A stretch of DNA of 60,056 nt, taken from the NCBI GenBank assembly GCA_022509145.1, contig JAFLTX010000005.1, forward strand, positions 1-60,056, read 5' to 3'. Source of the DNA: Muribaculaceae bacterium. GTDB taxonomy: Bacteria > Bacteroidota > Bacteroidia > Bacteroidales > Muribaculaceae. The notes below the pieces were generated by a model, which was given only the letters and a program-made list of their open reading frames with translations, was not told the origin of the DNA and made no database searches. The translations under genes were made by a program, and so were the position numbers. Below, in pieces: positions 1 through 60,056 of this stretch; position 1 is the stretch's first letter, and every line of letters starts with the position of its first letter.

Positions 1-2130
1 GCCCGTGGTTCGAAAGACCAGATCCGCCAGCTCTCCGGTATGCGCGGCCTTATGGCCAAGCCTCAGAAAGCCGGTGCCGAAGGCGGCCAGATCATCGAAA
101 ACCCGATTCTTGCCAACTTCAAGGAAGGCCTCTCAGTGCTGGAATACTTCATCTCTACCCACGGTGCCCGCAAAGGTCTGGCCGATACCGCCCTCAAGAC
201 CGCCGACGCCGGTTACCTCACCCGTAGGCTCGTAGACGTGGCCCACGACGTGATTATCAACGAGGAAGACTGCGGCACCCTCCGCGGCCTTGTATGCACC
301 GAGATCAAGAACAACGAAGAAGTCGTGGCCACCCTCAGCGAGAGAATCCTCGGCCGAGTGTCAGTCCACGACGTAGTTGACCCCTATACAGGCGAGCTCA
401 TCGTGGCTGCCGGCGAGGAGATCACCGAAGCCGCCGCCGAGAAGATAGAGAAATCGCCCATTGAGAGCGTTGAAATCCGCTCAGTCCTCACCTGCGAATC
501 AAAGAAGGGCGTCTGCGCCAAGTGTTACGGCCGCAACCTCGCCACCCATCGCATGGTGCAGAAGGGCGAAGCCGTAGGCGTGATCGCGGCCCAGAGTATC
601 GGCGAGCCTGGTACGCAGCTCACCCTCCGTACGTTCCACGTCGGTGGTGTGGCAGGTAACGTTGCCGCCGTCAAAGACATCACCGCGCGCCACGAAGGCA
701 AGCTCGAGCTCGAAGAAGTGCGCACCGTCAAAGATAAAGACGGCGTCGACATCGTGGTGAGCCGTATGGCCGAAATGCGCATCATGGAGCCCAAGAGCGG
801 CATGATGCTCTCCACCGCCAACATCCCCTACGGATCGAAACTCTACTACAAAGACGGCCAGACCGTATCGCCCGGCGACATGATCTGCGAATGGGATCCC
901 TTCAACGCCGTCATCGTCTGCGAAGAGAAAGGTAAAGTTAGATTCGAGAACGTGGAAGAAGGTGTAACCTACCGCATCGAAGGCGACGCCTCGTCAAACC
1001 TCCACGAGAAAGTGATGATCGAGAGCAAAGACAAGACCAAGATCCCCACCGTGCAGCTCGTGGACGGCAACGGCGAGATCATCCGCACCTACACCCTCCC
1101 CGTGGGAGCTCACCTCCTCATCAACGAGGGCGACGAGCTCCAGCCCGGCCAGGTGTTCGTGAAGATACCGCGCGCCTCCAACTCTGCCGGCGATATCACC
1201 GGCGGTCTGCCCCGCGTCACCGAGCTCTTCGAAGCCCGCAACCCGTCTAACCCCGCAGTGGTAAGCGAAATCGACGGCGAAGTTACCTTCGGCAAAGTGA
1301 AACGAGGCAACCGCGAGATCATCGTCACCTCCAAGCTCGGCGAAGAGAAGAGGTATTCAGTGCCCCTCTCTAAGCAGATTCTTGTGCAGGAAAACGACTA
1401 CGTGCGCGCAGGCACACCGCTCTCCGACGGTGCCATCACCCCGGCCGACATCCTCAACATCAAAGGCCCGACGGCCGTGCAGGAATACATCGTAAACGAA
1501 GTGCAAGACGTTTACCGCATGCAGGGCGTGAAGATCAACGACAAGCACTTCGAGGTGATCGTACGTCAGATGATGCGCAAAGTCAACATCCTCGACCCGG
1601 GCGACACCCGCTTCCTCGAGCAGCAGGTGGTAGACAAGCGCGAGTTTATGGAAGAGAACGACAACATCTGGGGCAAGAAAGTGATCATGGACCACGGCGA
1701 CAGCCAAAACTACTCCAACGGCCAGATCATCACCGTGCGCAAGCTGCGCGACGAAAACTCAGCCCTGAAGCGTAAAGACCTCAAGACCATGACCGTGCGC
1801 GACGCCATGCCCGCCACATCCGAGCAGATACTCCAGGGTATCACCCGCGCCGCTCTCCAGACCTCCAGCTTCATCTCGGCCGCTTCGTTCCAGGAGACCA
1901 CGAAAGTGCTCAACGAAGCCGCAATCAACGGCAAGACCGACACCCTGGAAGGTATGAAAGAGAACGTAATCTGCGGACACCTCATCCCTGCCGGCACCGG
2001 CATGCGTGAATACGGCAAGCTCATCGTGGCCAACAAAGAAGAGATCGAAGCCCTCGAACTCGGTGAGAACCCCGACGACGTAGTCCTCGCCGAAGCAGTG
2101 GAAATCGAAGAAACCGGCCACCTCGACTAA
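1..2130 (+). CDS. rpoC: RNA polymerase subunit beta' (RpoC), C-terminal part
   Basis: Catalytic large subunit of RNA polymerase. The reading frame is open from base 1, so the start lies outside the window and about 709 C-terminal residues are present. Visible landmarks are the opening [10 protein letters not shown] stretch with GMRGLMAKP, the second zinc site (Cys codons near 271, 492, 513 and 522; motif [11 protein letters not shown]), and the trigger-loop/bridge region [16 protein letters not shown] near 601-645. The frame ends in an acidic tail and stops just before a perfect hairpin terminator. In Bacteroidota rpoC normally follows rpoB, so this is the end of that operon. The identification is secure. 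Confidence 0.98.
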
Positions 2131-2160
2131 CCCCCGTACACACCAAATACCCCACAAATA

Positions 2161-2195
2161 GAAGAGGGGCTGCGGCACCACCGCAGCCCCTCTTC
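2161..2195. terminator. Bidirectional intrinsic terminator between rpoC and the capsule operon
   Basis: Perfect 15-bp inverted repeat: left arm 2161-2175, five-base loop 2176-2180, right arm 2181-2195. It lies 30 bases after the rpoC stop and 40 bases beyond the end of the last minus-strand capsule gene, so it can end both convergent transcripts. The U-tract is weak on both sides. Confidence 0.85.
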
Positions 2196-2235
2196 CGTTA
2201 CCTCAAAAAGCAATTTCTAACTTTTGTGAAAATAT

Positions 2236-2454
2236 TTACTCCATAAAATCCAAAATATCTTTCACTGTCTTAAACGTCTGAATCTTCTCTCCCGTGAGTT
2301 TCTTGTCGAATTCGTCATCAAACATTACTATAAGAGACAGTTTTGACATGGAGTCATAAGTTTCGATATCTTCCAAGGAAGTTTCAAGTTTAAGAGTACC
2401 TTCCTCCAACTCGAAGAGGTCTTCAAGAAGATAAATTTTTTCTTGTTGAGTCAT
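2236..2454 (-). CDS. Acyl carrier protein (first of two in the cassette)
   Basis: Small four-helix carrier that would hold an acyl or aminoacyl group on a 4'-phosphopantetheine arm. It has 72 residues, slightly short for an ACP, and is acidic. The attachment motif is DSM with Ser35, followed by a typical helix II (KLSLIVMFDDEF). It is the last gene of the minus-strand operon, 19 bases after the SDR gene. Its place next to an FabG-like reductase suggests it carries the KAS III product, whereas the second ACP (5127-5354) sits beside the adenylating enzyme. No holo-ACP synthase is present in the window, so priming must come from elsewhere. The cargo is unknown. Confidence 0.88.
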   Translation of the reverse strand: MTQQEKIYLLEDLFELEEGTLKLETSLEDIETYDSMSKLSLIVMFDDEFDKKLTGEKIQTFKTVKDILDFME

Positions 2455-2473
2455 AGTTATATATATTATTTTT

Positions 2474-3238
2474 TTATACTGTTAATCCTCCATCAATGAC
2501 CAAGCCGGTACCAGTGATTGTGCGAGTCGCGTCGCTCAGCAGAAATGCTATTAAATTAGCCACTTCGTAAGGCTCTGATGGCCCAAGTGGTGCATCAGCA
2601 ATCTCGCTACCCATCTGCAATGCAATCTCTCTGGACTTGCGAGCAAGAGGAGTTAGAACTTCTGCAGCTTGAATTGAATTGATTCTGATTTTTCTCGATG
2701 CGAGCTCAAGGGCCATGCATCGCACAAAAGCATCAACCGCAGCCTTTGAAACACAGTACTCAGTCTTCGCTTTATAACCTCGAAAACTGCTGACACTGGA
2801 CATTACAACAATACTTCCACCATCCTGCATGACACTCCGTTTCGTGAGTAGTCTGGTTAATTCTTCAAAACTGAAGAAATTGACAGCCATAACATTGGTA
2901 AATCCATCCGGTCTCAGCACATTGAGCGGTTTGCGTGAACTTATGCCTGCGCAATGAACAAAGCCGTTTATGGGGCCTGTTTGTTTCAGCAACGTTTTCA
3001 GTGTTTCATTGAGGTTGTCATATTCTGAAAGATTGCATACAATGGGTACGACTCTTTCAGAATTCAAATCAGCAGCAAGAATTTCCAAGGCTTCTTCGTT
3101 GACGTCCAATAGTATAAGGGATGCATTAAGCTTATGTAGTGTCTTCGCCGTTTCGAGACCAATACCAGATGCCGCACCCGTTATAAGAATTGTTTTCTCT
3201 CTGAAATCCAAAAAATTAAGCATATCATTAGAATCCAT
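2474..3238 (-). CDS. SDR-family oxidoreductase, FabG-like
   Basis: Classical short-chain dehydrogenase of 254 residues. The Rossmann motif TGAASGIG is at residues 20-27, HCAG stands in for the usual NNAG near 95-98, and the catalytic residues are Asn120, Ser148, Tyr161 and Lys165 (YCVSK). The fold and nearby ACPs and KAS III suggest NAD(P)H reduction of a 3-ketoacyl-ACP to the 3-hydroxyacyl form, but SDRs are versatile and a sugar or polyol substrate is possible. Its start overlaps the 3' end of the aldo/keto reductase gene by 11 bases, so translation is probably coupled. Met6 is an alternative start. Base composition is AT-rich like the rest of this cassette. Confidence 0.88.
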   Translation of the reverse strand: MDSNDMLNFLDFREKTILITGAASGIGLETAKTLHKLNASLILLDVNEEALEILAADLNSERVVPIVCNLSEYDNLNETLKTLLKQTGPINGFVHCAGISSRKPLNVLRPDGFTNVMAVNFFSFEELTRLLTKRSVMQDGGSIVVMSSVSSFRGYKAKTEYCVSKAAVDAFVRCMALELASRKIRINSIQAAEVLTPLARKSREIALQMGSEIADAPLGPSEPYEVANLIAFLLSDATRTITGTGLVIDGGLTV

Positions 3239-4139
3239 TCCAACCTTGATATTTTTTAGGAACGTTTTTGAGCAAGGGATAAGGGTTATAGTTCAAAAAC
3301 TTATTTCTATCAAGCGAATCAATCACTTTCATATCTTCTTCTGAGAGTGAGAAATCTAAAATTTCAATATTCTCTTTTAGATGCTTGGGGTTCCAGGTTT
3401 TGGGAATAATGGCTATATTTTGCTGAATAAGCCACCGCAATATTATCTGGGGGATTGTCTTTCCATATTTCCTGGCAATGGGAAGAATAGTCTCATTTTC
3501 TATTATTTCCGGGCGTGGTTCTATTGAACGAAAATGGCTGAAGGTCGACATTGCTTCCACAGCAATCCCTTTATCTTGACAATATTTTATTAACTTTTTC
3601 TGAGTGTTGAGAGGACTTATTTCAAATTGATTTACAGCAGGAACCACGTCAGACACATCCTGAAGCGACTCAATCATTGGTGGTAAAAATGAACTTACAC
3701 CTATAGCCCTGATTCTTCCTGCTTTATAAAACTCAGTAAGAACTTCATACATTTTAGGATACATCGGCCATGGTGTATGAACCAAGAACATGTCTATATA
3801 CTCAAATCCAAGATTTTTGAATGAGAGTTCTACGGCTTGCCTAATCGTACGACGGGGAATATTTAATATCTTTAGGGGCCCTCCATGATATCTTTTGAAG
3901 AAGAGGGCATCGGCATTTACTTTTGTGGTAATAAAAACCTCCTCTCTTTTAATTCCATATTGTTTAAGAGCAGATGCAATCTCTTTTTCATTGTGATATC
4001 TCCAAGCAGTGTCAAACTTTCTATATCCAAGGTCATAGGCAGTACGTATCGTTTCTCCGATTGTATCCTGCGGAATTAAGAAAGTTCCCAGCCCGATCTG
4101 AGGCATTTCAACACCATTGTTGAGGGTAATAATATCCAT
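3228..4139 (-). CDS. Aldo/keto reductase
   Basis: NADPH-dependent (alpha/beta)8-barrel reductase of 303 residues. The catalytic tetrad of the family is complete: Asp43 (FDTAW), Tyr48, Lys73 (ITTKV) and His121 (LVHTPW). C-terminal IPKTWNPKHLKEN is the usual NADP-phosphate binding segment. The substrate cannot be read from sequence. Within this cassette it might reduce a second carbonyl of the carrier-bound acyl group or a free aldehyde or ketone made from it. It lies 8 bases downstream of the ATP-grasp gene and overlaps the SDR, so it belongs to the same transcript. Confidence 0.9.
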   Translation of the reverse strand: MDIITLNNGVEMPQIGLGTFLIPQDTIGETIRTAYDLGYRKFDTAWRYHNEKEIASALKQYGIKREEVFITTKVNADALFFKRYHGGPLKILNIPRRTIRQAVELSFKNLGFEYIDMFLVHTPWPMYPKMYEVLTEFYKAGRIRAIGVSSFLPPMIESLQDVSDVVPAVNQFEISPLNTQKKLIKYCQDKGIAVEAMSTFSHFRSIEPRPEIIENETILPIARKYGKTIPQIILRWLIQQNIAIIPKTWNPKHLKENIEILDFSLSEEDMKVIDSLDRNKFLNYNPYPLLKNVPKKYQGWNGF

Positions 4140-4147
4140 TTGAAATA

Positions 4148-5125
4148 CTATTTAATTTTTTTCATCCGATCATAAATTGGATTATCAAAAGATTGAAACA
4201 TATCATGTCCAGCCGGACAATTCATTTCAATTAAATCAAATCCTTCAGGAGTTATTGCTATATCCCAACCTACATATCTTGCTTTAGGATAGACTTTTGT
4301 CAATTTTCTTACATATGAAATCAATTCCTTATATCGCGGCAATTCAAAGCCTATCATCTTCACATGGGAACCGGGATGAAAAATATAAGGCCTATTCTGC
4401 TTGTCTTTTCCAGGCATATTGCAAATCCCGGTTTCGATATCGAAATTATACCCAACGCCACCGGCTCCCCAATTGTCAACTTGAGAACCCGGTATTCCCG
4501 CACGGAGTATTACGCTTATAACTTCGGCTTCCCCTTCTCGTGGAGCAAGAGTTGTTACTCTCACCGTATTAAGAGAAGAAGAATTCACGTCCTTTAGCTC
4601 CTCGCAATTCATTACAGTTTCTTCGAGAATAAAAGGCTTTTCTTTTATAGCAGAAGCAAGTTCGCGAATCGTATCCTTATTGTCTTCCGAAAGTTTCATT
4701 ACTCCGATTCCTTGCTCACCGCTTACAGGTTTGGCAATTGCACTCTTATGTTTCTTGAGAAAATTTTCTATTGTATCGGCACTTGAGGTGGCATCAAGAA
4801 TCAAGTAATCTCGCTTTATAAAATCAGCGTAAGTTTTATATTCATTTACCTTACCGTTTATTGGAGTTTCCGCTGCTCCAAAGCGGTCTTTCATTTTAAA
4901 ATATCGTAAAATAGTGAGATAACGATTCTTTTCGCGAGCACTTTTGCGATGAAATTCAAATCTCACGTAATCAATGGGGCGGGCTCCGTATTTAAGCATA
5001 TTCCAGAGCATTTTGGCCTCCCAAATCAAGCGACTCCCACCTCCGGTTAAAGGTTGGCTTGCGAGGTTAGAAGACTGATCCCTCAGCTCGCAACAGGCTT
5101 GTTTGATACGCTTTAGAAGCTGCAT
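4148..5125 (-). CDS. Sugar-transfer-associated ATP-grasp protein
   Basis: Resembles the ATP-grasp family found in polysaccharide loci (325 residues). Visible features are the ATP-binding Lys in AKPVSGEQGIG (131-141), a FILEE strand, and the metal-binding end EMNCPAG with Glu300 and Asn302. ATP-grasp enzymes activate a carboxylate as an acyl phosphate and join it to an amine or thiol. Here the likely job is an amide or peptide-like bond in the surface glycan decoration, but the substrates are unknown. It sits between the second ACP (1 base away) and the aldo/keto reductase. The first ~80 residues are basic and helical and may be a family-specific lid or partner-binding region. Confidence 0.8.
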   Translation of the reverse strand: MQLLKRIKQACCELRDQSSNLASQPLTGGGSRLIWEAKMLWNMLKYGARPIDYVRFEFHRKSAREKNRYLTILRYFKMKDRFGAAETPINGKVNEYKTYADFIKRDYLILDATSSADTIENFLKKHKSAIAKPVSGEQGIGVMKLSEDNKDTIRELASAIKEKPFILEETVMNCEELKDVNSSSLNTVRVTTLAPREGEAEVISVILRAGIPGSQVDNWGAGGVGYNFDIETGICNMPGKDKQNRPYIFHPGSHVKMIGFELPRYKELISYVRKLTKVYPKARYVGWDIAITPEGFDLIEMNCPAGHDMFQSFDNPIYDRMKKIK

Positions 5126-5126
5126 A

Positions 5127-5354
5127 TCATGCTTTTTTTAATGAGTCAATCAAAGCTTGAATAGATTCAATCGAATTGAAATTGTCAGGGTCGAGTTCTG
5201 CTATGCGTATCTGTACATCGAAGACATCGTCAATTTCAGAGATTATCGACACTATGTCAAATGAATCAAGAATACCGTCATCAATTAAAGATTTTTCATT
5301 TTCAAAATCAATATCCGGTCTTACTGATTGAAGCAACTCTAATAATTTTTCCAT
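5127..5354 (-). CDS. Acyl/aminoacyl carrier protein, DltC-like (second ACP)
   Basis: 75-residue carrier protein with attachment Ser31 in DDGILDSFD and a helix II rich in acidic and aliphatic residues (IVSIISEIDDVFDV). The DSFD context and size resemble D-alanyl carrier proteins. It is packed between the GNAT gene (3 bases upstream) and the ATP-grasp gene (1 base downstream), and the next gene upstream is a DltA-like adenylating enzyme, so an aminoacyl cargo is a reasonable inference. The presence of two distinct ACPs in one nine-gene cassette suggests two different thioester pools. Pantetheinylation is assumed from the Ser and its context, not seen. Confidence 0.88.
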   Translation of the reverse strand: MEKLLELLQSVRPDIDFENEKSLIDDGILDSFDIVSIISEIDDVFDVQIRIAELDPDNFNSIESIQALIDSLKKA

Positions 5355-5357
5355 ATC

Positions 5358-6164
5358 TTATTTTTTAATCAATGATTGTGATGAGCGATTAGTGTATTTA
5401 AACCCGTAATCCTCATACATTTTTTTTGCTATTACGTTGAGATTTTGTACCCAAAGGGTGAACCGTGAAGCTCCTAACCGATGATTATTGTCTATAAAAT
5501 AATCCAGCAATTTTTTACCGATTCCGCGACTTCTAAAATCTGAATCAACGGCAATATGGGAGAGGTTGACTGTCTTCCCTTCGAGAGAGCGATGCACTGC
5601 TCCCATCAGTCGCCCGGTTTCCTTATCTATAGCCACTCCGATGTCTTTCGCTTCTAAAATTGCAGGATAGAAGGATGGTGCAACGTAGTCTCCGGTGTAG
5701 CGGTCAAAAACACGGTTGAATAAATCAAAACTGCAAGCAACTTCTTCAATTGATTCCGCATCACGCACTGCATCATCATACCGCGAAAATCCTGAATCGT
5801 CAGTTTTGAGGGTCATTGAATAATTGTCGCGCAAAATGTGAAGTTGCATTCCACATTGTTTAAGATAATCTGTTTCCGTTTCAATCCCCACAGAACCTGC
5901 ACGAAAGAGTATTTCAGCCGTAATCACTCCTTCCGGCAAAGCGAGAATTTCTTGAGGATTGTTAAGATAAAAGTAAAGTTGTTTAAACCCGTCTTTATCT
6001 TCAATAATGAAGAGATTGTCTTTTCCAATCACTGCCGACAATTTCCCTCCCTGAGCTAATTTCTCAGCTCTATGTGTGAGGTAATCATTGCTGATAGTTC
6101 CTTTATGATTGAAACTATCGGCAACTGAAAGATAGTCGGGGTAACTGAGTCTACTTTCCTTCAT
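5358..6164 (-). CDS. GNAT-family acyltransferase with degenerate N-terminal half
   Basis: 268 residues. The C-terminal ~130 residues form a GNAT domain with the acyl-CoA pyrophosphate loop RSRGIGK at 211-217 and the end strand MYEDYGFKY. The N-terminal ~130 residues look like a second, diverged GNAT half without a recognisable loop. GNATs transfer acyl groups from CoA, or sometimes from a carrier protein, to an amine. Next to an ACP and an amino-acid-activating enzyme it could acylate a carrier-bound amino acid or move the finished group to an amino sugar. Its first 14 bases overlap the end of the adenylating enzyme gene, which points to coupled translation. Confidence 0.82.
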   Translation of the reverse strand: MKESRLSYPDYLSVADSFNHKGTISNDYLTHRAEKLAQGGKLSAVIGKDNLFIIEDKDGFKQLYFYLNNPQEILALPEGVITAEILFRAGSVGIETETDYLKQCGMQLHILRDNYSMTLKTDDSGFSRYDDAVRDAESIEEVACSFDLFNRVFDRYTGDYVAPSFYPAILEAKDIGVAIDKETGRLMGAVHRSLEGKTVNLSHIAVDSDFRSRGIGKKLLDYFIDNNHRLGASRFTLWVQNLNVIAKKMYEDYGFKYTNRSSQSLIKK

Positions 6165-7680
6165 ATTTTGCTTTTAACGCGATACGGTCTATCTTCGCGT
6201 TCATACTGTAAGGCATTTCCGCCAAGAGAATCGTTTCGTCAGGAAACATATAAGCCGGTAATTTCTCTTTGATTCCGTTTACAATATCCCTTGCCTCACC
6301 GTCATCGGTCGTATAATAGAGGATTATTTTGTCGTTGACGTTATCGAAGATGCAAGCGGCATTGGTCACACCCTCTATTGAATTAATTGCAACTTCAATT
6401 TCTCCCAATTCAATTCTATTCCCTTTATGTTTTATTTGGAAATCCTTTCTTGAAAGAAACATCAACTCGCCTCGTTCATTATACTTAGCGATATCTCCGG
6501 TCTTGTAAATACGGTCAAAATAATGAGGATTAAGAGGATTTTGTACGAACACTTCGCTCGACTTCTCGAAATTGTTGTAATAGCCCAGTGCCACTCCCGA
6601 CCCTCTGACGCAAATTTCGCCTGGTTCTCCGTCTTTCGCTTCTAAGCCTTCCTCAGTGATCAAAAGCACTTGTTTGTTACGGCAATTCTTCCCTATTGGG
6701 ATATATTCATCATCATTAAACTGTCTGTCAACTATATAATAAGTGCAGTCTACTGAAATTTCGGTAGGACCATAAAGATTGGCAAAAGTCACTCCATTCA
6801 ATTTATCCATCCACACATTGAGCTGCTTTGCCGGCATTGCTTCTCCGGCAAATGTCACCAAACGTAGATGTTGTGGCAATGTTGTTTCGAGTATTTTGCT
6901 GTTTCCAATCAGCATGATTGCTGATGTGGCCCAAAGTATTGCAGTGACTCTTCTTTCATTCAGAAACGGAATAAGCAGCTTGGGGAAACTGAAATATTTC
7001 CTTCCGATTACATTGAGGGTTGCTCCCGCTTTAAGGCAGATGGCAATATCTTTAACGGAGCCGTCAAAGTAGAAGGGCGTTTGATTCCCCAAAGAATCCG
7101 ATTCTGAGAAATTAAATGTATCTACGAGCCAATTGGCCAAATCCAACATGCCCCTATGAGGCACTACCACTCCTTTTGGTACTCCCGTAGAACCACTTGT
7201 AAAGATTGCATAGACCGGGTCAAGGTCTATAATTTGACAACGAAGTTTCCCAAGCATGTCAGCCTTTGCGATTTCGGGATGCAAAGTTGCAAACGAATAG
7301 TCAATCAGCGGAATATTTAAATTTAGATTCTCTGCCAATATCTTATCTTTAGGCGTACACGTTACTGCTGCTATCGGGTTAAGCGTATCGCAAATAAGTT
7401 GGATTCTTTCCTGAGGCATCTTGTTATCTATAGGCACATAAAAATTGCCCGATGCCGAGACTCCCATAAATCCCGCCAGACACTCGATTGTGCGATCCGT
7501 AAAGACCAAAACAGGCTTTCGAATAGAAGACTCCGTCTCCGTTGCAATCATAGTGCCTATAATGAGTGCAGCCGTATGCCACTCCTTAAACGTCATAGCC
7601 TGTTTGTCGTCTGCTATGGCAGTTTTGTTGGGCCATATACCCGCAGCTCTTTCAAGTAAATCAAAGATATTGGTTGTCAT
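6151..7680 (-). CDS. Amino-acid adenylating enzyme, DltA/NRPS A-domain-like
   Basis: Stand-alone adenylation domain of 509 residues. It has the ATP loop TSGSTGVPKG (161-170), YGPTE (303-307), a YKTGD motif and the catalytic C-terminal Lys496 (NAKIDR). The A4 motif reads FYFDGSV, and its Asp206 corresponds to the Asp that binds the alpha-amino group in amino-acid-activating members such as PheA and DltA. The enzyme therefore probably makes an aminoacyl-AMP and loads a carrier protein, most likely the ACP at 5127-5354. It starts with a TAATG overlap on the KAS III stop codon. The choice of amino acid cannot be read reliably without a structural model. Confidence 0.9.
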   Translation of the reverse strand: MTTNIFDLLERAAGIWPNKTAIADDKQAMTFKEWHTAALIIGTMIATETESSIRKPVLVFTDRTIECLAGFMGVSASGNFYVPIDNKMPQERIQLICDTLNPIAAVTCTPKDKILAENLNLNIPLIDYSFATLHPEIAKADMLGKLRCQIIDLDPVYAIFTSGSTGVPKGVVVPHRGMLDLANWLVDTFNFSESDSLGNQTPFYFDGSVKDIAICLKAGATLNVIGRKYFSFPKLLIPFLNERRVTAILWATSAIMLIGNSKILETTLPQHLRLVTFAGEAMPAKQLNVWMDKLNGVTFANLYGPTEISVDCTYYIVDRQFNDDEYIPIGKNCRNKQVLLITEEGLEAKDGEPGEICVRGSGVALGYYNNFEKSSEVFVQNPLNPHYFDRIYKTGDIAKYNERGELMFLSRKDFQIKHKGNRIELGEIEVAINSIEGVTNAACIFDNVNDKIILYYTTDDGEARDIVNGIKEKLPAYMFPDETILLAEMPYSMNAKIDRIALKAKYEGK

Positions 7681-8792
7681 TACTTGTCAATATATAATTG
7701 ATTGGGATTAGTAAAGAGACCTTCATCAAAAATTTCATCATCTTCAAAAATGGGAAGAATGTCTGAAGTTTTGATGTCAAACGATGCAACCCCGTAAGAT
7801 ACACCTATCCCGAAGCCACATGCCATAACTCGGATGATAGAGTTGCTGTTGTCATCTCCATATCGGTCGCAAAGCGAACCGATGGCAGAGGCACCAGATG
7901 TGTTCCCATATCTGTCGAGGGTTATTGGCATTTTACCAAAATCTATTTTGGTCTTTTTTGCTATCTGCTGCAAAATGTAGAGATTGGCTTGGTGGAATGC
8001 AAAACAGTCGTAGCTTTCTGGGGTTGTTTCTGTCTTTGCCCAAAATTCTTTTATTATTCTCGGCACATCAAAAATGGTAAAGGTAAACACTGAAGTGCCG
8101 CGTATGAAGGAATTCATAAGGGAACGCGGGTTTCCGTCTTCACACATAACCGGCTCATCCGAAGCGTTCAGATTCCTATAACCTCCACCCGGTATTATCA
8201 TGTATTTAAACCCGCTTCCATCGCTCTTTATGAGCACTTTGATTTCATCGGCTTCCGATTCAGTCTTTTCAAGGAGCATCACTGCGCCAGCTTCACCAAA
8301 GAGCATGGCACTGCTCCGGTCTTCCTTACAAACTGATTTTCCCGCTGTATCACCTACGAATAAAAGGGCTTTCTTTACATCACTTGTTGCAATTATCGAC
8401 CCCACGGTCTGCATGCCTACAACAAGAGAAGAGCATCCAAGGCTTACGTCGTAACACACGGCATCTTTCGGCAGCCCCAATCTATACTGAAGCACAAAGG
8501 CAGTGGCAGGGCGCCGATAGTCAGGACTATGCGAAGCAAATATCAAAGCCCCAATCTCTTCGGCCGATATTCCCTTTCGATCTAACAGCTCCTTAGCTGC
8601 GCGATAACCAAGATCTGAACAAGTCTGATGCTCTGAGGTGCGATGAGAGCTCTTCACACCGGTCATCTTTATAAATTTTTCAACTTCCTCCTCGCCAAAT
8701 ATAGGTTTATATGAGTCGGTTGAAACTTTATTGGAAGGAACAGCACATGCTATGCCACCAACTTTAATATTATTAAATCCGAAAAATGCCAT
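7680..8792 (-). CDS. 3-oxoacyl-ACP synthase III-like condensing enzyme
   Basis: KAS III/FabH-family ketosynthase of 370 residues, somewhat longer than E. coli FabH (317). The catalytic triad is complete: Cys120 (SLGCSS), His267 (AFHQAN) and Asn297 (RYGNTSG). These enzymes prime chain elongation by condensing an acyl-CoA with malonyl-ACP. In this cassette the product would be a short beta-ketoacyl group on one of the two ACPs, reduced by the SDR at 2474-3238. Since core fatty acid synthesis genes are not nearby, this copy is probably dedicated to glycan decoration. It lies 2 bases downstream of the PglD-like gene and overlaps the next gene by one base. Confidence 0.9.
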   Translation of the reverse strand: MAFFGFNNIKVGGIACAVPSNKVSTDSYKPIFGEEEVEKFIKMTGVKSSHRTSEHQTCSDLGYRAAKELLDRKGISAEEIGALIFASHSPDYRRPATAFVLQYRLGLPKDAVCYDVSLGCSSLVVGMQTVGSIIATSDVKKALLFVGDTAGKSVCKEDRSSAMLFGEAGAVMLLEKTESEADEIKVLIKSDGSGFKYMIIPGGGYRNLNASDEPVMCEDGNPRSLMNSFIRGTSVFTFTIFDVPRIIKEFWAKTETTPESYDCFAFHQANLYILQQIAKKTKIDFGKMPITLDRYGNTSGASAIGSLCDRYGDDNSNSIIRVMACGFGIGVSYGVASFDIKTSDILPIFEDDEIFDEGLFTNPNQLYIDK

Positions 8793-8794
8793 CG

Positions 8795-9427
8795 TTAAAA
8801 ACTGATTTTTTTTGCGGGATTTCCGAACACTGTGGTATCCGCTTTGACATTTGAAATAACAACACTCCCGATACCTACCACAGCATTATCCCCGATTCGT
8901 TTTGAGGGTGCAACAAGAACACCGCATCCCATATAGACGGATTCTCCCACATGCACATGTCCATTCAGAGCACACCGCCCGCTGAGAGTAGACCAGTCTC
9001 CAACGCATGCATCGTGAGCAACACTTGACCCCAAAATACTGGAAAACCGTCCTACCTTGGCATTTGCACTTACCACGCTGTTTGGCGTAAGAACTGCACC
9101 CTCGCCAATCTCTGCAAAATTATGGATTGTTGCAGATGGATGAATGAAAGTAATAAAGTACGCCCCTCTGGCAACAAGCTTTTCAACCACATATTTCTTT
9201 ACTTTTGGGAAAGCAAGCGCGCAAATGAAATTTTCGTCTTCTTTTGGCTGCCAATCGTTGATGGTACCAAGAATCGGATAATTGCAGGGATAACCCTCTA
9301 AAGCCTGAAGATTGTCATCAATGAAACCTAAGATTTCCCATTGTGGAGAAACATTGTTGGCATCTGCTATATATTGAATCAGCTCGCGGCCAAATCCGCT
9401 CGCACCAACAATTATTAACTTCTTCAT
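8795..9427 (-). CDS. PglD/NeuD-family sugar O/N-acyltransferase
   Basis: 210 residues in two parts: an N-terminal Rossmann-like domain (GASGFGRE at 8-15) and a C-terminal left-handed beta-helix of hexapeptide repeats. The presumed catalytic base is His138 (SSVAHDA), and the C-terminus ends in the acyl-CoA binding GNPAKKI. Relatives acetylate UDP-4-amino sugars (PglD) or sialic acid (NeuD). No 4,6-dehydratase or sugar aminotransferase is present in the window, so the acceptor amine is unexplained. It is the first gene of the AT-rich cassette, and an exact promoter match lies just upstream (9471-9502), giving a leader of about 40 bases. Confidence 0.88.
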   Translation of the reverse strand: MKKLIIVGASGFGRELIQYIADANNVSPQWEILGFIDDNLQALEGYPCNYPILGTINDWQPKEDENFICALAFPKVKKYVVEKLVARGAYFITFIHPSATIHNFAEIGEGAVLTPNSVVSANAKVGRFSSILGSSVAHDACVGDWSTLSGRCALNGHVHVGESVYMGCGVLVAPSKRIGDNAVVGIGSVVISNVKADTTVFGNPAKKISF

Positions 9428-9470
9428 TATGGTTTGGTTTTCTGTTTGTTTTGGGGGCTTTCTTCAGGGG

Positions 9471-9502
9471 CAAAATTACTAAAAATTATGCTATAAATCA
9501 AA
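9471..9502 (-). promoter_or_regulatory. Internal promoter of the ACP/KAS III cassette
   Basis: On the minus strand: -33 box TTTG (9499-9502), exactly 20 bases, then -7 box TAATTTTG (9471-9478). The predicted start is near 9467. It lies in the only sizeable gap (146 bases) of the capsule operon, exactly at the boundary between GC-richer glycosyltransferase genes and the AT-rich cassette. This is a Bacteroidota consensus match read directly from the sequence; activity is inferred. Confidence 0.75.
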
Positions 9503-9573
9503 TTTAGGACCCCTTCGCCATATATTTAAAATTAGTCTTGGGAGCAGTTATCTTACTGATGACGGTTTGACAT

Positions 9574-10704
9574 CTAAAGGGAGCGATACATCTCGAGGGT
9601 GGCTGCCCAGACGTCGGGTCGGCTGAAGCGCTCAATTACCGACGGTCGCGCTGCTTTCGCCATCGCCTTGCGCTCAGACTCATCCGTGAGCAGCTCCTCC
9701 ATGGCGGCATAAAGCGCGTCTTCATCGCCCTTAGGTACAACGATACCGTTCAGTCCAGTGGTGACTGCATCGGTGGCGCCATTCACATCGCTCACGACTA
9801 CCGGCACTCCCATCGACAGTGCTTCGAGCACCACGTTAGGGAACCCTTCGCGGTATGAAGGCAATACGAAGACGTCGCTGCTCTTCAGGTAAGGGCGCAC
9901 ATCCGAGGTGTAGCCTGCCTCCAAAATGTTTTCATTCCTTTTTATCTCCTCTACGATTTCGGCAGGGAGGGGGTCCAGATCCTGCTCAAAATTGCCGAGG
10001 AGCACGAGCCTCGTCTCTGGATGGCGCTCGTTGAGCCGCTTGAAAGCCCCCACGAGCTCCGCCACGCCTTTATCCTTCACCAATCTTCCCATAAAGAGAT
10101 AGGTAAACTTCCCGTCGGCTTTTTCCCGGAGGGGAGCTGCCGCCGCGATCACGTCAGGGGCTTCCGGATTGAAATGAGCTGTGTCCACCCCGTTGCCGCT
10201 CCCGTTGAGAATCACTTTGAGGGGTTTCTTGGTGATACGCTCCCTACGCAACACTTCAGCCACACCGTTGCTCTGCGGCACGACTTTGGTGGCGCAAAGG
10301 CAGGTGATTTTCTCCATCAGAATCAGTATCTTGCGCAGACGTCCGGTGGTGGTTTCAAAGCGCAGGCCGTTGGCGTTGTAGACGCGATGCGGCACCCGAG
10401 CCAACTTTGCGGCCATCATTGCCAGCAACGCGCCTTTCGGGGTGTTGGCGTGCACGATATCGGGCTTTTCTCGCCTGAAAAGGGTGTAGAGTTTCCTCAG
10501 CGATTTGAGGTCCGCTCCGATGCTGATTTCGCGCTTCATCGGGATGTGAAGGTGTTTCACCCCCTCGCGTTCAGCTATCTCCGCGAGCCGCCCTGTATCG
10601 TTGGCCACGAGAGTGATGTCGAAATGGTCTGAAAGATAGCGGATTTGCCCCTTGAGCAATCCCAGCGTGATGTCGTGGGCCGTAATCCTGAACAGCTTTT
10701 TCAT
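9574..10704 (-). CDS. Glycosyltransferase family 4
   Basis: GT-B retaining glycosyltransferase of 376 residues, cytoplasmic and peripheral to the membrane. The acceptor-side N-terminal domain contains HANTPKGAL (85-93). The C-terminal donor domain carries FMGRLVKDKG and the EX7E signature (Glu287 to Glu294 in EGFPNVVLE). Members such as PglA and TuaC add a HexNAc or hexose from a UDP-sugar to a lipid-linked oligosaccharide. The pathway genes in this operon make UDP-GalNAc or UDP-GalNAcA, so one of these is a plausible donor. Its base composition is clearly GC-richer than the genes on either side. It lies 24 bases after the GT2 gene. Confidence 0.93.
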   Translation of the reverse strand: MKKLFRITAHDITLGLLKGQIRYLSDHFDITLVANDTGRLAEIAEREGVKHLHIPMKREISIGADLKSLRKLYTLFRREKPDIVHANTPKGALLAMMAAKLARVPHRVYNANGLRFETTTGRLRKILILMEKITCLCATKVVPQSNGVAEVLRRERITKKPLKVILNGSGNGVDTAHFNPEAPDVIAAAAPLREKADGKFTYLFMGRLVKDKGVAELVGAFKRLNERHPETRLVLLGNFEQDLDPLPAEIVEEIKRNENILEAGYTSDVRPYLKSSDVFVLPSYREGFPNVVLEALSMGVPVVVSDVNGATDAVTTGLNGIVVPKGDEDALYAAMEELLTDESERKAMAKAARPSVIERFSRPDVWAATLEMYRSL

Positions 10705-10728
10705 CCGGCAAAACTTTTGATGGAATGA

Positions 10729-11682
10729 TTATTTCTTAATAGCGTGTATAAGCTTGTAAGTGAATTTGATTCCGAAAATCTTGGCAAAGAGAGCGATAAA
10801 CCATTTCAGAGAGACCGGCACTTTCCTGAAAGTCTTCCACGGAAGGTATCTCTTCATGTAATCCGAGAACAGCTTCCCGTCATATTCCTTGCTTCTTAAG
10901 ATGATGGAAACTTTCCCAATGCGAGAGTGCCACACCAGGCTCTCCAATTCCCCATAATTAATATTGGCAATCATCCAATCCAAAATAAATATTTGATTAT
11001 GGATGGTTGCAAGATTATAATAATGACTTAAGCTGTTGGCTTCCGGGTCGTAACAATAATGATAAAGACAATCGTTAATAAATTCAACCTTTAACGGGCC
11101 AGACGACAGCACCTTACAGGTAAACAGAGCATCTTCGCCACTGTTGATTCCCGGTTCAAAATAGAGGCCATTTTCTTTTATGACTGACATTCGTACTAAT
11201 TTACCCCAAGACGAATTGTTATTATTTAATAATAGCTTGAGTAAAATTCTCGAACTTTCAGTCTCTGAAGTCTGAAAATTTGATTCTGAACTTTCACCGG
11301 TAGCATCATTATCTTTAAAGAAATTGAAAATCACTACATCAGCATTCTTCTCCTTAGCTGTCTTGTAGGCTTTCTCATAAGCAGTTGGCTCAACCCAATC
11401 ATCTGCATCGCAATGTATAATGTATTCACCCCTTGCGTTATTCAGTGCGGTTTGGCGTGCTTTTCCCAATCCTCCGTTTGGAGTAGAAATGGTCTTGAAC
11501 CGTGGATCGGCTTTGCTGTACTCTTCACAAATAGCGCGGCTTCCGTCGGTGCTTCCGTCGTCTACAAGGATAAATTCGATATCTTGCAGGCTCTGATTCT
11601 TTAAAGAGTCGAGGCAACGCCTGAGCACTTTCTCTTTATTGTAGATCGCAACGCCAACTGAAACGGAGGGTGATGAGTCCAT
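10729..11682 (-). CDS. Glycosyltransferase family 2
   Basis: Inverting GT-A glycosyltransferase of 317 residues. It shows the nucleotide-binding start SVGVAIYNKE, the DDGSTD motif at 41-46 and the metal-binding DADD at 92-95, followed by a basic, aromatic C-terminal segment that probably contacts the membrane. It would add one sugar of the repeat unit on undecaprenyl diphosphate at the inner face of the membrane. Donor and linkage cannot be read from sequence. It lies 12 bases from the polymerase gene and is moderately AT-rich. Confidence 0.93.
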   Translation of the reverse strand: MDSSPSVSVGVAIYNKEKVLRRCLDSLKNQSLQDIEFILVDDGSTDGSRAICEEYSKADPRFKTISTPNGGLGKARQTALNNARGEYIIHCDADDWVEPTAYEKAYKTAKEKNADVVIFNFFKDNDATGESSESNFQTSETESSRILLKLLLNNNNSSWGKLVRMSVIKENGLYFEPGINSGEDALFTCKVLSSGPLKVEFINDCLYHYCYDPEANSLSHYYNLATIHNQIFILDWMIANINYGELESLVWHSRIGKVSIILRSKEYDGKLFSDYMKRYLPWKTFRKVPVSLKWFIALFAKIFGIKFTYKLIHAIKK

Positions 11683-11694
11683 ATATTGTTTATT

Positions 11695-12912
11695 TTAGAT
11701 TACAAACCACGTTATTCTGAAATTCAATCCTTCGTAAATAAGGAGCGGAAGCGGTGCGTACCATAGATCGGGAGTCACCATGCGAGGAGCGTTGAAGAAC
11801 AGATAAGCAATGGAATAAAAATTAAAGAATGCGAAGGAATAAATCCACTGCTTCGCATTCAGTTGCAGTCTATTGATTAGCAACGGGAAGAGGACAAACA
11901 GCGAGCACCATGCTAAATTTACGAATCTCATAGCAGTGTCGGTCAATGCCATGCTGAAAAGAGCCGTAATGCTCAATATGATGGTGAATAGGAAGAGATT
12001 GCGGGTAAAAGCCGACAACGTCTTAAAATTGGTTTTATAAATCAAAATCAGCAGTGAGAGCGTCAAGCCTATTTTGCTTATAATATTGAAAATTGTGGTG
12101 AAAAGGATATTGGCTGCCCTGTACGCTGTTTGCTCATGTTGGATGGCTGATGTCTCGGGAGAAGTATACGCGTTGATTTTAACTTCAAGAGCTTCGTTGT
12201 CGATATCCAACATATCGATATATCCCTGCGCAAATTGTCCCAGGTTGATAAAAGAGACTACGAATGCGATTATAAGTAACGGAATGGACAAGTTTTTAAT
12301 CTTGAATATTTTCCCAAGAAAGACGTACACTACAAAAGCCCCGGAAGCAACGATCAACGAGAAGTGAATAAAACAAGGTATCAACGCACCGATGGCCCAC
12401 AACCGTTTCCCTTTTATAAAATTGATTGCAGAGAGTAAGAACAGCAACCCACCGGTATAGAACCTAACTCCGGTCATGTGGACCAGCGAAATGTTGCTGA
12501 TTACTATCAGCACATAAAGATAGAAGCCAAAAGATCTTGTCGTCGGCCAGAATTTATAGACGTTTACGAATACGGCATAAGAGAGGACTCCATAGATCAG
12601 CCCGATAAAAGCGCAGAGTATCTTTGGATTGGAAGTGAAAGGGGAGAGATAGTAGAATAGGAGGGAAGAATATAGGTCCGGTCTATCTCCTTCATTATAT
12701 AGGTCGAAAGCATTCGAAGCATTGTATGCCGTTTGGAATTTATAACCGATTCTGGCGATATCGGCACTTATCAGCTCGAAGTGGTTGCAATAGCCGAACA
12801 GGGCATAAAAAGCAATGAAGATAAACGCCAGCGCAGGCTTGCGGATGTCGCTCAGGCTGTAGACAAACGCAAAGAACGGGAAAAATATGAAGAACAGTAT
12901 CGGGAGTATCAT
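11695..12912 (-). CDS. EpsG/Wzy-like polysaccharide polymerase
   Basis: Integral membrane protein of 405 residues with roughly ten or more hydrophobic segments, an arginine-containing loop TGVRFYTGG and long periplasmic loops, as in EpsG-family polymerases. It would join lipid-linked repeat units in the periplasm. The open frame extends upstream to 13080, but I choose the ATG at 12912: it forms an ATGA overlap with the flippase stop, and the extra 56 residues are basic, cysteine-rich and lie inside the flippase gene. Assignment rests on topology and context, because polymerases diverge strongly in sequence. Confidence 0.82.
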   Translation of the reverse strand: MILPILFFIFFPFFAFVYSLSDIRKPALAFIFIAFYALFGYCNHFELISADIARIGYKFQTAYNASNAFDLYNEGDRPDLYSSLLFYYLSPFTSNPKILCAFIGLIYGVLSYAVFVNVYKFWPTTRSFGFYLYVLIVISNISLVHMTGVRFYTGGLLFLLSAINFIKGKRLWAIGALIPCFIHFSLIVASGAFVVYVFLGKIFKIKNLSIPLLIIAFVVSFINLGQFAQGYIDMLDIDNEALEVKINAYTSPETSAIQHEQTAYRAANILFTTIFNIISKIGLTLSLLILIYKTNFKTLSAFTRNLFLFTIILSITALFSMALTDTAMRFVNLAWCSLFVLFPLLINRLQLNAKQWIYSFAFFNFYSIAYLFFNAPRMVTPDLWYAPLPLLIYEGLNFRITWFVI

Positions 12913-14435
12913 ACGAAGCGGTGGATTACGGCTCTGAACGGAGCGCTCGTCAGCCAAAGGAGGAGCCCATAGATTATTGTGAAAATAGCAACTCCCGGCA
13001 ATACATTGATAATCAAAGCGCCGAGATTGACGGCGGCAGAGGTGGGGAAGAAGGGAGCTATGTAGCCGGTGGCAATCCATGCTGCTGCCATCGTGACGCT
13101 CAGATTGAGCATCTTCGCCCAGAAGTTTCCGAACCCCGTTTTGAGCTTATATTTGAAGAGGTAGAAAGGTTTCCACCCGAATGCGATAATCACGATGCTG
13201 ATCAAGACTCCGGCAATGACTCCGTTGAGACCCCAGAGGATACCCAGCCAGACGGAGAGCCCGATATTGATCACGACCTCGGCAATCGACGCCCATACGT
13301 CGCCGAAATATCCATAGGCAGAGAGAAAATCGTAGACCACGTAGCGGTTTACGTAAAAGAAGAATTGCGCCACGAGCAGCCCGAGCGTAAGGGGCTCGAG
13401 AAGATATTCAGCCCCGAGCCACCAGGAGATGAACAGTTGGCCTCCGTGCCACATCCCAAAGCAAAGCACTCCGATAACATAAAACCGTATGGCGAAAAGC
13501 TGGTCGAACACCTTGAGGATATGTCCTTTCTCGCTGGTATGAACCAGGTTCCCAATCCCTGCCAACATCCCGTTGAACATTGCAGAGAGCAGGCTGATGA
13601 TACCATTTATCAGGATCATATAGTTGCCGTAAAGCGTAACCAGTGTGAGGGTGGAGAGTCCGTAGATGATGATGGGACTTGTCTGGAACAGTACGAAGCC
13701 CGAAATCTTCTGCACAAACAGCTGCTTTATTTTTTTGATTATTTCGGGATACTTCTTCCTCAACGTTTTGAACCCTTCCTGGCATTTCTCCAATGCCGGG
13801 AAGGTCTTCTTTACCGTGAGATGCAGGCTGAACGAGGCTATGCAGGCGAATCCGACTTCCAGTCCAAGCCACCAGAAGTATGGGTAGGGGAACAGTTCCA
13901 TAGCCAGAATCTGAGCCACCACCTTGCAGGCCACCACCAACTTATAAGAGAAGATGATCTTATAATTCTGCTGGTTGGCGCTGAGCAGGAACTGCTTGTA
14001 GTTGAAGAAATATCCGATAAGCGAGGAGAAGAGGAGCACACTGAAGGAAGCGTAGGCATACCAAAGCGGGAGCTCCATCTTCTTGAATATGAAGGGGAAA
14101 AATCCCATCAAAACAGCAGCTGCAAGGATAATCAGACCTCCGATGCGCCGATAGAGATGACCGTTGAGAGTGACTATTCTATTTATCTCGTCGTAATTGT
14201 TTTCGTGCAGCGGTTTGTAAAGAGATGTGGCGATGGCTGTCCAGACACCCATCTCGGCAAGATTGAGGAATTGGAGCAGGTTGACGGCCGTGGTATTGAG
14301 ACCCAAAATCTCCGTGCCGAGATATTTCAGGAAGATAACACGCGAATAAAATTCCAGAACAAGGTTGATGAAATACATCCCCATTGCCGCGGAGCTGTTC
14401 CATACGCTTTTCCTTGTTCTCGAAATGGCCGTCAT
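12909..14435 (-). CDS. Wzx-type oligosaccharide flippase (MOP superfamily)
   Basis: 508 residues with about 12-14 transmembrane segments spread evenly over the length. The N-terminus (SSAAMGMYFINLVLEFYSR) is typical of polysaccharide exporter members of the MOP superfamily in Bacteroidota. It would flip undecaprenyl-diphosphate-linked repeat units to the periplasm for the polymerase encoded next to it. The stop codon overlaps the polymerase start (ATGA at 12909-12912), so the two are translationally coupled. Upstream lies the RimK-like ATP-grasp gene with a 46-base gap. Confidence 0.92.
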   Translation of the reverse strand: MTAISRTRKSVWNSSAAMGMYFINLVLEFYSRVIFLKYLGTEILGLNTTAVNLLQFLNLAEMGVWTAIATSLYKPLHENNYDEINRIVTLNGHLYRRIGGLIILAAAVLMGFFPFIFKKMELPLWYAYASFSVLLFSSLIGYFFNYKQFLLSANQQNYKIIFSYKLVVACKVVAQILAMELFPYPYFWWLGLEVGFACIASFSLHLTVKKTFPALEKCQEGFKTLRKKYPEIIKKIKQLFVQKISGFVLFQTSPIIIYGLSTLTLVTLYGNYMILINGIISLLSAMFNGMLAGIGNLVHTSEKGHILKVFDQLFAIRFYVIGVLCFGMWHGGQLFISWWLGAEYLLEPLTLGLLVAQFFFYVNRYVVYDFLSAYGYFGDVWASIAEVVINIGLSVWLGILWGLNGVIAGVLISIVIIAFGWKPFYLFKYKLKTGFGNFWAKMLNLSVTMAAAWIATGYIAPFFPTSAAVNLGALIINVLPGVAIFTIIYGLLLWLTSAPFRAVIHRFV

Positions 14436-14481
14436 TTCTATCCTGATACTTTGCTAATTATCAATGATTAATTGATAAAGG

Positions 14482-15534
14482 TTAGCTTTGTTTCCCGGTA
14501 GCAAGAATGTTTTTCAAAATTTCTTGCGGAGCGTTCATCGGTGTGTCGTGCCAATTCCCTTCGCGATCGAAGTAGCCGCCAGCGCCTAAAATGGCTTCAT
14601 GTGAGAACCCATAAGACATCTCCACAATCTTCCCAAGTCCGGTGCGATTGTCAACAACATAATCGAATCCGTTACATTGGAGCTTCAAATCATCCGCCGT
14701 CTTGAAGGCGGAGTCAATTATCTGCTTGGTAATCTTGCTATGATCGTATTGGAACGTGCCACCTCCGGATGCACGGAAGTCATGGCTTCTAATGGGCCGC
14801 ATAAAATAGGAGAGCTTGTCGCCAACCACGGCGATTTTGAGGTCAAAACCATCGTTGGGGATAAACTCCTGGAGATACACATATCCCTTCTCTTTGGGGA
14901 ACTTTTTAGCCCCGCGGAGCGTGCGGAAGAATTCGGGCGCACGCTTCGCCTTTGCCACAAATGTAGCCCAGTCTTTCGAGGCGCGTATGTTTGACGAGGT
15001 CTTATACATCAAACTCGGCGCGGCGTTTAACCCGTTTCCGAACATCTTTGAGGCATAACCCATGAGTTGGGATTTGCTTTTGATCATCTTGACGTTGTGG
15101 CTCCCTGAGCCGCTGCGGAGCTTGGCCACAATGGGGAACTCTATGTCGCCTCTTTCGATTGCCTCCTCTATCGTTTTTTTGTAGAAAAACAAGAACGATT
15201 TAGGTATCGGTGCTCCGATTGCCTCCAGAGCCAGCATCTCGGCCACCTTGTCGTCGAAATGCCAGGCGTCGTCGAAATTGGGGAACGTCTTCAACCCGAG
15301 AATCGATGCCGTATAGAATATATGCCGGGCCATCAGCATGTCGCGGAAGTTGTATTGCCCGAAATGATAAAGCAAAACGTCAAACTCTTTCAACGTCTCC
15401 ACGATATCTTCCACCTCATAAAGATTGATAATCTGATAATCGATATTATTTTCGATACAATACTCCTCCCACGGTCTCACCCAGGAAGTGGAATGCATTT
15501 TTTGCGATTTGTCGCCTTGAATCAATACTCTCAT
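14482..15534 (-). CDS. RimK-like ATP-grasp ligase
   Basis: 350-residue ATP-grasp protein. The N-terminal third is a pre-ATP-grasp domain. The core contains FPIVAKLRSGSGSHNV (ATP-binding Lys and glycine-rich loop), the YLQEFIP hinge strand and the FDLKIAVVGD segment. RimK relatives join an amino acid to a carboxylate. It lies between the flippase and the UDP-sugar dehydrogenase genes, so amidation of a uronic acid carboxyl by an amino acid or amine is an attractive inference, but lipid or protein substrates are possible. It differs in sequence from the second ATP-grasp gene at 4148-5125, so this is not a recent duplication. Confidence 0.82.
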   Translation of the reverse strand: MRVLIQGDKSQKMHSTSWVRPWEEYCIENNIDYQIINLYEVEDIVETLKEFDVLLYHFGQYNFRDMLMARHIFYTASILGLKTFPNFDDAWHFDDKVAEMLALEAIGAPIPKSFLFFYKKTIEEAIERGDIEFPIVAKLRSGSGSHNVKMIKSKSQLMGYASKMFGNGLNAAPSLMYKTSSNIRASKDWATFVAKAKRAPEFFRTLRGAKKFPKEKGYVYLQEFIPNDGFDLKIAVVGDKLSYFMRPIRSHDFRASGGGTFQYDHSKITKQIIDSAFKTADDLKLQCNGFDYVVDNRTGLGKIVEMSYGFSHEAILGAGGYFDREGNWHDTPMNAPQEILKNILATGKQS

Positions 15535-15544
15535 ATAGTTTTTA

Positions 15545-16816
15545 TTAGAGGTTTTGGGTTGTGTCGGGGAGGAAGTGGGAGGTTTTTACGTCGAAGATTA
15601 CGTGGTCGGGATTGAGGAGCGGGGTGATGTCAAGGCCGGAGAAGGCTTCGTGGGCCACGGCCAGAATCACGGCTTCGAAGTCGGCCTTCGCCGGCAGCTC
15701 GGTGAGGATCTCGATCCCATACTCTTTCCTGACGTCGTCCTTGTCGGCATAGGGGTCGTAGACGGTGACGTTCATGTTATACTCCTTTAGCGCCTTCACG
15801 ATATCGATGACCTTGGTGTTGCGCACGTCGGGGCAATTCTCCTTGAACGTGAACCCGAGCACCAGCACGTCGCTGCCAAGCACCTTGATTCCCTTCTTGA
15901 GCATGAGCTTTATGACGCGGTCGGCCACATAGGGGCCCATGCTGTCGTTCATCCGGCGTCCGGCCAGGATGATTTCGGGATTATAGCCGTATCTTTGGGC
16001 GCACTGTGCCAGGTAATACGGGTCGACGCCGATGCAATGGCCGCCCACAAGCCCCGGCTTGAAGGGGAGGAAATTCCACTTGGTGGAGGCCGCCTCCAGC
16101 ACGTCGGCCGTCTCTATCCCCATGAGATGGAATATCTTGGCCAATTCGTTGACGAACGCTATGTTGATGTCACGCTGCGAATTTTCAATCACTTTGGCAC
16201 CCTCGGCCACCTTGATGGTAGGCGCCAGATGTGTGCCGGCGGTGATCACGGAAGAGTAAACCGAATCAACCAGCCTTCCCACCTCCGGAGTGGAGCCCGA
16301 GGTCACCTTCTTGATCTTGTCTACGGTATGCAGTTTGTCGCCGGGGTTGATGCGCTCGGGAGAGTAGCCGGCATAGAAATCACGGTTGAACTTCAGGCCC
16401 GACACCCTCTCCACCACCGGGATGCAGTCGTCTTCGGTAACGCCTGGATAGACGGTGGATTCATACACCACTATAGCACCCGGGCTAATCACCTTCCCCA
16501 CAGTCTCGGACGCACCGATAAGCGGCCGGAGGTCGGGATTGTTGTTTACATCCACCGGGGTGGGGACGGCCACAACGTAGAAGTTGCAGTCGCGGATGTC
16601 GTCTATATTCGAAGTGCACACCAGGCCATGATTCCTGATTGCGTCCTGCAGAAGCTCGTCGGAGACCTCGAGCGTGGAGTCGTGTCCCTCCATAAGCTCC
16701 TTGACGCGGCTCTCCTTCATGTCGAACCCCACGGTGGGATATTTCGTGGAGAAGAGACGGGCCAGCGGCAAACCGACGTAGCCCAGACCTATGACGCAGA
16801 TTTTGATTTGTTGCAT
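15545..16816 (-). CDS. UDP-N-acetyl-hexosamine 6-dehydrogenase (WbpO/TviB-like)
   Basis: NAD-dependent four-electron dehydrogenase that oxidises C6 of a UDP-HexNAc to a uronic acid. It has 423 residues, with the NAD motif GLGYVG at 10-15, the substrate segment YSPERINPGD, the catalytic Cys261 in GGHCIGVDPYYL and the C-terminal UDP-binding domain with FKENCPDVRN. The pairing with a 4-epimerase gene (16854-17828) matches the tviB-tviC and wbpO-wbpP arrangement, which makes UDP-GalNAcA from UDP-GlcNAc. UDP-ManNAcA is less likely because no 2-epimerase is present nearby. Thirty-seven bases separate it from the epimerase gene. Confidence 0.92.
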   Translation of the reverse strand: MQQIKICVIGLGYVGLPLARLFSTKYPTVGFDMKESRVKELMEGHDSTLEVSDELLQDAIRNHGLVCTSNIDDIRDCNFYVVAVPTPVDVNNNPDLRPLIGASETVGKVISPGAIVVYESTVYPGVTEDDCIPVVERVSGLKFNRDFYAGYSPERINPGDKLHTVDKIKKVTSGSTPEVGRLVDSVYSSVITAGTHLAPTIKVAEGAKVIENSQRDINIAFVNELAKIFHLMGIETADVLEAASTKWNFLPFKPGLVGGHCIGVDPYYLAQCAQRYGYNPEIILAGRRMNDSMGPYVADRVIKLMLKKGIKVLGSDVLVLGFTFKENCPDVRNTKVIDIVKALKEYNMNVTVYDPYADKDDVRKEYGIEILTELPAKADFEAVILAVAHEAFSGLDITPLLNPDHVIFDVKTSHFLPDTTQNL

Positions 16817-16853
16817 AATGGCGTTAATGTGTGAAATTTCTTAAGATTGAGTA

Positions 16854-17828
16854 TCAAAGGTTTTCGCGATACCACTCCACGGCCTGCTCCAGCCCCGTGC
16901 GGATGTCGAACCGCGGGGCATACCCGAGCAGCTGGCGGGCCTTGTCGATGGAGGCGAGGGAGTGGGGGATATCGCCGGCTCTCACCGGCCCGTATTGCGG
17001 CTCTATTTTCAATATCTCGGCATCGTGGCGCCCCAGAAACTCCTTGAGCAGCCCCACCAGCTGATTGATGGTGGTGCGCTCGCCGAAGGCGGTGTTGTAG
17101 ATCTGATTTACGGCCTGAGGATTGTCGGTGGTCATCGCCAGCATGTTCATCAGCAGCACGTTGTCGATATACGTGAAGTCGCGGCTGTATTCGCCGTCGC
17201 CGTTGATTACAGGCCGCTCGTGATTCTGCAGCTTCTTTACGAAAAGTGGGATGACGGCGGCATAGGCCCCGTGGGGGTCCTGACGTCGGCCGAACACATT
17301 GAAATAGCGCAAACCGATGTATTCCATCCCGTAGGTACGGGCGAAGACATCGGCATAAAGCTCGTCTACATACTTTGTGATGGCATAAGGGGAAAGCGGA
17401 CGCCCGATCACGTCTTCGCGCTTGGGGAGCGAGGTACTGTCGCCGTATGTAGACGACGAGGCAGCGAAGATGAAGCGTTTCACCCCTGCGTCGCGCGCAG
17501 CCACCAGCATGTTGAGGAATCCCGAGATGTTGACGGCGTTGGTGGTGATGGGATCCTTAACCGAGCGGGGCACCGAGCCGAGCGCGGCTTCGTGAAACAC
17601 GTATTCTATCCCCTCAACACTCCTGCGGCAGGCGTCCAGGTCGCGGATGTCGCCCACGATGAGTTCAAACCTCCCGTTGAAACGCTGGAGCAGCGGGGTG
17701 ACGTTTTCCCATTTACCGGTGGAGAAATTGTCGAGGCAGCGCACGTCGTATCCCTGGTCGAGCAGAAATTCGCATAGGTTCGAGCCTATAAACCCGGCTC
17801 CCCCGGTAACTAATATTTTGGCATTCAT
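16854..17828 (-). CDS. UDP-N-acetylglucosamine 4-epimerase (WbpP/TviC-like)
   Basis: Extended SDR of 324 residues interconverting UDP-GlcNAc and UDP-GalNAc. It has TGGAGFIG at 8-15, the active-site serines near 124-126 (AASSSTYGDS), and Tyr148 and Lys152 (YAITK). The RYFNVFGRRQDP segment and the YAAVIPLF region are typical of WbpP-type epimerases that prefer N-acetylated substrates. This is the first gene of the operon: an exact promoter lies at 17945-17976, giving a leader of about 113 bases. Paired with the downstream dehydrogenase it would supply UDP-GalNAcA for the glycan. Confidence 0.92.
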   Translation of the reverse strand: MNAKILVTGGAGFIGSNLCEFLLDQGYDVRCLDNFSTGKWENVTPLLQRFNGRFELIVGDIRDLDACRRSVEGIEYVFHEAALGSVPRSVKDPITTNAVNISGFLNMLVAARDAGVKRFIFAASSSTYGDSTSLPKREDVIGRPLSPYAITKYVDELYADVFARTYGMEYIGLRYFNVFGRRQDPHGAYAAVIPLFVKKLQNHERPVINGDGEYSRDFTYIDNVLLMNMLAMTTDNPQAVNQIYNTAFGERTTINQLVGLLKEFLGRHDAEILKIEPQYGPVRAGDIPHSLASIDKARQLLGYAPRFDIRTGLEQAVEWYRENL

Positions 17829-17911
17829 ACAGTCAGACAGTTTTGCGGTATCAAGTAAGTCATTTCATCATCGGTAAAGCCGACGGTAAACACCTCTTTG
17901 CGGCATAAGCT

Positions 17912-17928
17912 ACCCTACAAAATAGGGT
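17912..17928 (-). promoter_or_regulatory. Leader hairpin of the capsule operon
   Basis: Perfect 6-bp inverted repeat (17912-17917 with 17923-17928) around a five-base AT loop. On the minus strand it lies about 13 bases after the predicted transcription start and about 85 bases before the first gene. It could be an RNA stability or pausing element. No U-tract follows in the direction of transcription. Confidence 0.4.
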
Positions 17929-17944
17929 CTGCTTTTCCTGATTG

Positions 17945-17976
17945 CAAAGTTACCTACTTTAATTGACTTGACCAAA
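17945..17976 (-). promoter_or_regulatory. Promoter of the capsule operon
   Basis: Minus strand: TTTG (17973-17976), 20-base spacer, TAACTTTG (17945-17952). Predicted start is near 17941. The hairpin that probably ends the nth transcript (17977-17999) directly abuts the -33 box. The spacing is identical to several other promoters of the window. I see no inverted repeats at its edges that would mark an invertible promoter. Confidence 0.75.
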
Positions 17977-17999
17977 TTCAGCGGGGCAATTCCGCTGAA
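17977..17999 (-). terminator. Probable terminator of the pheS-nth transcript
   Basis: Perfect 8-bp stem (17977-17984 with 17992-17999) with a seven-base loop, 53 bases beyond the nth stop codon on the minus strand. The downstream U-run is short (TTTGG), so termination may be incomplete or factor-dependent. Confidence 0.5.
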
Positions 18000-18052
18000 A
18001 ATCATGAAGTACGGAGAGGGATGCCTCGGAGTGGAACGAGGCTTGGTTGGCG

Positions 18053-18700
18053 CTATTTTGCGCGGGTGGATTTGGCGTAGTGCTTGCAGAAGGCGGTGAG
18101 GCCGCAGTTGAGGCAGTCGGGACGCCTCGCCTTGCACACGTAACGGCCGTGAAGGATGAGCCAATGGTGTGCTTTCGCCAATTTCTCTTCCGGGAAATGT
18201 TTCACCAGGGTCTTCTCAGTGGCATGAGGATTCTTTGAATTGTTGGTGAGGCCGATGCGGTTGCTGACCCGAAAGACATGGGTGTCTACAGCCATGGCGG
18301 CTTCTCCCCACACCACGGCCAGCATCACGTTGGCCGTCTTGCGTCCCACGCCCGGCAGGCGCATCAGATTGTCGATGTCGTTGGGGAGTTCACCTCCGAA
18401 TTCGTCCACAATCATACGCGCTGCCTTCAGAAGATGGCGCGTCTTGTTGTTGGGGAAGGTTACGCTTTTGATATATTCATACACCTCCTCTTCCGTGGCC
18501 CGGGCGAGATGAGCCGCCGTGGGATACGCCTCGAAGAGGGGAGGGGTAACGATATTGACACGTTTGTCGGTGCATTGCGCCGATAGGATCACGGCCAAAA
18601 GGAGGTGAAACGGAGTGTCGTACTCCAACTCGGTTTTCGGGTCGGGCATCGTGGCTTCAAACCACTGCGACACTCCTTCGAAACGCTCCTTTACCGTCAT
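18053..18700 (-). CDS. nth: Endonuclease III
   Basis: Base-excision-repair DNA glycosylase/AP lyase acting on oxidised pyrimidines. It has 215 residues (E. coli 211). The helix-hairpin-helix LPGVGRKTAN is at 115-124 with the catalytic Lys121, the essential Asp139 is in VDTHVFR, and a C-X6-C-X2-C-X5-C iron-sulfur cluster is formed by Cys189, 196, 199 and 205. The open frame runs up to 18877, but the extra N-terminus is arginine-rich and lies inside pheS. The ATG at 18700 overlaps the pheS stop as ATGA and gives the normal family start. Confidence 0.96.
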   Translation of the reverse strand: MTVKERFEGVSQWFEATMPDPKTELEYDTPFHLLLAVILSAQCTDKRVNIVTPPLFEAYPTAAHLARATEEEVYEYIKSVTFPNNKTRHLLKAARMIVDEFGGELPNDIDNLMRLPGVGRKTANVMLAVVWGEAAMAVDTHVFRVSNRIGLTNNSKNPHATEKTLVKHFPEEKLAKAHHWLILHGRYVCKARRPDCLNCGLTAFCKHYAKSTRAK

Positions 18701-19719
18701 CTTGCTGCATCGAATTCGTGAAGGAATCTCACGTCGTTTTCTGAGAAGAGACGCAGGTCGGTGACGCGATATTTCAGGTTGGCGATGCGTTCTATACCCA
18801 TGCCGAAAGCGTAGCCGCTGTATACTTCGGGGTCTATACCGCAGGCCTTGAGCACGTTGGGGTCTACCATTCCGCAACCGAGGATCTCAACCCAACCGGT
18901 GCCTTTGCAGAGGGCACACCCTTTGCCGCCGCAGATGTTGCACGAGATATCCATCTCGGCCGAGGGCTCGGTGAAGGGGAAATAAGACGGGCGAAGACGT
19001 ATCTGCGTCTCGGGGCCGAACATCTCTTTGGCAAACTGTAGGAGCACCTGGCGCAGGTCGGCGAAAGAGACGTTTTTGTCGATATAAAGGCCTTCCACCT
19101 GATGGAAGAAGCAGTGGGCGCGGGCCGAGATGGCCTCATTGCGGTAGACACGCCCCGGGCATACGATGCGGATGGGGGGCTGTGTCTTCTCCATTACCCG
19201 GGTCTGCACGCTCGAGGTGTGGGTGCGGAGCAGGATGTCGGCCGGGTCGCGCGAGATGAAGAAGGTGTCTTGCATGTCGCGGGCCGGATGGTCGGCGGGG
19301 AAATTGAGCGAGGAGAACACGTGCCAGTCGTCTTCAATCTCCGGCCCCTCGGCGATTGTGAATCCCATGGAGGCGAAGATCGAAAGCATCTCACGCTTCA
19401 CAAGCGAGAGGGGGTGGCGTGTGCCGAAGAGGCGAGGGGTGGCCGTGCGTGTGAGGTCAACGGCATCGTCGTCGGAGTCGGCATCGGCCAGGGTTTCGCG
19501 CAGGGTGTTGATCTTCTCCGTGGCGAGGGTCTTGAGCTGATTGATGGCTTGCCCCACTTCGCGTTTGCTCTCGGCGGGAACGTTGCGGAAGTCGGCCATG
19601 AGGAGCGTTATGGCTCCCTTCTTGCCGAGATATTTTATTCTCAGCTGCTCGACGTCTTGCAGCGACGCTGCCGTCAGGGCCGAGATTTCGTCGGTCAATT
19701 GTGATATTTTCTCAAGCAT
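18697..19719 (-). CDS. pheS: Phenylalanyl-tRNA synthetase alpha subunit
   Basis: Catalytic subunit of the heterotetrameric phenylalanyl-tRNA synthetase, 340 residues. The N-terminal coiled coil (about 1-85) binds tRNA. Class II motif 2 is around RVYRNEAISARAHCFFHQVEGL, and motif 3 ends in FGMGIERIANLKY. A zinc-like cluster CNICGGKGCALC follows the FTEPSAEMDI strand, common in PheS. The beta subunit gene is not in the window, so pheS and pheT are unlinked here. pheS overlaps nth (ATGA) and begins only 28 bases after the end of the PII-like gene, with no recognisable promoter in that gap. Confidence 0.97.
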   Translation of the reverse strand: MLEKISQLTDEISALTAASLQDVEQLRIKYLGKKGAITLLMADFRNVPAESKREVGQAINQLKTLATEKINTLRETLADADSDDDAVDLTRTATPRLFGTRHPLSLVKREMLSIFASMGFTIAEGPEIEDDWHVFSSLNFPADHPARDMQDTFFISRDPADILLRTHTSSVQTRVMEKTQPPIRIVCPGRVYRNEAISARAHCFFHQVEGLYIDKNVSFADLRQVLLQFAKEMFGPETQIRLRPSYFPFTEPSAEMDISCNICGGKGCALCKGTGWVEILGCGMVDPNVLKACGIDPEVYSGYAFGMGIERIANLKYRVTDLRLFSENDVRFLHEFDAAR

Positions 19720-19747
19720 AGTATATAATCAACGCTGATATGTGTGA

Positions 19748-20041
19748 TTAAATTGTCTGTTCTACGTTCCAGACGAAAGCCCGCAGGCCGAGGAGGGGCT
19801 TGTTGTCGTTGAGCTCTTTCAATCTCCTCAGGAGGGGGTCCACCTGGCGGTCTTCCACAATAGTGATGATGGCCTGGGCCAGAGCCGGCCACGCGTGGCT
19901 GCCGTAGTGAGGCTCACCGTCCACCGAGCCGCGCCCCTGCACATTGCCGAAGGCCGTGAAGCCTCGGCAATTTTGGCGTGTCAGAGCGTCGATGATGGCC
20001 TCATGGTGGGCCTGGTCGTAAGTTATGAATACTGATTTCAT
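19748..20041 (-). CDS. Small PII-like protein linked to an RND efflux pump
   Basis: 97-residue protein with an alternating strand-helix pattern suggesting a ferredoxin-like PII/CutA fold: MKSVFITYD strand, a helix with HHEAIIDAL, a long exposed loop rich in Gly and His (residues about 30-55), AQAIITIVED strand, and a helix with VDPLLRRL. No P-loop, signal peptide or membrane segment is seen. Its ATG overlaps the stop of the RND permease gene (20038-20041), so it is translated with the pump. Similar small genes are known beside RND pumps in other bacteria, where function is unclear. Regulation or metal/ligand sensing for the pump is an inference, and the fold call is by pattern only. Confidence 0.65.
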   Translation of the reverse strand: MKSVFITYDQAHHEAIIDALTRQNCRGFTAFGNVQGRGSVDGEPHYGSHAWPALAQAIITIVEDRQVDPLLRRLKELNDNKPLLGLRAFVWNVEQTI

Positions 20042-23000
20042 TGATTATCCGGATTTTCTGTTTCGTTTGCTGAAGCCTTGGCCTGGAGCTGCTTGCGGAA
20101 TTTGCGGCGCTGAGCCTTCACACCGTTGCCGGCAAAGACGCAATAGAGCACGGGCACGAAGAGAAGCGTGAGGATGGTGGAGAACGTGAGACCACCGATC
20201 ACGGCAGTACCCATCGGTCGCCACATTTCGGCACCCTGCCCGCTGCCCACTGCCATCGGCACCATACCGAGGATGGTGGTGAGTGTGGTCATGATTACGG
20301 GGCGCAGACGCGAACGGCCGCCGTCGATCACGGCATTGCGTATAGAGAGGCCGCGCTCGCGGTTGAGCGAGATGTAGTCGATGAGCACGATACCGTTCTT
20401 CACCACGATACCGATAAGCATGATGGCGCCGATCATCGACATCACGTTGAGCGTATGGCCCGACAGGAAGAGGATGATGAAGACACCCGAGAAGGCAAAC
20501 AGGAGCGAGGTCATGATGATGCCCGGGTAAGTGAGGCTCTCAAACTGAGCAGCCATCACGATGTAGACCAGAATGATGATGAGCACGCCGAGCAGCAAGA
20601 GGTCGCGGAACGAATCCTGCTGGTCTTCGTAACTACCGGCCACACCGATGCTGATGCCCGAGGGGAGGTCCATCTTGTCGATCTCAATCTCTGCGGCGGT
20701 CACAACTTCACTCAAAGGCACACCGTCGACTACGGTGGATACCGTGATCAGACGCTCGCGGTCTTTACGCTCGATGGTAGGAGGCGTGAAGCGTTCCACC
20801 ACCTTGCCGAGGTCTTTTATCTTGACGCCTACGCCGCGCGGAGTCATCACCGTGATGTTCTCTATATCTTCGATGGTGGTGCGCTCGTTGGGCGCATACA
20901 TCACCTTGATGTCGTATTCCTCGCCGTCCTCGCGGAACTGGGAGGCCGTCGCGCCGTTGATCCTGTTGCGCAGGGCATTGGCCGCCGTGGCGAGGTTCAG
21001 TCCGTAGATTGAGAGCTTTTCGCGGTCGAAGTCCACCTGATATTCAGGCTGATAGTCCGAACGCGAGATAGTGATGTCGGCCGTGCCGGGAATTCCTTCC
21101 AGGATGGTCTTGAGATCCTGAGCCACAGAGTCGGTCTCCTCGAAGTCGTAGCCGTAGATTTCGAAGTCTACCACACTCTGGCCGCCCATACCCGTGCCGC
21201 GGCCACCGCCTACATTCACCTGGGCTTTCTTGAATTCCGGGAAGTTTTCATTGATGTCCTGGCGCATGTCGGCCGCTATCTCTTTGATGCCGCGCGTACG
21301 GTCGCCCGGGTTGGAGAGGCGTATGTTCATTGAGGCGATATGCGGACCGTTGTCTTGCAACGAAGCGAACGTATTGTCGGAAGAAGCCGGACCTACGGTG
21401 TAGCTGATCACCTGGATTTCAGGATATTTGGCGCGCCACATGGAGTCGAGGCGTCCTACGGCGTCTTCAGCCTGTTCCACTCTTGAACCGATCGGAAGCT
21501 CGAGGCTTACCCCGATACGGGCGTTGTCGTTGGTGGGGAAGAACTCAGTACCTACGAAGCGCATCAGGAAGATGGACCCGACGAAGATACCCAGACAGAT
21601 GATGATGGTCACGGTCTTGTGGCCTACCACCACCTTGAGCAGACGGGCATAGGCGTTGTCAAACTTGTCGAGGCCCTTCTGGATGGGCGAGAAGAAGAGG
21701 TTGTAGAGCTTTCCGTGCTTCACCCCGCGCTTGAGCCACTGAGAGCAGAGCATCGGAGTGAGCGACAGGGCGCAGCAGGTAGAGATGATCATCATGATGG
21801 TCACCATCCAGCCGAGCTGACGGAAGAGAACGCCGGTCATACCGGTCACCAGCGTGAGCGGGAAGAACACCGCGATAAGCGTCAGCGTGGAGGCGATAAC
21901 CGAGATGGCCACCTCGTTGGTGCCGTGGACGGCCGCCTGTTTCGGGTCGGCGCCGCGCTCGATGTGGGTCGTTACGTTTTCAAGCACCACAATGGCGTCG
22001 TCCACCACCATACCAATCGATATGGAGAGTGCCGAGAGCGACACGATATTCAGCGAGTTGCCTGTGGCGTAAAGGTAGATGAACGAGGCGATGAGAGACA
22101 CCGGAATAGTGATCACGATGATCATGGTGGCCCTCCAGCGTCCGAGGAATATGAACACAACCACCATCACGAAGAGCAGCGCGTAGAGCACGGTCTCTTC
22201 GAGAGAGGCGATGGTGTTGCGGATGTTGTCGGAGGTATCTACGATCACGCCGAGCTTGACGTCGGAAGGAAGATTCTTCTGAAGCTTGGGAAGCATCTTC
22301 ATCACCTGCTCGGAGATGTTCACCGAGTTGGCGCCGCTCTGCTTCTGGATGATGATGATGGCGCCTTCCTCGCCCTGGATGTAGGATTGCTGGGTGCGTT
22401 CCTCAAGCGAGTCGACCACCTTTGCCACGTCGCGCAGATAGACGATGTTGCCGTTGGCTGATCCCACCGGCAGGTCGTTGAGCTGGGCTGAGTTTTTGAA
22501 CTCTCCCTGCACTCGGAGCGCGTACGTGTTGGAGCCCACGTCGAAAGCGCCACCCGGCACATTGAGGTTTTCAGCCGCTATGATGCTCGAAATCTGCTCC
22601 ACCGAGAGATTGTATGCCTCGAGGCGTTTCGGGTCCACATACACGTGGATCTCTCGCTTCGGCGCACCCGAGATCGACACCGTACCTACGCCGTCGATAC
22701 GCGCCAGAGGATTCACCACCGCGTCGTCGAGGATCTTGTAGAGACCCTGCATGCTCTCCTTGGCCTGCACCGAGAGGAGGCAGATGGGAATCATGTCTGT
22801 AGAAAACTTGAAGATGATGGGGTTCTCCGCATCGTCGGGAAGCATCGACTCCACCATATCGAGTTTGTCTCGCACATCGTTGGTCAGCACGTCGATGTCG
22901 TAGCCATATTCAAACTCAAGAGTTATGACAGAGGTGTTCTCGCGACTCTGCGACGTGATATGTTTCAGATGCTCTACTGAATTGAGCGTGTTTTCAAGAG

Positions 23001-23196
23001 GCTTGGTTACGTTCTGCTCAATATCTTCGGCGCTCGCACCCGGATAGATCGTGATCACCATGATGGTGTTGGTGTCGATGTCCGGATAGAGGTCGATCGG
23101 GAGCTTAACCAAGGAGAAAAGTCCGAGGATGATGACTGCCACGAAACAAAGGGTGGTCATCACAGGACGTTTTACCGCTGAACCGTAAAGTGACAT
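20038..23196 (-). CDS. RND efflux transporter permease
   Basis: Inner-membrane proton-driven pump of the AcrB/HAE1 type, 1052 residues with 12 transmembrane segments and two large periplasmic loops. The proton relay is intact: Asp399-Asp400 in GMVVDDAIV (TM4) and a lysine in [13 protein letters not shown] (TM10). The N-terminus [15 protein letters not shown] is the usual RND start. It forms a tripartite system with the adaptor and TolC-like genes upstream, and probably exports hydrophobic or amphipathic compounds. The proton-relay residues fit drug-type pumps, but the substrate is unknown. Its stop overlaps the start of the PII-like gene. Confidence 0.96.
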
Positions 23197-23261
23197 TTGG
23201 TTAAGGGGTTATATTGTTATGAATAATAGTGAGGATCGCTTATTAGAAATGGTTGAAAAGA

Positions 23262-24335
23262 TTATTTGGCCACGCGCACTTCCATGCCGTCGGCGAGCTT
23301 CGACTGACCGCTCACCACAACCTGGGCACCGTCTTCCACACCCGAGATGATCTCGTAGGCATTGTCGATTCTCTGGCCGAGTTCCACCTTGTTGTAAGTG
23401 ACTTTTCCGTCTTTATAGACGTATACATACTGGTTGCCTGAACCGGGCTGCTTCACCACAGCTTTGTCGGGAACCACCACGTGGCGAGCCTCGCCGAGGT
23501 TGAGGGTGATGCGGCCGAACATGCCGGGGAGCACCTTGCTGTCGGGGTTGGGGAGCAGCACTTCGATGCCGAAGGTGCGTGAGCTTGTGTCGATCGTGGG
23601 CGATACCATCGATACCGTGCCTTCAAACACCTGGTCGCCGTAAGTGTCGAACGTGCAGTCGGCCTTCATCCCTTTATGCACTTTCGAGAATTCACTTTCA
23701 GAGATGCTGGCCACTACCTTTACGGGCTGCACTTTGGCTATGGTGAGGATGGGGAGGGCGCCGGTCATGTCGCCCGGATCGTAGTTGCGTGCCGTTACCA
23801 CACCCGAGATGGGAGCGGTGAGCACCGTGTTCTCCCTGGCGTTGCGCAGTGTGCGCTCTGCTGAGGCAAGATTGTTTTTAGCCGTGATCAGCTGGGTCTC
23901 CATAGCATCTACATTCTGCTTTGTGCCGCCGCCGATCTTAAAGAGTTCCACAGCGCGGTTGTAGTTGGTCTGCACGTTGTCGAGGTTGGCCTTCGCATTG
24001 GCCACCTGTGTCTCGTAACCAACGATATTGACGTCGTCGAGAACCACCAGTTTCTGTCCCTTCGACACATTCATACCCTCGTCTACGTAGATCTCCTTGA
24101 TGCGGTTGGGCATCGAGGATGAGATATTGTTGATCAGATCGGGGTCCACAGAAGCTGTGTAGACGCCTTTCTGCACCACGTCGGTTTCATAGACGGTTTC
24201 GAGTTTCACTATGGGTGCCTCTTCTTCCGCTTCTTCCGCGGTTTGAGAAGATTTGTTGCCTGAACAGCCGCTGAGCGCCATTGCTGCGAGGATACCGGCA
24301 AAGCAGGCGGCCGTAATCTCTTTGTTGAATTGCAT
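23262..24335 (-). CDS. RND efflux periplasmic adaptor (membrane fusion) lipoprotein
   Basis: 357-residue adaptor linking the RND pump to the outer-membrane channel. The N-terminus has a hydrophobic signal ending in a lipobox (MALSGC), so it is probably anchored by a lipid. The order is an acidic linker, a first barrel/lipoyl half (NRIKEIYVDEGMNVSKGQKL), a coiled-coil hairpin (about 90-150), the second lipoyl half (ENTVLTAPISGVVTARN) and a beta-barrel plus membrane-proximal domain with FGRITLNLGE. It lies 65 bases before the permease gene and 33 bases after the TolC-like gene. Confidence 0.95.
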   Translation of the reverse strand: MQFNKEITAACFAGILAAMALSGCSGNKSSQTAEEAEEEAPIVKLETVYETDVVQKGVYTASVDPDLINNISSSMPNRIKEIYVDEGMNVSKGQKLVVLDDVNIVGYETQVANAKANLDNVQTNYNRAVELFKIGGGTKQNVDAMETQLITAKNNLASAERTLRNARENTVLTAPISGVVTARNYDPGDMTGALPILTIAKVQPVKVVASISESEFSKVHKGMKADCTFDTYGDQVFEGTVSMVSPTIDTSSRTFGIEVLLPNPDSKVLPGMFGRITLNLGEARHVVVPDKAVVKQPGSGNQYVYVYKDGKVTYNKVELGQRIDNAYEIISGVEDGAQVVVSGQSKLADGMEVRVAK

Positions 24336-24368
24336 TGTTATGTCGTGTTAATTTTTTCTCTTTTTGGT

Positions 24369-25793
24369 TTATTTTTCCCCTTCTTCCGTGGTGAAGTAGT
24401 CTTCCTTCCCGAGCAGGTTGTCGAGTTCGGATGAAGATACCAGGAAATTGTAGATTGCCTGATAGTAGGCCAGCTGGGCCGAGGTGTCGGCCAATTCGGC
24501 GTCGCGCAGGTCCAGATATGTGGCCGCGCCTATTTCAAAACTCTTCTGCATGATGGAGTGGGCCTTCTTGGCCTGCTTCATGCTCTCTTCGCTCGACGAG
24601 ATTTGCTGCGCTTCGCGGTTGATGTTGTCGAGGGCGAGCTCCACCTGCATATTGAGCGAATTCACGAGATATTCCCGTTGGAAATCAAGCTCTTTGAGCT
24701 GCACCTGGGCCTGCTTCACAGCAAAATATTTCGACCCTCCCGAGAAGATGGGCACGTTGAGCGCCAAGGCTACCGTCGAGTAGGGGTTGAACTGCTGGTT
24801 CTTCAGGGCGTTGCCGTTGCTCAGAGCAATCCAGTTGATGTTATATGAGGCTCCCAGCGTCGGTATCCATGCGAATTTGCGCAGGGTGACGGTCTTTTCG
24901 AGCATCTTGCGTTGAATGTCGAGAGAGCGCAGGGATGTATTGTTGGAGATGTTGTCGCCGGCTCCAAGAGGATAGGCATACATGTCGCGCTGGAGCTCGG
25001 CCAGAGTTACGTTCGGCTCGATCTCCACGGCATAGTCGATCCCCATGAGCACCTTGAGCTGGAGCTGGCATTGCTTCACGGCGATGTCGGCCTGAAGCAG
25101 CTCGGGTTCGAGGTTCTTCACCGCCACCGACGAACGCAACACGTCATATTCCGAGGCGGTGCCGTATTCAAACTGCTGGGCGTAGAGGTCGGCGTTGAAT
25201 TTTGTGATCTCGTAGTTCTCCTGGAGCACCTGCCTTGAGGCGATGGCCAGAAGAAGGGCGTAATATGCTTTGTTCACCTGGTCCACAAGGTCGAGCTTCG
25301 AGGCGCGGGCGCTCTCCCAAGCCGAGAGAATCTGCACGTCGCTGATCTGGATGCTCTTCCAAAGCGAAGCCGAGATTATGGGCATCGAGGCAGTGAATCC
25401 GAAGTTCCAAGTGTTTTGGCTACCTACCTTCAGGTTCTGGCTCTGTCCTCCGAAATCCATTCTCATGGTCTGGAGGTCAATTGTGCGCTGATATGCGCCC
25501 GAGAAGTCGATTGAAGGGAAGAGAGAAGCCCGCACTTCCTTCTTGGAGTAGTCGAGGCGGTTCACTTCAAGATTGGCAATCCTTATGGTGGGATTGTCCT
25601 GCAGGGCAATGGCGATACATTCTTCGCGCGAGATGCGCAGGGGCGCGGCCTTCGATACGGCCACGGGGTCAACCACGGCAATGGCGGGATCGGCCGCCAC
25701 ATTGTCGGTCATCGTCTGCCCGAACGCGGCAATCGGCGTAAGCACCACGCTTCCCACGATTGCCAGGTAGAGACTCTTGTCGTAAAGTTTCAT
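24369..25793 (-). CDS. TolC-family outer-membrane efflux channel
   Basis: 474 residues with a signal peptide of about 25 residues (hydrophobic core LAIVGSVVLTPIAAFG). Two OEP repeats of long amphipathic helices follow, including the ASYNIN beta segment and the conserved NLEVNRLDYSKKEVRASLFP start. It is the exit duct of the tripartite pump encoded downstream. It lies 34 bases after the TetR gene, in the same direction and probably the same transcript. Confidence 0.95.
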   Translation of the reverse strand: MKLYDKSLYLAIVGSVVLTPIAAFGQTMTDNVAADPAIAVVDPVAVSKAAPLRISREECIAIALQDNPTIRIANLEVNRLDYSKKEVRASLFPSIDFSGAYQRTIDLQTMRMDFGGQSQNLKVGSQNTWNFGFTASMPIISASLWKSIQISDVQILSAWESARASKLDLVDQVNKAYYALLLAIASRQVLQENYEITKFNADLYAQQFEYGTASEYDVLRSSVAVKNLEPELLQADIAVKQCQLQLKVLMGIDYAVEIEPNVTLAELQRDMYAYPLGAGDNISNNTSLRSLDIQRKMLEKTVTLRKFAWIPTLGASYNINWIALSNGNALKNQQFNPYSTVALALNVPIFSGGSKYFAVKQAQVQLKELDFQREYLVNSLNMQVELALDNINREAQQISSSEESMKQAKKAHSIMQKSFEIGAATYLDLRDAELADTSAQLAYYQAIYNFLVSSSELDNLLGKEDYFTTEEGEK

Positions 25794-25827
25794 TGTTGTT
25801 TATAGGGTCTTTCGTTTTGATTCTTTT

Positions 25828-26454
25828 TCAAGTGATGTCTTTTGTCAGATTCTCAAGCACTTTTCGGCCTTTGTCGCTTGCTATGCTCCGCAGGAAGCCC
25901 ACGATGATGCTGTCGAAGACGCGCTGGAGGGTGATTCCGGCCGGAAAGAGCTCTTCCACACGCTTCAGCGCCTCCATCTGCAGCCCGATCATCCGCCCTT
26001 GCACCTCATAATCCACGTCGGGGCGAAACATCCCTTGCTCCACGCCCAGCCGGTAAAGGTGCATCATCTTCTCGTGATGGACGTCGCGCGTATGGTCGTA
26101 GGCCTGGCGTTTATCTTTGTAAAGATGGTCCATATCGCGATAGAAGTTGATGTTTACGGCTCCTATTAGGTCGCGGTTGTGCTTGAAAATGGTGATCAGG
26201 GCTTCCATTACGTTGTCCGACTCCGCAAATGCCTTGGTCAGATACGCCTGCGTCTGGTTGCCGAGAGCCTGAAGGGCCTCCTTAAGCATCTCGCTTTTCG
26301 AGGGGAAAACTTCGTAGAGCGTACGTTTGGATATACCGAGACGCTGGGCCACCAGGTCCATAGTGGTGGCCTTCAAGCCTTTCTCCGTAATGATAGGCAA
26401 TATCTTGCCGATCATCTGTGATCGATTGTCCTGAAGCGAATCGGGATGTTGCAT
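25828..26454 (-). CDS. TetR-family transcriptional regulator of the efflux operon
   Basis: 208-residue regulator with an N-terminal helix-turn-helix at about 30-52 (MDLVAQRLGISKRTLYEVF) and a helical ligand/dimer domain. As first gene of the tetR-tolC-adaptor-permease operon it probably represses its own operon and is released by a pump substrate. A promoter candidate lies at 26490-26497, and a weak palindrome (five-base arms at 26463-26467 and 26482-26486) lies between promoter and start; an operator there is inference only. Confidence 0.93.
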   Translation of the reverse strand: MQHPDSLQDNRSQMIGKILPIITEKGLKATTMDLVAQRLGISKRTLYEVFPSKSEMLKEALQALGNQTQAYLTKAFAESDNVMEALITIFKHNRDLIGAVNINFYRDMDHLYKDKRQAYDHTRDVHHEKMMHLYRLGVEQGMFRPDVDYEVQGRMIGLQMEALKRVEELFPAGITLQRVFDSIIVGFLRSIASDKGRKVLENLTKDIT

Positions 26455-26489
26455 TGAAGCGTCAAGTGGCTACGAATAGAAACTTGGCG

Positions 26490-26521
26490 CAAAATTACAA
26501 CAAAAATGTGAGATATAAAAA
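26490..26521 (-). promoter_or_regulatory. Promoter of the TetR-efflux operon
   Basis: Minus-strand -7 box TAATTTTG at 26490-26497. Twenty bases upstream the -33 position reads TTTT rather than TTTG. Predicted leader is about 30 bases before the tetR ATG. Confidence 0.55.
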
Positions 26522-26527
26522 CTTTTT

Positions 26528-27484
26528 TTAGGAAAAAAGTTTTTTGCGCAGGTGTGCGAGCATATCCTGCGTCATGCCGTCAAGGTCATATTCCGGCTTC
26601 CAGCCCCATTCTTCGCGGGCGCAGGAGTCATCGAGGTTGTCGGGCCAAGAGTCGGCTATCTGCTGGCGCAGGGGGTCGAGCTTGTATTCCATGCGGAATT
26701 CGGGCACATATTCCTTGATCTTGGCATAGATGATTTCCGGGTCGAAGCTCATCGAGGCAATGTTGAATGAATTGCGATGCACAAGTTTCGAGGGGTCGGC
26801 CTCCATTATCTCGATGGCAGCTCGCAGGGCGTCGGGCATATACATCATGTCCATGAACGTGCCCGGCTTGAGCGGACATTCGAACGTGTCTCCCTTGACG
26901 GCCGCATAATAGATGTCTACGGCGTAGTCCGTTGTGCCGCCGCCCGGAGGGGCAACGTAAGAGATGAGGCCGGGGAAGCGCACTGAACGGGTGTCTACCC
27001 CGAAGCGGCGTGCATAATAGTCGGAGAGGAGCTCGCCGCTCACCTTCGTCACGCCATAGATGGTTTCAGGGCGTTGGATGGTGTCCTGCGGAGTGTCTTT
27101 CTTTGGGGTGTTGTTGCCGAAAGATCCTATCGACGAGGGGGTGAAGAGCGCACAGTTCTTCTCGCGCGAGATCTCGAGACAGTTGTAGAGGCCTCCCACG
27201 CCGATTTTCCATGCCAGCTGCGGCTTGGCTTCGGCCACGGCGCTCAGAAGAGCGGCAAGGTTGTAGATGGTGTCGATGTCGTATTTCTCCACGGCGTCGG
27301 CAATCATCGATGCGTCGGTGATGTCAACCTCCGCTGCCGGACCGCTCTCGAGCAGCTCGCCCTTCGGCTCAGCTCCTTTGATATAGCCCGCTACAACATT
27401 TCCGCCGGGATATTCCCGACGCAGACGCATGGTCAGTTCCGAACCGATTTGGCCCGTGGCTCCTATTACAAGTATATTTTTCAT
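26528..27484 (-). CDS. tdh: L-threonine 3-dehydrogenase, extended-SDR type
   Basis: 318-residue NAD-dependent dehydrogenase of the epimerase-like (SDR) class that oxidises L-threonine to 2-amino-3-ketobutyrate. It has GATGQIG at 8-14, Ser117-Ser118 (TPSSIGSFG), and Tyr143 and Lys147 (YGVTK). The segment SVRFPGLISYVAPPGGGTTDYAV is characteristic of SDR-type threonine dehydrogenases. The divergent neighbour is kbl, the next enzyme of the pathway, which strongly supports this call over a sugar-nucleotide epimerase. It is unrelated in sequence to the zinc-dependent Tdh of E. coli. Confidence 0.92.
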   Translation of the reverse strand: MKNILVIGATGQIGSELTMRLRREYPGGNVVAGYIKGAEPKGELLESGPAAEVDITDASMIADAVEKYDIDTIYNLAALLSAVAEAKPQLAWKIGVGGLYNCLEISREKNCALFTPSSIGSFGNNTPKKDTPQDTIQRPETIYGVTKVSGELLSDYYARRFGVDTRSVRFPGLISYVAPPGGGTTDYAVDIYYAAVKGDTFECPLKPGTFMDMMYMPDALRAAIEIMEADPSKLVHRNSFNIASMSFDPEIIYAKIKEYVPEFRMEYKLDPLRQQIADSWPDNLDDSCAREEWGWKPEYDLDGMTQDMLAHLRKKLFS

Positions 27485-27544
27485 GTAATGTGTCAGGTAT
27501 TAGATTCAGCCCTCCTCGCGAGGGTGTGAGTTGGTTTTTCACTG

Positions 27545-27576
27545 CAAAATTAAATTTTTTAGGGATAATAAACAAA
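27545..27576 (-). promoter_or_regulatory. Promoter of tdh
   Basis: Minus strand: TTTG (27573-27576), 20-base spacer, TAATTTTG (27545-27552). Predicted leader about 57 bases. It overlaps the region that must also serve divergent kbl, so the two genes may share control. Confidence 0.7.
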
Positions 27577-27584
27577 AAAAACAT

Positions 27585-27592
27585 TACTTTTG
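27585..27592 (+). promoter_or_regulatory. Probable -7 element of kbl
   Basis: TACTTTTG fits TAnnTTTG and lies 31 bases before the kbl ATG. No good -33 TTTG is seen at the usual distance; the nearest T-run ends about 24 bases upstream. Confidence 0.45.
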
Positions 27593-27623
27593 TAGTGAGA
27601 AAATTTTACAAACAGTAAATACC

Positions 27624-28823
27624 ATGAAAGACAGATTTATCAAACATCTGGAGAAGGAGCTCGCAGACATTCGCGACGCCGGCCTTTATAAGAACGAACG
27701 CATCATAGTAACCCCTCAGCGCGCCGATATAGAGGTGGAGGGCTCGGAGCAGGAAGTGCTCAACTTCTGCGCCAACAATTACCTCGGCCTTTCCGACAAT
27801 TCGCGCCTTATCGAGGCCGCGAAGCACGCCCTCGACGAGCGCGGCTACGGCATGAGCTCGGTGAGATTCATCTGCGGTACGCAAGACCTCCACAAAGAGC
27901 TTGAGAGAGCGATCTCGGATTACTTCCACACGGAAGACACCATCCTCTACGCGGCTTGTTTCGACGCCAACGGAGGTCTCTTCGAACCTCTCTTCACTGA
28001 GGAAGACGCAATCATCTCCGATTCTCTCAACCACGCTTCGATCATCGACGGCGTAAGACTCTGCAAAGCTAAAAGACTGAGATATGCCAACGCCGACATG
28101 GCCGATCTGGAGCGTTGCCTGCAGGAAGCGAAGGATTGTCGATTCAGGATCATCGCCACCGACGGTGTCTTCTCGATGGACGGCAATGTGGCTCCGATGG
28201 ATAAGATCTGCGAGCTTGCCGAGAAATACGACGCGCTCGTGATGGTAGACGAAAGCCACTCGGCAGGCGTTGTCGGCAAGACGGGTCACGGTGTGGCTGA
28301 GCAATTCGACTGCTACGGAAGAATCGATATTTTCACCGGGACCCTCGGCAAGTCGTTCGGCGGCGCTATGGGCGGCTTCACAACCGGTCCGAAGGCCATC
28401 ATCGACATGCTTCGTCAGCGCTCACGCCCCTATCTCTTCTCCAACTCGCTGGCTCCCAGCATTGTGGGTGCGAGCATTGAGATGTTCAAGATGTTGGCAG
28501 AAAGCGATGAGCTTCACACTCGTCTGATGGAAAATGTAGAATACTTCCGCTCAAAGATGCTCGAGGCAGGTTTCGATATCAAGCCCACCCAGAGCGCAAT
28601 CTGCGCCGTGATGCTCTACGATGCCAAGCTGTCGCAGGATTTTGCCGCCGAGATGCAGAAAGAGGGTATCTACGTAACCGGTTTCTACTATCCCGTGGTG
28701 CCGAAAGGGCAGGCCAGAATCAGGGTTCAGCTCTCTGCCGGCCACAATCGCAAGCAGCTCGACCGCGCCATCGATGCCTTTATAAAGGTAGGGAAAAAGC
28801 TCGGCGTGCTTAAAGAAGCATAA
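27624..28823 (+). CDS. kbl: 2-amino-3-ketobutyrate CoA ligase (glycine C-acetyltransferase)
   Basis: PLP-dependent alpha-oxoamine synthase family enzyme that splits 2-amino-3-ketobutyrate with CoA into glycine and acetyl-CoA. It has 399 residues (E. coli 398). The cofactor lysine is Lys243 (TGTLGKSFGGAMGG), the ring-stacking His is in NHASI near 137, and VDESHSAG holds the PLP Asp. The open frame begins at 27531, but the extra 31 residues lie across the promoter region, so I start at the ATG at 27624 (MKDRFIKHLE), which matches the family length. Divergent tdh encodes the preceding step. Confidence 0.96.
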   Translation: MKDRFIKHLEKELADIRDAGLYKNERIIVTPQRADIEVEGSEQEVLNFCANNYLGLSDNSRLIEAAKHALDERGYGMSSVRFICGTQDLHKELERAISDYFHTEDTILYAACFDANGGLFEPLFTEEDAIISDSLNHASIIDGVRLCKAKRLRYANADMADLERCLQEAKDCRFRIIATDGVFSMDGNVAPMDKICELAEKYDALVMVDESHSAGVVGKTGHGVAEQFDCYGRIDIFTGTLGKSFGGAMGGFTTGPKAIIDMLRQRSRPYLFSNSLAPSIVGASIEMFKMLAESDELHTRLMENVEYFRSKMLEAGFDIKPTQSAICAVMLYDAKLSQDFAAEMQKEGIYVTGFYYPVVPKGQARIRVQLSAGHNRKQLDRAIDAFIKVGKKLGVLKEA

Positions 28824-28845
28824 ACGATTATTTGATTGATACTGG

Positions 28846-28880
28846 TAGGCTCCGTAGGCAATTGCTGCGTACGGAGCCTA
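28846..28880. terminator. Bidirectional terminator between kbl and the porin gene
   Basis: Perfect 11-bp inverted repeat (28846-28856 with 28870-28880); the 13-base loop contains a further small palindrome. It sits 22 bases after kbl and 20 bases beyond the porin stop, between convergent genes. U-tracts are poor. Confidence 0.7.
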
Positions 28881-28900
28881 AACTTTCTGTCTTTGTAAAT

Positions 28901-30961
28901 TTAGTTTGCGAAGTCTACCGAGAGACCGAACTGAAGACGTCGCGGATCGATGGGGTAGTGGGGCATCGAGAAATATTCCTTGGTGAACCACCCCTGATTC
29001 ACATGGCTCCAGAGGATGAAAAATCTCACCTTATATAGTTTGGCGGTTACGTAGGCGTTGATGAGAGGGAAGTTGCCCACTTTTATCGCCTCCTCCTTTT
29101 TCTGCACATGGAAGGCCGTGGTGGCGGGTTGGTACATCACTCCCCGATAGCGGGTGAAGTAATTGCAGTCTACCCCGATCTGCAGGGTTAGCACCTTGAA
29201 GGCCTTGAAGCCGAGATACATGTTGCTGTAGATGGCCAGCGAAGGGAGGGGTAGGATATCTTGGTTGGTTGAGGCCTGGTAGGTCACGGTGTTGTTCCAG
29301 TTCCAGATGCCGAAGTGGAATTCCTGATGCAGGCGTGCGGCAAAGACTCCTACGGTGCCGGAATATTGAGCCGGAAGAGCCTCTTCGTTGAAATAGACGA
29401 GGTTCTGAGTGCTCTCGAAATTTGCCGACAACGTGGTGTGTGTCCAGGGTATCACGAGTTCGCCGCCTACGCGGAAACGGCGGATTTTACCGAAGTCGTT
29501 TTGCCAGACGAAATGATTCGAAATATACTGCTTCAGCAGCCACGAGGGTGCCAGGTTGCTGAAGGCACCGTTGGCGCGCAGGCTCACGGTGTCGCCAAAC
29601 AGCTTGAAGTTGGTCTCTATCTTTCCGTTGACATCAATCTCGCCGGCCGACTCGCCCAAGATGCCGAACTTGGCGTCGGCGTAATATTTGAGTATGCTCC
29701 CCCTCGTCTTCTCGAGCCTTCCGCCAATCCACAGCAGGTTCTGAGTGGTCTTTGGAGCTATGTCGATGCCGGGTGGCAAAGGAGTGAGCATGTCGGGATC
29801 GGGCTGGGCCCCCTGATAGTGGTCTCCGGCCGTGGTCTGGGTGTATTTCCTTATCTGATAGGTGGCGTAGGCCGAAAGTCCGAATTTAGCCCACTTTTGA
29901 AATCCCTCCACCAGCTCTACGCCAAGAGTATTGGCCAGATGCCAGTAGTAAGTGTTGTCGTCTGTGCCGGCGGCGCTCAGATAGGTGTTGGTGAAAAACT
30001 CGGAGGCTTCCGACGCATTGGAGTTTTTAAACCGATGGTGTCTGTTCTCGTAGTCGAGAGAATAGATGAATTTGGTGACGGGCACGTACACGTCGCGCGT
30101 CAGGGTGTCGTTCACCACCTCCTCCTTCCAGAAGCCAAGTTTGTAGGCCTGTGTGGTGAAAAACCTTGCGCCGATCAGTCGTGTGTAGGCATTGTTGAGG
30201 TTCACGGGGATACTCTGCGCCTCGATATGGTCGTCGCCGCCCTGGAGCACGGCCGGGTCGGTGATGTAGAGGTCGTCGGTGATACCGCCGTTCTCCTTGT
30301 TGAGGAAGTTGAAGGCGTTGTAGAGCACCTGCATCTCATACCGGTGGCCGGTGTAATACACGTTGGCACCGTAGAGGATATCTTTCGACGACTGGCTGGC
30401 GTAACAACCTTTGGAGTAGAGATAGTCGATGAAAGCGTCTATACCAATCCGTTGGTTCACGTTGCCGCCAAACTGGGCCGTGAGCCTGTCGGTATGGTTG
30501 TCGCGGTTTCCTCCGAAATTGTAGGCCAGCAGCGTCATCGGTGTGTACACGTTATAGAACTTCTGGCCGGCGAGAGTGGGGAGCCACATCGAAAGAGCTC
30601 GGTCGAAGAAAAACGGTGTGTATGCAGGGCGCTCGAAGTATATCATGTTGAGAGCCTCGGAGCCCAGATTTCCCGTGGTGGCCATGGCGTCGGAATACAT
30701 CGCCGGCAATGCTATGCGCTGATAATTATAGAGCGCGGTGTCGACGGTAGATTCAATATGCTGCCCCAAAGGATACGAGAGTGTCCAGGCTGTGCTTCTC
30801 CTCTCTTGTTTCGCCTGCACGGTCTCCGCCGGCTGAGGCACGGCGAATGCGTCGGGGTTGGCGCCGGGAGGCGTTACCCCGCTCAGCTCCTGACCCGAGG
30901 CAGATGGCTGCCCGAGCAGAAGAATCGTAATGATGCAGATTAGGAGTTTGAGGCTTCTCAT
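28901..30961 (-). CDS. Putative outer-membrane porin of Bacteroidota type
   Basis: 686 residues. An N-terminal signal peptide (MRSLKLLICIITILLLGQ...ASG) is followed by a proline-rich stretch and then a long series of amphipathic beta strands with aromatic girdles, as in the Bacteroidota putative porin family. The protein ends in a strand with a C-terminal aromatic (SVDFAN). The open frame extends to 31069, but I use the ATG at 30961: it overlaps the upstream DUF4301 stop as ATGA and directly begins the signal peptide. The transported solute is unknown. Confidence 0.85.
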   Translation of the reverse strand: MRSLKLLICIITILLLGQPSASGQELSGVTPPGANPDAFAVPQPAETVQAKQERRSTAWTLSYPLGQHIESTVDTALYNYQRIALPAMYSDAMATTGNLGSEALNMIYFERPAYTPFFFDRALSMWLPTLAGQKFYNVYTPMTLLAYNFGGNRDNHTDRLTAQFGGNVNQRIGIDAFIDYLYSKGCYASQSSKDILYGANVYYTGHRYEMQVLYNAFNFLNKENGGITDDLYITDPAVLQGGDDHIEAQSIPVNLNNAYTRLIGARFFTTQAYKLGFWKEEVVNDTLTRDVYVPVTKFIYSLDYENRHHRFKNSNASEASEFFTNTYLSAAGTDDNTYYWHLANTLGVELVEGFQKWAKFGLSAYATYQIRKYTQTTAGDHYQGAQPDPDMLTPLPPGIDIAPKTTQNLLWIGGRLEKTRGSILKYYADAKFGILGESAGEIDVNGKIETNFKLFGDTVSLRANGAFSNLAPSWLLKQYISNHFVWQNDFGKIRRFRVGGELVIPWTHTTLSANFESTQNLVYFNEEALPAQYSGTVGVFAARLHQEFHFGIWNWNNTVTYQASTNQDILPLPSLAIYSNMYLGFKAFKVLTLQIGVDCNYFTRYRGVMYQPATTAFHVQKKEEAIKVGNFPLINAYVTAKLYKVRFFILWSHVNQGWFTKEYFSMPHYPIDPRRLQFGLSVDFAN

Positions 30962-32484
30962 GCCTGATGTGCAGGGCGGAGCAGGTCGTTTACGGTTTTT
31001 ACCGGTGTAAAGGTTTCGGGTGATACTTCCACAAACACGGTGTTCCAACGGCTCATGGCGCCGTTCCAAAGTCCCGGAAGCTCAAGGGCTTTGAATTCGA
31101 TCCCCTTGCGACTTTTCGACGAGATGAAACCGGTGGTCTCGTCGACATACAGCGTGAGGTCGAACGGATTCCCCTTGTAATCCTTGATAGCACACACGAG
31201 GTCTACGGGATTGAAGTGAGAAGAGTTCTTCAGCATCTCGGCGCTCCGCTTGTCAGAAAGGTCGATCTGCACGGATTCCAGAATCTGCAGGCTTGTGGAG
31301 CCATCTTCCTCCACCACCACAAACGGACCGCCGCCGGGTTCGCCTTCATTTTTCACCATACCGCACACTCTCATGGGCCGGTTGAGTTTTGTGAAGAAGT
31401 ATTTCGCTTTCTCCTCCGGAGTCATCTTTTCGGCACCTGCTACACGGATGTTGAGGTTGTGGCTCAGGAATTTCTCTATCTCGTCGAGTTTCTCGGGAGC
31501 GGGAGTCTTTCCTCCCTCGAGCAGGCGGCAATAGTCGTTGGCTTTCTGCTTGAGGCCAACGAGGATACCGCCGATTATCTTCTTAAACTTTACTGTGGCC
31601 TCCCGCTTGCTGTCGGGCACCACGTTGTCTATGTTCTTGATGAATACCACGTCGGCGTCGATGTCGTTGAGGTTCTCTATCAGGGCGCCATGGCCGCCGG
31701 GGCGGAAAAAGAGCTCGCCGTCTTCGCGGTAGGGCTCGCCGTTCTCGAGCGCCGCCACGGTGTCGGTCGACGGCTTCTGCTCGCTGAGCGATATCTCGTA
31801 TTCCACACCGTTCTGACGCTCCATAGAGCCTTTGATCTCCTCGAGTTTCTGCTCCACGAGGGCGCGGTGCTCGGGGCTCACGGTGAAATGAATCCTCACT
31901 TTCCCTTTGTTGTCGGCCACGTATGCCGCTCCTTCCGCCAGGTGTTCTGCCAGAGACACGCGGGCGCCGCCAAGTATCTTATGGAATTCGAGAAGAGCCT
32001 TCGGGAGCTGGCCGTAGTTCAGCCCCTCGGGGTTAAGCAACGCGGCCACGACGTCTTTGTAACGGTTCTCTTTCACCAGCGTGTCCACACTCTTGCCGTA
32101 AAGCCTGATTGCCGCTGCGTTGAGAGCCGGGAAGAATGCAAACTTCTCGATACCGGCGAAGAAATCTTTCAGAAAAGCGTTGTCGGGAGTTTTCGTCTCG
32201 CCGTTGAGGAAGGCGAAGAGATCTTTGAACATTCGCGATGCAGCCCCGCTTGCGGGCACCATCTTGACCACCTTGCCGCCAGAAGCCAGAAATTCGTTCC
32301 AAATCCTTACGCTGTCGGCCTCGATTGCGGGAGTTACCTCGATGATTCCGTTGCCTATGGTGGCTGGAGCCACCAATTTCAGGAAGGGGAAACCTTCCTT
32401 GAGCATTCGAAGCTGGGCATGGAGTTTCTCTTCTGAAATTCCTTTGGTTGCGAGATGTTTGATGTCTTTTTCCGAAAGATTCAT
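30958..32484 (-). CDS. DUF4301-family protein
   Basis: 508-residue cytoplasmic protein of a family largely restricted to Bacteroidota. The segments VVKMVPASGAASRMFKDL (about 73-90) and FFRPGGHGALIENLNDI, with DADVVFIKNIDNV, recall the nucleotide-binding and metal-binding loops of sugar nucleotidyltransferases, so a nucleotidyl-transfer or related fold is plausible. The real substrate is unknown. It is co-transcribed with and overlaps the porin gene. A promoter candidate lies just upstream at 32508-32538. Confidence 0.8.
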   Translation of the reverse strand: MNLSEKDIKHLATKGISEEKLHAQLRMLKEGFPFLKLVAPATIGNGIIEVTPAIEADSVRIWNEFLASGGKVVKMVPASGAASRMFKDLFAFLNGETKTPDNAFLKDFFAGIEKFAFFPALNAAAIRLYGKSVDTLVKENRYKDVVAALLNPEGLNYGQLPKALLEFHKILGGARVSLAEHLAEGAAYVADNKGKVRIHFTVSPEHRALVEQKLEEIKGSMERQNGVEYEISLSEQKPSTDTVAALENGEPYREDGELFFRPGGHGALIENLNDIDADVVFIKNIDNVVPDSKREATVKFKKIIGGILVGLKQKANDYCRLLEGGKTPAPEKLDEIEKFLSHNLNIRVAGAEKMTPEEKAKYFFTKLNRPMRVCGMVKNEGEPGGGPFVVVEEDGSTSLQILESVQIDLSDKRSAEMLKNSSHFNPVDLVCAIKDYKGNPFDLTLYVDETTGFISSKSRKGIEFKALELPGLWNGAMSRWNTVFVEVSPETFTPVKTVNDLLRPAHQA

Positions 32485-32507
32485 AGCGCTTGATTTTTGA
32501 TATTACG

Positions 32508-32538
32508 CAAATTTAATAATTTTTTTTCGCTCCGCAAA
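32508..32538 (-). promoter_or_regulatory. Promoter of the DUF4301-porin operon
   Basis: Minus strand: TTTG (32535-32538), 19-base spacer, TAAATTTG (32508-32515). Predicted leader about 20 bases. Confidence 0.65.
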
Positions 32539-32569
32539 AATGCCCGGCTAATCTCATTCTCGGCCTTCG

Positions 32570-34771
32570 TTATACGCGCTCTGCCGTCTTGACACCTTTT
32601 ACGGCCGAGAGCTTCTTGATGAGGTTGGAGAGTTGGCCTGTGTCACGCACGGTGAGCGTAAGATAGGCGCAGAAGATGCCGTCGCTTGAGTCTACCCGCA
32701 TGTTGCGCATGTTCACTCCGAGGTCTTTCGAGATGATGGAGGTCACATTGTTGATTATGCCGAGGTCGTCGCTACCGGTAAGGCGCAGAGTCACCATATA
32801 GGATTCGTCAGTCTGACGGCCGTTCCATTCCACTTCTGTAACCCTCTCCGGATAGCGGGCGCGTATGTGCCTTACGTTGCTGCAGTCTTGCTTATGGATT
32901 TTCAGAGCGCCGTCGGCCGAGAAGAATCCGAATATCGGGTCGCCAAACACCGGGTTGCAGCATTTCGACAGGCGGTATTGTATGCCGGAGATGCTTTTGC
33001 CGTCTATGAGCAGGGGGGTGGTGCCGGAGGTGCGCTCTTCATCCTGCTCCTGCATCCGGAATTCGCTTGCCGAGGTGCGGGCCGACTCATGTGAGTTTTC
33101 CGAGTCGATGTAATCGGCCAGCCGGGTGAGCAGCCTGCCGGCGTCGATTTTCCCGTCTTCGATGGCGGCATAAAACTCCGTGGACTGCTTGTAGCCTTCC
33201 TTCTTCATAAATTTGGCCATAAGCGCCTCGTCAACCTCCAGCTTGCGGTTGCGGGCCCTCCGCTCGAACGATTCCTTCCCGAGAGCCGCTTTCTTCAGCG
33301 TGGCCTCGTTGAGCGACTGCCGAATCTTCGTGCGCGCCTTTGAAGTAACCACGATGTCGAGCCAGCTCGCACGCGGGGTCTGCAGCGGCGAGGTAAGTAT
33401 CTCCACGGTGTCGCCGCTCTCTATGCGGTGGTTTATCTTGCGGTGATGCCCGTTGACCACGGCTCCGGTGCACTGCGCCCCGATTTTCGTGTGGATCAGG
33501 AAGGCGAAGTCAAGCACGGTGGCGTTGTGCGGAAGCTTGAAGAGCTGCCCTTTCGGAGTGAAGGCATACACCTCCCGCGCCTCGGCTTCGTGACGGGCGT
33601 TGCGCAGCTGCGACATGGCGTCGGCGTCTTCGTTCTCGAGAATGTCGCGCACATTTGCCATCCATCTGTCGGAGCTGGTGCCCACGCCGCCCTTGTAGCG
33701 CCAGTGGGCCGCGAGTCCGTGTTCGGCTACATCGTCCATCTCACGGGTGCGTATCTGCACCTCAACCCACCGTTCGCCGGGACCTTTCACCGTGGCATGG
33801 AGGCTCTCGTAGCCGTTCTCTTTCGGGAACGATAGCCAGTCGCGCATTCGCTTTTCATCGGTTTGATACATGTTTCCGACGATTGAATACGCATTCCAGC
33901 AGGCGTCCTTTCCTTTCTCTCCTGGAGCATCGATGATCACGCGGATTGCAAAGAGGTCGCGGATACCGCTTACGTCGGTTTTCTGCTTGCGCATTTTCCC
34001 CCATATCGACGATATCGACTTGGTGCGCCCCTTGATTTCAAACTTGAGCCCGGCTTCTTCAAGGCGTTTCTTCACCGGACCTATGAAGGCGCGGATATAG
34101 TCGTCGCGCTCTGTTTTGGTCTCGTTCAGTTTCCGCGCTATCGATTTGTAAATCTCGCGGTCTGTGTATTTCAGCGAGAGGTCTTCAAGCTCGCCTTTTA
34201 TCTGATAGAGGCCGAGTTTATGGGCAAGCTGCGAGTAGATATGACGTGCCTCGAAAGCCACGTTGCGCACCCATTCCTCGTCTGGATGCAGGTTGATCTC
34301 TCGCATCACGGCAAGATTGTGCACCGTCATTATGATAATCACGCGGATATCGTCGGCAAGCGACAGCATCAGGCCGCGCAGGTTGTCGTAGCCGGCACTC
34401 GCCCCTTCGTGGGAAAATCTTCCCACCGACGTCATGGCAACGATGAGCGACGCCACATCGGCTCCCCATTGGTTGCGGATGGTCATGATGTCGAGAAATC
34501 CATCCTGCACCATAGGGTAGAGCGCAATGGCCGCCATGCAATTTCTGTCTGGCGCTATCTGCGAGGCAAACAGCGCCGCTGTCTTGAGAGCCACTATCGG
34601 GCGCGGAAGCCCGTGCGGGTCATACGGCGTCACGCCGGCCTCTCCCGCCTTCTTCATCAGCGTTAGGAGTGATTTCAGCTCCTCCGGCTTGAAATTGGTG
34701 CCGAATTCCCGCCTGAAGTCCCGAAGAAGAGAGAGAAACAATCTTTTATCCGTGGTGCTTAATTCACGCAT
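32570..34771 (-). CDS. Long RSH (RelA/SpoT homologue) with degenerate hydrolase domain
   Basis: 733-residue (p)ppGpp enzyme with the full long-RSH layout: pseudo-HD domain (about 50-200), synthetase domain (about 240-360), TGS domain (near 390-455, VYAFTPKGQLFKLP) and a C-terminal ACT domain. The hydrolase His-Asp pair is replaced by Tyr85-Pro86 (ALYPMVQDG), and the LADRxHNMR motif is altered to TVHNLAVMRE, so hydrolysis is probably lost, as in E. coli RelA. The synthetase looks intact, with Asp272 and Glu337 (EVQIRT). The metal-preference motif reads RMRD at 308-311, closer to the RxKD of bifunctional enzymes than to the ExDD of RelA. A second, hydrolase-competent RSH is expected elsewhere in the genome. 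Confidence 0.92.
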   Translation of the reverse strand: MRELSTTDKRLFLSLLRDFRREFGTNFKPEELKSLLTLMKKAGEAGVTPYDPHGLPRPIVALKTAALFASQIAPDRNCMAAIALYPMVQDGFLDIMTIRNQWGADVASLIVAMTSVGRFSHEGASAGYDNLRGLMLSLADDIRVIIIMTVHNLAVMREINLHPDEEWVRNVAFEARHIYSQLAHKLGLYQIKGELEDLSLKYTDREIYKSIARKLNETKTERDDYIRAFIGPVKKRLEEAGLKFEIKGRTKSISSIWGKMRKQKTDVSGIRDLFAIRVIIDAPGEKGKDACWNAYSIVGNMYQTDEKRMRDWLSFPKENGYESLHATVKGPGERWVEVQIRTREMDDVAEHGLAAHWRYKGGVGTSSDRWMANVRDILENEDADAMSQLRNARHEAEAREVYAFTPKGQLFKLPHNATVLDFAFLIHTKIGAQCTGAVVNGHHRKINHRIESGDTVEILTSPLQTPRASWLDIVVTSKARTKIRQSLNEATLKKAALGKESFERRARNRKLEVDEALMAKFMKKEGYKQSTEFYAAIEDGKIDAGRLLTRLADYIDSENSHESARTSASEFRMQEQDEERTSGTTPLLIDGKSISGIQYRLSKCCNPVFGDPIFGFFSADGALKIHKQDCSNVRHIRARYPERVTEVEWNGRQTDESYMVTLRLTGSDDLGIINNVTSIISKDLGVNMRNMRVDSSDGIFCAYLTLTVRDTGQLSNLIKKLSAVKGVKTAERV

Positions 34772-34830
34772 CTTTTAATCTTTTTTACCTCTATGTTAAT
34801 ATTAAACGAAGAAAATAGGCCGATTCTTAT

Positions 34831-34838
34831 TATATTTG
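34831..34838 (+). promoter_or_regulatory. -7 element touching the ybaK start codon
   Basis: TATATTTG fits TAnnTTTG and ends four bases before the ATG at 34843, so the transcript would start at or within one or two bases of the start codon. No clear -33 box is seen. Confidence 0.5.
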
Positions 34839-34842
34839 CCGT

Positions 34843-35328
34843 ATGAAAGGGAAAAAGACGAAAGCCGTCAGGATTTTGGAGAGTCTATCTATTCCTCACT
34901 CAATCCATGAATATGAGGTAGACGAGCAGAATCTCGACGCTATCCATGTGGCCACTTCGGTGGGGCAGGACCCTGCAAGGGTGTTCAAGACCATCGTGCT
35001 GCGGGGAAACAAGACGGGCCCCGTGGTTTGCGTCGTGGCCGGAAACGATGAGGTCGATCTGAAGAAGGCTGCCAGGATTTCCGGCAACAAGAGTGTCGAG
35101 CCCCTCCCGCTGAAAGAGTTGCTTCCCACCACCGGTTACATCCGTGGCGGCTGCACAGCCATCGGGATGAAGAAGAAATTCCCGGTGTTTTTGAGCGGGA
35201 AAGCCATGAGTTTTGATTCCATTTATGTAAGCGCCGGCGTGAGAGGAATGCAGATTGAGATTTCTCCCGCCGATTATATACGGGCCACGGATGCCAGCGT
35301 GGCCGACATAACTTCTGAGACAGTATGA
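34843..35328 (+). CDS. ybaK: YbaK/EbsC-family aminoacyl-tRNA deacylase
   Basis: 161-residue trans-editing enzyme, most like the Cys-tRNA(Pro) deacylase YbaK. It shows a conserved Lys in VFKTIVL (near 46-52), the VVAGNDEVDLKKAA strand-helix, and the C-terminal GYIRGGCTAIGMKKKFPVF segment with the substrate-binding GGxxP/I-like loop. It hydrolyses mischarged tRNA in the cytoplasm. The stop codon overlaps the aroC start (ATGA), so the two genes are translated together. The start codon lies only four bases after a -7 box. Confidence 0.9.
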   Translation: MKGKKTKAVRILESLSIPHSIHEYEVDEQNLDAIHVATSVGQDPARVFKTIVLRGNKTGPVVCVVAGNDEVDLKKAARISGNKSVEPLPLKELLPTTGYIRGGCTAIGMKKKFPVFLSGKAMSFDSIYVSAGVRGMQIEISPADYIRATDASVADITSETV

Positions 35329-36395
35329 ATACCATAGGGAATAAATTGAGGCTCACTACTTTCGGAGAGAGCCACGGGGTGGCCATAGGGGGTGTGCTCG
35401 ATGGGATGCCCCCGCAGATACAGTTGGATTTTGACCGGATAGCTGCAGCGATGGCCGAACGCCGCCCCGGAGGGCTCGGTGCCACAGCGAGGAGCGAAAA
35501 AGACCTTCCGGAATTCCTCTCGGGAATTTCGCCTGAAGGCGTAACTCTGGGTACTCCCATAGGTTTCGTTATCAGAAATGAAGATTGCAAATCGAAAGAT
35601 TACGACGTCCTTAAGGATTGCTTCCGGCCGAATCACGCCGACTTTACCTATGAACTGAAATATGGAATCCGCGACCACAGGGGCGGAGGCCGGGCTTCAG
35701 CGCGCGAAACGGCCTGCCGCGTTGCCGCAGGTGCTTTGGCTCATCAGTTCCTGACCTTGAAGGGTGTCGCCGTCAAAGCTTTTCTCAGCAGCGTTGGGCA
35801 TGTGGGGGATTTCGATATCCTCGAGCGCCTTGCCCGTCGCCCAGAGCTTTCAGACTCTTTTGAGATTCAAGAGCCTCTTCGCGAGGAGATGATGGCCGAG
35901 ATTTTGCGTGCCGGAAAAGATGGCGATTCGGTGGGAGGATCGGTGGTATGTATTGTTACGGGGGTTCCCGGTGGTCTCGGTTCGCCGCTCTACGACAAGT
36001 TGAACGCACGCTTGAGCGCGGCGATGATGGGTATCAACGCGGTCAAGGCCTTTGAGATAGGGGGAGGAGTAGAGCTTTGCAAAAGCCGTGGCAGTCAGGT
36101 GGTTGACGCTTTCGTGAAACGGACCGATTCCGGCGTAATGACTTCTTCGAACTTCAGCGGCGGAGTGCAAGGAGGTATTTCCAACGGTATGCCGCTCTTC
36201 TTCCGCGTATGGTTCAAGCCAACGCCCACAATCGGCCTCCCGGTAGATGTAATGAGGCGCGACGGGGAGGTGGAGAAGCTTACGGTGCACGGCAGGCACG
36301 ACCCGTGCGTAGCTCTGAGGGGAGTGGCCGTGGTCAAGGCCATGGCTGCACTTACCATAGCGGATTTTATTCTTGAATTCGGCACGCAGGCTTAA
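35325..36395 (+). CDS. aroC: Chorismate synthase
   Basis: Last enzyme of the shikimate pathway: converts 5-enolpyruvylshikimate-3-phosphate to chorismate with reduced FMN as cofactor. It has 356 residues. Signatures are GESHGVAIGGVLDGMPP (about 15-31), the HRGGGRASARETACRVAAGA segment in the middle (split here: GGGRASARET then ACRVAAGA) and RHDPCVALRGVAV near the C-terminus. It overlaps the upstream deacylase gene by four bases and precedes the hydrolase gene by 54 bases. Confidence 0.97.
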   Translation: MNTIGNKLRLTTFGESHGVAIGGVLDGMPPQIQLDFDRIAAAMAERRPGGLGATARSEKDLPEFLSGISPEGVTLGTPIGFVIRNEDCKSKDYDVLKDCFRPNHADFTYELKYGIRDHRGGGRASARETACRVAAGALAHQFLTLKGVAVKAFLSSVGHVGDFDILERLARRPELSDSFEIQEPLREEMMAEILRAGKDGDSVGGSVVCIVTGVPGGLGSPLYDKLNARLSAAMMGINAVKAFEIGGGVELCKSRGSQVVDAFVKRTDSGVMTSSNFSGGVQGGISNGMPLFFRVWFKPTPTIGLPVDVMRRDGEVEKLTVHGRHDPCVALRGVAVVKAMAALTIADFILEFGTQA

Positions 36396-36449
36396 ATTTG
36401 AATCTCTTCTCCAGACAATTTTATACGTTGAATCGAAATATAGATTGAG

Positions 36450-37535
36450 ATGCGGAAGTTTATTCTCTTTTTGATGTCTTTCTTCGCAATCGGTTGTATT
36501 GCAGGCGATTTCTACACCACCTGGGATTGGGAAAAACCGTATAAGGGGGAGAAATTCGAGCAGAAAGACACTGCGTGGCAGCCGGATATCCTCGAAGGAT
36601 ATGAGTGCAGGTTCGTAAATCAGGGAGAAGCTTTCGACGGTCCGTGCCGGAGCACTATAATCAGAAAACGCTGCAATCTGAAAAGCCGCAGGGGTTTTCT
36701 CTACGTTCATGGCTTCAATGATTACTTCTTCCAGAGCGAGATGGGCGACCGCTTCGTAGACTCCGGTTATCATTTCTATGCGGTCGACCTCCGTCGCTAC
36801 GGTCGCAGCAGGCTCCCCTGGCAATACCCGTTCAATGTGAGAAATCAGAATGAATATTTCGCCGACATCGACTCTGCGTTGACTCAGATGAGACGCGACG
36901 GCATCGAGGACATCACTCTTGGCGGCCATTCAACAGGAGGGCTGACTGTAACCCTTTATGCTGCCGAGAAGGGGAGTGAGATAGGGGTAGACCGAGTGGT
37001 GACCGACAGTCCTTTCCTGGCATGGAATTTCTCGCCGTTTATGCGCAAGGTTGCCATCCCTACGGTGAGTTTCTTCGGCGGATTGTTCAAAAATTCTAAG
37101 ATAAAGCAGTCGAAATGTGACGGTTACGCCTACAGCTTGCTTAAGGAATATGACGGCTATTGGACTTACAACACCAATTGGAAGATGATTTATTCGCCGC
37201 CGGTTACCATGAGCTGGATTCGTGCCATCACAAAAGCTCAGAAAAGAATCAAGAAGAGACGGGAGAATATCTGCGTGCCGTTGCTGGTGATGCACAGCAG
37301 CAGGAAGATCGACGGATGCAACTTTACCCCGGAGTTTATGACGGGCGACGCCGTGCTCGATCCGTTTGCAATCCAGCAGATCGGCGTCACGCTCGGTCGA
37401 GACAAAGACAGGACGGTGGTATGCGCCATCGACAGCGGTTTGCATGATCTCATCCTGTCCAGGCCTCGTCCGCGCGAAGCGGCCTACGACACCATTTTCA
37501 AATTCATCCGCACTTTCACTCCCGATCCCGATTGA
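36450..37535 (+). CDS. Alpha/beta hydrolase lipoprotein
   Basis: 361 residues. The N-terminus is a lipoprotein signal with lipobox FAIGC (Cys16), so the protein is probably anchored in an envelope membrane. The hydrolase core has the oxyanion HGFND (87-91), the nucleophile elbow GGHSTGG with Ser161, and a late His in SGLHDLIL. It resembles serine lysophospholipase/monoacylglycerol lipase types (Hydrolase_4). Substrate is not known. It is the last gene before a strong terminator, in the same direction as aroC. Confidence 0.87.
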   Translation: MRKFILFLMSFFAIGCIAGDFYTTWDWEKPYKGEKFEQKDTAWQPDILEGYECRFVNQGEAFDGPCRSTIIRKRCNLKSRRGFLYVHGFNDYFFQSEMGDRFVDSGYHFYAVDLRRYGRSRLPWQYPFNVRNQNEYFADIDSALTQMRRDGIEDITLGGHSTGGLTVTLYAAEKGSEIGVDRVVTDSPFLAWNFSPFMRKVAIPTVSFFGGLFKNSKIKQSKCDGYAYSLLKEYDGYWTYNTNWKMIYSPPVTMSWIRAITKAQKRIKKRRENICVPLLVMHSSRKIDGCNFTPEFMTGDAVLDPFAIQQIGVTLGRDKDRTVVCAIDSGLHDLILSRPRPREAAYDTIFKFIRTFTPDPD

Positions 37536-37557
37536 GTTTTACCATTATAAAATATTG

Positions 37558-37589
37558 AGAGGCAGCGCCGAAAAAAGCGCTGCCTCTCT
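37558..37589. terminator. Bidirectional terminator between the hydrolase gene and rho
   Basis: Perfect 12-bp stem (37558-37569 with 37578-37589), eight-base loop, followed on the plus strand by TTAATTTTTTT. It also stands 24 bases beyond the rho stop on the minus strand, so it ends both convergent transcripts. Confidence 0.9.
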
Positions 37590-37612
37590 TAATTTTTTTG
37601 CTGATGTGAGGA

Positions 37613-39553
37613 TCAGCGGTCCATGGTTACGAGGAGCTCCTCGTTGGAGCGGGTCATTTCCATGCGCTTCTTCATGAACTCCATGGCCTCCAGAGAGTTC
37701 ATATCGCCCAGGTAGTTGCGCAGTATCCACATGCGGTTGAGCGTCTCTTCGGGCAGAAGAAGGTCGTCGCGACGTGTGGAGGATGCAACTATATCCACGG
37801 CCGGGAAGATTCGCTTGTTTGAAAGCTTGCGGTCGAGTTGCAGCTCCATGTTGCCGGTTCCTTTGAATTCCTCGAAGATCACCTCGTCCATCTTCGAAGA
37901 TGTCTCAGTGAGTGCAGTTGCAATGATTGTGAGCGAGCCGCCGCCTTCGATGTTGCGCGCAGCTCCGAAGAATCGTTTCGGACGTTGCAGGGCGTTGGCA
38001 TCCACGCCACCCGACAATATCTTTCCGCTGGCGGGAGACACGGTGTTGTAGGCGCGGGCAAGTCGCGTGATGGAGTCGAGCATTATCACCACGTCGTGGC
38101 CGCTCTCCACCAGGCGTTTGGCCTTCTCGAGCACTATACCTGCGATTCTCACGTGGCGGTCTGCAGGCTCGTCGAAGGTCGAGGCTATCACCTCGGCGTT
38201 GACGCTGCGGGCCATGTCGGTAACCTCTTCCGGACGCTCGTCGATGAGAAGCATGATGATGTAGGTTTCGGGATGGTTCTCTGAGATAGCATTTGCTATA
38301 TCCTTGAGCAATATGGTCTTGCCGGTCTTCGGGGGAGCCACGATGAGTGCCCTCTGGCCTTTCCCGATCGGTGCGAACATATCTACGATGCGTGTCGAGA
38401 TATTGGCCGAGTTCCCCTTCGTTATATCAAATTTTTCGTCAGGGAAGAGGGGCACGAGGTGTTCGAATTTGGCACGATCGCGGATGCGGGCCGGATCCAA
38501 ACCGTTAATCGAGACGGGCTTCACCATCGCATAATATTTTTCGTCGGGGAGGGGAAGTCTTACATCGGCTTCCACCACGTCCCCCATTCTCAGCCCGTAT
38601 TGCTTGATCTGCTGCTGCGAGATGTAGATGTCGTCGGGCGAGGGGAGGTAATTGAAATCGGAAGAACGGAGGAAACCGAACCCTTCCGGCATGATCTCCA
38701 AAACGCCATACACTTTCAGCTTACCTTCGAGCACACTGGCCGGGAACCGCGAATTGGCGTCGCCCTGGCGGTTGAACTGCTGGCGGTTGTTGCGCTTGTT
38801 GTTGTTATTCTTCTGCTGGTTTTTGGGTGTCTGGGAATTTGCTCCGGGTTCCTGCAGTGTTATCTGGCGCTGGCGCTCGGGCTGCTGAGGCCTGTTTGCC
38901 GGTGTTTGCTCCTGCTCGTGCTGTTGCTGACGGTGCATGGGAAGCAATTCTTGATGGGGCTGCTGACCGCGGGGAGAGAATGTGCGCCCTTTCGATTTCC
39001 CGAAAAATGAATTGAAGGCTGCGTCGTCTTTCTTGCCGTCTTCATTTTTAACGGGCTGGGCCTTCTGGTCGGTGGTTTCTTCCGGAGCCGCTTCCACGAT
39101 TTCGGGAGCCTTGTCAGCCGCGGCAGCCTGTTCGGCTTCCTGCTGCTGTTGGGCTTTCGGTTTCCGGCCGCGTTTCTTCTTCTCGGGTGCCGCAGGGGTT
39201 TCCTGAGCCGCGGTTTCGGGTGAAGTTTCAGCCGCAGCGGCAGCTTCGGCTTCCATCGCCATCTTCTCGGCGTTAGACTTTCTGCCGCGTTTCTTCTTCT
39301 CGGGTGCAGCGGGAGCCACTTCGGCCGTTTCTTCAGCTTGCACTTTCTTCTTCCTGCCGCGCTTCTTACCTTCTTGCTGGCGTACGGCCACTTTCGATGC
39401 TTCTTCCTTGGCCGTGGCGGAGGCTTGATTGTCTAAAATATAATATCTTACGCTTTCAATGTCGGCCGAAGATGCTTTCTTCATGCCCATTTTCTCTGCA
39501 ATGCTCACGGTTTCAGCCGGTTGCATAGCTTCAAGTTCTTGCAGACTGTACAT
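37613..39553 (-). CDS. rho: Transcription termination factor Rho with long disordered insertion
   Basis: Hexameric RNA-dependent ATPase that ends transcription. It has 646 residues against about 420 in E. coli. An N-terminal helical Rho_N part (about 1-45) is separated from the cold-shock RNA-binding domain (starting near 272, [18 protein letters not shown]) by about 220 disordered residues: three KRGRK AT-hook-like motifs (63-68, 88-92, 127-131), alanine/glutamate runs, then a Q/N-rich tract (195-265). The ATPase core has the P-loop APPKTGKT, Walker [11 protein letters not shown] and the Q/R-loop region. Comparable insertions are typical of Bacteroidota Rho. A structured leader of about 100 bases precedes it. 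Confidence 0.97.
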
Positions 39554-39602
39554 AGTCCTTTCTAATATTGTTAAATAAAATTTCTTGGAAACTTAGGGGA
39601 AT

Positions 39603-39653
39603 ATCGCCCGAATAAAGAGGATGAAAGTGAGATTTAAGGTCACCTCGGGCGAT
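39603..39653 (-). promoter_or_regulatory. Inverted repeat in the rho leader
   Basis: Perfect 9-bp arms (39603-39611 and 39645-39653) enclosing 33 bases that contain a further possible GTGA/TCAC stem. It lies wholly within the predicted rho 5' leader (about 39659 to 39554), where autogenous control of rho is known in other bacteria. Function here is inference. Confidence 0.45.
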
Positions 39654-39662
39654 TTGACGATG

Positions 39663-39694
39663 CAAAAATAGAAAAAATTAAATTAATATGCAAA
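39663..39694 (-). promoter_or_regulatory. Promoter of rho
   Basis: Minus strand: TTTG (39691-39694), 20-base spacer, TATTTTTG (39663-39670). Predicted start near 39659, leader about 105 bases. Confidence 0.7.
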
Positions 39695-39727
39695 TCGAGA
39701 GCTCCAGGCCACACCTTTTTATTTATA

Positions 39728-39752
39728 TATAAGGATATTTATCTATAAGGAT
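39728..39752. repeat. AT-rich direct repeats between tilS and rho
   Basis: The 9-mer TATAAGGAT occurs at 39728-39736 and 39744-39752, with a related AATAAGGGT at 39762-39770, in an almost pure AT tract. It lies upstream of the rho -33 box and just beyond the tilS end. It could be a binding site or an upstream element; nothing more can be read. Confidence 0.4.
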
Positions 39753-39809
39753 TTATTTATAAATAAGGGTCGTAATTTCCCTTTACCGTTTTGGATGCCA
39801 CGCTAAGCG

Positions 39810-41117
39810 TTAGCAGCCGGGGAGAAGCATCCGGAGACGGTAGAGGGTAGGCTCGCTACCTGAGAGAAGTAGGGACCGGGAACGTTTCATCCCGGGCACC
39901 CAGATGATTTCCTCGGTTTCGACGTCGGCCAGCAAGGGATAGCGGGCACGCAGCACGTGCGGCACACCGTTATCTTTCAGTATCTTCCAGACATTTTGCC
40001 GCCCCTTCATCCCGAGAGAGCGGAGGTAGCTGTCAGGGGTGGGATATACCCATTTAAACCTATCGGGAGTTTCAGCCACCCATATCTCCGAGGACGACGC
40101 GTTGAACACTTCTTCCCACTTTATATCCTTCCCCTCAAACTTCTCCCAGATAAAATCATCTGGCTTGGGAAGACCGTCCTCTTCTTTGGCAACGATGCGC
40201 AATCCGGCCTGTGTAGTGATGGCTGTCTCGGATTCGAAGAGTTGCCACACTTTTCCCGGCGTGCCGTTTCTGAGGCTTTCAAGGATCTCGCCGGCCATCG
40301 TAAAGTTTCCGCCGAGGGGGGAGATAAAGCGGTAAATGAGAGTCTTGGGGTCCGCGAAATTTTCAATTGCCGTCAGTGGAAGAAAGCGGCCGTCTTCTGG
40401 GAGAGATTTAGCTACGGCTTCTTCCACAATCTTATTTTCGCTGCCGATATGCTCAATCGTGCGGGCCATGGCTTGGTCAAAACCTGGCCATCGGCTCCGA
40501 AGCAGCGGAAACACCTCGTTTCTCAGGAAGTTGCGCCGAAAGTCGGAGCTGAGATTCGAGGAATCGGTGATATAATCTTGACCCAGCGAGGCGAGGTATT
40601 CCAAAATTTCCTGACGTGAGAAGGGGAGAAGGGGGCGGTATATGTTCCCACTTACTTCCTGCATGCCGCGTAGTCCGGTGGTTCCGCTTCCTCTCAACAT
40701 ATTGAGAAAAAACGTTTCGGCATTGTCGTCGGCGTTATGGGCCACAACCAGTCCGGTGAAACCGCTCTCGGCCATCAACTGCCTGAAGAAATCGTATCGA
40801 AGGCGCCGGCATGCCATCTCCACGGATTCACCTTTCTGCATTACGGCGCGGGTGTCAAACTCTGCCAAATGCAACGTCACACAATGTCTGGCACATAAAT
40901 CGGCCACGAAATCACGGTCGCGCAGGCTCTCCTCGCCGCGAAGGTTAAAGTTGCAATGAGCAGCCTCAAACTCTATGTCGGCGCCCAGCAGAGCGCGGAA
41001 GAGGGCCGTGCTGTCGGCCCCGCCGCTCAGCGCCAGGACCACCTTTCCGGTCTTGCCGCTCCCCAAGTGCCTTCTGCAGCTCTGCTCGATTTTGTTTCTT
41101 CTCGCGCTCATTACCAT
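39810..41117 (-). CDS. tilS: tRNA(Ile)-lysidine synthase
   Basis: Modifies the wobble cytidine of the tRNA(Ile) CAU anticodon to lysidine, using ATP and lysine; essential in nearly all bacteria. It has 435 residues. The PP-loop is SGGADS at 31-36, followed by the RRLRYDFF and HNADDNAETFFLNMLRGSGTTG-type catalytic region (near 100-145) and a C-terminal TilS domain. Two in-frame ATGs exist (41117 and 41111). The -7 promoter box ends one base before the first, so the second (MSARRNK) is more likely the real start, on a transcript with almost no leader. Confidence 0.95.
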   Translation of the reverse strand: MVMSARRNKIEQSCRRHLGSGKTGKVVLALSGGADSTALFRALLGADIEFEAAHCNFNLRGEESLRDRDFVADLCARHCVTLHLAEFDTRAVMQKGESVEMACRRLRYDFFRQLMAESGFTGLVVAHNADDNAETFFLNMLRGSGTTGLRGMQEVSGNIYRPLLPFSRQEILEYLASLGQDYITDSSNLSSDFRRNFLRNEVFPLLRSRWPGFDQAMARTIEHIGSENKIVEEAVAKSLPEDGRFLPLTAIENFADPKTLIYRFISPLGGNFTMAGEILESLRNGTPGKVWQLFESETAITTQAGLRIVAKEEDGLPKPDDFIWEKFEGKDIKWEEVFNASSSEIWVAETPDRFKWVYPTPDSYLRSLGMKGRQNVWKILKDNGVPHVLRARYPLLADVETEEIIWVPGMKRSRSLLLSGSEPTLYRLRMLLPGC

Positions 41118-41118
41118 G

Positions 41119-41150
41119 CAAAATTAGTCAATGAGGTCTTAAATTTCAAA
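41119..41150 (-). promoter_or_regulatory. Promoter of tilS
   Basis: Minus strand: TTTG (41147-41150), 20-base spacer, TAATTTTG (41119-41126). The predicted start (about 41113-41116) falls inside the first possible codons of tilS, implying a leaderless or nearly leaderless mRNA. Confidence 0.7.
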
Positions 41151-41158
41151 TCTTTTAT

Positions 41159-41166
41159 TATCTTTG
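41159..41166 (+). promoter_or_regulatory. -7 element of ruvX
   Basis: TATCTTTG fits TAnnTTTG and ends eight bases before the ruvX ATG, giving a predicted leader of about five bases. No clear -33 box. Confidence 0.5.
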
Positions 41167-41174
41167 TGCGAAAT

Positions 41175-41600
41175 ATGGGAAGGGTGATAGCAATTGACTA
41201 CGGACGAAAACGCAGCGGTGTGGCCGTTACCGACCCTTTGCGTATCTGCGCCACGGGCCTCCCTACGGTACGCAGTTGCGACCTCATCGATTTCCTACGC
41301 TCTTATATGGAAGCCGAGACTGTTGACTGCATCGTGGTAGGGTTGCCTCTCACCATGCGCGGCGAGCCCTCGGAAAGCAGCCGCTACATCGAGCCGTTTA
41401 TCCGCCAGTTGCACAATTCATTCCCGGAGATGAGAATCGACAGGATCGACGAAAGGTTCACATCTGCCATCGCCCATAAAGAGATGGCCCTGGCCGGTCT
41501 CAAGAAGAAAAAAAGAGAGGAGAAAGCCCTGGCCGACAAGACGGCCGCCGTACTTATTCTCACCGATTGGCTTAATTCCGCGGCAAACGCCCCCGTTTAG
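41175..41600 (+). CDS. ruvX: RuvX/YqgF-family Holliday junction resolvase-like nuclease
   Basis: 141-residue RNase H-like nuclease; in E. coli the orthologue takes part in 16S rRNA 5' processing and a DNA-resolvase role is proposed. It shows AIDYGRKRSGVA with Asp8, the middle VVGLPLTMRGEPSE, IDERFTS with the second acidic site, and the C-terminal DKTAAVLILTDWL with the last Asp. The open frame begins at 40956, but the first 73 residues lie inside tilS on the opposite strand; MGRVIAIDYG at 41175 is the family start. It is followed by def after 15 bases. Confidence 0.94.
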   Translation: MGRVIAIDYGRKRSGVAVTDPLRICATGLPTVRSCDLIDFLRSYMEAETVDCIVVGLPLTMRGEPSESSRYIEPFIRQLHNSFPEMRIDRIDERFTSAIAHKEMALAGLKKKKREEKALADKTAAVLILTDWLNSAANAPV

Positions 41601-41615
41601 AAAAAAAGACAGATT

Positions 41616-42170
41616 ATGATATTACCGATTTATCTCTACGGCAGCAAGGTGCTCAGAGAAGAAGCAGAAGACATAACAGCCGAATATCCCGAACTGCAAA
41701 AGTTGATTGCAGATATGTGGGAGACTATGTACAACTCCGAAGGCGTGGGCCTTGCCGCCCCGCAGATAGGGAAGTCGATTTCCCTCATAGTGATCGATGG
41801 CAGCCCCGTGGCCGATAAGTTTCCCGAATGTAAGGATTTGAAACTCACGCTGATCAACCCTGAATTGGAGGTGATAGAAGACGCCGAGCCGGTGACGCGC
41901 GAGGAGGGCTGCCTGTCGCTCCCGGGATTGAGCGAGAACGTAAGGCGCCACGAACACGTGCTTTTACGGTGGGTCGACGAAAACTTCCAGCCCCATGAGC
42001 AGGAATTCAAAGGATTTGCTTCAAGGATCATACAGCACGAATTCGACCATCTGCTGGGCGAAGTCTACACCGACCATATCTCGCCCATCCGCAAGCAGCT
42101 GATCCGCAAAAAGCTCGGAAACATCTCGCGCGGTGCCGTAAGATGCGACTACCGCACCGTCGTAAAGTAA
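41616..42170 (+). CDS. def: Peptide deformylase
   Basis: Metal-dependent hydrolase removing the formyl group from nascent N-terminal methionine, acting at the ribosome exit. It has 184 residues with all three signatures: GVGLAAPQ (43-50), EEGCLSLPG (96-104, metal ligand Cys99) and HEFDH (141-145, two metal His and catalytic Glu142). It is the second gene of a ruvX-def operon and is followed by an AT-rich palindrome and a strong terminator. Confidence 0.97.
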   Translation: MILPIYLYGSKVLREEAEDITAEYPELQKLIADMWETMYNSEGVGLAAPQIGKSISLIVIDGSPVADKFPECKDLKLTLINPELEVIEDAEPVTREEGCLSLPGLSENVRRHEHVLLRWVDENFQPHEQEFKGFASRIIQHEFDHLLGEVYTDHISPIRKQLIRKKLGNISRGAVRCDYRTVVK

Positions 42171-42212
42171 AAGCCTCAAAAAGGCACCCCCGCCGAAAAG
42201 GCAGCGGAAAAT

Positions 42213-42256
42213 TTCTATATCTTATATTTCTTCTATAATTTCTATAAGATATAGAA
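42213..42256. repeat. AT-rich 14-bp inverted repeat after def
   Basis: Perfect arms 42213-42226 and 42243-42256 around a 16-base AT-rich centre. It lies 43 bases after the def stop and before the terminator. Too AT-rich to be a normal terminator and not adjacent to a start; role unknown. Confidence 0.55.
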
Positions 42257-42293
42257 GTTCTATAAATCCATCCCGCGAAATCTCCTGATATAC

Positions 42294-42326
42294 AAAAAAT
42301 CCCGGGAATTTCCCGGGATTTTTTTT
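42294..42326. terminator. Bidirectional terminator between def and rpmE
   Basis: Two copies of the 8-bp self-complementary TCCCGGGA (42300-42307, 42311-42318) with a three-base loop, flanked by A6 and T8. This is a textbook two-way intrinsic terminator for the convergent def (+) and rpmE (-) transcripts. Confidence 0.92.
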
Positions 42327-42340
42327 CAGACAATTTCTTC

Positions 42341-42595
42341 TTACTTCTTCGAGCGGTTGCCGTAACGGCTGCGGAATTTGTCGACGCGTCCTGCGGTGTC
42401 GACCAGTTTCTGCTTGCCGGTGAAGAACGGGTGGGAAGTGTTGGTAATTTCAAGTTTTACCAAAGGATATTCCTTGCCGTCTATCTCGATTGTCTCTCTT
42501 GAAGCCACTGTTGAACGAGTGATGAAGATATCATCGTTCGACATGTCTTTAAACACTACTTCCCTATAATCTTTCGGGTGGATGTCTTGTTTCAT
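42341..42595 (-). CDS. rpmE2: 50S ribosomal protein L31, type B
   Basis: 84-residue large-subunit protein that bridges to the small subunit. It has no cysteine, so it is the zinc-independent (C-minus) form. Typical segments are [21 protein letters not shown] and the basic C-terminus [10 protein letters not shown]. It forms a single-gene unit with an exact promoter at 42677-42708 and a leader of about 75 bases that can fold. The type B form is zinc-repressed in some bacteria that also carry a zinc-binding copy; no zinc-responsive site is recognised here. Confidence 0.96.
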
Positions 42596-42643
42596 TTTCT
42601 TTTAAACTTTTTAACTGCAGTTATTTAAGTAGTTGTTAAGGTC

Positions 42644-42666
42644 TCAGCAGGTCGCGATCCCGCTGA
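42644..42666 (-). promoter_or_regulatory. Hairpin at the start of the rpmE leader
   Basis: Imperfect stem (5 bp, one mismatch, 2 bp) with arms 42644-42651 and 42659-42666 and a loop containing a TCGCGA palindrome. It is placed at the very 5' end of the predicted L31 leader. Autoregulation by the ribosomal protein is possible but not shown. Confidence 0.35.
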
Positions 42667-42676
42667 ATTGGCGGTG

Positions 42677-42708
42677 CAAAATTAAGAAAAAATCCTCAAA
42701 CCGCCAAA
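42677..42708 (-). promoter_or_regulatory. Promoter of rpmE
   Basis: Minus strand: TTTG (42705-42708), 20-base spacer, TAATTTTG (42677-42684). Predicted start near 42673. Confidence 0.75.
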
Positions 42709-42841
42709 CAATTTCTCACCCCTACCCATCAAATCTTCTATTGACAAGAGAAATGAGCGCGCTTAACCTGACAAGAGCAGCGATATAATCTTCTCTCTTC
42801 GGATATGAGTTCGAATCTCCCGCTTGACGAAAACCAGCGCT

Positions 42842-45235
42842 CTATTCGAAGATGCCCTCCACGGTTTCTTCGATGTAGGTGTTGTCGCTGGATGACTCGG
42901 TCCACGTCACGTCGCCACACATCTTGAAGTCTGCCGGTATGTTGAATTTTGCATCCTGTGAGTAGGGGAGTTTCTTGTCGGCGTAGACTTTCTTCATATA
43001 TAGCCCGTAGATCGGCAATGCCGCCCGGGCGCCCTGGCCGAGAGCCATGGTGTTGAAGTGGATGGTCCTCTCCTCGCCGCCTACCCATACGCCGGTCACC
43101 AGTTCGGGTGTGAAGCCGATGAACCAGGAGTCGGAGTTCGAGTTGGTGGTACCGGTCTTGCCGCCCATCTCAGCGTGGATGCCGTAGCGGCTGCGCAGAG
43201 AGGCGCCCGTACCGCTGTTGATTACGTTCTGAAGCATCGATACCATCCTGAACGCCGTCTGCTGACTCGTTACCTCCTCGTGATGCGGGGAAGCGGTATA
43301 GATAACGTTCCCCTGGTTGTCTTCGATGCGGGTAACGTAGACGGGGTCAACCCTGAGGCCTTCGTTGGCAAAGGCTGAGTAGGCACCTACCATCTCTTTT
43401 ACGGATACGTCGTTCGTTCCGAGACAGAGAGGGAGCGAGGCTTCGATATAACCCGAGATGCCGAACATCCTCATCTTGTTGGCCAGGTTGATGGGCTGAA
43501 GGTCGGCTATAAGCTTGGCCGATATCCAGTTGTTTGAAGTGGTGAGGGCCCATCGCAGGTCAACCATCTGCCCCACACGTCCGCTACCCGAATTTCGGGG
43601 CCTCCAGCCGCCAAAAACGGGCTGGGAGTTCAGTATGGTGGTGCAAGGGGTGTAGTTGGTGGTGTCTTCCAAAGCGAGGGTGTAGAGGAACGGCTTTACG
43701 GTAGAACCAATCTGGCGCTTTCCGCGGCCGGCCATGTCGTATTGGAACCATATATAATCCGGACCGCCTACATAAGCCTTTACACTGCCGGTGATGGGGT
43801 CCATGCTGATGAGGCCGGTGCGAAGGATGGTCTTCATATAAAGCAAGGAGTCGCGCGGCGACATGGTGACGGTCTTCGACGACGGATAATACTTGTCTCC
43901 TCTCTTCTCGTAGGCGAAGACGTCCATCTGATAAGGCTCGTTGAAGGTCTTCAGGATCTCCTCCTCCAAGAGGCCGCCCTGCTTGAGAGTGATCCAGCGT
44001 TCGGTCTTTCGTATGGCCTGGTTGATATATTTCTCCGCCTGCTCCTTGCTGATGTTGTGGGCGGTGTATGGGCCCTGCGGACCTGATTTCTCCTTGAAGA
44101 ACGCCGGCTGGAGCACACCGCCGATATGCTGGTTGACGGCTTCCTCGGCATATTGCTGCATCGAAAGGTCGATGGTGGTGTAGATCTTCAGCCCGTCTGT
44201 GTAGAGGTCATAGTGCTTCCCGTTGGGCTTCGGGTTCTTCTCTATCCAGCCATAGAGGGTGTTGTTTTCCCATTCGGTGGAGTCGGTCTTGTAGTTGCCC
44301 ACGGCGATGTTCCATGCCACTTCGCTCGAGTAGTTGGAGCGCTTGGGAGCCACGGGTTTCTTTGCGGTCATAAGCCTGCGGATCTCCTCGCGCAGGTAGG
44401 GAGCGCCGCCTTCGTGGAAGTCCACGCGGTGATAGTCGAGCTCTATGGGGAGAGCCTTGAGCGAGTCGGCCTGGGCCTGAGAGAGCTTCCCGGCCTTGAC
44501 CATCTGGTCGAGCACCACGTTGCGCCTCTCGCGGGTTCGTTCCTCGAAGCGCAGGGGATTGTAGTAGCTCGGGTTCTTGAGCATCCCCACCAGCATCGCT
44601 GCCTCCTGCACGTTCAGCTCCTCGGGCTGCTTCCCGAAGTAGACGTTGGCTGCAGTCTTGATACCGACGGCATTGTTGAGGAAGTCGAAGCGGTTGAGAT
44701 ACATTGCCAATATCTCTTTCTTTGTATAGAAGCGTTCCAGCTTGACGGCGATCATCCATTCGATGGGCTTCTGCATTGCTCTCTTCAGGAAGTTGCCCGT
44801 AGGCTCCGAGTAGAGCTGCTTGGCCAGCTGCTGGGTGATGGTGGAGCCGCCGCCCGACGACTTGTCGCGCAGCAGGACGGTCTTTACTATCGAGCGGCCC
44901 AAGGCCCTGAAGTCTACCCCCGAATGCTCTTCAAAGCGCACGTCTTCCGTGGCGATGAGGGCGTCTATCACATGGGGCGAGATGTTGTCGTAATCGTTGT
45001 TGATACGGTTGCCCACCCCGCTGAAATAGCGGCCCAGCTCGGTGGTGCCGTCAGAAGCGTAGACCACTGACGCCAGCTTGCTGTGAGGGTCTTCAAGCTC
45101 TTCGATGGGAGGCATGTAGCCTATGGCCCCATTGTAGATCAAGAGAAGAAAAAGGGCTATGAGGAACCCCAATCCGAGGAAGGCTCCCCATAACCAAATT
45201 ATTACTTTGCGTGTCTTTTCTATCTTGTCGCTCAT
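42842..45235 (-). CDS. Class A penicillin-binding protein (PBP1A-like)
   Basis: Bifunctional peptidoglycan synthase of 797 residues. A cytoplasmic start and one membrane anchor (about 12-34) precede the GT51 glycosyltransferase domain (EDVRFEEHSGVD, then GGGSTITQQLAKQLY and RKKEI-like region) and the transpeptidase domain with the serine motif STVK (in GKRQIGSTVKPF), SNN and KTGTT. It polymerises and crosslinks peptidoglycan in the periplasm. It is the last gene of a sugar transferase-phosphomutase-PBP group, 25 bases after the mutase gene. Confidence 0.96.
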   Translation of the reverse strand: MSDKIEKTRKVIIWLWGAFLGLGFLIALFLLLIYNGAIGYMPPIEELEDPHSKLASVVYASDGTTELGRYFSGVGNRINNDYDNISPHVIDALIATEDVRFEEHSGVDFRALGRSIVKTVLLRDKSSGGGSTITQQLAKQLYSEPTGNFLKRAMQKPIEWMIAVKLERFYTKKEILAMYLNRFDFLNNAVGIKTAANVYFGKQPEELNVQEAAMLVGMLKNPSYYNPLRFEERTRERRNVVLDQMVKAGKLSQAQADSLKALPIELDYHRVDFHEGGAPYLREEIRRLMTAKKPVAPKRSNYSSEVAWNIAVGNYKTDSTEWENNTLYGWIEKNPKPNGKHYDLYTDGLKIYTTIDLSMQQYAEEAVNQHIGGVLQPAFFKEKSGPQGPYTAHNISKEQAEKYINQAIRKTERWITLKQGGLLEEEILKTFNEPYQMDVFAYEKRGDKYYPSSKTVTMSPRDSLLYMKTILRTGLISMDPITGSVKAYVGGPDYIWFQYDMAGRGKRQIGSTVKPFLYTLALEDTTNYTPCTTILNSQPVFGGWRPRNSGSGRVGQMVDLRWALTTSNNWISAKLIADLQPINLANKMRMFGISGYIEASLPLCLGTNDVSVKEMVGAYSAFANEGLRVDPVYVTRIEDNQGNVIYTASPHHEEVTSQQTAFRMVSMLQNVINSGTGASLRSRYGIHAEMGGKTGTTNSNSDSWFIGFTPELVTGVWVGGEERTIHFNTMALGQGARAALPIYGLYMKKVYADKKLPYSQDAKFNIPADFKMCGDVTWTESSSDNTYIEETVEGIFE

Positions 45236-45260
45236 TTTTTAGATATTGGCCGGCGTGGGC

Positions 45261-47009
45261 TTATTTCACACCGAGGTCGGCGAGAATGTCGTCGATATGG
45301 CGTTCGGCCTTCTCGATCAAAGCCTCATATTCGGCTTTATCTTTCATATCCTCGCGTACTTCGATATAGAATTTGATTTTCGGTTCTGTGCCTGAAGGAC
45401 GTATCGAAACCTTGTCGCCGTTTTCAGTGAAGAACTGCAGTACGTTGCTCGTGGTGGGGAAGTCGAGCTTCGTGGTGGTGCCGTCTTCGAGGTTGCGGCA
45501 GTTGAGGTCCGAGTAGTCTTTGATGCTCACCACCTTGCTTCCGGCGAGCTCTTTGGGCGGGTTTTCGCGGAAGTTCTTCATCATGGCGATGATTTCGTCG
45601 GCTCCCGATTTTCCAGGACGCACCACGCTTACGCCTCTCTCTCTCGAGAAGCCGTGGCGTGCATAGATGTCGATCACCAGTTCGTAGAGGTCCATCCCCT
45701 GGTCGGCAGCCCATGCTGCGATCTCGCACATCAGGGAGATCGACGACACGCTGTCTTTGTCGCGGGCGAAGGTCTCGGGCAGGAAGCCGAAGCTCTCCTC
45801 GCCGCCGCCGAGATAGCGGCCGCGTCCTTCCATATTGCGCATCACGTCGGCTATCCATTTGAAGCCGGTGTAGCAGTCGAAGCAATCCACGTTGTTGTCG
45901 TCGGCAATGCGTTTGATGGTCTCGGTGGTAACGATGGTCTTCACCACATAATCGTTGGGCTGGAGGTTCCCCAGCTCGCGGTTGCGGGTGATCAGGTAGT
46001 AGATGAAGATCATGTTGATCTGGTTGCCGTTGAGAAGCTTGTATTCTCCCGCCTTGTCTCTTACCACCACACCGATGCGGTCGGCGTCAGGGTCGGCTGC
46101 GAGCACCAGCGAGGCGCCTTCTTTGCGGGCCACGTCTATGGCCATAGTCATGGCGCTCGGGTTCTCCGGGTTGGGGCTTTCCACCGTCGGGAAGTCGCCG
46201 CTCTGCACGTCTTGCTCCGGAACGTGAACGATGTTCTCGAAGCCCCACTGTGCAAGCGAGCGATAGGTGAGGCGTGTGCCCGTGCCGTGGATCGGCGTGT
46301 AGACGATCTTCATATCCTTGTGCCTCTTGATCGAGTCGGGGCTCAGCGAGAGGGTGTGGATGGCGTCGAGATACGGCTTGTCGATATCTTCGCCGATAAT
46401 CTGGATAAGATCTTTGTTGGGAGTGAACTTGATCTGGTCCACGCTCTTGATGGCGTTCACATAGTTGATGGTTTCCACATCGTGGGGAGCGATCATCTGG
46501 GCGCCGTCGCTCCAGTAAGCCTTATATCCGTTGTATTCCTTCGGGTTGTGGCTGGCGGTGATGTTCACGCCGCTCTGGCATCCCAGGTAGCGGATGGCAA
46601 ACGAAACCTCCGGAGTGGGCTGGCAGGAGTCGAAGAGATACACCTTGATGCCGTTGGCCGAAAAGATGTCGGCTACGAGTTCTGCAAACTTGCGGGAGTT
46701 GTTGCGCACGTCGTGGCCCACCACCACGCTGATCTGCGGGAGGTCTTTGAAGCAGTCGTTCAGATAGTTGGCCAATCCCTGGGTGGCTGCTCCCACTGTA
46801 TATACGTTCATTCGGTTCGATCCCGGGCCCATGATGCCGCGCAGACCGCCTGTGCCGAATTCAAGATCTTTATAGAAAGCTTCGATGAGAGGTGTCTTGT
46901 CTTCCGATTCGAGCATCTCCTTTACTTGTGCACGTGTTTCCTCGTCATATTGAGGTCCTAACCATTGGCGAGCCTTCTCCTCGCAAGCTTTCAGCAAATC
47001 GTAATCCAT
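45261..47009 (-). CDS. Phosphohexomutase (phosphoglucomutase/phosphomannomutase)
   Basis: Alpha-D-phosphohexomutase of 582 residues, the longer PGM2-like type. The phosphoserine loop is TASHNPKEYNGYK, the metal-binding loop DPDADRIGVV, the sugar-binding loop GGGEESFGF and the phosphate-binding C-terminal loop RPSGTEPKIKFY. It interconverts hexose 1- and 6-phosphates, feeding nucleotide sugars for envelope glycans. The open frame extends to 47093, but the additional 28 residues are lysine-rich and atypical; the ATG at 47009 (MDYDLLKACE) gives the normal family start. Confidence 0.94.
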   Translation of the reverse strand: MDYDLLKACEEKARQWLGPQYDEETRAQVKEMLESEDKTPLIEAFYKDLEFGTGGLRGIMGPGSNRMNVYTVGAATQGLANYLNDCFKDLPQISVVVGHDVRNNSRKFAELVADIFSANGIKVYLFDSCQPTPEVSFAIRYLGCQSGVNITASHNPKEYNGYKAYWSDGAQMIAPHDVETINYVNAIKSVDQIKFTPNKDLIQIIGEDIDKPYLDAIHTLSLSPDSIKRHKDMKIVYTPIHGTGTRLTYRSLAQWGFENIVHVPEQDVQSGDFPTVESPNPENPSAMTMAIDVARKEGASLVLAADPDADRIGVVVRDKAGEYKLLNGNQINMIFIYYLITRNRELGNLQPNDYVVKTIVTTETIKRIADDNNVDCFDCYTGFKWIADVMRNMEGRGRYLGGGEESFGFLPETFARDKDSVSSISLMCEIAAWAADQGMDLYELVIDIYARHGFSRERGVSVVRPGKSGADEIIAMMKNFRENPPKELAGSKVVSIKDYSDLNCRNLEDGTTTKLDFPTTSNVLQFFTENGDKVSIRPSGTEPKIKFYIEVREDMKDKAEYEALIEKAERHIDDILADLGVK

Positions 47010-47076
47010 ATTTTTCAGTATTTTAAAGGTTTTGTGTTTTTCTGTTTTTCTAAGACTATGTTTCAGGGCCTGCGGC

Positions 47077-47688
47077 TCAGTTGGTGCCGTCAAACCTTAC
47101 CATTGTTACGGTTTCAGAAGAATTCACACCGTCTTTTTTGATCACTTTTTTTAGCGTGGTCCAGACGATGCTGCAATCCGTCTTGAATGAAATGTTGTCG
47201 ACATACCACACATCGAGCTCAAACTTCTCGGCCCAGGAGATGGAGTTTCGCCCGTGGCACTGCGCCCAGCCCGTGATGCCGGGTTTCACCTCGTGGCGCC
47301 TTGCCTGGCGCTCCGAGTAGAGCGGCAGGTAGTCTACCAGCAGCGGGCGCGGCCCTATGAGAGACATATCTCCCTTCAGCACGTTGATCAACTGCGGCAG
47401 CTCGTCGATGGAGGTGGCTCTCAGCAGCCGTCCCGGCCTCGTGGTGCGGTCTTTGTCGGGCAAGAGATTGCCGGTTGCGTCTCTCTTGTCGTTCATCGTC
47501 TTGAATTTCAGCACTTTGAATACCTTGCCGTCTTTCCCCGGCCGAGGTTGGGTAAAGAACACTCCGGCCTTCCCGTTGACCATCCATAGCCACAACGACA
47601 CGGCCAGAAGCACCGGCGAGAACACTATCAGCACTCCTGCCGAAGCGCTAACATCTATTGCCCGTTTGAAAAATTTTCTATAAATCAA
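47077..47688 (-). CDS. Initiating sugar-phosphate transferase (WcaJ/PglC family)
   Basis: 203-residue bacterial sugar transferase that moves a sugar 1-phosphate from a UDP-sugar to undecaprenyl phosphate, the first step of a lipid-linked glycan. It has one N-terminal hydrophobic hairpin (about 12-36), then FKVLKFKTM, SIDELPQL(INVLKGDMS) and IGPRPLL, with KPGITGWAQ near the C-terminus. This short form resembles PglC/EpsL. It is the only initiating transferase in the window and could serve the polysaccharide operon 30 kb away, which lacks one. It is 67 bases before the phosphomutase gene. Confidence 0.92.
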   Translation of the reverse strand: MIYRKFFKRAIDVSASAGVLIVFSPVLLAVSLWLWMVNGKAGVFFTQPRPGKDGKVFKVLKFKTMNDKRDATGNLLPDKDRTTRPGRLLRATSIDELPQLINVLKGDMSLIGPRPLLVDYLPLYSERQARRHEVKPGITGWAQCHGRNSISWAEKFELDVWYVDNISFKTDCSIVWTTLKKVIKKDGVNSSETVTMVRFDGTN

Positions 47689-47752
47689 AATCTTACAACT
47701 TGATTTGATAAAAAAATACGCACCCGATGTGCTTCACATTCAAAAGCAATTG

Positions 47753-47760
47753 CAAATGTA
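47753..47760 (-). promoter_or_regulatory. Possible -7 element of the sugar transferase operon
   Basis: Minus-strand TACATTTG fits TAnnTTTG, about 65 bases before the start codon. No matching -33 box at the usual distance. Confidence 0.35.
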
Positions 47761-47770
47761 ACTAAAAAAT

Positions 47771-47802
47771 TTTTTAAGTAGATAAAAATTTTGTTAAATT
47801 TG
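47771..47802 (+). promoter_or_regulatory. Promoter of the yicC-gmk-nadD operon
   Basis: Plus strand: TTTT (47771-47774) in place of TTTG, 20-base spacer, TAAATTTG (47795-47802). Predicted leader about 37 bases. Confidence 0.6.
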
Positions 47803-47842
47803 CGTCTACATTTTCTCAACAGGTACTAAACAGAAGGAAAGA

Positions 47843-48730
47843 ATGATAAAATCGATGACGGGATACGGCCGTGGGCGCGAGATCACTTTCGACAAATACA
47901 TCACGGTGGAATTGAAATCGCTCAATTCCAAGCAGCTCGACCTTACGCTTAAGGTTCCGCAGTTTTTCCGCGGCGCCGAAGGGGAGGTGAGGAGCATCCT
48001 CTCTTCTGCTCTGGAGCGCGGGAAAGTGGAACTTCTGTGTATGCTCGAATATCCCGGCGGAGCCGATACACCCGAATTCAACTATGACGCTCTCAAGATT
48101 TATCACGAGCGTGTGATGGAACTTGACCGCCTTCTCGGCATCGATCCTCCCGCCGACTGGCACGGAGTGTTGCTCCGATTGCCCGACGTGCTCAAAACCG
48201 ATAAAAACACCGCTTCCGAAGACGACGAGCGGGGGTTCCGCGTCGCGGTGGAGCGGGCTCTGGAGCAGCTTGATCATTACCGCATCGACGAGGGTAGAAA
48301 GCTCTACAACTTTTTCCTTGAGAAAATTGCCAACATCTCCACCCTGCTGGCCGAAGTGGAGCCTCTCGAAGAGGGCCGCGTGGCCAAAATCAAGAGCCGG
48401 ATCATAGACCAGCTTGAGAAGCTCAACGGAGTGGAGGTAGACCGCGGACGCCTCGAGCAGGAGATGATCTACTACATCGAGAAGCTCGACATCTCCGAGG
48501 AGAAACAGCGCCTCCGCACCCATCTCGACTACTTCATCAGCACCCTCGGACCCGCCGACGAAAAGAATATAACCTCGAAAGGGAAGAAACTCGGCTTCAT
48601 CGCCCAGGAGATGGGCCGCGAAATCAACACGTTGGGCTCGAAAAGCAACAATGCCGAGATGCAGATAGTTGTGGTGAAAATGAAAGACGAACTTGAGCAG
48701 ATTAAGGAGCAAGTCTTAAACGTATTGTAA
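47843..48730 (+). CDS. yicC: YicC-family endoribonuclease-like protein
   Basis: 295-residue member of the YicC/YloC family. It starts with the hallmark MIKSMTGYGRG and ends with the conserved LGSKSNNAEMQ, VVVKMKDELEQIKEQVLNV segments; the centre has charged coiled-coil stretches. Family members act as endoribonucleases linked to small-RNA decay. It lies 2 bases before gmk, the usual neighbour of yicC in many genomes, and starts the five-gene operon. Confidence 0.94.
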   Translation: MIKSMTGYGRGREITFDKYITVELKSLNSKQLDLTLKVPQFFRGAEGEVRSILSSALERGKVELLCMLEYPGGADTPEFNYDALKIYHERVMELDRLLGIDPPADWHGVLLRLPDVLKTDKNTASEDDERGFRVAVERALEQLDHYRIDEGRKLYNFFLEKIANISTLLAEVEPLEEGRVAKIKSRIIDQLEKLNGVEVDRGRLEQEMIYYIEKLDISEEKQRLRTHLDYFISTLGPADEKNITSKGKKLGFIAQEMGREINTLGSKSNNAEMQIVVVKMKDELEQIKEQVLNVL

Positions 48731-48732
48731 GG

Positions 48733-49305
48733 ATGAAAGGTAACATTATCATATTGTCGGCCCCTTCGGGCACCGGTAAGAGCAGCATAATCAAGCACCT
48801 GATGAAGACGCGCCCCGACCTGGACCTGCACTTCTCCATCTCGGCCACCAACCGCTCTCCGCGCAAGGGAGAGCAGCACGAGCGCGAGTATTACTTCCTG
48901 AGCGACGAGGAGTTTCGCAGCAAGGTAGAAGCCGGTGAGTTTGTGGAGTGGCAGGAGGTCTACGACGACACTTATTACGGCACTCTGATGAGCGAGGTGA
49001 AACGTGTGGTGGACGCCGGGCATACCCTTATAATGGATATCGACGTGATGGGAAGCCTCGACCTCAAGAAGCGTTTCGGCGACGACGCCCTTTCCATCTT
49101 CATCCTTCCGCCCTCGATTCAGGAGCTGGAGAAACGTCTGCACAACCGTGGCACCGACAGCGACGACGTCGTGGCAATGCGTCTCGCCAAGGCCGGATAT
49201 GAGATGACGTTTGCCCCTCAGTTTGACTGTGTGGTGGTAAATGACGAGTTTGACAAAGCCGCCGAAGACGTGGCCGACAAAATCGAAGCCTTCATTAAGA
49301 AATAA
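48733..49305 (+). CDS. gmk: Guanylate kinase
   Basis: Phosphorylates GMP to GDP with ATP. It has 190 residues; P-loop APSGTGKS at 10-17, GMP-binding segment with SATNRSPRKGE and the downstream YYFLSDEEF, and lid region around RLHNRGTDSDD. It has the normal length for the family. Two bases separate it from yicC, and nadD follows 10 bases after its stop, starting with GTG. Confidence 0.97.
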   Translation: MKGNIIILSAPSGTGKSSIIKHLMKTRPDLDLHFSISATNRSPRKGEQHEREYYFLSDEEFRSKVEAGEFVEWQEVYDDTYYGTLMSEVKRVVDAGHTLIMDIDVMGSLDLKKRFGDDALSIFILPPSIQELEKRLHNRGTDSDDVVAMRLAKAGYEMTFAPQFDCVVVNDEFDKAAEDVADKIEAFIKK

Positions 49306-49315
49306 CATCGTTGAA

Positions 49316-49900
49316 GTGAAGCAGGTAGCCGTCTTCGGAGGTAGTTTCGCGCCCGTTCACCGCGGCCACATTTCCGTGGCGACCGCCTTGATAGAGAAAG
49401 GATTGGCCGATGAGGTGTGGCTGGTGCCGTGCCGCCTGAATCCTCTCAAGGCCGAGATGCCGATGGCTGATGTCGACCGTCTCCAAGCCCTGAGAAAAGC
49501 CGCGGGCATCTACAACGCCGTCAAGAAGGCGGAGCTTCTGAAGGTGAACGAGGTTGAGCTCTCGATGCCGTCTCCTTCCTACACCATCGACACTCTCCGT
49601 AAGTTGCAGGAGCTGTATCCGAAGATGCAGTTTCGCGTGGTGATGGGAGCGGATTCCTACCTGCAGTTTCACCGCTGGAAATCTCACGAGGAGATTCTGA
49701 AAGATTTTGCCCCGATAGTCTATCCTCGGCCGGGGTTTGAGGTTTCGGCTCCCGAGCCGGGCTGGACTCTCCTCTCCGGCGTGGAGACATTCGATATTTC
49801 ATCTACGGCCCTGCGCCGCTCTGGCAATCTGAAGCAAGCAGCCAAGGAGGAGTTGGAGAAGATAAAGGAGCTTGTCGAATCAAAGGTAATCGAGGGCTGA
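49316..49900 (+). CDS. nadD: Nicotinate-nucleotide adenylyltransferase
   Basis: Makes deamido-NAD from nicotinate mononucleotide and ATP. It has about 194 residues with the nucleotidyltransferase motif GGSFAPVHRGH near the N-terminus (the usual Asp is Ala here) and the C-terminal FDISSTALRR. An in-frame ATG at 49241 lies deep inside gmk and would add 25 odd residues. No other ATG precedes the first strand, so I choose GTG at 49316 (then KQVAVFGGSF), 10 bases after the gmk stop. Confidence 0.9.
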   Translation: MKQVAVFGGSFAPVHRGHISVATALIEKGLADEVWLVPCRLNPLKAEMPMADVDRLQALRKAAGIYNAVKKAELLKVNEVELSMPSPSYTIDTLRKLQELYPKMQFRVVMGADSYLQFHRWKSHEEILKDFAPIVYPRPGFEVSAPEPGWTLLSGVETFDISSTALRRSGNLKQAAKEELEKIKELVESKVIEG

Positions 49901-49940
49901 GATAAAGCCCGCTAATAAGAAGTAGAAAACAAATCAAATT

Positions 49941-50441
49941 ATGGATACAAAGAATAAGATATTGGCCGTCACGGCATTGAGTGCCGACTATTGCCGCACA
50001 CTCGAAATCTGCCGTGACTTGGAGGTGGAGGAGTTTGTAGACAAGATGCTCAATCTGCTCCCGCGTCTCTATCTCGCTTTTACCGATGTGGTGGGAGAGA
50101 GTGAAGAATCGGAAGAATACTTCGAAAGCTATGTCGACGAGGATTTTTACGAGAGCATACGCCGCAAGGTGGAGTCGTTGCTCGGCCCCGACGACACCTT
50201 CCTCGAGACTTTCGAGGAGAATATGAAATACAGCGACACCCCCATAGCCGCTTCGATATCGGAAAGTCTGGCCGACATTTTCCAGCCTCTCTACAATTTC
50301 ATCTCCATAGTCAAGGACTCGGAAGGGGAGAAGGCTGAGGCTGCCTATACAGAATGTCGCGAAAACTTCATGAGCTATTGGGCACAGACGCTCTGCAACG
50401 TGTTGCGCGCCATCAACTGGCTCAAATATAAAGGGAATTGA
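49941..50441 (+). CDS. DUF5063-family protein
   Basis: 166-residue, acidic, all-helical cytoplasmic protein of a family common in Bacteroidota. It has no signal peptide, membrane segment or recognisable catalytic motif; conserved-looking features are the LPRLYLAF helix and the C-terminal YWAQTLCNVLRAINWL helix. Function is unknown. It sits between nadD (40 bases) and an aminopeptidase gene (55 bases) in the same direction. Confidence 0.75.
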   Translation: MDTKNKILAVTALSADYCRTLEICRDLEVEEFVDKMLNLLPRLYLAFTDVVGESEESEEYFESYVDEDFYESIRRKVESLLGPDDTFLETFEENMKYSDTPIAASISESLADIFQPLYNFISIVKDSEGEKAEAAYTECRENFMSYWAQTLCNVLRAINWLKYKGN

Positions 50442-50496
50442 TGAAAGGCGAGTCAGCCTGATTTTTAGATGATTTAACCTGAAAAACTTATACGAA

Positions 50497-51798
50497 ATGA
50501 TACAGAAACTTTTGGAGAGCCTCTGTAAGGCCACGTGTAATTTCTGCGCCGTCAAGGAGATAGAGAGCCGCCTGGAAGCAGCCGGTTACTCTCATCTCGA
50601 CCCCGCCGCGGAATGGAATCTTCAGAAAGGAGGCCGATATTATGTAAAGACCAATTCAAGTGCGATATTCGCCTTCTGCGTGGGGAACGATATGGAGAAT
50701 GCAGCCGGATTCAGAATCATTGCGTCCCACTCCGACAGCCCCGGCTTCAAACTCAAACCCAACCCCGAAATCTACGGCGAAAACGGCGTGGTGCTTCTGA
50801 ATGTGGAGAAATACGGAGGCGGCATACTGTACACGTGGTTCGACCGCCCGTTGTCTCTGAGCGGCCGCGTGATGCTCAAGGGGAAATCACCGTTTGAGCC
50901 CGAAGAGAGAATCTTCGACCTTCGTCGCCCCATAGCAACCATCCCTCATCTTGCCATTCATTTCAACCGCGAAGTGAATTCGGGCAATTCGCTGAGCGTG
51001 CAGAAGGATATGAAACCCGTGGTAGGCCGTTTCAGCGATGCCGAGATTGAAGATTTTAAAAAGAACGGCGGCGTGATTCGCAAGCTCGTGGCCGACGAGT
51101 TGGGTGTGAGTCCCGACGACATCATCGCCGACGAACTCTGGCTTTATCCCGCCGAGAAACCGGAAATCATCGGTGTGAACGGGGAATATTTCCAGTCTGG
51201 CAGAATCGACGATCTGAGCATGGCATTCGCCTCCCTTCAGGCGTTGGAAGATGCCGACAAGGCCGACCCGGCTCCGCGCCACACGAGAGTGCTCGCCGTC
51301 TTCGACAATGAGGAGACCGGCAGCGCCACCAAGCAGGGCGCCCATTCCCCGTTCCTGGCCAATGTGATGAGACGCATCTGCGTTAGCGATGAAGCTTTCC
51401 ATCGCAACCTCCACAACAGTTTCCTCATCTCGGCCGACGACGCCCACGCCTTCCATCCCAATTATCCCGAGAAGCACGACCCGCGCAATCACCCCTTCAT
51501 CGGCGGTGGCCCGGTGATAAAGATAAACGCGAATTCGAAATATATGACAGACGCCCGCTCCTCGGCCGTCTTCAGCGAGCTCTGCAAGGCCGCAGGCGTC
51601 AACTGCCAATATTTTGTAAACCACGGCGATGTGGCCGGTGGCAGCACTTTGGGCAACATCCTCACCTCCCAGCTTGAAATAAAAGGCGTCGACATGGGAT
51701 GTGCCATCTGGGCAATGCACTCCGCTTGCGAGACTGCCGGAGTCTCCGACCACGAAGATACCATAAAAGTGTTTGCACATTTTTTTGAAAAGAATTAA
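50497..51798 (+). CDS. M18-family aspartyl aminopeptidase
   Basis: Binuclear zinc aminopeptidase of 433 residues, cytoplasmic. Metal-binding and catalytic segments of the family are visible: ASHSDSPGFKLKPNP, the bridging-Asp region GRIDDLSMAF, DNEETGS (catalytic Glu), SADDAHAFHPN and the late HGDVAGGSTLGNI. It would remove N-terminal acidic or neutral residues from peptides, probably recycling products of proteases such as ClpXP encoded just downstream. It ends the yicC operon; a hairpin follows. Confidence 0.93.
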   Translation: MIQKLLESLCKATCNFCAVKEIESRLEAAGYSHLDPAAEWNLQKGGRYYVKTNSSAIFAFCVGNDMENAAGFRIIASHSDSPGFKLKPNPEIYGENGVVLLNVEKYGGGILYTWFDRPLSLSGRVMLKGKSPFEPEERIFDLRRPIATIPHLAIHFNREVNSGNSLSVQKDMKPVVGRFSDAEIEDFKKNGGVIRKLVADELGVSPDDIIADELWLYPAEKPEIIGVNGEYFQSGRIDDLSMAFASLQALEDADKADPAPRHTRVLAVFDNEETGSATKQGAHSPFLANVMRRICVSDEAFHRNLHNSFLISADDAHAFHPNYPEKHDPRNHPFIGGGPVIKINANSKYMTDARSSAVFSELCKAAGVNCQYFVNHGDVAGGSTLGNILTSQLEIKGVDMGCAIWAMHSACETAGVSDHEDTIKVFAHFFEKN

Positions 51799-51803
51799 TT
51801 TTG
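51772..51803 (+). promoter_or_regulatory. Promoter of the tig-clpP-clpX operon
   Basis: TTTG (51772-51775, inside the aminopeptidase gene), 20-base spacer, TAATTTTG (51796-51803). The predicted start near 51807 is immediately before the hairpin at 51808-51828. Confidence 0.75.
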
Positions 51804-51807
51804 CAAG

Positions 51808-51828
51808 ACAGAGCGATTTTGGCTCTGT
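51808..51828 (+). terminator. Hairpin with U-run between the aminopeptidase gene and tig
   Basis: Perfect 7-bp stem (51808-51814 with 51822-51828), seven-base loop, then a run of T. It fits an intrinsic terminator for the upstream operon, but it would also be the first structure of the tig mRNA. Confidence 0.65.
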
Positions 51829-51860
51829 TTTTGCTGTATATTAGAAAAAATTTATAAGTA

Positions 51861-53216
51861 ATGGACGTAAAATTTGAAAAACTCGATGCCATTCGCGCCG
51901 AGATTACCGTGACCCTGAAAGAAGAAGATTACGCTGCAGAAGTAACCAAGCAGCTCAAAGAGATAGGCCGTCGTCGCCCGGAACCCGGTTTCCGCGCCGG
52001 CAATGTGCCCGAAGGAATTCTCCGCAAGAAATATGGCAACGCCGTTAAATATGATGTTGTAAGCAACAAGGTCGGCACAGCCGTTTACGACTATCTGAGA
52101 GAAAACAAAGTCCACGCCCTCGGCCAGCCCATGCCTATCGCTGAAGGCACTTCCGACCTTGAAGACGCCGACATGACTTACGTGTTCAAGGTAGGTATCG
52201 CTCCCGAAATTGACCTCAACGTGAATTCCGACATCCACGTGCCTTACTATCAGATCAAGGTGAGCGACGAGATGATTGACGAGCGCGACCGTCTGCTCCG
52301 CCGCCGCTTCGGCAAGCAGGAGCCGGGCGAGGTTACCGACCCCACGGCAGTGATAAAGGGTGTCCTCACAGAGCTCAACGAAGACGGCTCGGTGAAGGAA
52401 GACGGTATCGTGGTGGAGAACGGCATCGTGGCTCCTCAATATTTCCGTCAGGCAGAGCAGGCCAAGCTCTTCGAAGAGAAGCACCCCGGCGATGTGGTTA
52501 GATTCAACCCCGCCGCAACCTGCGACGCCAACGTAACAGAGATGAGCTCCATGCTCAACATCGACAAAGCCGACGTGAACAACCATCTCGGAGACTTCAA
52601 CATGGAGATCAAGGAGATCATCGTGGTGGTTCCCGCAGAGCTCAACCAGGAATATTTCGACATGGTGTTCGGCAAAGACCAGGTGCACAATGAAGAAGAA
52701 TACCGCAACGCTCTCAAGGAGCAGATGGAAGCTGAGCTCAAGGGTAATTCCGACTATAAGTTCACCCTCGACGTGCGTCACGTCCTCACCGACAAGGTGG
52801 GAGAAGTGGAGCTTCCCGACGACATCCTCATCTATTACCTCGAGCATAAAGACGGCAACCCCGTTTCATCAGGCGCTGAAGTGGCACAGGAATATGAGGC
52901 CATGAAGCCTTCGCTCATCTGGCAGCTTATCACGGACAAGGTGATCGACCAGCTCGGCGTGAAGGTGGAGGAAGAAGATGTCAAGAACATGGCAAAGGTT
53001 CGCGTGAGAGAGCAGATGGCCCAGTACGGCATGATGAACGCTCCCGAATCGCTCGTTGAGCAGTATAGCGAAAACGTGCTCAAAGACGACAAGGCTCGCG
53101 AACGCCTCGTGATGGAAGCCGAATCCAACAAGATGTATGACGCCCTCTTCAAGACCGTCACCATCGACCGAAACGAGGTTACCCCCGAAGAATTCGGAAA
53201 ACTTTTTAAAGACTAA
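51861..53216 (+). CDS. tig: Trigger factor
   Basis: Ribosome-associated chaperone of 451 residues. The N-terminal ribosome-binding domain contains RRRPEPGFRAGNVPEGILRKK (equivalent of the GFRxGxxP signature), followed by a PPIase-like region and a long C-terminal helical arm domain rich in charged residues. The middle domain is only weakly FKBP-like, as usual in Bacteroidota. It is the first gene of tig-clpP-clpX, the classic arrangement of this operon, with clpP 6 bases downstream. Confidence 0.93.
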   Translation: MDVKFEKLDAIRAEITVTLKEEDYAAEVTKQLKEIGRRRPEPGFRAGNVPEGILRKKYGNAVKYDVVSNKVGTAVYDYLRENKVHALGQPMPIAEGTSDLEDADMTYVFKVGIAPEIDLNVNSDIHVPYYQIKVSDEMIDERDRLLRRRFGKQEPGEVTDPTAVIKGVLTELNEDGSVKEDGIVVENGIVAPQYFRQAEQAKLFEEKHPGDVVRFNPAATCDANVTEMSSMLNIDKADVNNHLGDFNMEIKEIIVVVPAELNQEYFDMVFGKDQVHNEEEYRNALKEQMEAELKGNSDYKFTLDVRHVLTDKVGEVELPDDILIYYLEHKDGNPVSSGAEVAQEYEAMKPSLIWQLITDKVIDQLGVKVEEEDVKNMAKVRVREQMAQYGMMNAPESLVEQYSENVLKDDKARERLVMEAESNKMYDALFKTVTIDRNEVTPEEFGKLFKD

Positions 53217-53222
53217 GAATAT

Positions 53223-53921
53223 ATGAACAACGATTTTAATAAATTTGCAGTCAACCATCTGGGTGTCAACTCCAACACGCTTCACTCCTACGTGAGCGAG
53301 GCCAACAAGGTGTTGAGCCCGATGGCCGACTATCTCAATCCTTACATCCTTGAGGAACGCCAGCTCAACGTGACGCAGATGGACGTGTTCTCGCGCCTTA
53401 TGATGGACAGAATCATCTTCCTCGGCACCCAGGTTACCGACCAGAGCGCCAACATCATCCAGGCCCAGCTCCTCTATCTCGACTCCGTTGACCCTGAAAA
53501 GGATATCTCCATCTATATCAACTCTCCCGGCGGCTCTGTATACGCAGGTCTCGGCATCTACGACACCATGCAGTATGTCAACAGCGACGTATCCACTATC
53601 TGCACCGGTATGGCGGCCTCGATGGCAGCCGTGCTCCTTGTTGCAGGTCAGAAGGGGAAACGCTTCGCGCTGCCTCACTCCCGAGTGATGATCCACCAGC
53701 CTATGGGCGGCATCCAGGGTCAGGCTTCCGACATCGAGATCACGGCCCGCGAAATTCTGAAACTGAAAGAGGAACTCTACAAGATCATTTCAGAACACTC
53801 CGGCCAGCCGTTCGACAAGGTGGAACGCGATTCTGACCGCGACTACTGGATGATTGCCTCCGAAGCAAAGGAATACGGCATGATCGACAAAGTGTTGGTT
53901 AACGCTAAGAAAGGTAAGTAA
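53223..53921 (+). CDS. clpP: ATP-dependent Clp protease proteolytic subunit
   Basis: Serine protease ring of ClpXP, 232 residues. The catalytic triad is visible: Ser in [11 protein letters not shown], His in [10 protein letters not shown] and Asp in SDRDYWM. The N-terminus is about 30 residues longer than in E. coli ([12 protein letters not shown]...), which may be a propeptide or a Bacteroidota-specific extension. It lies between tig and clpX, 7 bases before clpX. Confidence 0.96.
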
Positions 53922-53928
53922 AAGATAA

Positions 53929-55185
<1,257 letters not shown>

Positions 55186-55278
55186 CGAACGTCGTCGGTA
55201 ATGGGCATCGCGCAGGCCATTTCATAGGTCTAAAATGTAATAAAGAAATAAAACCGCAATTCAGCGGCCCCACATACG

Positions 55279-55315
55279 GCGGGTGAGTCAAAATGAAAAA
55301 TTTTGATTCGCCCGC
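55279..55315 (+). terminator. Probable clpX terminator hairpin
   Basis: Arms 55279-55294 and 55300-55315 pair over 16 bp as RNA with two G-U wobbles, around a five-base GAAAA loop. It is followed by TCCCTTTATT, a weak U-tract. About 95 bases beyond the clpX stop. Confidence 0.6.
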
Positions 55316-55329
55316 TCCCTTTATTAGTC

Positions 55330-55365
55330 TGTATGTTTGCACACGATTCAGATTGCAAACATACA
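55330..55365. repeat. Perfect 12-bp inverted repeat upstream of recQ
   Basis: Arms 55330-55341 and 55354-55365 are perfectly complementary around a 12-base centre. It lies about 75 bases upstream of the recQ -33 box and beyond the terminator hairpin. The layout (long arms, helical-turn-sized centre) could suit a dimeric DNA-binding protein or an RNA hairpin; nothing fixes which. Confidence 0.6.
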
Positions 55366-55438
55366 AACTAAATATGGGCTCCGTTAAGGTGCTGAGAAAC
55401 AAATTAAAGTGTAACTGCCTGAAATTTCGCTCAAAAAA

Positions 55439-55470
55439 TTTGGATATTTGAAAAACTTTGTTTAATTTTG
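55439..55470 (+). promoter_or_regulatory. Promoter of recQ
   Basis: TTTG (55439-55442), 20-base spacer, TAATTTTG (55463-55470). Predicted leader about 57 bases, containing a small GTAT/ATAC hairpin. Confidence 0.75.
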
Positions 55471-55530
55471 GAAAAAGTATTTTTTTATACTTGTAACTGA
55501 ACATCTTAACCAGTTTTTCACCTTAAAAAT

Positions 55531-57717
55531 ATGGCTGACATTGAAGCTATATATAAAGCGTTAAGGCAATACTTCGGCTTTGAAAATTTCAAAGGGAATC
55601 AGCTCGAAGTCATTACCAGCCTCCTTGATGGGAACGACGTCTTTGTATTGATGCCAACCGGTGGCGGAAAATCGTTATGTTACCAATTGCCGGCTCTTAT
55701 GTCCGAAGGCACGGCAATCGTTATCTCGCCTCTCATTGCCCTGATGAAAAATCAGGTGGACGCCCTGCGCACCCATTGCGAAAACGATGCGGTGGCCCAT
55801 TTCCTCAACTCCTCTCTCTCCAAAAGCCAGATCGAGAAGGTGAAGCAGGATGTGCTCGAAGAGCGCACCAAGCTCCTCTATGTGGCTCCAGAGTCGCTCT
55901 CCAAGGAGGAGAACCTCGACTTCCTGAAACATGTGGCCGTGTCGTTTTATGCCGTCGACGAGGCGCATTGTATCTCCGAGTGGGGGCATGATTTCCGCCC
56001 GGAATACCGCCGCATCCGCCAGGTGGCCTACGAGATCGGGCTGCGTCCGATAATAGCGCTCACTGCCACGGCTACCCCGAAGGTGCAGCACGACATCCAG
56101 AAAAATCTGAGTATCACCGAGGCAAAGGTGTTCCGTTCAAGCTTCAACCGCCAGGGTCTCAAATATGAGGTGAGACCCAAGACGAAAGATATCGACAGCA
56201 ACATTATCAAATACATAAAATCTCATCCCGGCAAGAGCGGCATCATCTATTGCCTCTCGCGCAAAAAGGTGGAGGAACTCACCGACATTCTTCGCCTCAA
56301 CGATATCCGGGCCCTCCCTTACCATGCCGGTATGGACGCCGCCTCCCGCTCGGCCAACCAGGACGACTTCCTTCACGAGAGGGCGGATGTGATCGTGGCT
56401 ACCATAGCTTTCGGCATGGGTATCGACAAGCCCGACGTAAGATTCGTGATCCATTACGACATCCCGAAGAGTCTCGAGGGGTATTACCAGGAGACGGGCC
56501 GCGCAGGCCGCGACGGCGGAGGGGGCGACTGCATAGCGTTCTATGCGGTGAAAGACCTCCAGAAGCTCGACAAGCTGATGCAAAACAAGAGCTCTACGGA
56601 GCAGGAGATCGGCAGGCAGCTCCTTCAGGAGACGGCCGCTTACGCCGAAAGCGCAATGTGCCGGCGCAAGGTGCTTCTCCACTATTTCGGCGAAGAGTTT
56701 GAAGACGACAACTGCGCCTGCTGCGACAACTGTCTCAACCCGCGCAACACCCGCGAGGCTTCCGATGCGCTGATGGCCGTGCTCGAAGCCGTCAAGGCCA
56801 TCGGTGAAGATTTCCGGGTGGAATACGTGATCAACGTGGTAATCGGCCGTTCTACTGACGAAGTGAAGAAATTCCGCCACGACGAGCTCGAGGAGTTCGG
56901 AGTTTATACCGCCGAGGATGAAAAGTTCATCACCGCCGTTGCCAAGCAGGCTGTGATCTCCGGTTACCTGGAGAAAGACCTCGTGACGTACGGCCTTCTG
57001 AAGCTTACTGACAAAGGGCGCGAATATCTGGAGCACGGCGGCGAATTCAAGATCCATGAAGACCGGGAATATCCCGAGGGCGCCGATACAGACGGAGGAG
57101 CTGTGAGAGGCGGAGCCGGCTGCGCAGCCGACCAGACTCTCTACTCCATGCTCAAGGCTTTGCAGAAAGATCTGGCCAAGCGCCACAATCTGCCGCCGTA
57201 TATCATCTTCCAGGAGATGTCGCTCGAAGCGATGGCTACCACTTACCCCATCACGCTCCAGGAACTCGCTCTCGTGCCCGGGGTGGGAGAGGGGAAGGCC
57301 CGTCGTTTCGGCTCCGAGTTCGTGGAGCTGATCAAGCGCCATGTGGAGGAGAACGATATAGAACGCCCTTCGGAATACAGAGTGAGGCAGCCGGCCAACA
57401 AGAGCCAGACCAAAATCTTCATCGTGCAGGGGATCGACCGCAAGATCGACCTCGAGGAGCTGGCCGAAAGCCGCTCCCTCGAATTTGGCGAGCTCATCAC
57501 GGAACTCGAGATGATTGTGCAGTCGGGAACCAAGATCAACATCGACTATTACCTCGACGACATCCTCGATGAAGACTCCCAGCAAGACGTGATAGACTAT
57601 TTCCTCGAGACGGAAGACGATGACATCGAAGCAGCCTTCGACGAGCTCGGCGACGAGCTTACAGAAGACGAAATTCGCCTCATGAGAGTAAAGTTTATCT
57701 CTGAAATGGGGAATTAA
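55531..57717 (+). CDS. recQ: ATP-dependent DNA helicase RecQ
   Basis: 3'-5' helicase in recombination and repair, 728 residues (E. coli 609). It has Walker A MPTGGGKSLC at 41-50, the DEAH box AVDEAHCISEWGHDFR, motif VI QETGRAGRDG, a zinc domain with CRRK followed by CACCDNC, a winged helix (RQC) and an HRDC domain (about residues 540-615). Some 110 extra residues follow the HRDC, ending in a very acidic stretch (TEDDDIEAAFDELGDELTED), an elaboration often seen in Bacteroidota RecQ and possibly a protein-interaction tail. Confidence 0.95.
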   Translation: MADIEAIYKALRQYFGFENFKGNQLEVITSLLDGNDVFVLMPTGGGKSLCYQLPALMSEGTAIVISPLIALMKNQVDALRTHCENDAVAHFLNSSLSKSQIEKVKQDVLEERTKLLYVAPESLSKEENLDFLKHVAVSFYAVDEAHCISEWGHDFRPEYRRIRQVAYEIGLRPIIALTATATPKVQHDIQKNLSITEAKVFRSSFNRQGLKYEVRPKTKDIDSNIIKYIKSHPGKSGIIYCLSRKKVEELTDILRLNDIRALPYHAGMDAASRSANQDDFLHERADVIVATIAFGMGIDKPDVRFVIHYDIPKSLEGYYQETGRAGRDGGGGDCIAFYAVKDLQKLDKLMQNKSSTEQEIGRQLLQETAAYAESAMCRRKVLLHYFGEEFEDDNCACCDNCLNPRNTREASDALMAVLEAVKAIGEDFRVEYVINVVIGRSTDEVKKFRHDELEEFGVYTAEDEKFITAVAKQAVISGYLEKDLVTYGLLKLTDKGREYLEHGGEFKIHEDREYPEGADTDGGAVRGGAGCAADQTLYSMLKALQKDLAKRHNLPPYIIFQEMSLEAMATTYPITLQELALVPGVGEGKARRFGSEFVELIKRHVEENDIERPSEYRVRQPANKSQTKIFIVQGIDRKIDLEELAESRSLEFGELITELEMIVQSGTKINIDYYLDDILDEDSQQDVIDYFLETEDDDIEAAFDELGDELTEDEIRLMRVKFISEMGN

Positions 57718-57858
57718 AAAATAAAAAGCTTCTTATTGCGTTTTTCAATATAGAACGGAGGTTCATCCCCCCTTCTTCCCGCATTCCGGGGCCGAACACG
57801 CCTGCGGATGCATACGATTGAATGGAGGCGAGCTTTCCGGACTCCAGATTTAACTTCT

Positions 57859-57877
57859 TTTGGCCGGTAACGCCAAA
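57859..57877. repeat. Short inverted repeat upstream of the PPIase gene
   Basis: Six-base arms (57859-57864 and 57872-57877) with a seven-base loop in the 201-base gap between recQ and the PPIase gene. No exact TAnnTTTG promoter is seen in this gap, which otherwise looks empty. Confidence 0.3.
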
Positions 57878-57918
57878 GAGAGACTCCAATAGAAAAAACC
57901 GTTGAAAGAACGTAATAA

Positions 57919-59853
57919 ATGAAATCAAAAATTCTTATCGGCTCCGCGGCAATGTTGTCGGCGGCTGCCATAGCTTGGGCTGCCAAAGATCCCGTTGTGA
58001 TGACAGTAAACGGGGTGGATGTGCCTAAATCTGAGTTTGAATACTTATACAACAAAAACAGCCAGCAGCAGGTGGAGGCTCAACCCCTTGAAGAGTATGT
58101 GGGTATGTTTGAGCTCTACAAGATGAAAGTGGCTGACGCCAAGGCCGAGGGTATCGACACCACCCAGGCCTTCCTCACGGAAATGGACCAGTACAAGCTG
58201 GAGCTTGCAAAGCCCCATCTGGCCGATTCCGTGTTCCTGAACGCGCTCATCGACGAGGCTTACAACCGCTCGCTCGAGGAGGTGGAATACAACCACATCA
58301 TGCTGAGCAAGGGCCGCACCACGGCTGAAAACCGGGCTGCTTTGCAGTTGGCCGACAGCATCCGTCAGGCTCTGCTCGACGGCGCCGACTTCGATGAGCT
58401 GGCCCGCAAGTACTCCACCGACCGCAGTGTCACTTCCAACGGTGGTCACCTCGGATTCATTGCCGCCGGTCGTCTCCCTTACTCTTACGAAACTGAAGGT
58501 TACCGCCTCAAACCGGGCGAAATTTCCGGTATCGTGGAGAGCAGCGCCGGTTATCATATAATGAAGGGTGGTGCCCACAGACCGTCTCGCGGCTCTATCC
58601 GTGCCTCTCACATCATGAAGATGGTGCGCCCGGGAGCTACGCCTGAGATGGAAGCCGATGCAAAGGCCAAGATCGACAGCATTTATATGCGCGTGATGGA
58701 GAACCCCGCGCTCTTTGAAGTGATGGCCCAGAATTTCAGCGACGACCAGGGTTCGGCACGCAGCGGCGGCCAGATAGGCTGGTTCGTAACAGGCCAGATG
58801 GTTCCCGAGTTTGCCGAGGCAGCCTACCAGCTTGAAGTGGGCGGCATAAGCGAACCCGTGCACACCGATTACGGCTGGCACATCATCAAGAAACTCGACG
58901 CACGTGGCCCCAGGTCGAAGGAAAGCCTCAAGGCCGATCTGCTCACCCGTATGGAAGAGCCCAACGACGAGCGCTCGAGAATGATACGCGACAACCGCGA
59001 CAAGAAACTTGCCGCCAAGCATAAAGCAAGCTTCAACACTCAGGTGGTAGATGCCCTCAGAAGCTATATCTCCACCAACGGCCTCGACTCAGCTTTCTAT
59101 GCAATCAACGGAAACAATCCCGCTCCGCTCTTCTTCATAGGTAAGAATCCGGGCACAAATGTGGCTGCCTTCATCGCAGACTTCCACAACGCTACTTCTC
59201 CCGATTCCTACACGCTGCTCCAGGTCTTCAACGAGCGCCTGAACGCCGCTTACGACGAAGCCCTCATCAAGGCCGAAGAAGACTGGCTCTATGCCAACAA
59301 CGCCGACTATAGAAACCTCCTGAACGAATACCACGACGGCAGCCTCCTCTATGAAGTGAGCCTGCGCAAAGTTTGGAACAAGGCCGCTCAGGATGAGGAA
59401 GGTCTGCAGAAATACTTCGAAGAGCACCGCGGCGATTACGCCTTCAAAGAGCCGAAAGCCAAAGGTATCCTTGTTCAGGCTAAAAACGACTCTGTGGCAG
59501 ATCTCGTGAAAGCCCGCTACATGGAGCTTGGCAAAGACACCGCGTTGCAGACCCTGAGGAAAGAATTCCGCAATGAAGCTGTAGCGGATCGTCTGCTGGC
59601 CTCGAAGGGTGTCAACAGATTCGTAGACTTCCTGATGTTTGAAGGCGATCAGCCCGAGCCGAACGTGAAATATCCCGTTTATTTCATTCTCGACGGCCGT
59701 CTTGTGAACGAACCTGAGGAACTCACCGACGTGAAGGGAGCTGTAACCACCGACTATCAGCAGCTTCTTGACCAGAATTGGACCACTGAGCTTCGCGGAA
59801 AATATCCCGTAGTCCGCAACGACAAAGAGCTCAAGAAAGTAAAGCGCCGCTAA
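57919..59853 (+). CDS. Periplasmic peptidylprolyl isomerase, SurA/PpiD-like
   Basis: Outer-membrane-protein folding factor of 644 residues. An N-terminal signal (MKSKILIGSAAMLSAAAIAWA) is followed by a SurA-like helical part (about 30-115) and two consecutive parvulin domains (about 124-217, YNHIMLS...SAGYHIMKG; and 228-328, ASHIMKM...DYGWHIIKK). The remaining ~310 residues are helical and charged, with no recognised domain, and could be a chaperone or partner-binding region. The C-terminus is basic (KELKKVKRR). It probably escorts porins and other beta-barrel proteins through the periplasm. Confidence 0.92.
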   Translation: MKSKILIGSAAMLSAAAIAWAAKDPVVMTVNGVDVPKSEFEYLYNKNSQQQVEAQPLEEYVGMFELYKMKVADAKAEGIDTTQAFLTEMDQYKLELAKPHLADSVFLNALIDEAYNRSLEEVEYNHIMLSKGRTTAENRAALQLADSIRQALLDGADFDELARKYSTDRSVTSNGGHLGFIAAGRLPYSYETEGYRLKPGEISGIVESSAGYHIMKGGAHRPSRGSIRASHIMKMVRPGATPEMEADAKAKIDSIYMRVMENPALFEVMAQNFSDDQGSARSGGQIGWFVTGQMVPEFAEAAYQLEVGGISEPVHTDYGWHIIKKLDARGPRSKESLKADLLTRMEEPNDERSRMIRDNRDKKLAAKHKASFNTQVVDALRSYISTNGLDSAFYAINGNNPAPLFFIGKNPGTNVAAFIADFHNATSPDSYTLLQVFNERLNAAYDEALIKAEEDWLYANNADYRNLLNEYHDGSLLYEVSLRKVWNKAAQDEEGLQKYFEEHRGDYAFKEPKAKGILVQAKNDSVADLVKARYMELGKDTALQTLRKEFRNEAVADRLLASKGVNRFVDFLMFEGDQPEPNVKYPVYFILDGRLVNEPEELTDVKGAVTTDYQQLLDQNWTTELRGKYPVVRNDKELKKVKRR

Positions 59854-59905
59854 CCCGCTCAAAAGAAAGAGCTTGATATCTACAAAGAATAAAGCGCCGC
59901 TAACC
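59840..59905. repeat. 16-bp direct repeat across the PPIase stop codon
   Basis: TAAAGCGCCGCTAACC occurs at 59840-59855, covering the last codons and stop of the PPIase gene, and again at 59890-59905, exactly 50 bases later. The intervening sequences are only loosely similar. It looks like a small tandem duplication of the gene end. Confidence 0.75.
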
Positions 59906-59929
59906 AGAAATAACTTAAAAATCGATAAT

Positions 59930-59961
59930 TCAGCGCCTCCCTCCGAGGCGCTGATTTTTTT
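59930..59961 (+). terminator. Intrinsic terminator after the PPIase gene
   Basis: Perfect 10-bp GC-rich stem (59930-59939 with 59945-59954), five-base loop, followed by T7 (59955-59961). Seventy-six bases after the stop codon. The last 95 bases of the window beyond it show no gene. Confidence 0.92.
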
Positions 59962-60056
59962 GCATAGGCGCCCGATAAACGCCTCTAATGCCTGCGCTGG
60001 AACGTAGGGGCCGCCCGTGGTGAAGGCACTGAAAAAGTCCGTTAAGTATCAGATTG

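Follow-up and report, generated by a model that had tools for sequence, protein, structure and literature searches.

What would a bacterium attach to its surface polysaccharide with a gene set that includes an amino-acid adenylating enzyme, a ketosynthase and two small carrier proteins? The question is raised by nine packed minus-strand genes (positions 2236-9427) at the end of a polysaccharide operon in a 60,056-nucleotide stretch of DNA from a Muribaculaceae bacterium (contig JAFLTX010000005.1; hereafter the window). A preliminary description had proposed that these genes build an acyl and/or N-acyl-aminoacyl group on dedicated carriers for the polysaccharide. In our judgment there is an even chance that they form a dedicated R-group cassette in which a capped aminoacyl is elongated by a ketide, placing a statine-like product on a surface polysaccharide sugar.

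Gene content of the cassette and its operon

All nine open reading frames, packed or overlapping as first described, were recovered in place with matching Pfam or NCBIfam families. A PglD/NeuD/VioB-type left-handed beta-helix acyltransferase (8795-9427; Pfam PglD_N and Hexapep) passes the NCBIfam NeuD/PglB/VioB model TIGR03570 (184 versus 160.8) and lies 2 nt from a KAS III (7680-8792; Pfam ACP_syn_III and C domain) with an intact Cys120/His267/Asn297 triad, as had been claimed, and Arg94 at the position of FabH Phe87. The KAS III gene overlaps by 1 nt the gene for AdeA, a stand-alone amino-acid adenylating enzyme (6151-7680; Pfam AMP-binding), which overlaps by 14 nt a GNAT gene (5358-6164; Pfam Acetyltransf_1, C-terminal domain at 172-255). 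After a 3-nt gap comes ACP2 (5127-5354), a predicted aminoacyl carrier, and 1 nt further an ATP-grasp enzyme of the 'sugar-transfer associated' family (4148-5125; Pfam ATPgrasp_ST, PF14397, E = 4.8e-38). Eight nucleotides separate this gene from an aldo/keto reductase (AKR; 3228-4139; Pfam Aldo_ket_red, nearest name DkgA), which overlaps by 11 nt a FabG-like SDR ketoreductase (2474-3238; Pfam adh_short_C2); ACP1 (2236-2454), a fatty-acid-type acyl carrier, follows after 19 nt. Both carriers keep the serine motif (DSM in ACP1, DSF in ACP2), with Pfam PP-binding scores of 21.8 and 18.8 bits, respectively (cut-off 20.8, ACP2 falling just below).

The one family name that had to be replaced was that of AdeA, previously called DltA-like: its NCBIfam DltA scores (274.7/261.4) are far below the cut-offs (476/559.85), and it is better described as a stand-alone NRPS-type amino-acid adenylating enzyme, scoring 316.9 against the amino-acid adenylation model TIGR01733 (cut-off 317.4). 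The cassette resembles DltA/DltC in pairing a free adenylating enzyme with a small carrier, and among NCBIfam names DltC scores best for ACP2 (37 bits). A DltABCD system was nonetheless rejected, as the DltC scores (37/29) also miss their cut-offs (68/52.35), no DltB-type (MBOAT) match occurs among the nine ORFs and the cassette, unlike Dlt D-alanylation, has a KAS III and an enzyme predicted to cap the amino group. A plain NRPS was likewise rejected, the adenylating enzyme and carrier being free-standing and the scanned operon ORFs giving no match to condensation-domain or FabF-type families, in line with the earlier statement that core fatty-acid and peptide synthetase genes are missing. The AdeA pocket residues are D206, G207, K210, L249, T276, A278, L302, V310, D311 and K496. 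In the GNAT, the N-terminal ~140 residues lack a Pfam match, and hhalign of the two halves did not support a second GNAT copy (probability 0.9%). PDB matches of the ATP-grasp protein were of ankyrin type and were read as chance. Structure predictions for the KAS III (three sequences, mean pLDDT 58.9) and the GNAT (single sequence, 35.9) were too poor for use, and the AcpS family found no match in the one draft genome searched (0/1; 88% complete).

The upstream part of the operon (9574-17828, minus strand) holds seven genes: a GT4 glycosyltransferase (9574-10704), a GT2 glycosyltransferase (10729-11682), a polymerase-like gene (11695-13080; EpsG 24.4 versus a cut-off of 30.1), a candidate flippase (12909-14435) named from size and position in the absence of Pfam or NCBIfam matches, a RimK-like ATP-grasp gene (14482-15534), a TviB-like dehydrogenase (15545-16816; 539 versus 592 bits) and a TviC-like epimerase (16854-17828; 365 versus 760 bits), the last two carrying nearest names only. 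No promoter-like site was detected on the minus strand of the 9428-9573 gap; over positions 1-19900 the scan returned 42 promoter-like sites (24.1 expected, s.d. 6.0) and 27 terminator-like sites (21.1 expected, s.d. 4.9). Glycosyltransferase and sugar-nucleotide genes are present in the operon and an aminotransferase gene is absent. A PglC-type initiating sugar transferase at 47077-47688 (minus strand), 65% identical to the PglC beside the cassette of genome G099, is a candidate partner only. PglE-like and PglF-like proteins are encoded on other contigs of the draft genome (59% identical to the PglE-like protein of locus L037 and 42%, respectively); the PglE-like gene adjoins a urease gene.

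Conservation of the cassette and the cap enzyme slot

Close AdeA homologs were found in 12 further genomes, with a readable neighborhood in ten; G036 and G132, whose contigs end at AdeA, were set aside, as was L004, whose contig ends just past the KAS III. Together with the window and one Paenibacillus replicon, this gave 12 readable cassettes. KAS III, ACP2, ACP1 and SDR share one gene run with AdeA in all ten genomes and likewise in Paenibacillus, and across all 12 cassettes this single run also includes a cap enzyme. AdeA has the KAS III gene no more than three genes away in 13/13 cases, including a Mariniphaga contig (L005) counted for KAS III and PglD only. A PglD gene is present in 11 of the 12 readable cassettes, and these 11 are surrounded by sugar or glycosyltransferase genes. 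Searched with the type II AdeA sequence, 395 genomes of the class yielded a match only in the window's own genome. KAS III itself matched in 27 other genomes, and we read the neighborhoods of 20 (all except G222, G239, G243, G266, G276, G322 and G365).

Of the nine families expected to co-occur, seven functions are therefore conserved, and the remaining two are accessory because they were found in only 3/12 (ATP-grasp) and 1/12 (AKR, in the window itself) readable cassettes. The proposal of a conserved cassette making an acyl or aminoacyl group on dedicated carriers for surface polysaccharide gains support from these neighborhoods: PglC-, PglE- or PglF-like genes adjoin the cassettes of L037, L066, L068, L097, L100 and L101, and in L037 the amino-sugar pathway and glycan assembly genes share a locus with the cassette.

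The cap enzyme is a GNAT in 11 of the 12 readable cassettes and a formyltransferase in one (L097; PF00551, E = 1.9e-33), where no cassette-type GNAT occurs elsewhere in the stretch. This formyltransferase, a single case, has among its nearest names both Fmt and ArnA, a formyltransferase acting on sugars. Because a formyltransferase replaces it in this locus, the GNAT is most likely a capping enzyme for the amino group of the amino acid. Such a role would make a ketide on the amino nitrogen less favored and elongation of a capped aminoacyl by the KAS III more so, and on this basis the earlier 'acyl and/or N-acyl-aminoacyl' group may be narrowed to an N-capped aminoacyl plus a ketide unit. The best PDB sequence match of AdeA is 6mfy, the NRPS initiation module of linear gramicidin synthase LgrA. 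This module formylates its aminoacyl carrier, a parallel to the AdeA-formyltransferase-ACP2 run of L097, although LgrA is a multidomain NRPS and the cassette proteins are all separate, with no condensation-domain match.

Two cassette types and the proposed route

The cassettes fall into two types, and KAS III clades follow AdeA type. Support values are 100/98 (type I) and 100/100 (type II) in the KAS III tree, and 97/99 and 99/96, respectively, in the AdeA tree. The 14 KAS III rows of both types do not form one clade (p-AU 0.002), and therefore the AdeA partnership arose twice or was re-partnered. Pocket residues change together: a Lys at the AdeA 239 position occurs in 6/6 type I and 0/7 type II sequences, and an Arg at KAS III position 87 in 7/7 and 0/7. 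The AdeA Lys and KAS III Arg94 of type I hint at an acidic amino acid, a reading built on what we take to be the Glu code of adenylating enzymes, for which our literature search found no supporting paper. Locus L038 (G033), whose KAS III matches at 51%, has the Arg at 87 with no AdeA within the 30 kb read, and therefore this Arg need not read the aminoacyl side chain. Trp32, Arg36 and Arg249 of FabH, presumably its CoA-binding residues, are absent from all 33 non-FabH KAS III rows; their absence fits a carrier-bound primer and is equally true of loci without AdeA. Among ten pairs of within-type distances (L097 formyltransferase row excluded from the GNAT alignment), KAS III-ACP2 had the highest correlation (r = 0.92), against 0.74 or 0.63 for KAS III-ACP1 depending on which of two L101 ACP1s is chosen. 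This lead is weak: the order reversed in 5.5% of 200 column bootstraps, and with L068 dropped the values were 0.92 and 0.93.

The route we propose builds on directly observed gene families, catalytic residues, co-occurrence, glycan-locus context and the L097 cap swap; each reaction, the step order, the amino acid, the sugar and the attachment site are predicted from them. AdeA would activate an amino acid (in type I probably an acidic one) and load it on ACP2, where the GNAT would acetylate its alpha-amine. The KAS III would then condense this N-acetyl-aminoacyl primer with malonyl-ACP1; acceptance of an aminoacyl thioester by this enzyme for malonate extension is indirectly suggested by clade tracking, pocket residues and the cap swap. 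Reduction of the beta-ketone by the SDR would leave a gamma-acetamido-beta-hydroxyacyl (statine-like) thioester on ACP1, which the PglD-like enzyme may move to the amine of a nucleotide amino sugar (UDP-Qui2NAc4N by analogy), and glycosyltransferases, flippase and polymerase would incorporate the decorated sugar. The ATP-grasp enzyme and AKR may act in further modification or elsewhere in the glycan.

The identical gene inventory would suffice for a different order. Starting from acetyl-CoA, the KAS III and SDR would first produce a 3-hydroxyacyl-ACP1, whose acyl group the GNAT would place on the aminoacyl-ACP2 amine; PglD would then hand the entire unit to the sugar, as in an N-(3-hydroxybutyryl)-aminoacyl amide. 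A sugar bearing such a group is known, namely 4-amino-4,6-dideoxyglucose with N-[(R)-3-hydroxybutyryl]-L-alanyl (PMC3210612), yet a ketide is not what one expects the L097 formyltransferase, standing in for the GNAT, to transfer, and KAS III clades tracking AdeA type would be needless. The usual GNAT donor, moreover, is acyl-CoA, and we regard this order as unlikely. Rather improbable, too, are two parallel decorations at different positions, an N-acetylaminoacyl from AdeA, GNAT and ACP2 and a separate hydroxyacyl from KAS III, SDR and ACP1. N-acetylalanyl, N-acetylglycyl and 3-hydroxybutyryl amino sugars are each natural (same source), three of the 11 PglD-bearing cassettes (L064, L096 and L101) have a further hexapeptide-type match nearby, and L101 also carries one additional copy each of KAS III and ACP1, along with an Antibiotic_NAT acyltransferase. 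However, the other eight show a single PglD-like match in the stretch read, and the two halves stay together in 12/12 cassettes, with KAS III clades tracking AdeA types.

A diffusible small molecule as the product, with the cassette's place in a polysaccharide locus due to chance, seems very improbable: the Paenibacillus core does lie between release-factor/secA and argC/argJ-like genes, with an Antibiotic_NAT and no PglD match, but PglD and sugar or glycosyltransferase genes accompany the other 11 of the 12. We give least credence to an acyl group ring-closed through nitrogen. One such group, in our reading formally equivalent to alanine plus acetoacetate, appears among the O-antigen components in PMC3210612, and MBL-fold proteins accompany type II cassettes and L068; the window cassette, in contrast, has no Pfam match to an MBL or cyclase family, and an N-cap would prevent such closure.

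Relation to known systems and meaning

The ACP/KAS III/SDR/PglD part of the cassette is of a known kind. In Pseudomonas syringae, the viosamine island (vioS KAS III, vioR reductase, acp and vioB acyltransferase) is assigned to the 3-hydroxybutyryl group of an amino sugar; mass spectrometry was used to read mutants of vioR and vioM (and, earlier, of vioA, vioB and vioT), and vioS and acp were named by homology (PMC3927599). The Flavobacterium psychrophilum O-antigen genes wfpC-G are linked to 3,5-dihydroxyhexanoyl on Qui2NAc4N (R1), an R-group determined by NMR, with sequence-predicted roles for wfpD (ACP), wfpC and wfpE (KAS), wfpF (reductase) and wfpG (pglD homolog) (PMC6519341). Shared with the cassette are an ACP, KAS III, ketoreductase and VioB-type acyltransferase in the first case and an ACP, KAS, reductase and pglD homolog in a glycan locus in the second. 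This core is present in the window (dedicated ACP, KAS III with Cys-His-Asn, ketoreductase and PglD/VioB-type acyltransferase), and its ACP1, KAS III and SDR occur in 12/12 readable cassettes. The cassette departs from both gene sets in AdeA, ACP2 and the cap enzyme, equally constant in 12/12: the seven-gene viosamine island is without an amino-acid adenylating enzyme, aminoacyl carrier, cap enzyme or ATP-grasp, and the wfp set has two KAS genes, with amino-acid activation unmentioned in the available part of PMC6519341. The analogy to F. psychrophilum drawn in the preliminary description thus fits this half and not the AdeA-GNAT-ACP2 half, and what is new in the hybrid pathway that it did not recognize lies with the AdeA-GNAT-ACP2 triad.

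Two further systems share individual features. Group II flagellin glycosylation islands of Aeromonas have, like the cassette, an ACP (orf1), a 3-oxoacyl-ACP reductase (orf2) and an AMP-dependent synthetase (orf3) in a glycan locus, along with luxE and luxC; their authors read them as fatty-acid genes, and the part of the article available mentions no KAS III, GNAT or amino-acid activation (PMC7874193). In the vicenistatin pathway, VinN/VinL/VinM include a free adenylating enzyme that loads a free ACP, with the amine protected before ketide elongation as in our route, but that pathway uses a modular PKS, makes a macrolactam, protects with an aminoacyl rather than acetyl or formyl group and involves no glycan (PMC11284099). 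Among the open-access literature matches listed, judged by title or start of abstract, none was an amino-acid-plus-ketide glycan cassette.

Serotype and recognition depend in part on the acyl groups that surface glycans carry, and most of the genes behind these groups are read as 'acetyltransferase-like'. Somewhat short of even odds, we suggest that statine-type units (gamma-acylamino-beta-hydroxy acids, from an acidic amino acid) decorate the surface polysaccharide of this group of bacteria through a fully dissociated seven-protein amino-acid/ketide pathway, with two specificity types whose pockets co-change, interchangeable N-caps (acetyl and formyl) and interchangeable end-transferases (PglD and Antibiotic_NAT). 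The enzymes are separate, small and easy to purify and assay, and AdeA, cap enzyme, ACP2 and KAS III make up a marker set for genome searches for such glycans. If the proposal is true, the two types, with matching changes in AdeA and ketosynthase pockets, would offer a natural series for aminoacyl primer selection by KAS III, and the cassette would supply glycans with amino-acid/ketide hybrid groups by a compact, genetically recognizable route.

The cassette and its operon

The nine genes at 2236–9427 are present as the preliminary description had them, all on the minus strand with short overlaps or gaps of at most 19 nt, and Pfam and NCBIfam agree with the gene families claimed for them. They close an operon that, upstream of them, encodes TviB- and TviC-like proteins (the best NCBIfam names, with scores below cut-offs), a RimK-like ATP-grasp, a flippase-like protein with no family match, an EpsG-like polymerase under the Pfam cut-off and two glycosyltransferases. 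As listed, the polymerase-like ORF at 11695–13080 shares 172 nt with the flippase-like ORF; translation of the former probably begins further inside. In the stretch 14482–17828, the TviB- and TviC-like genes suggest UDP-GalNAcA as a building block, and the RimK-like enzyme encoded beside them could serve its amidation with an amino acid. Facing the operon is a gene that reads as rpoC-like in the ORF listing. At 40.9% G+C, the cassette falls below both the remaining operon (50.0%) and the rpoC-like gene (58.6%), which would suit a block acquired as a unit. The draft genome that holds the window (as contig C59) is 2.06 Mb and 88% complete, and the closest named relative of the window's KAS III comes from an uncultured Prevotellaceae locus (78%).

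Distribution and gene content

Using the stand-alone amino-acid adenylating enzyme, AdeA, as the marker for cassette co-occurrence (E ≤ 1e-80), we found matches, with the window's own genome included, in at least 6 of 397 family genomes, at least 7 of 295 order genomes and at least 2 of 395 phylum genomes, counts that are lower bounds because 3 to 5 candidates were scored per genome. At least 12 genomes besides the window's own carry AdeA. A query with the AdeA of locus L097, which belongs to the second of two types (below), matched 1 of 395 class genomes at E ≤ 1e-100, namely the window's own, and the cassette is therefore rare outside the order in this genome sample. A tblastn search of 72,556 plasmid records gave one match, on a 2.7-Mb replicon of Paenibacillus cellulosilyticus (NZ_CP054613). 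This cassette core outside Bacteroidota has release-factor/secA genes on one side and argC/argJ-like genes on the other, and none of the scanned ORFs was recognised as a glycan gene.

Neighbourhoods were readable in 10 of the 12 genomes (G099, G652, G569, G1014, G459, G304, G179, G226, G242 and G338); the contigs of G036 and G132 stop at AdeA. Together with the window and Paenibacillus, this gives 12 readable cassettes, all of which have AdeA, a cap enzyme, the aminoacyl carrier ACP2, KAS III, the fatty-acid-type carrier ACP1 and at least one SDR in one gene run (~11 kb in G652, with ACP1 at the far end). PglD is present in 11, its place being taken in Paenibacillus by an Antibiotic_NAT-family acyltransferase; G338 has both. 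Of the nine families grouped in the preliminary description, these recur together, but ATPgrasp_ST is found in only 3 of 12 (window, G099 and G652) and the AKR only in the window. A Mariniphaga contig keeps the order PglD–KAS III–AdeA and then ends.

Several cassettes carry further genes. The one in G652 includes four consecutive ATPgrasp_ST-like genes (L064:744–5249; 40%, 30%, 28% and 25% to the window's), preceded by a PGA_cap/GDSL fusion protein. All 7 readable type II cassettes and 1 of the 5 type I cassettes come with a metallo-beta-lactamase-fold protein (L066:3845–4480, L068:6026–6691, L096:10272–10901, L097:4107–4739, L098:4799–5440, L100:13836–14465, L101:16193–16846 and L071:11618–12316); for the two scanned against NCBIfam, the nearest names were glyoxalase II and solanimycin SolJ. 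In G338, the gene for this protein is followed after 7 nt by a carboxyltransferase-family gene (L101:16854–18401), possibly for extender-unit supply.

Relatives of the KAS III (E ≤ 1e-60, own included) are commoner than AdeA-marked cassettes, occurring in 11 of 200 relatives and 20 of 295 order genomes. Among the 20 of 27 genomes whose KAS III neighbourhoods were read, an SDR was nearby in 19, a BLAST-detected ACP1 in 15 and PglD in 12; a close AdeA was found in one (G099), and an AMP-binding protein at 19–24% identity in three more. KAS III/SDR/ACP1/PglD neighbourhoods are the known kind of acyl cassette described for vio (PMC3927599) and wfp (PMC6519341), whereas the window cassette has an amino-acid module in addition.

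Two types of AdeA and ketosynthase

In a tree with three long outgroup rows, AdeA falls into type I (97/99), to which the window belongs, and type II (99/96). The associated KAS III rows likewise form one clade each (100/98 and 100/100); a single clade of both (14 rows) was rejected (p-AU 0.002, with long branches as a caveat). At FabH position 87, which lines the acyl pocket, all 7 type I KAS III rows have Arg, and the type II rows have Met (6) or Ile (1). Among 19 other non-FabH rows, Arg recurs once, at a locus with no AdeA in the 30 kb read (L038). At AdeA position 239 (PheA numbering), all 6 type I rows have Lys; the 7 aligned type II rows have Phe, His or Tyr there, and L067 has Leu. Because the type I code, DGKLTALVDK, resembles what we take to be a Glu code, our guess for its substrate is an acidic amino acid; a text search of the literature for the Glu code found nothing. 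Within types, KAS III distances followed those of ACP2 most closely (r 0.92, the best of 10 pairs; 0.74 for ACP1), a lead over ACP1 that is not firm, being reversed in 5.5% of 200 bootstraps and gone when L068 is dropped.

Proposed route and glycan context

In L097 (genome G179), the slot between AdeA and ACP2 is filled by a gene that overlaps each of them by 4 nt and encodes a formyltransferase instead of a GNAT (PF00551, E 1.9e-33; ArnA and Fmt being the nearest names); no cassette-type GNAT was found in the L097 stretch. The best PDB match of AdeA is LgrA, a formylating initiation module. On the simplest reading, the GNAT (5358–6164 in the window) and the formyltransferase would both mask the aminoacyl amine on ACP2. 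This replacement is a single case, and formyltransferases of this sort also formylate sugars. Since a formyltransferase fills its slot in L097, the GNAT is unlikely to carry a ketide to the amine.

Taking the cap and ketosynthase evidence together, we favour a route in which KAS III (7680–8792) would take its primer from ACP2 (5127–5354) and extend it on ACP1 (2236–2454), the SDR (2474–3238) would then reduce it, and PglD (8795–9427) would move the product onto a sugar amine, yielding a statine-like acyl group. A FabD-type protein on contig C18 of the same genome could provide the malonyl transfer. ACP-dependent pathways need an AcpS-type enzyme, and the AcpS family (PF01648) had no match in this 88% complete draft, perhaps owing to an assembly gap. 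A rival product is an N-(3-hydroxyacyl)-aminoacyl group, of a kind already described on 4-amino-4,6-dideoxyglucose (PMC3210612); other rivals are two parallel decorations, a cyclised product or a free small molecule. Macrolactam pathways already use free aminoacyl-ACP starters with amine protection (PMC11284099).

Among the cassettes, G099 is the clearest glycan case, with the gene row PglC-like, PglD, KAS III, AdeA, GNAT, ACP2, ATP-grasp, SDR, ACP1, aminotransferase and PglF-like dehydratase. The window encodes a PglC-like transferase (47077–47688) 65% identical to that of G099. PglE-like (59%) and PglF-like (42%) proteins are encoded on other contigs of the genome (C78, adjoining a urease gene, and C25), and the acceptor sugar is therefore still a guess.

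Hydroxyacyl cassettes are already known in glycan loci, as is, in Aeromonas, the set of ACP, ketoreductase and AMP-dependent synthetase (PMC7874193). The preliminary description had proposed a hybrid pathway that it did not recognise as described. Among the matches listed from the open-access literature, none described one conserved glycan cassette that joins amino-acid activation with a cap, KAS III and PglD; within that scope, the combination is new.
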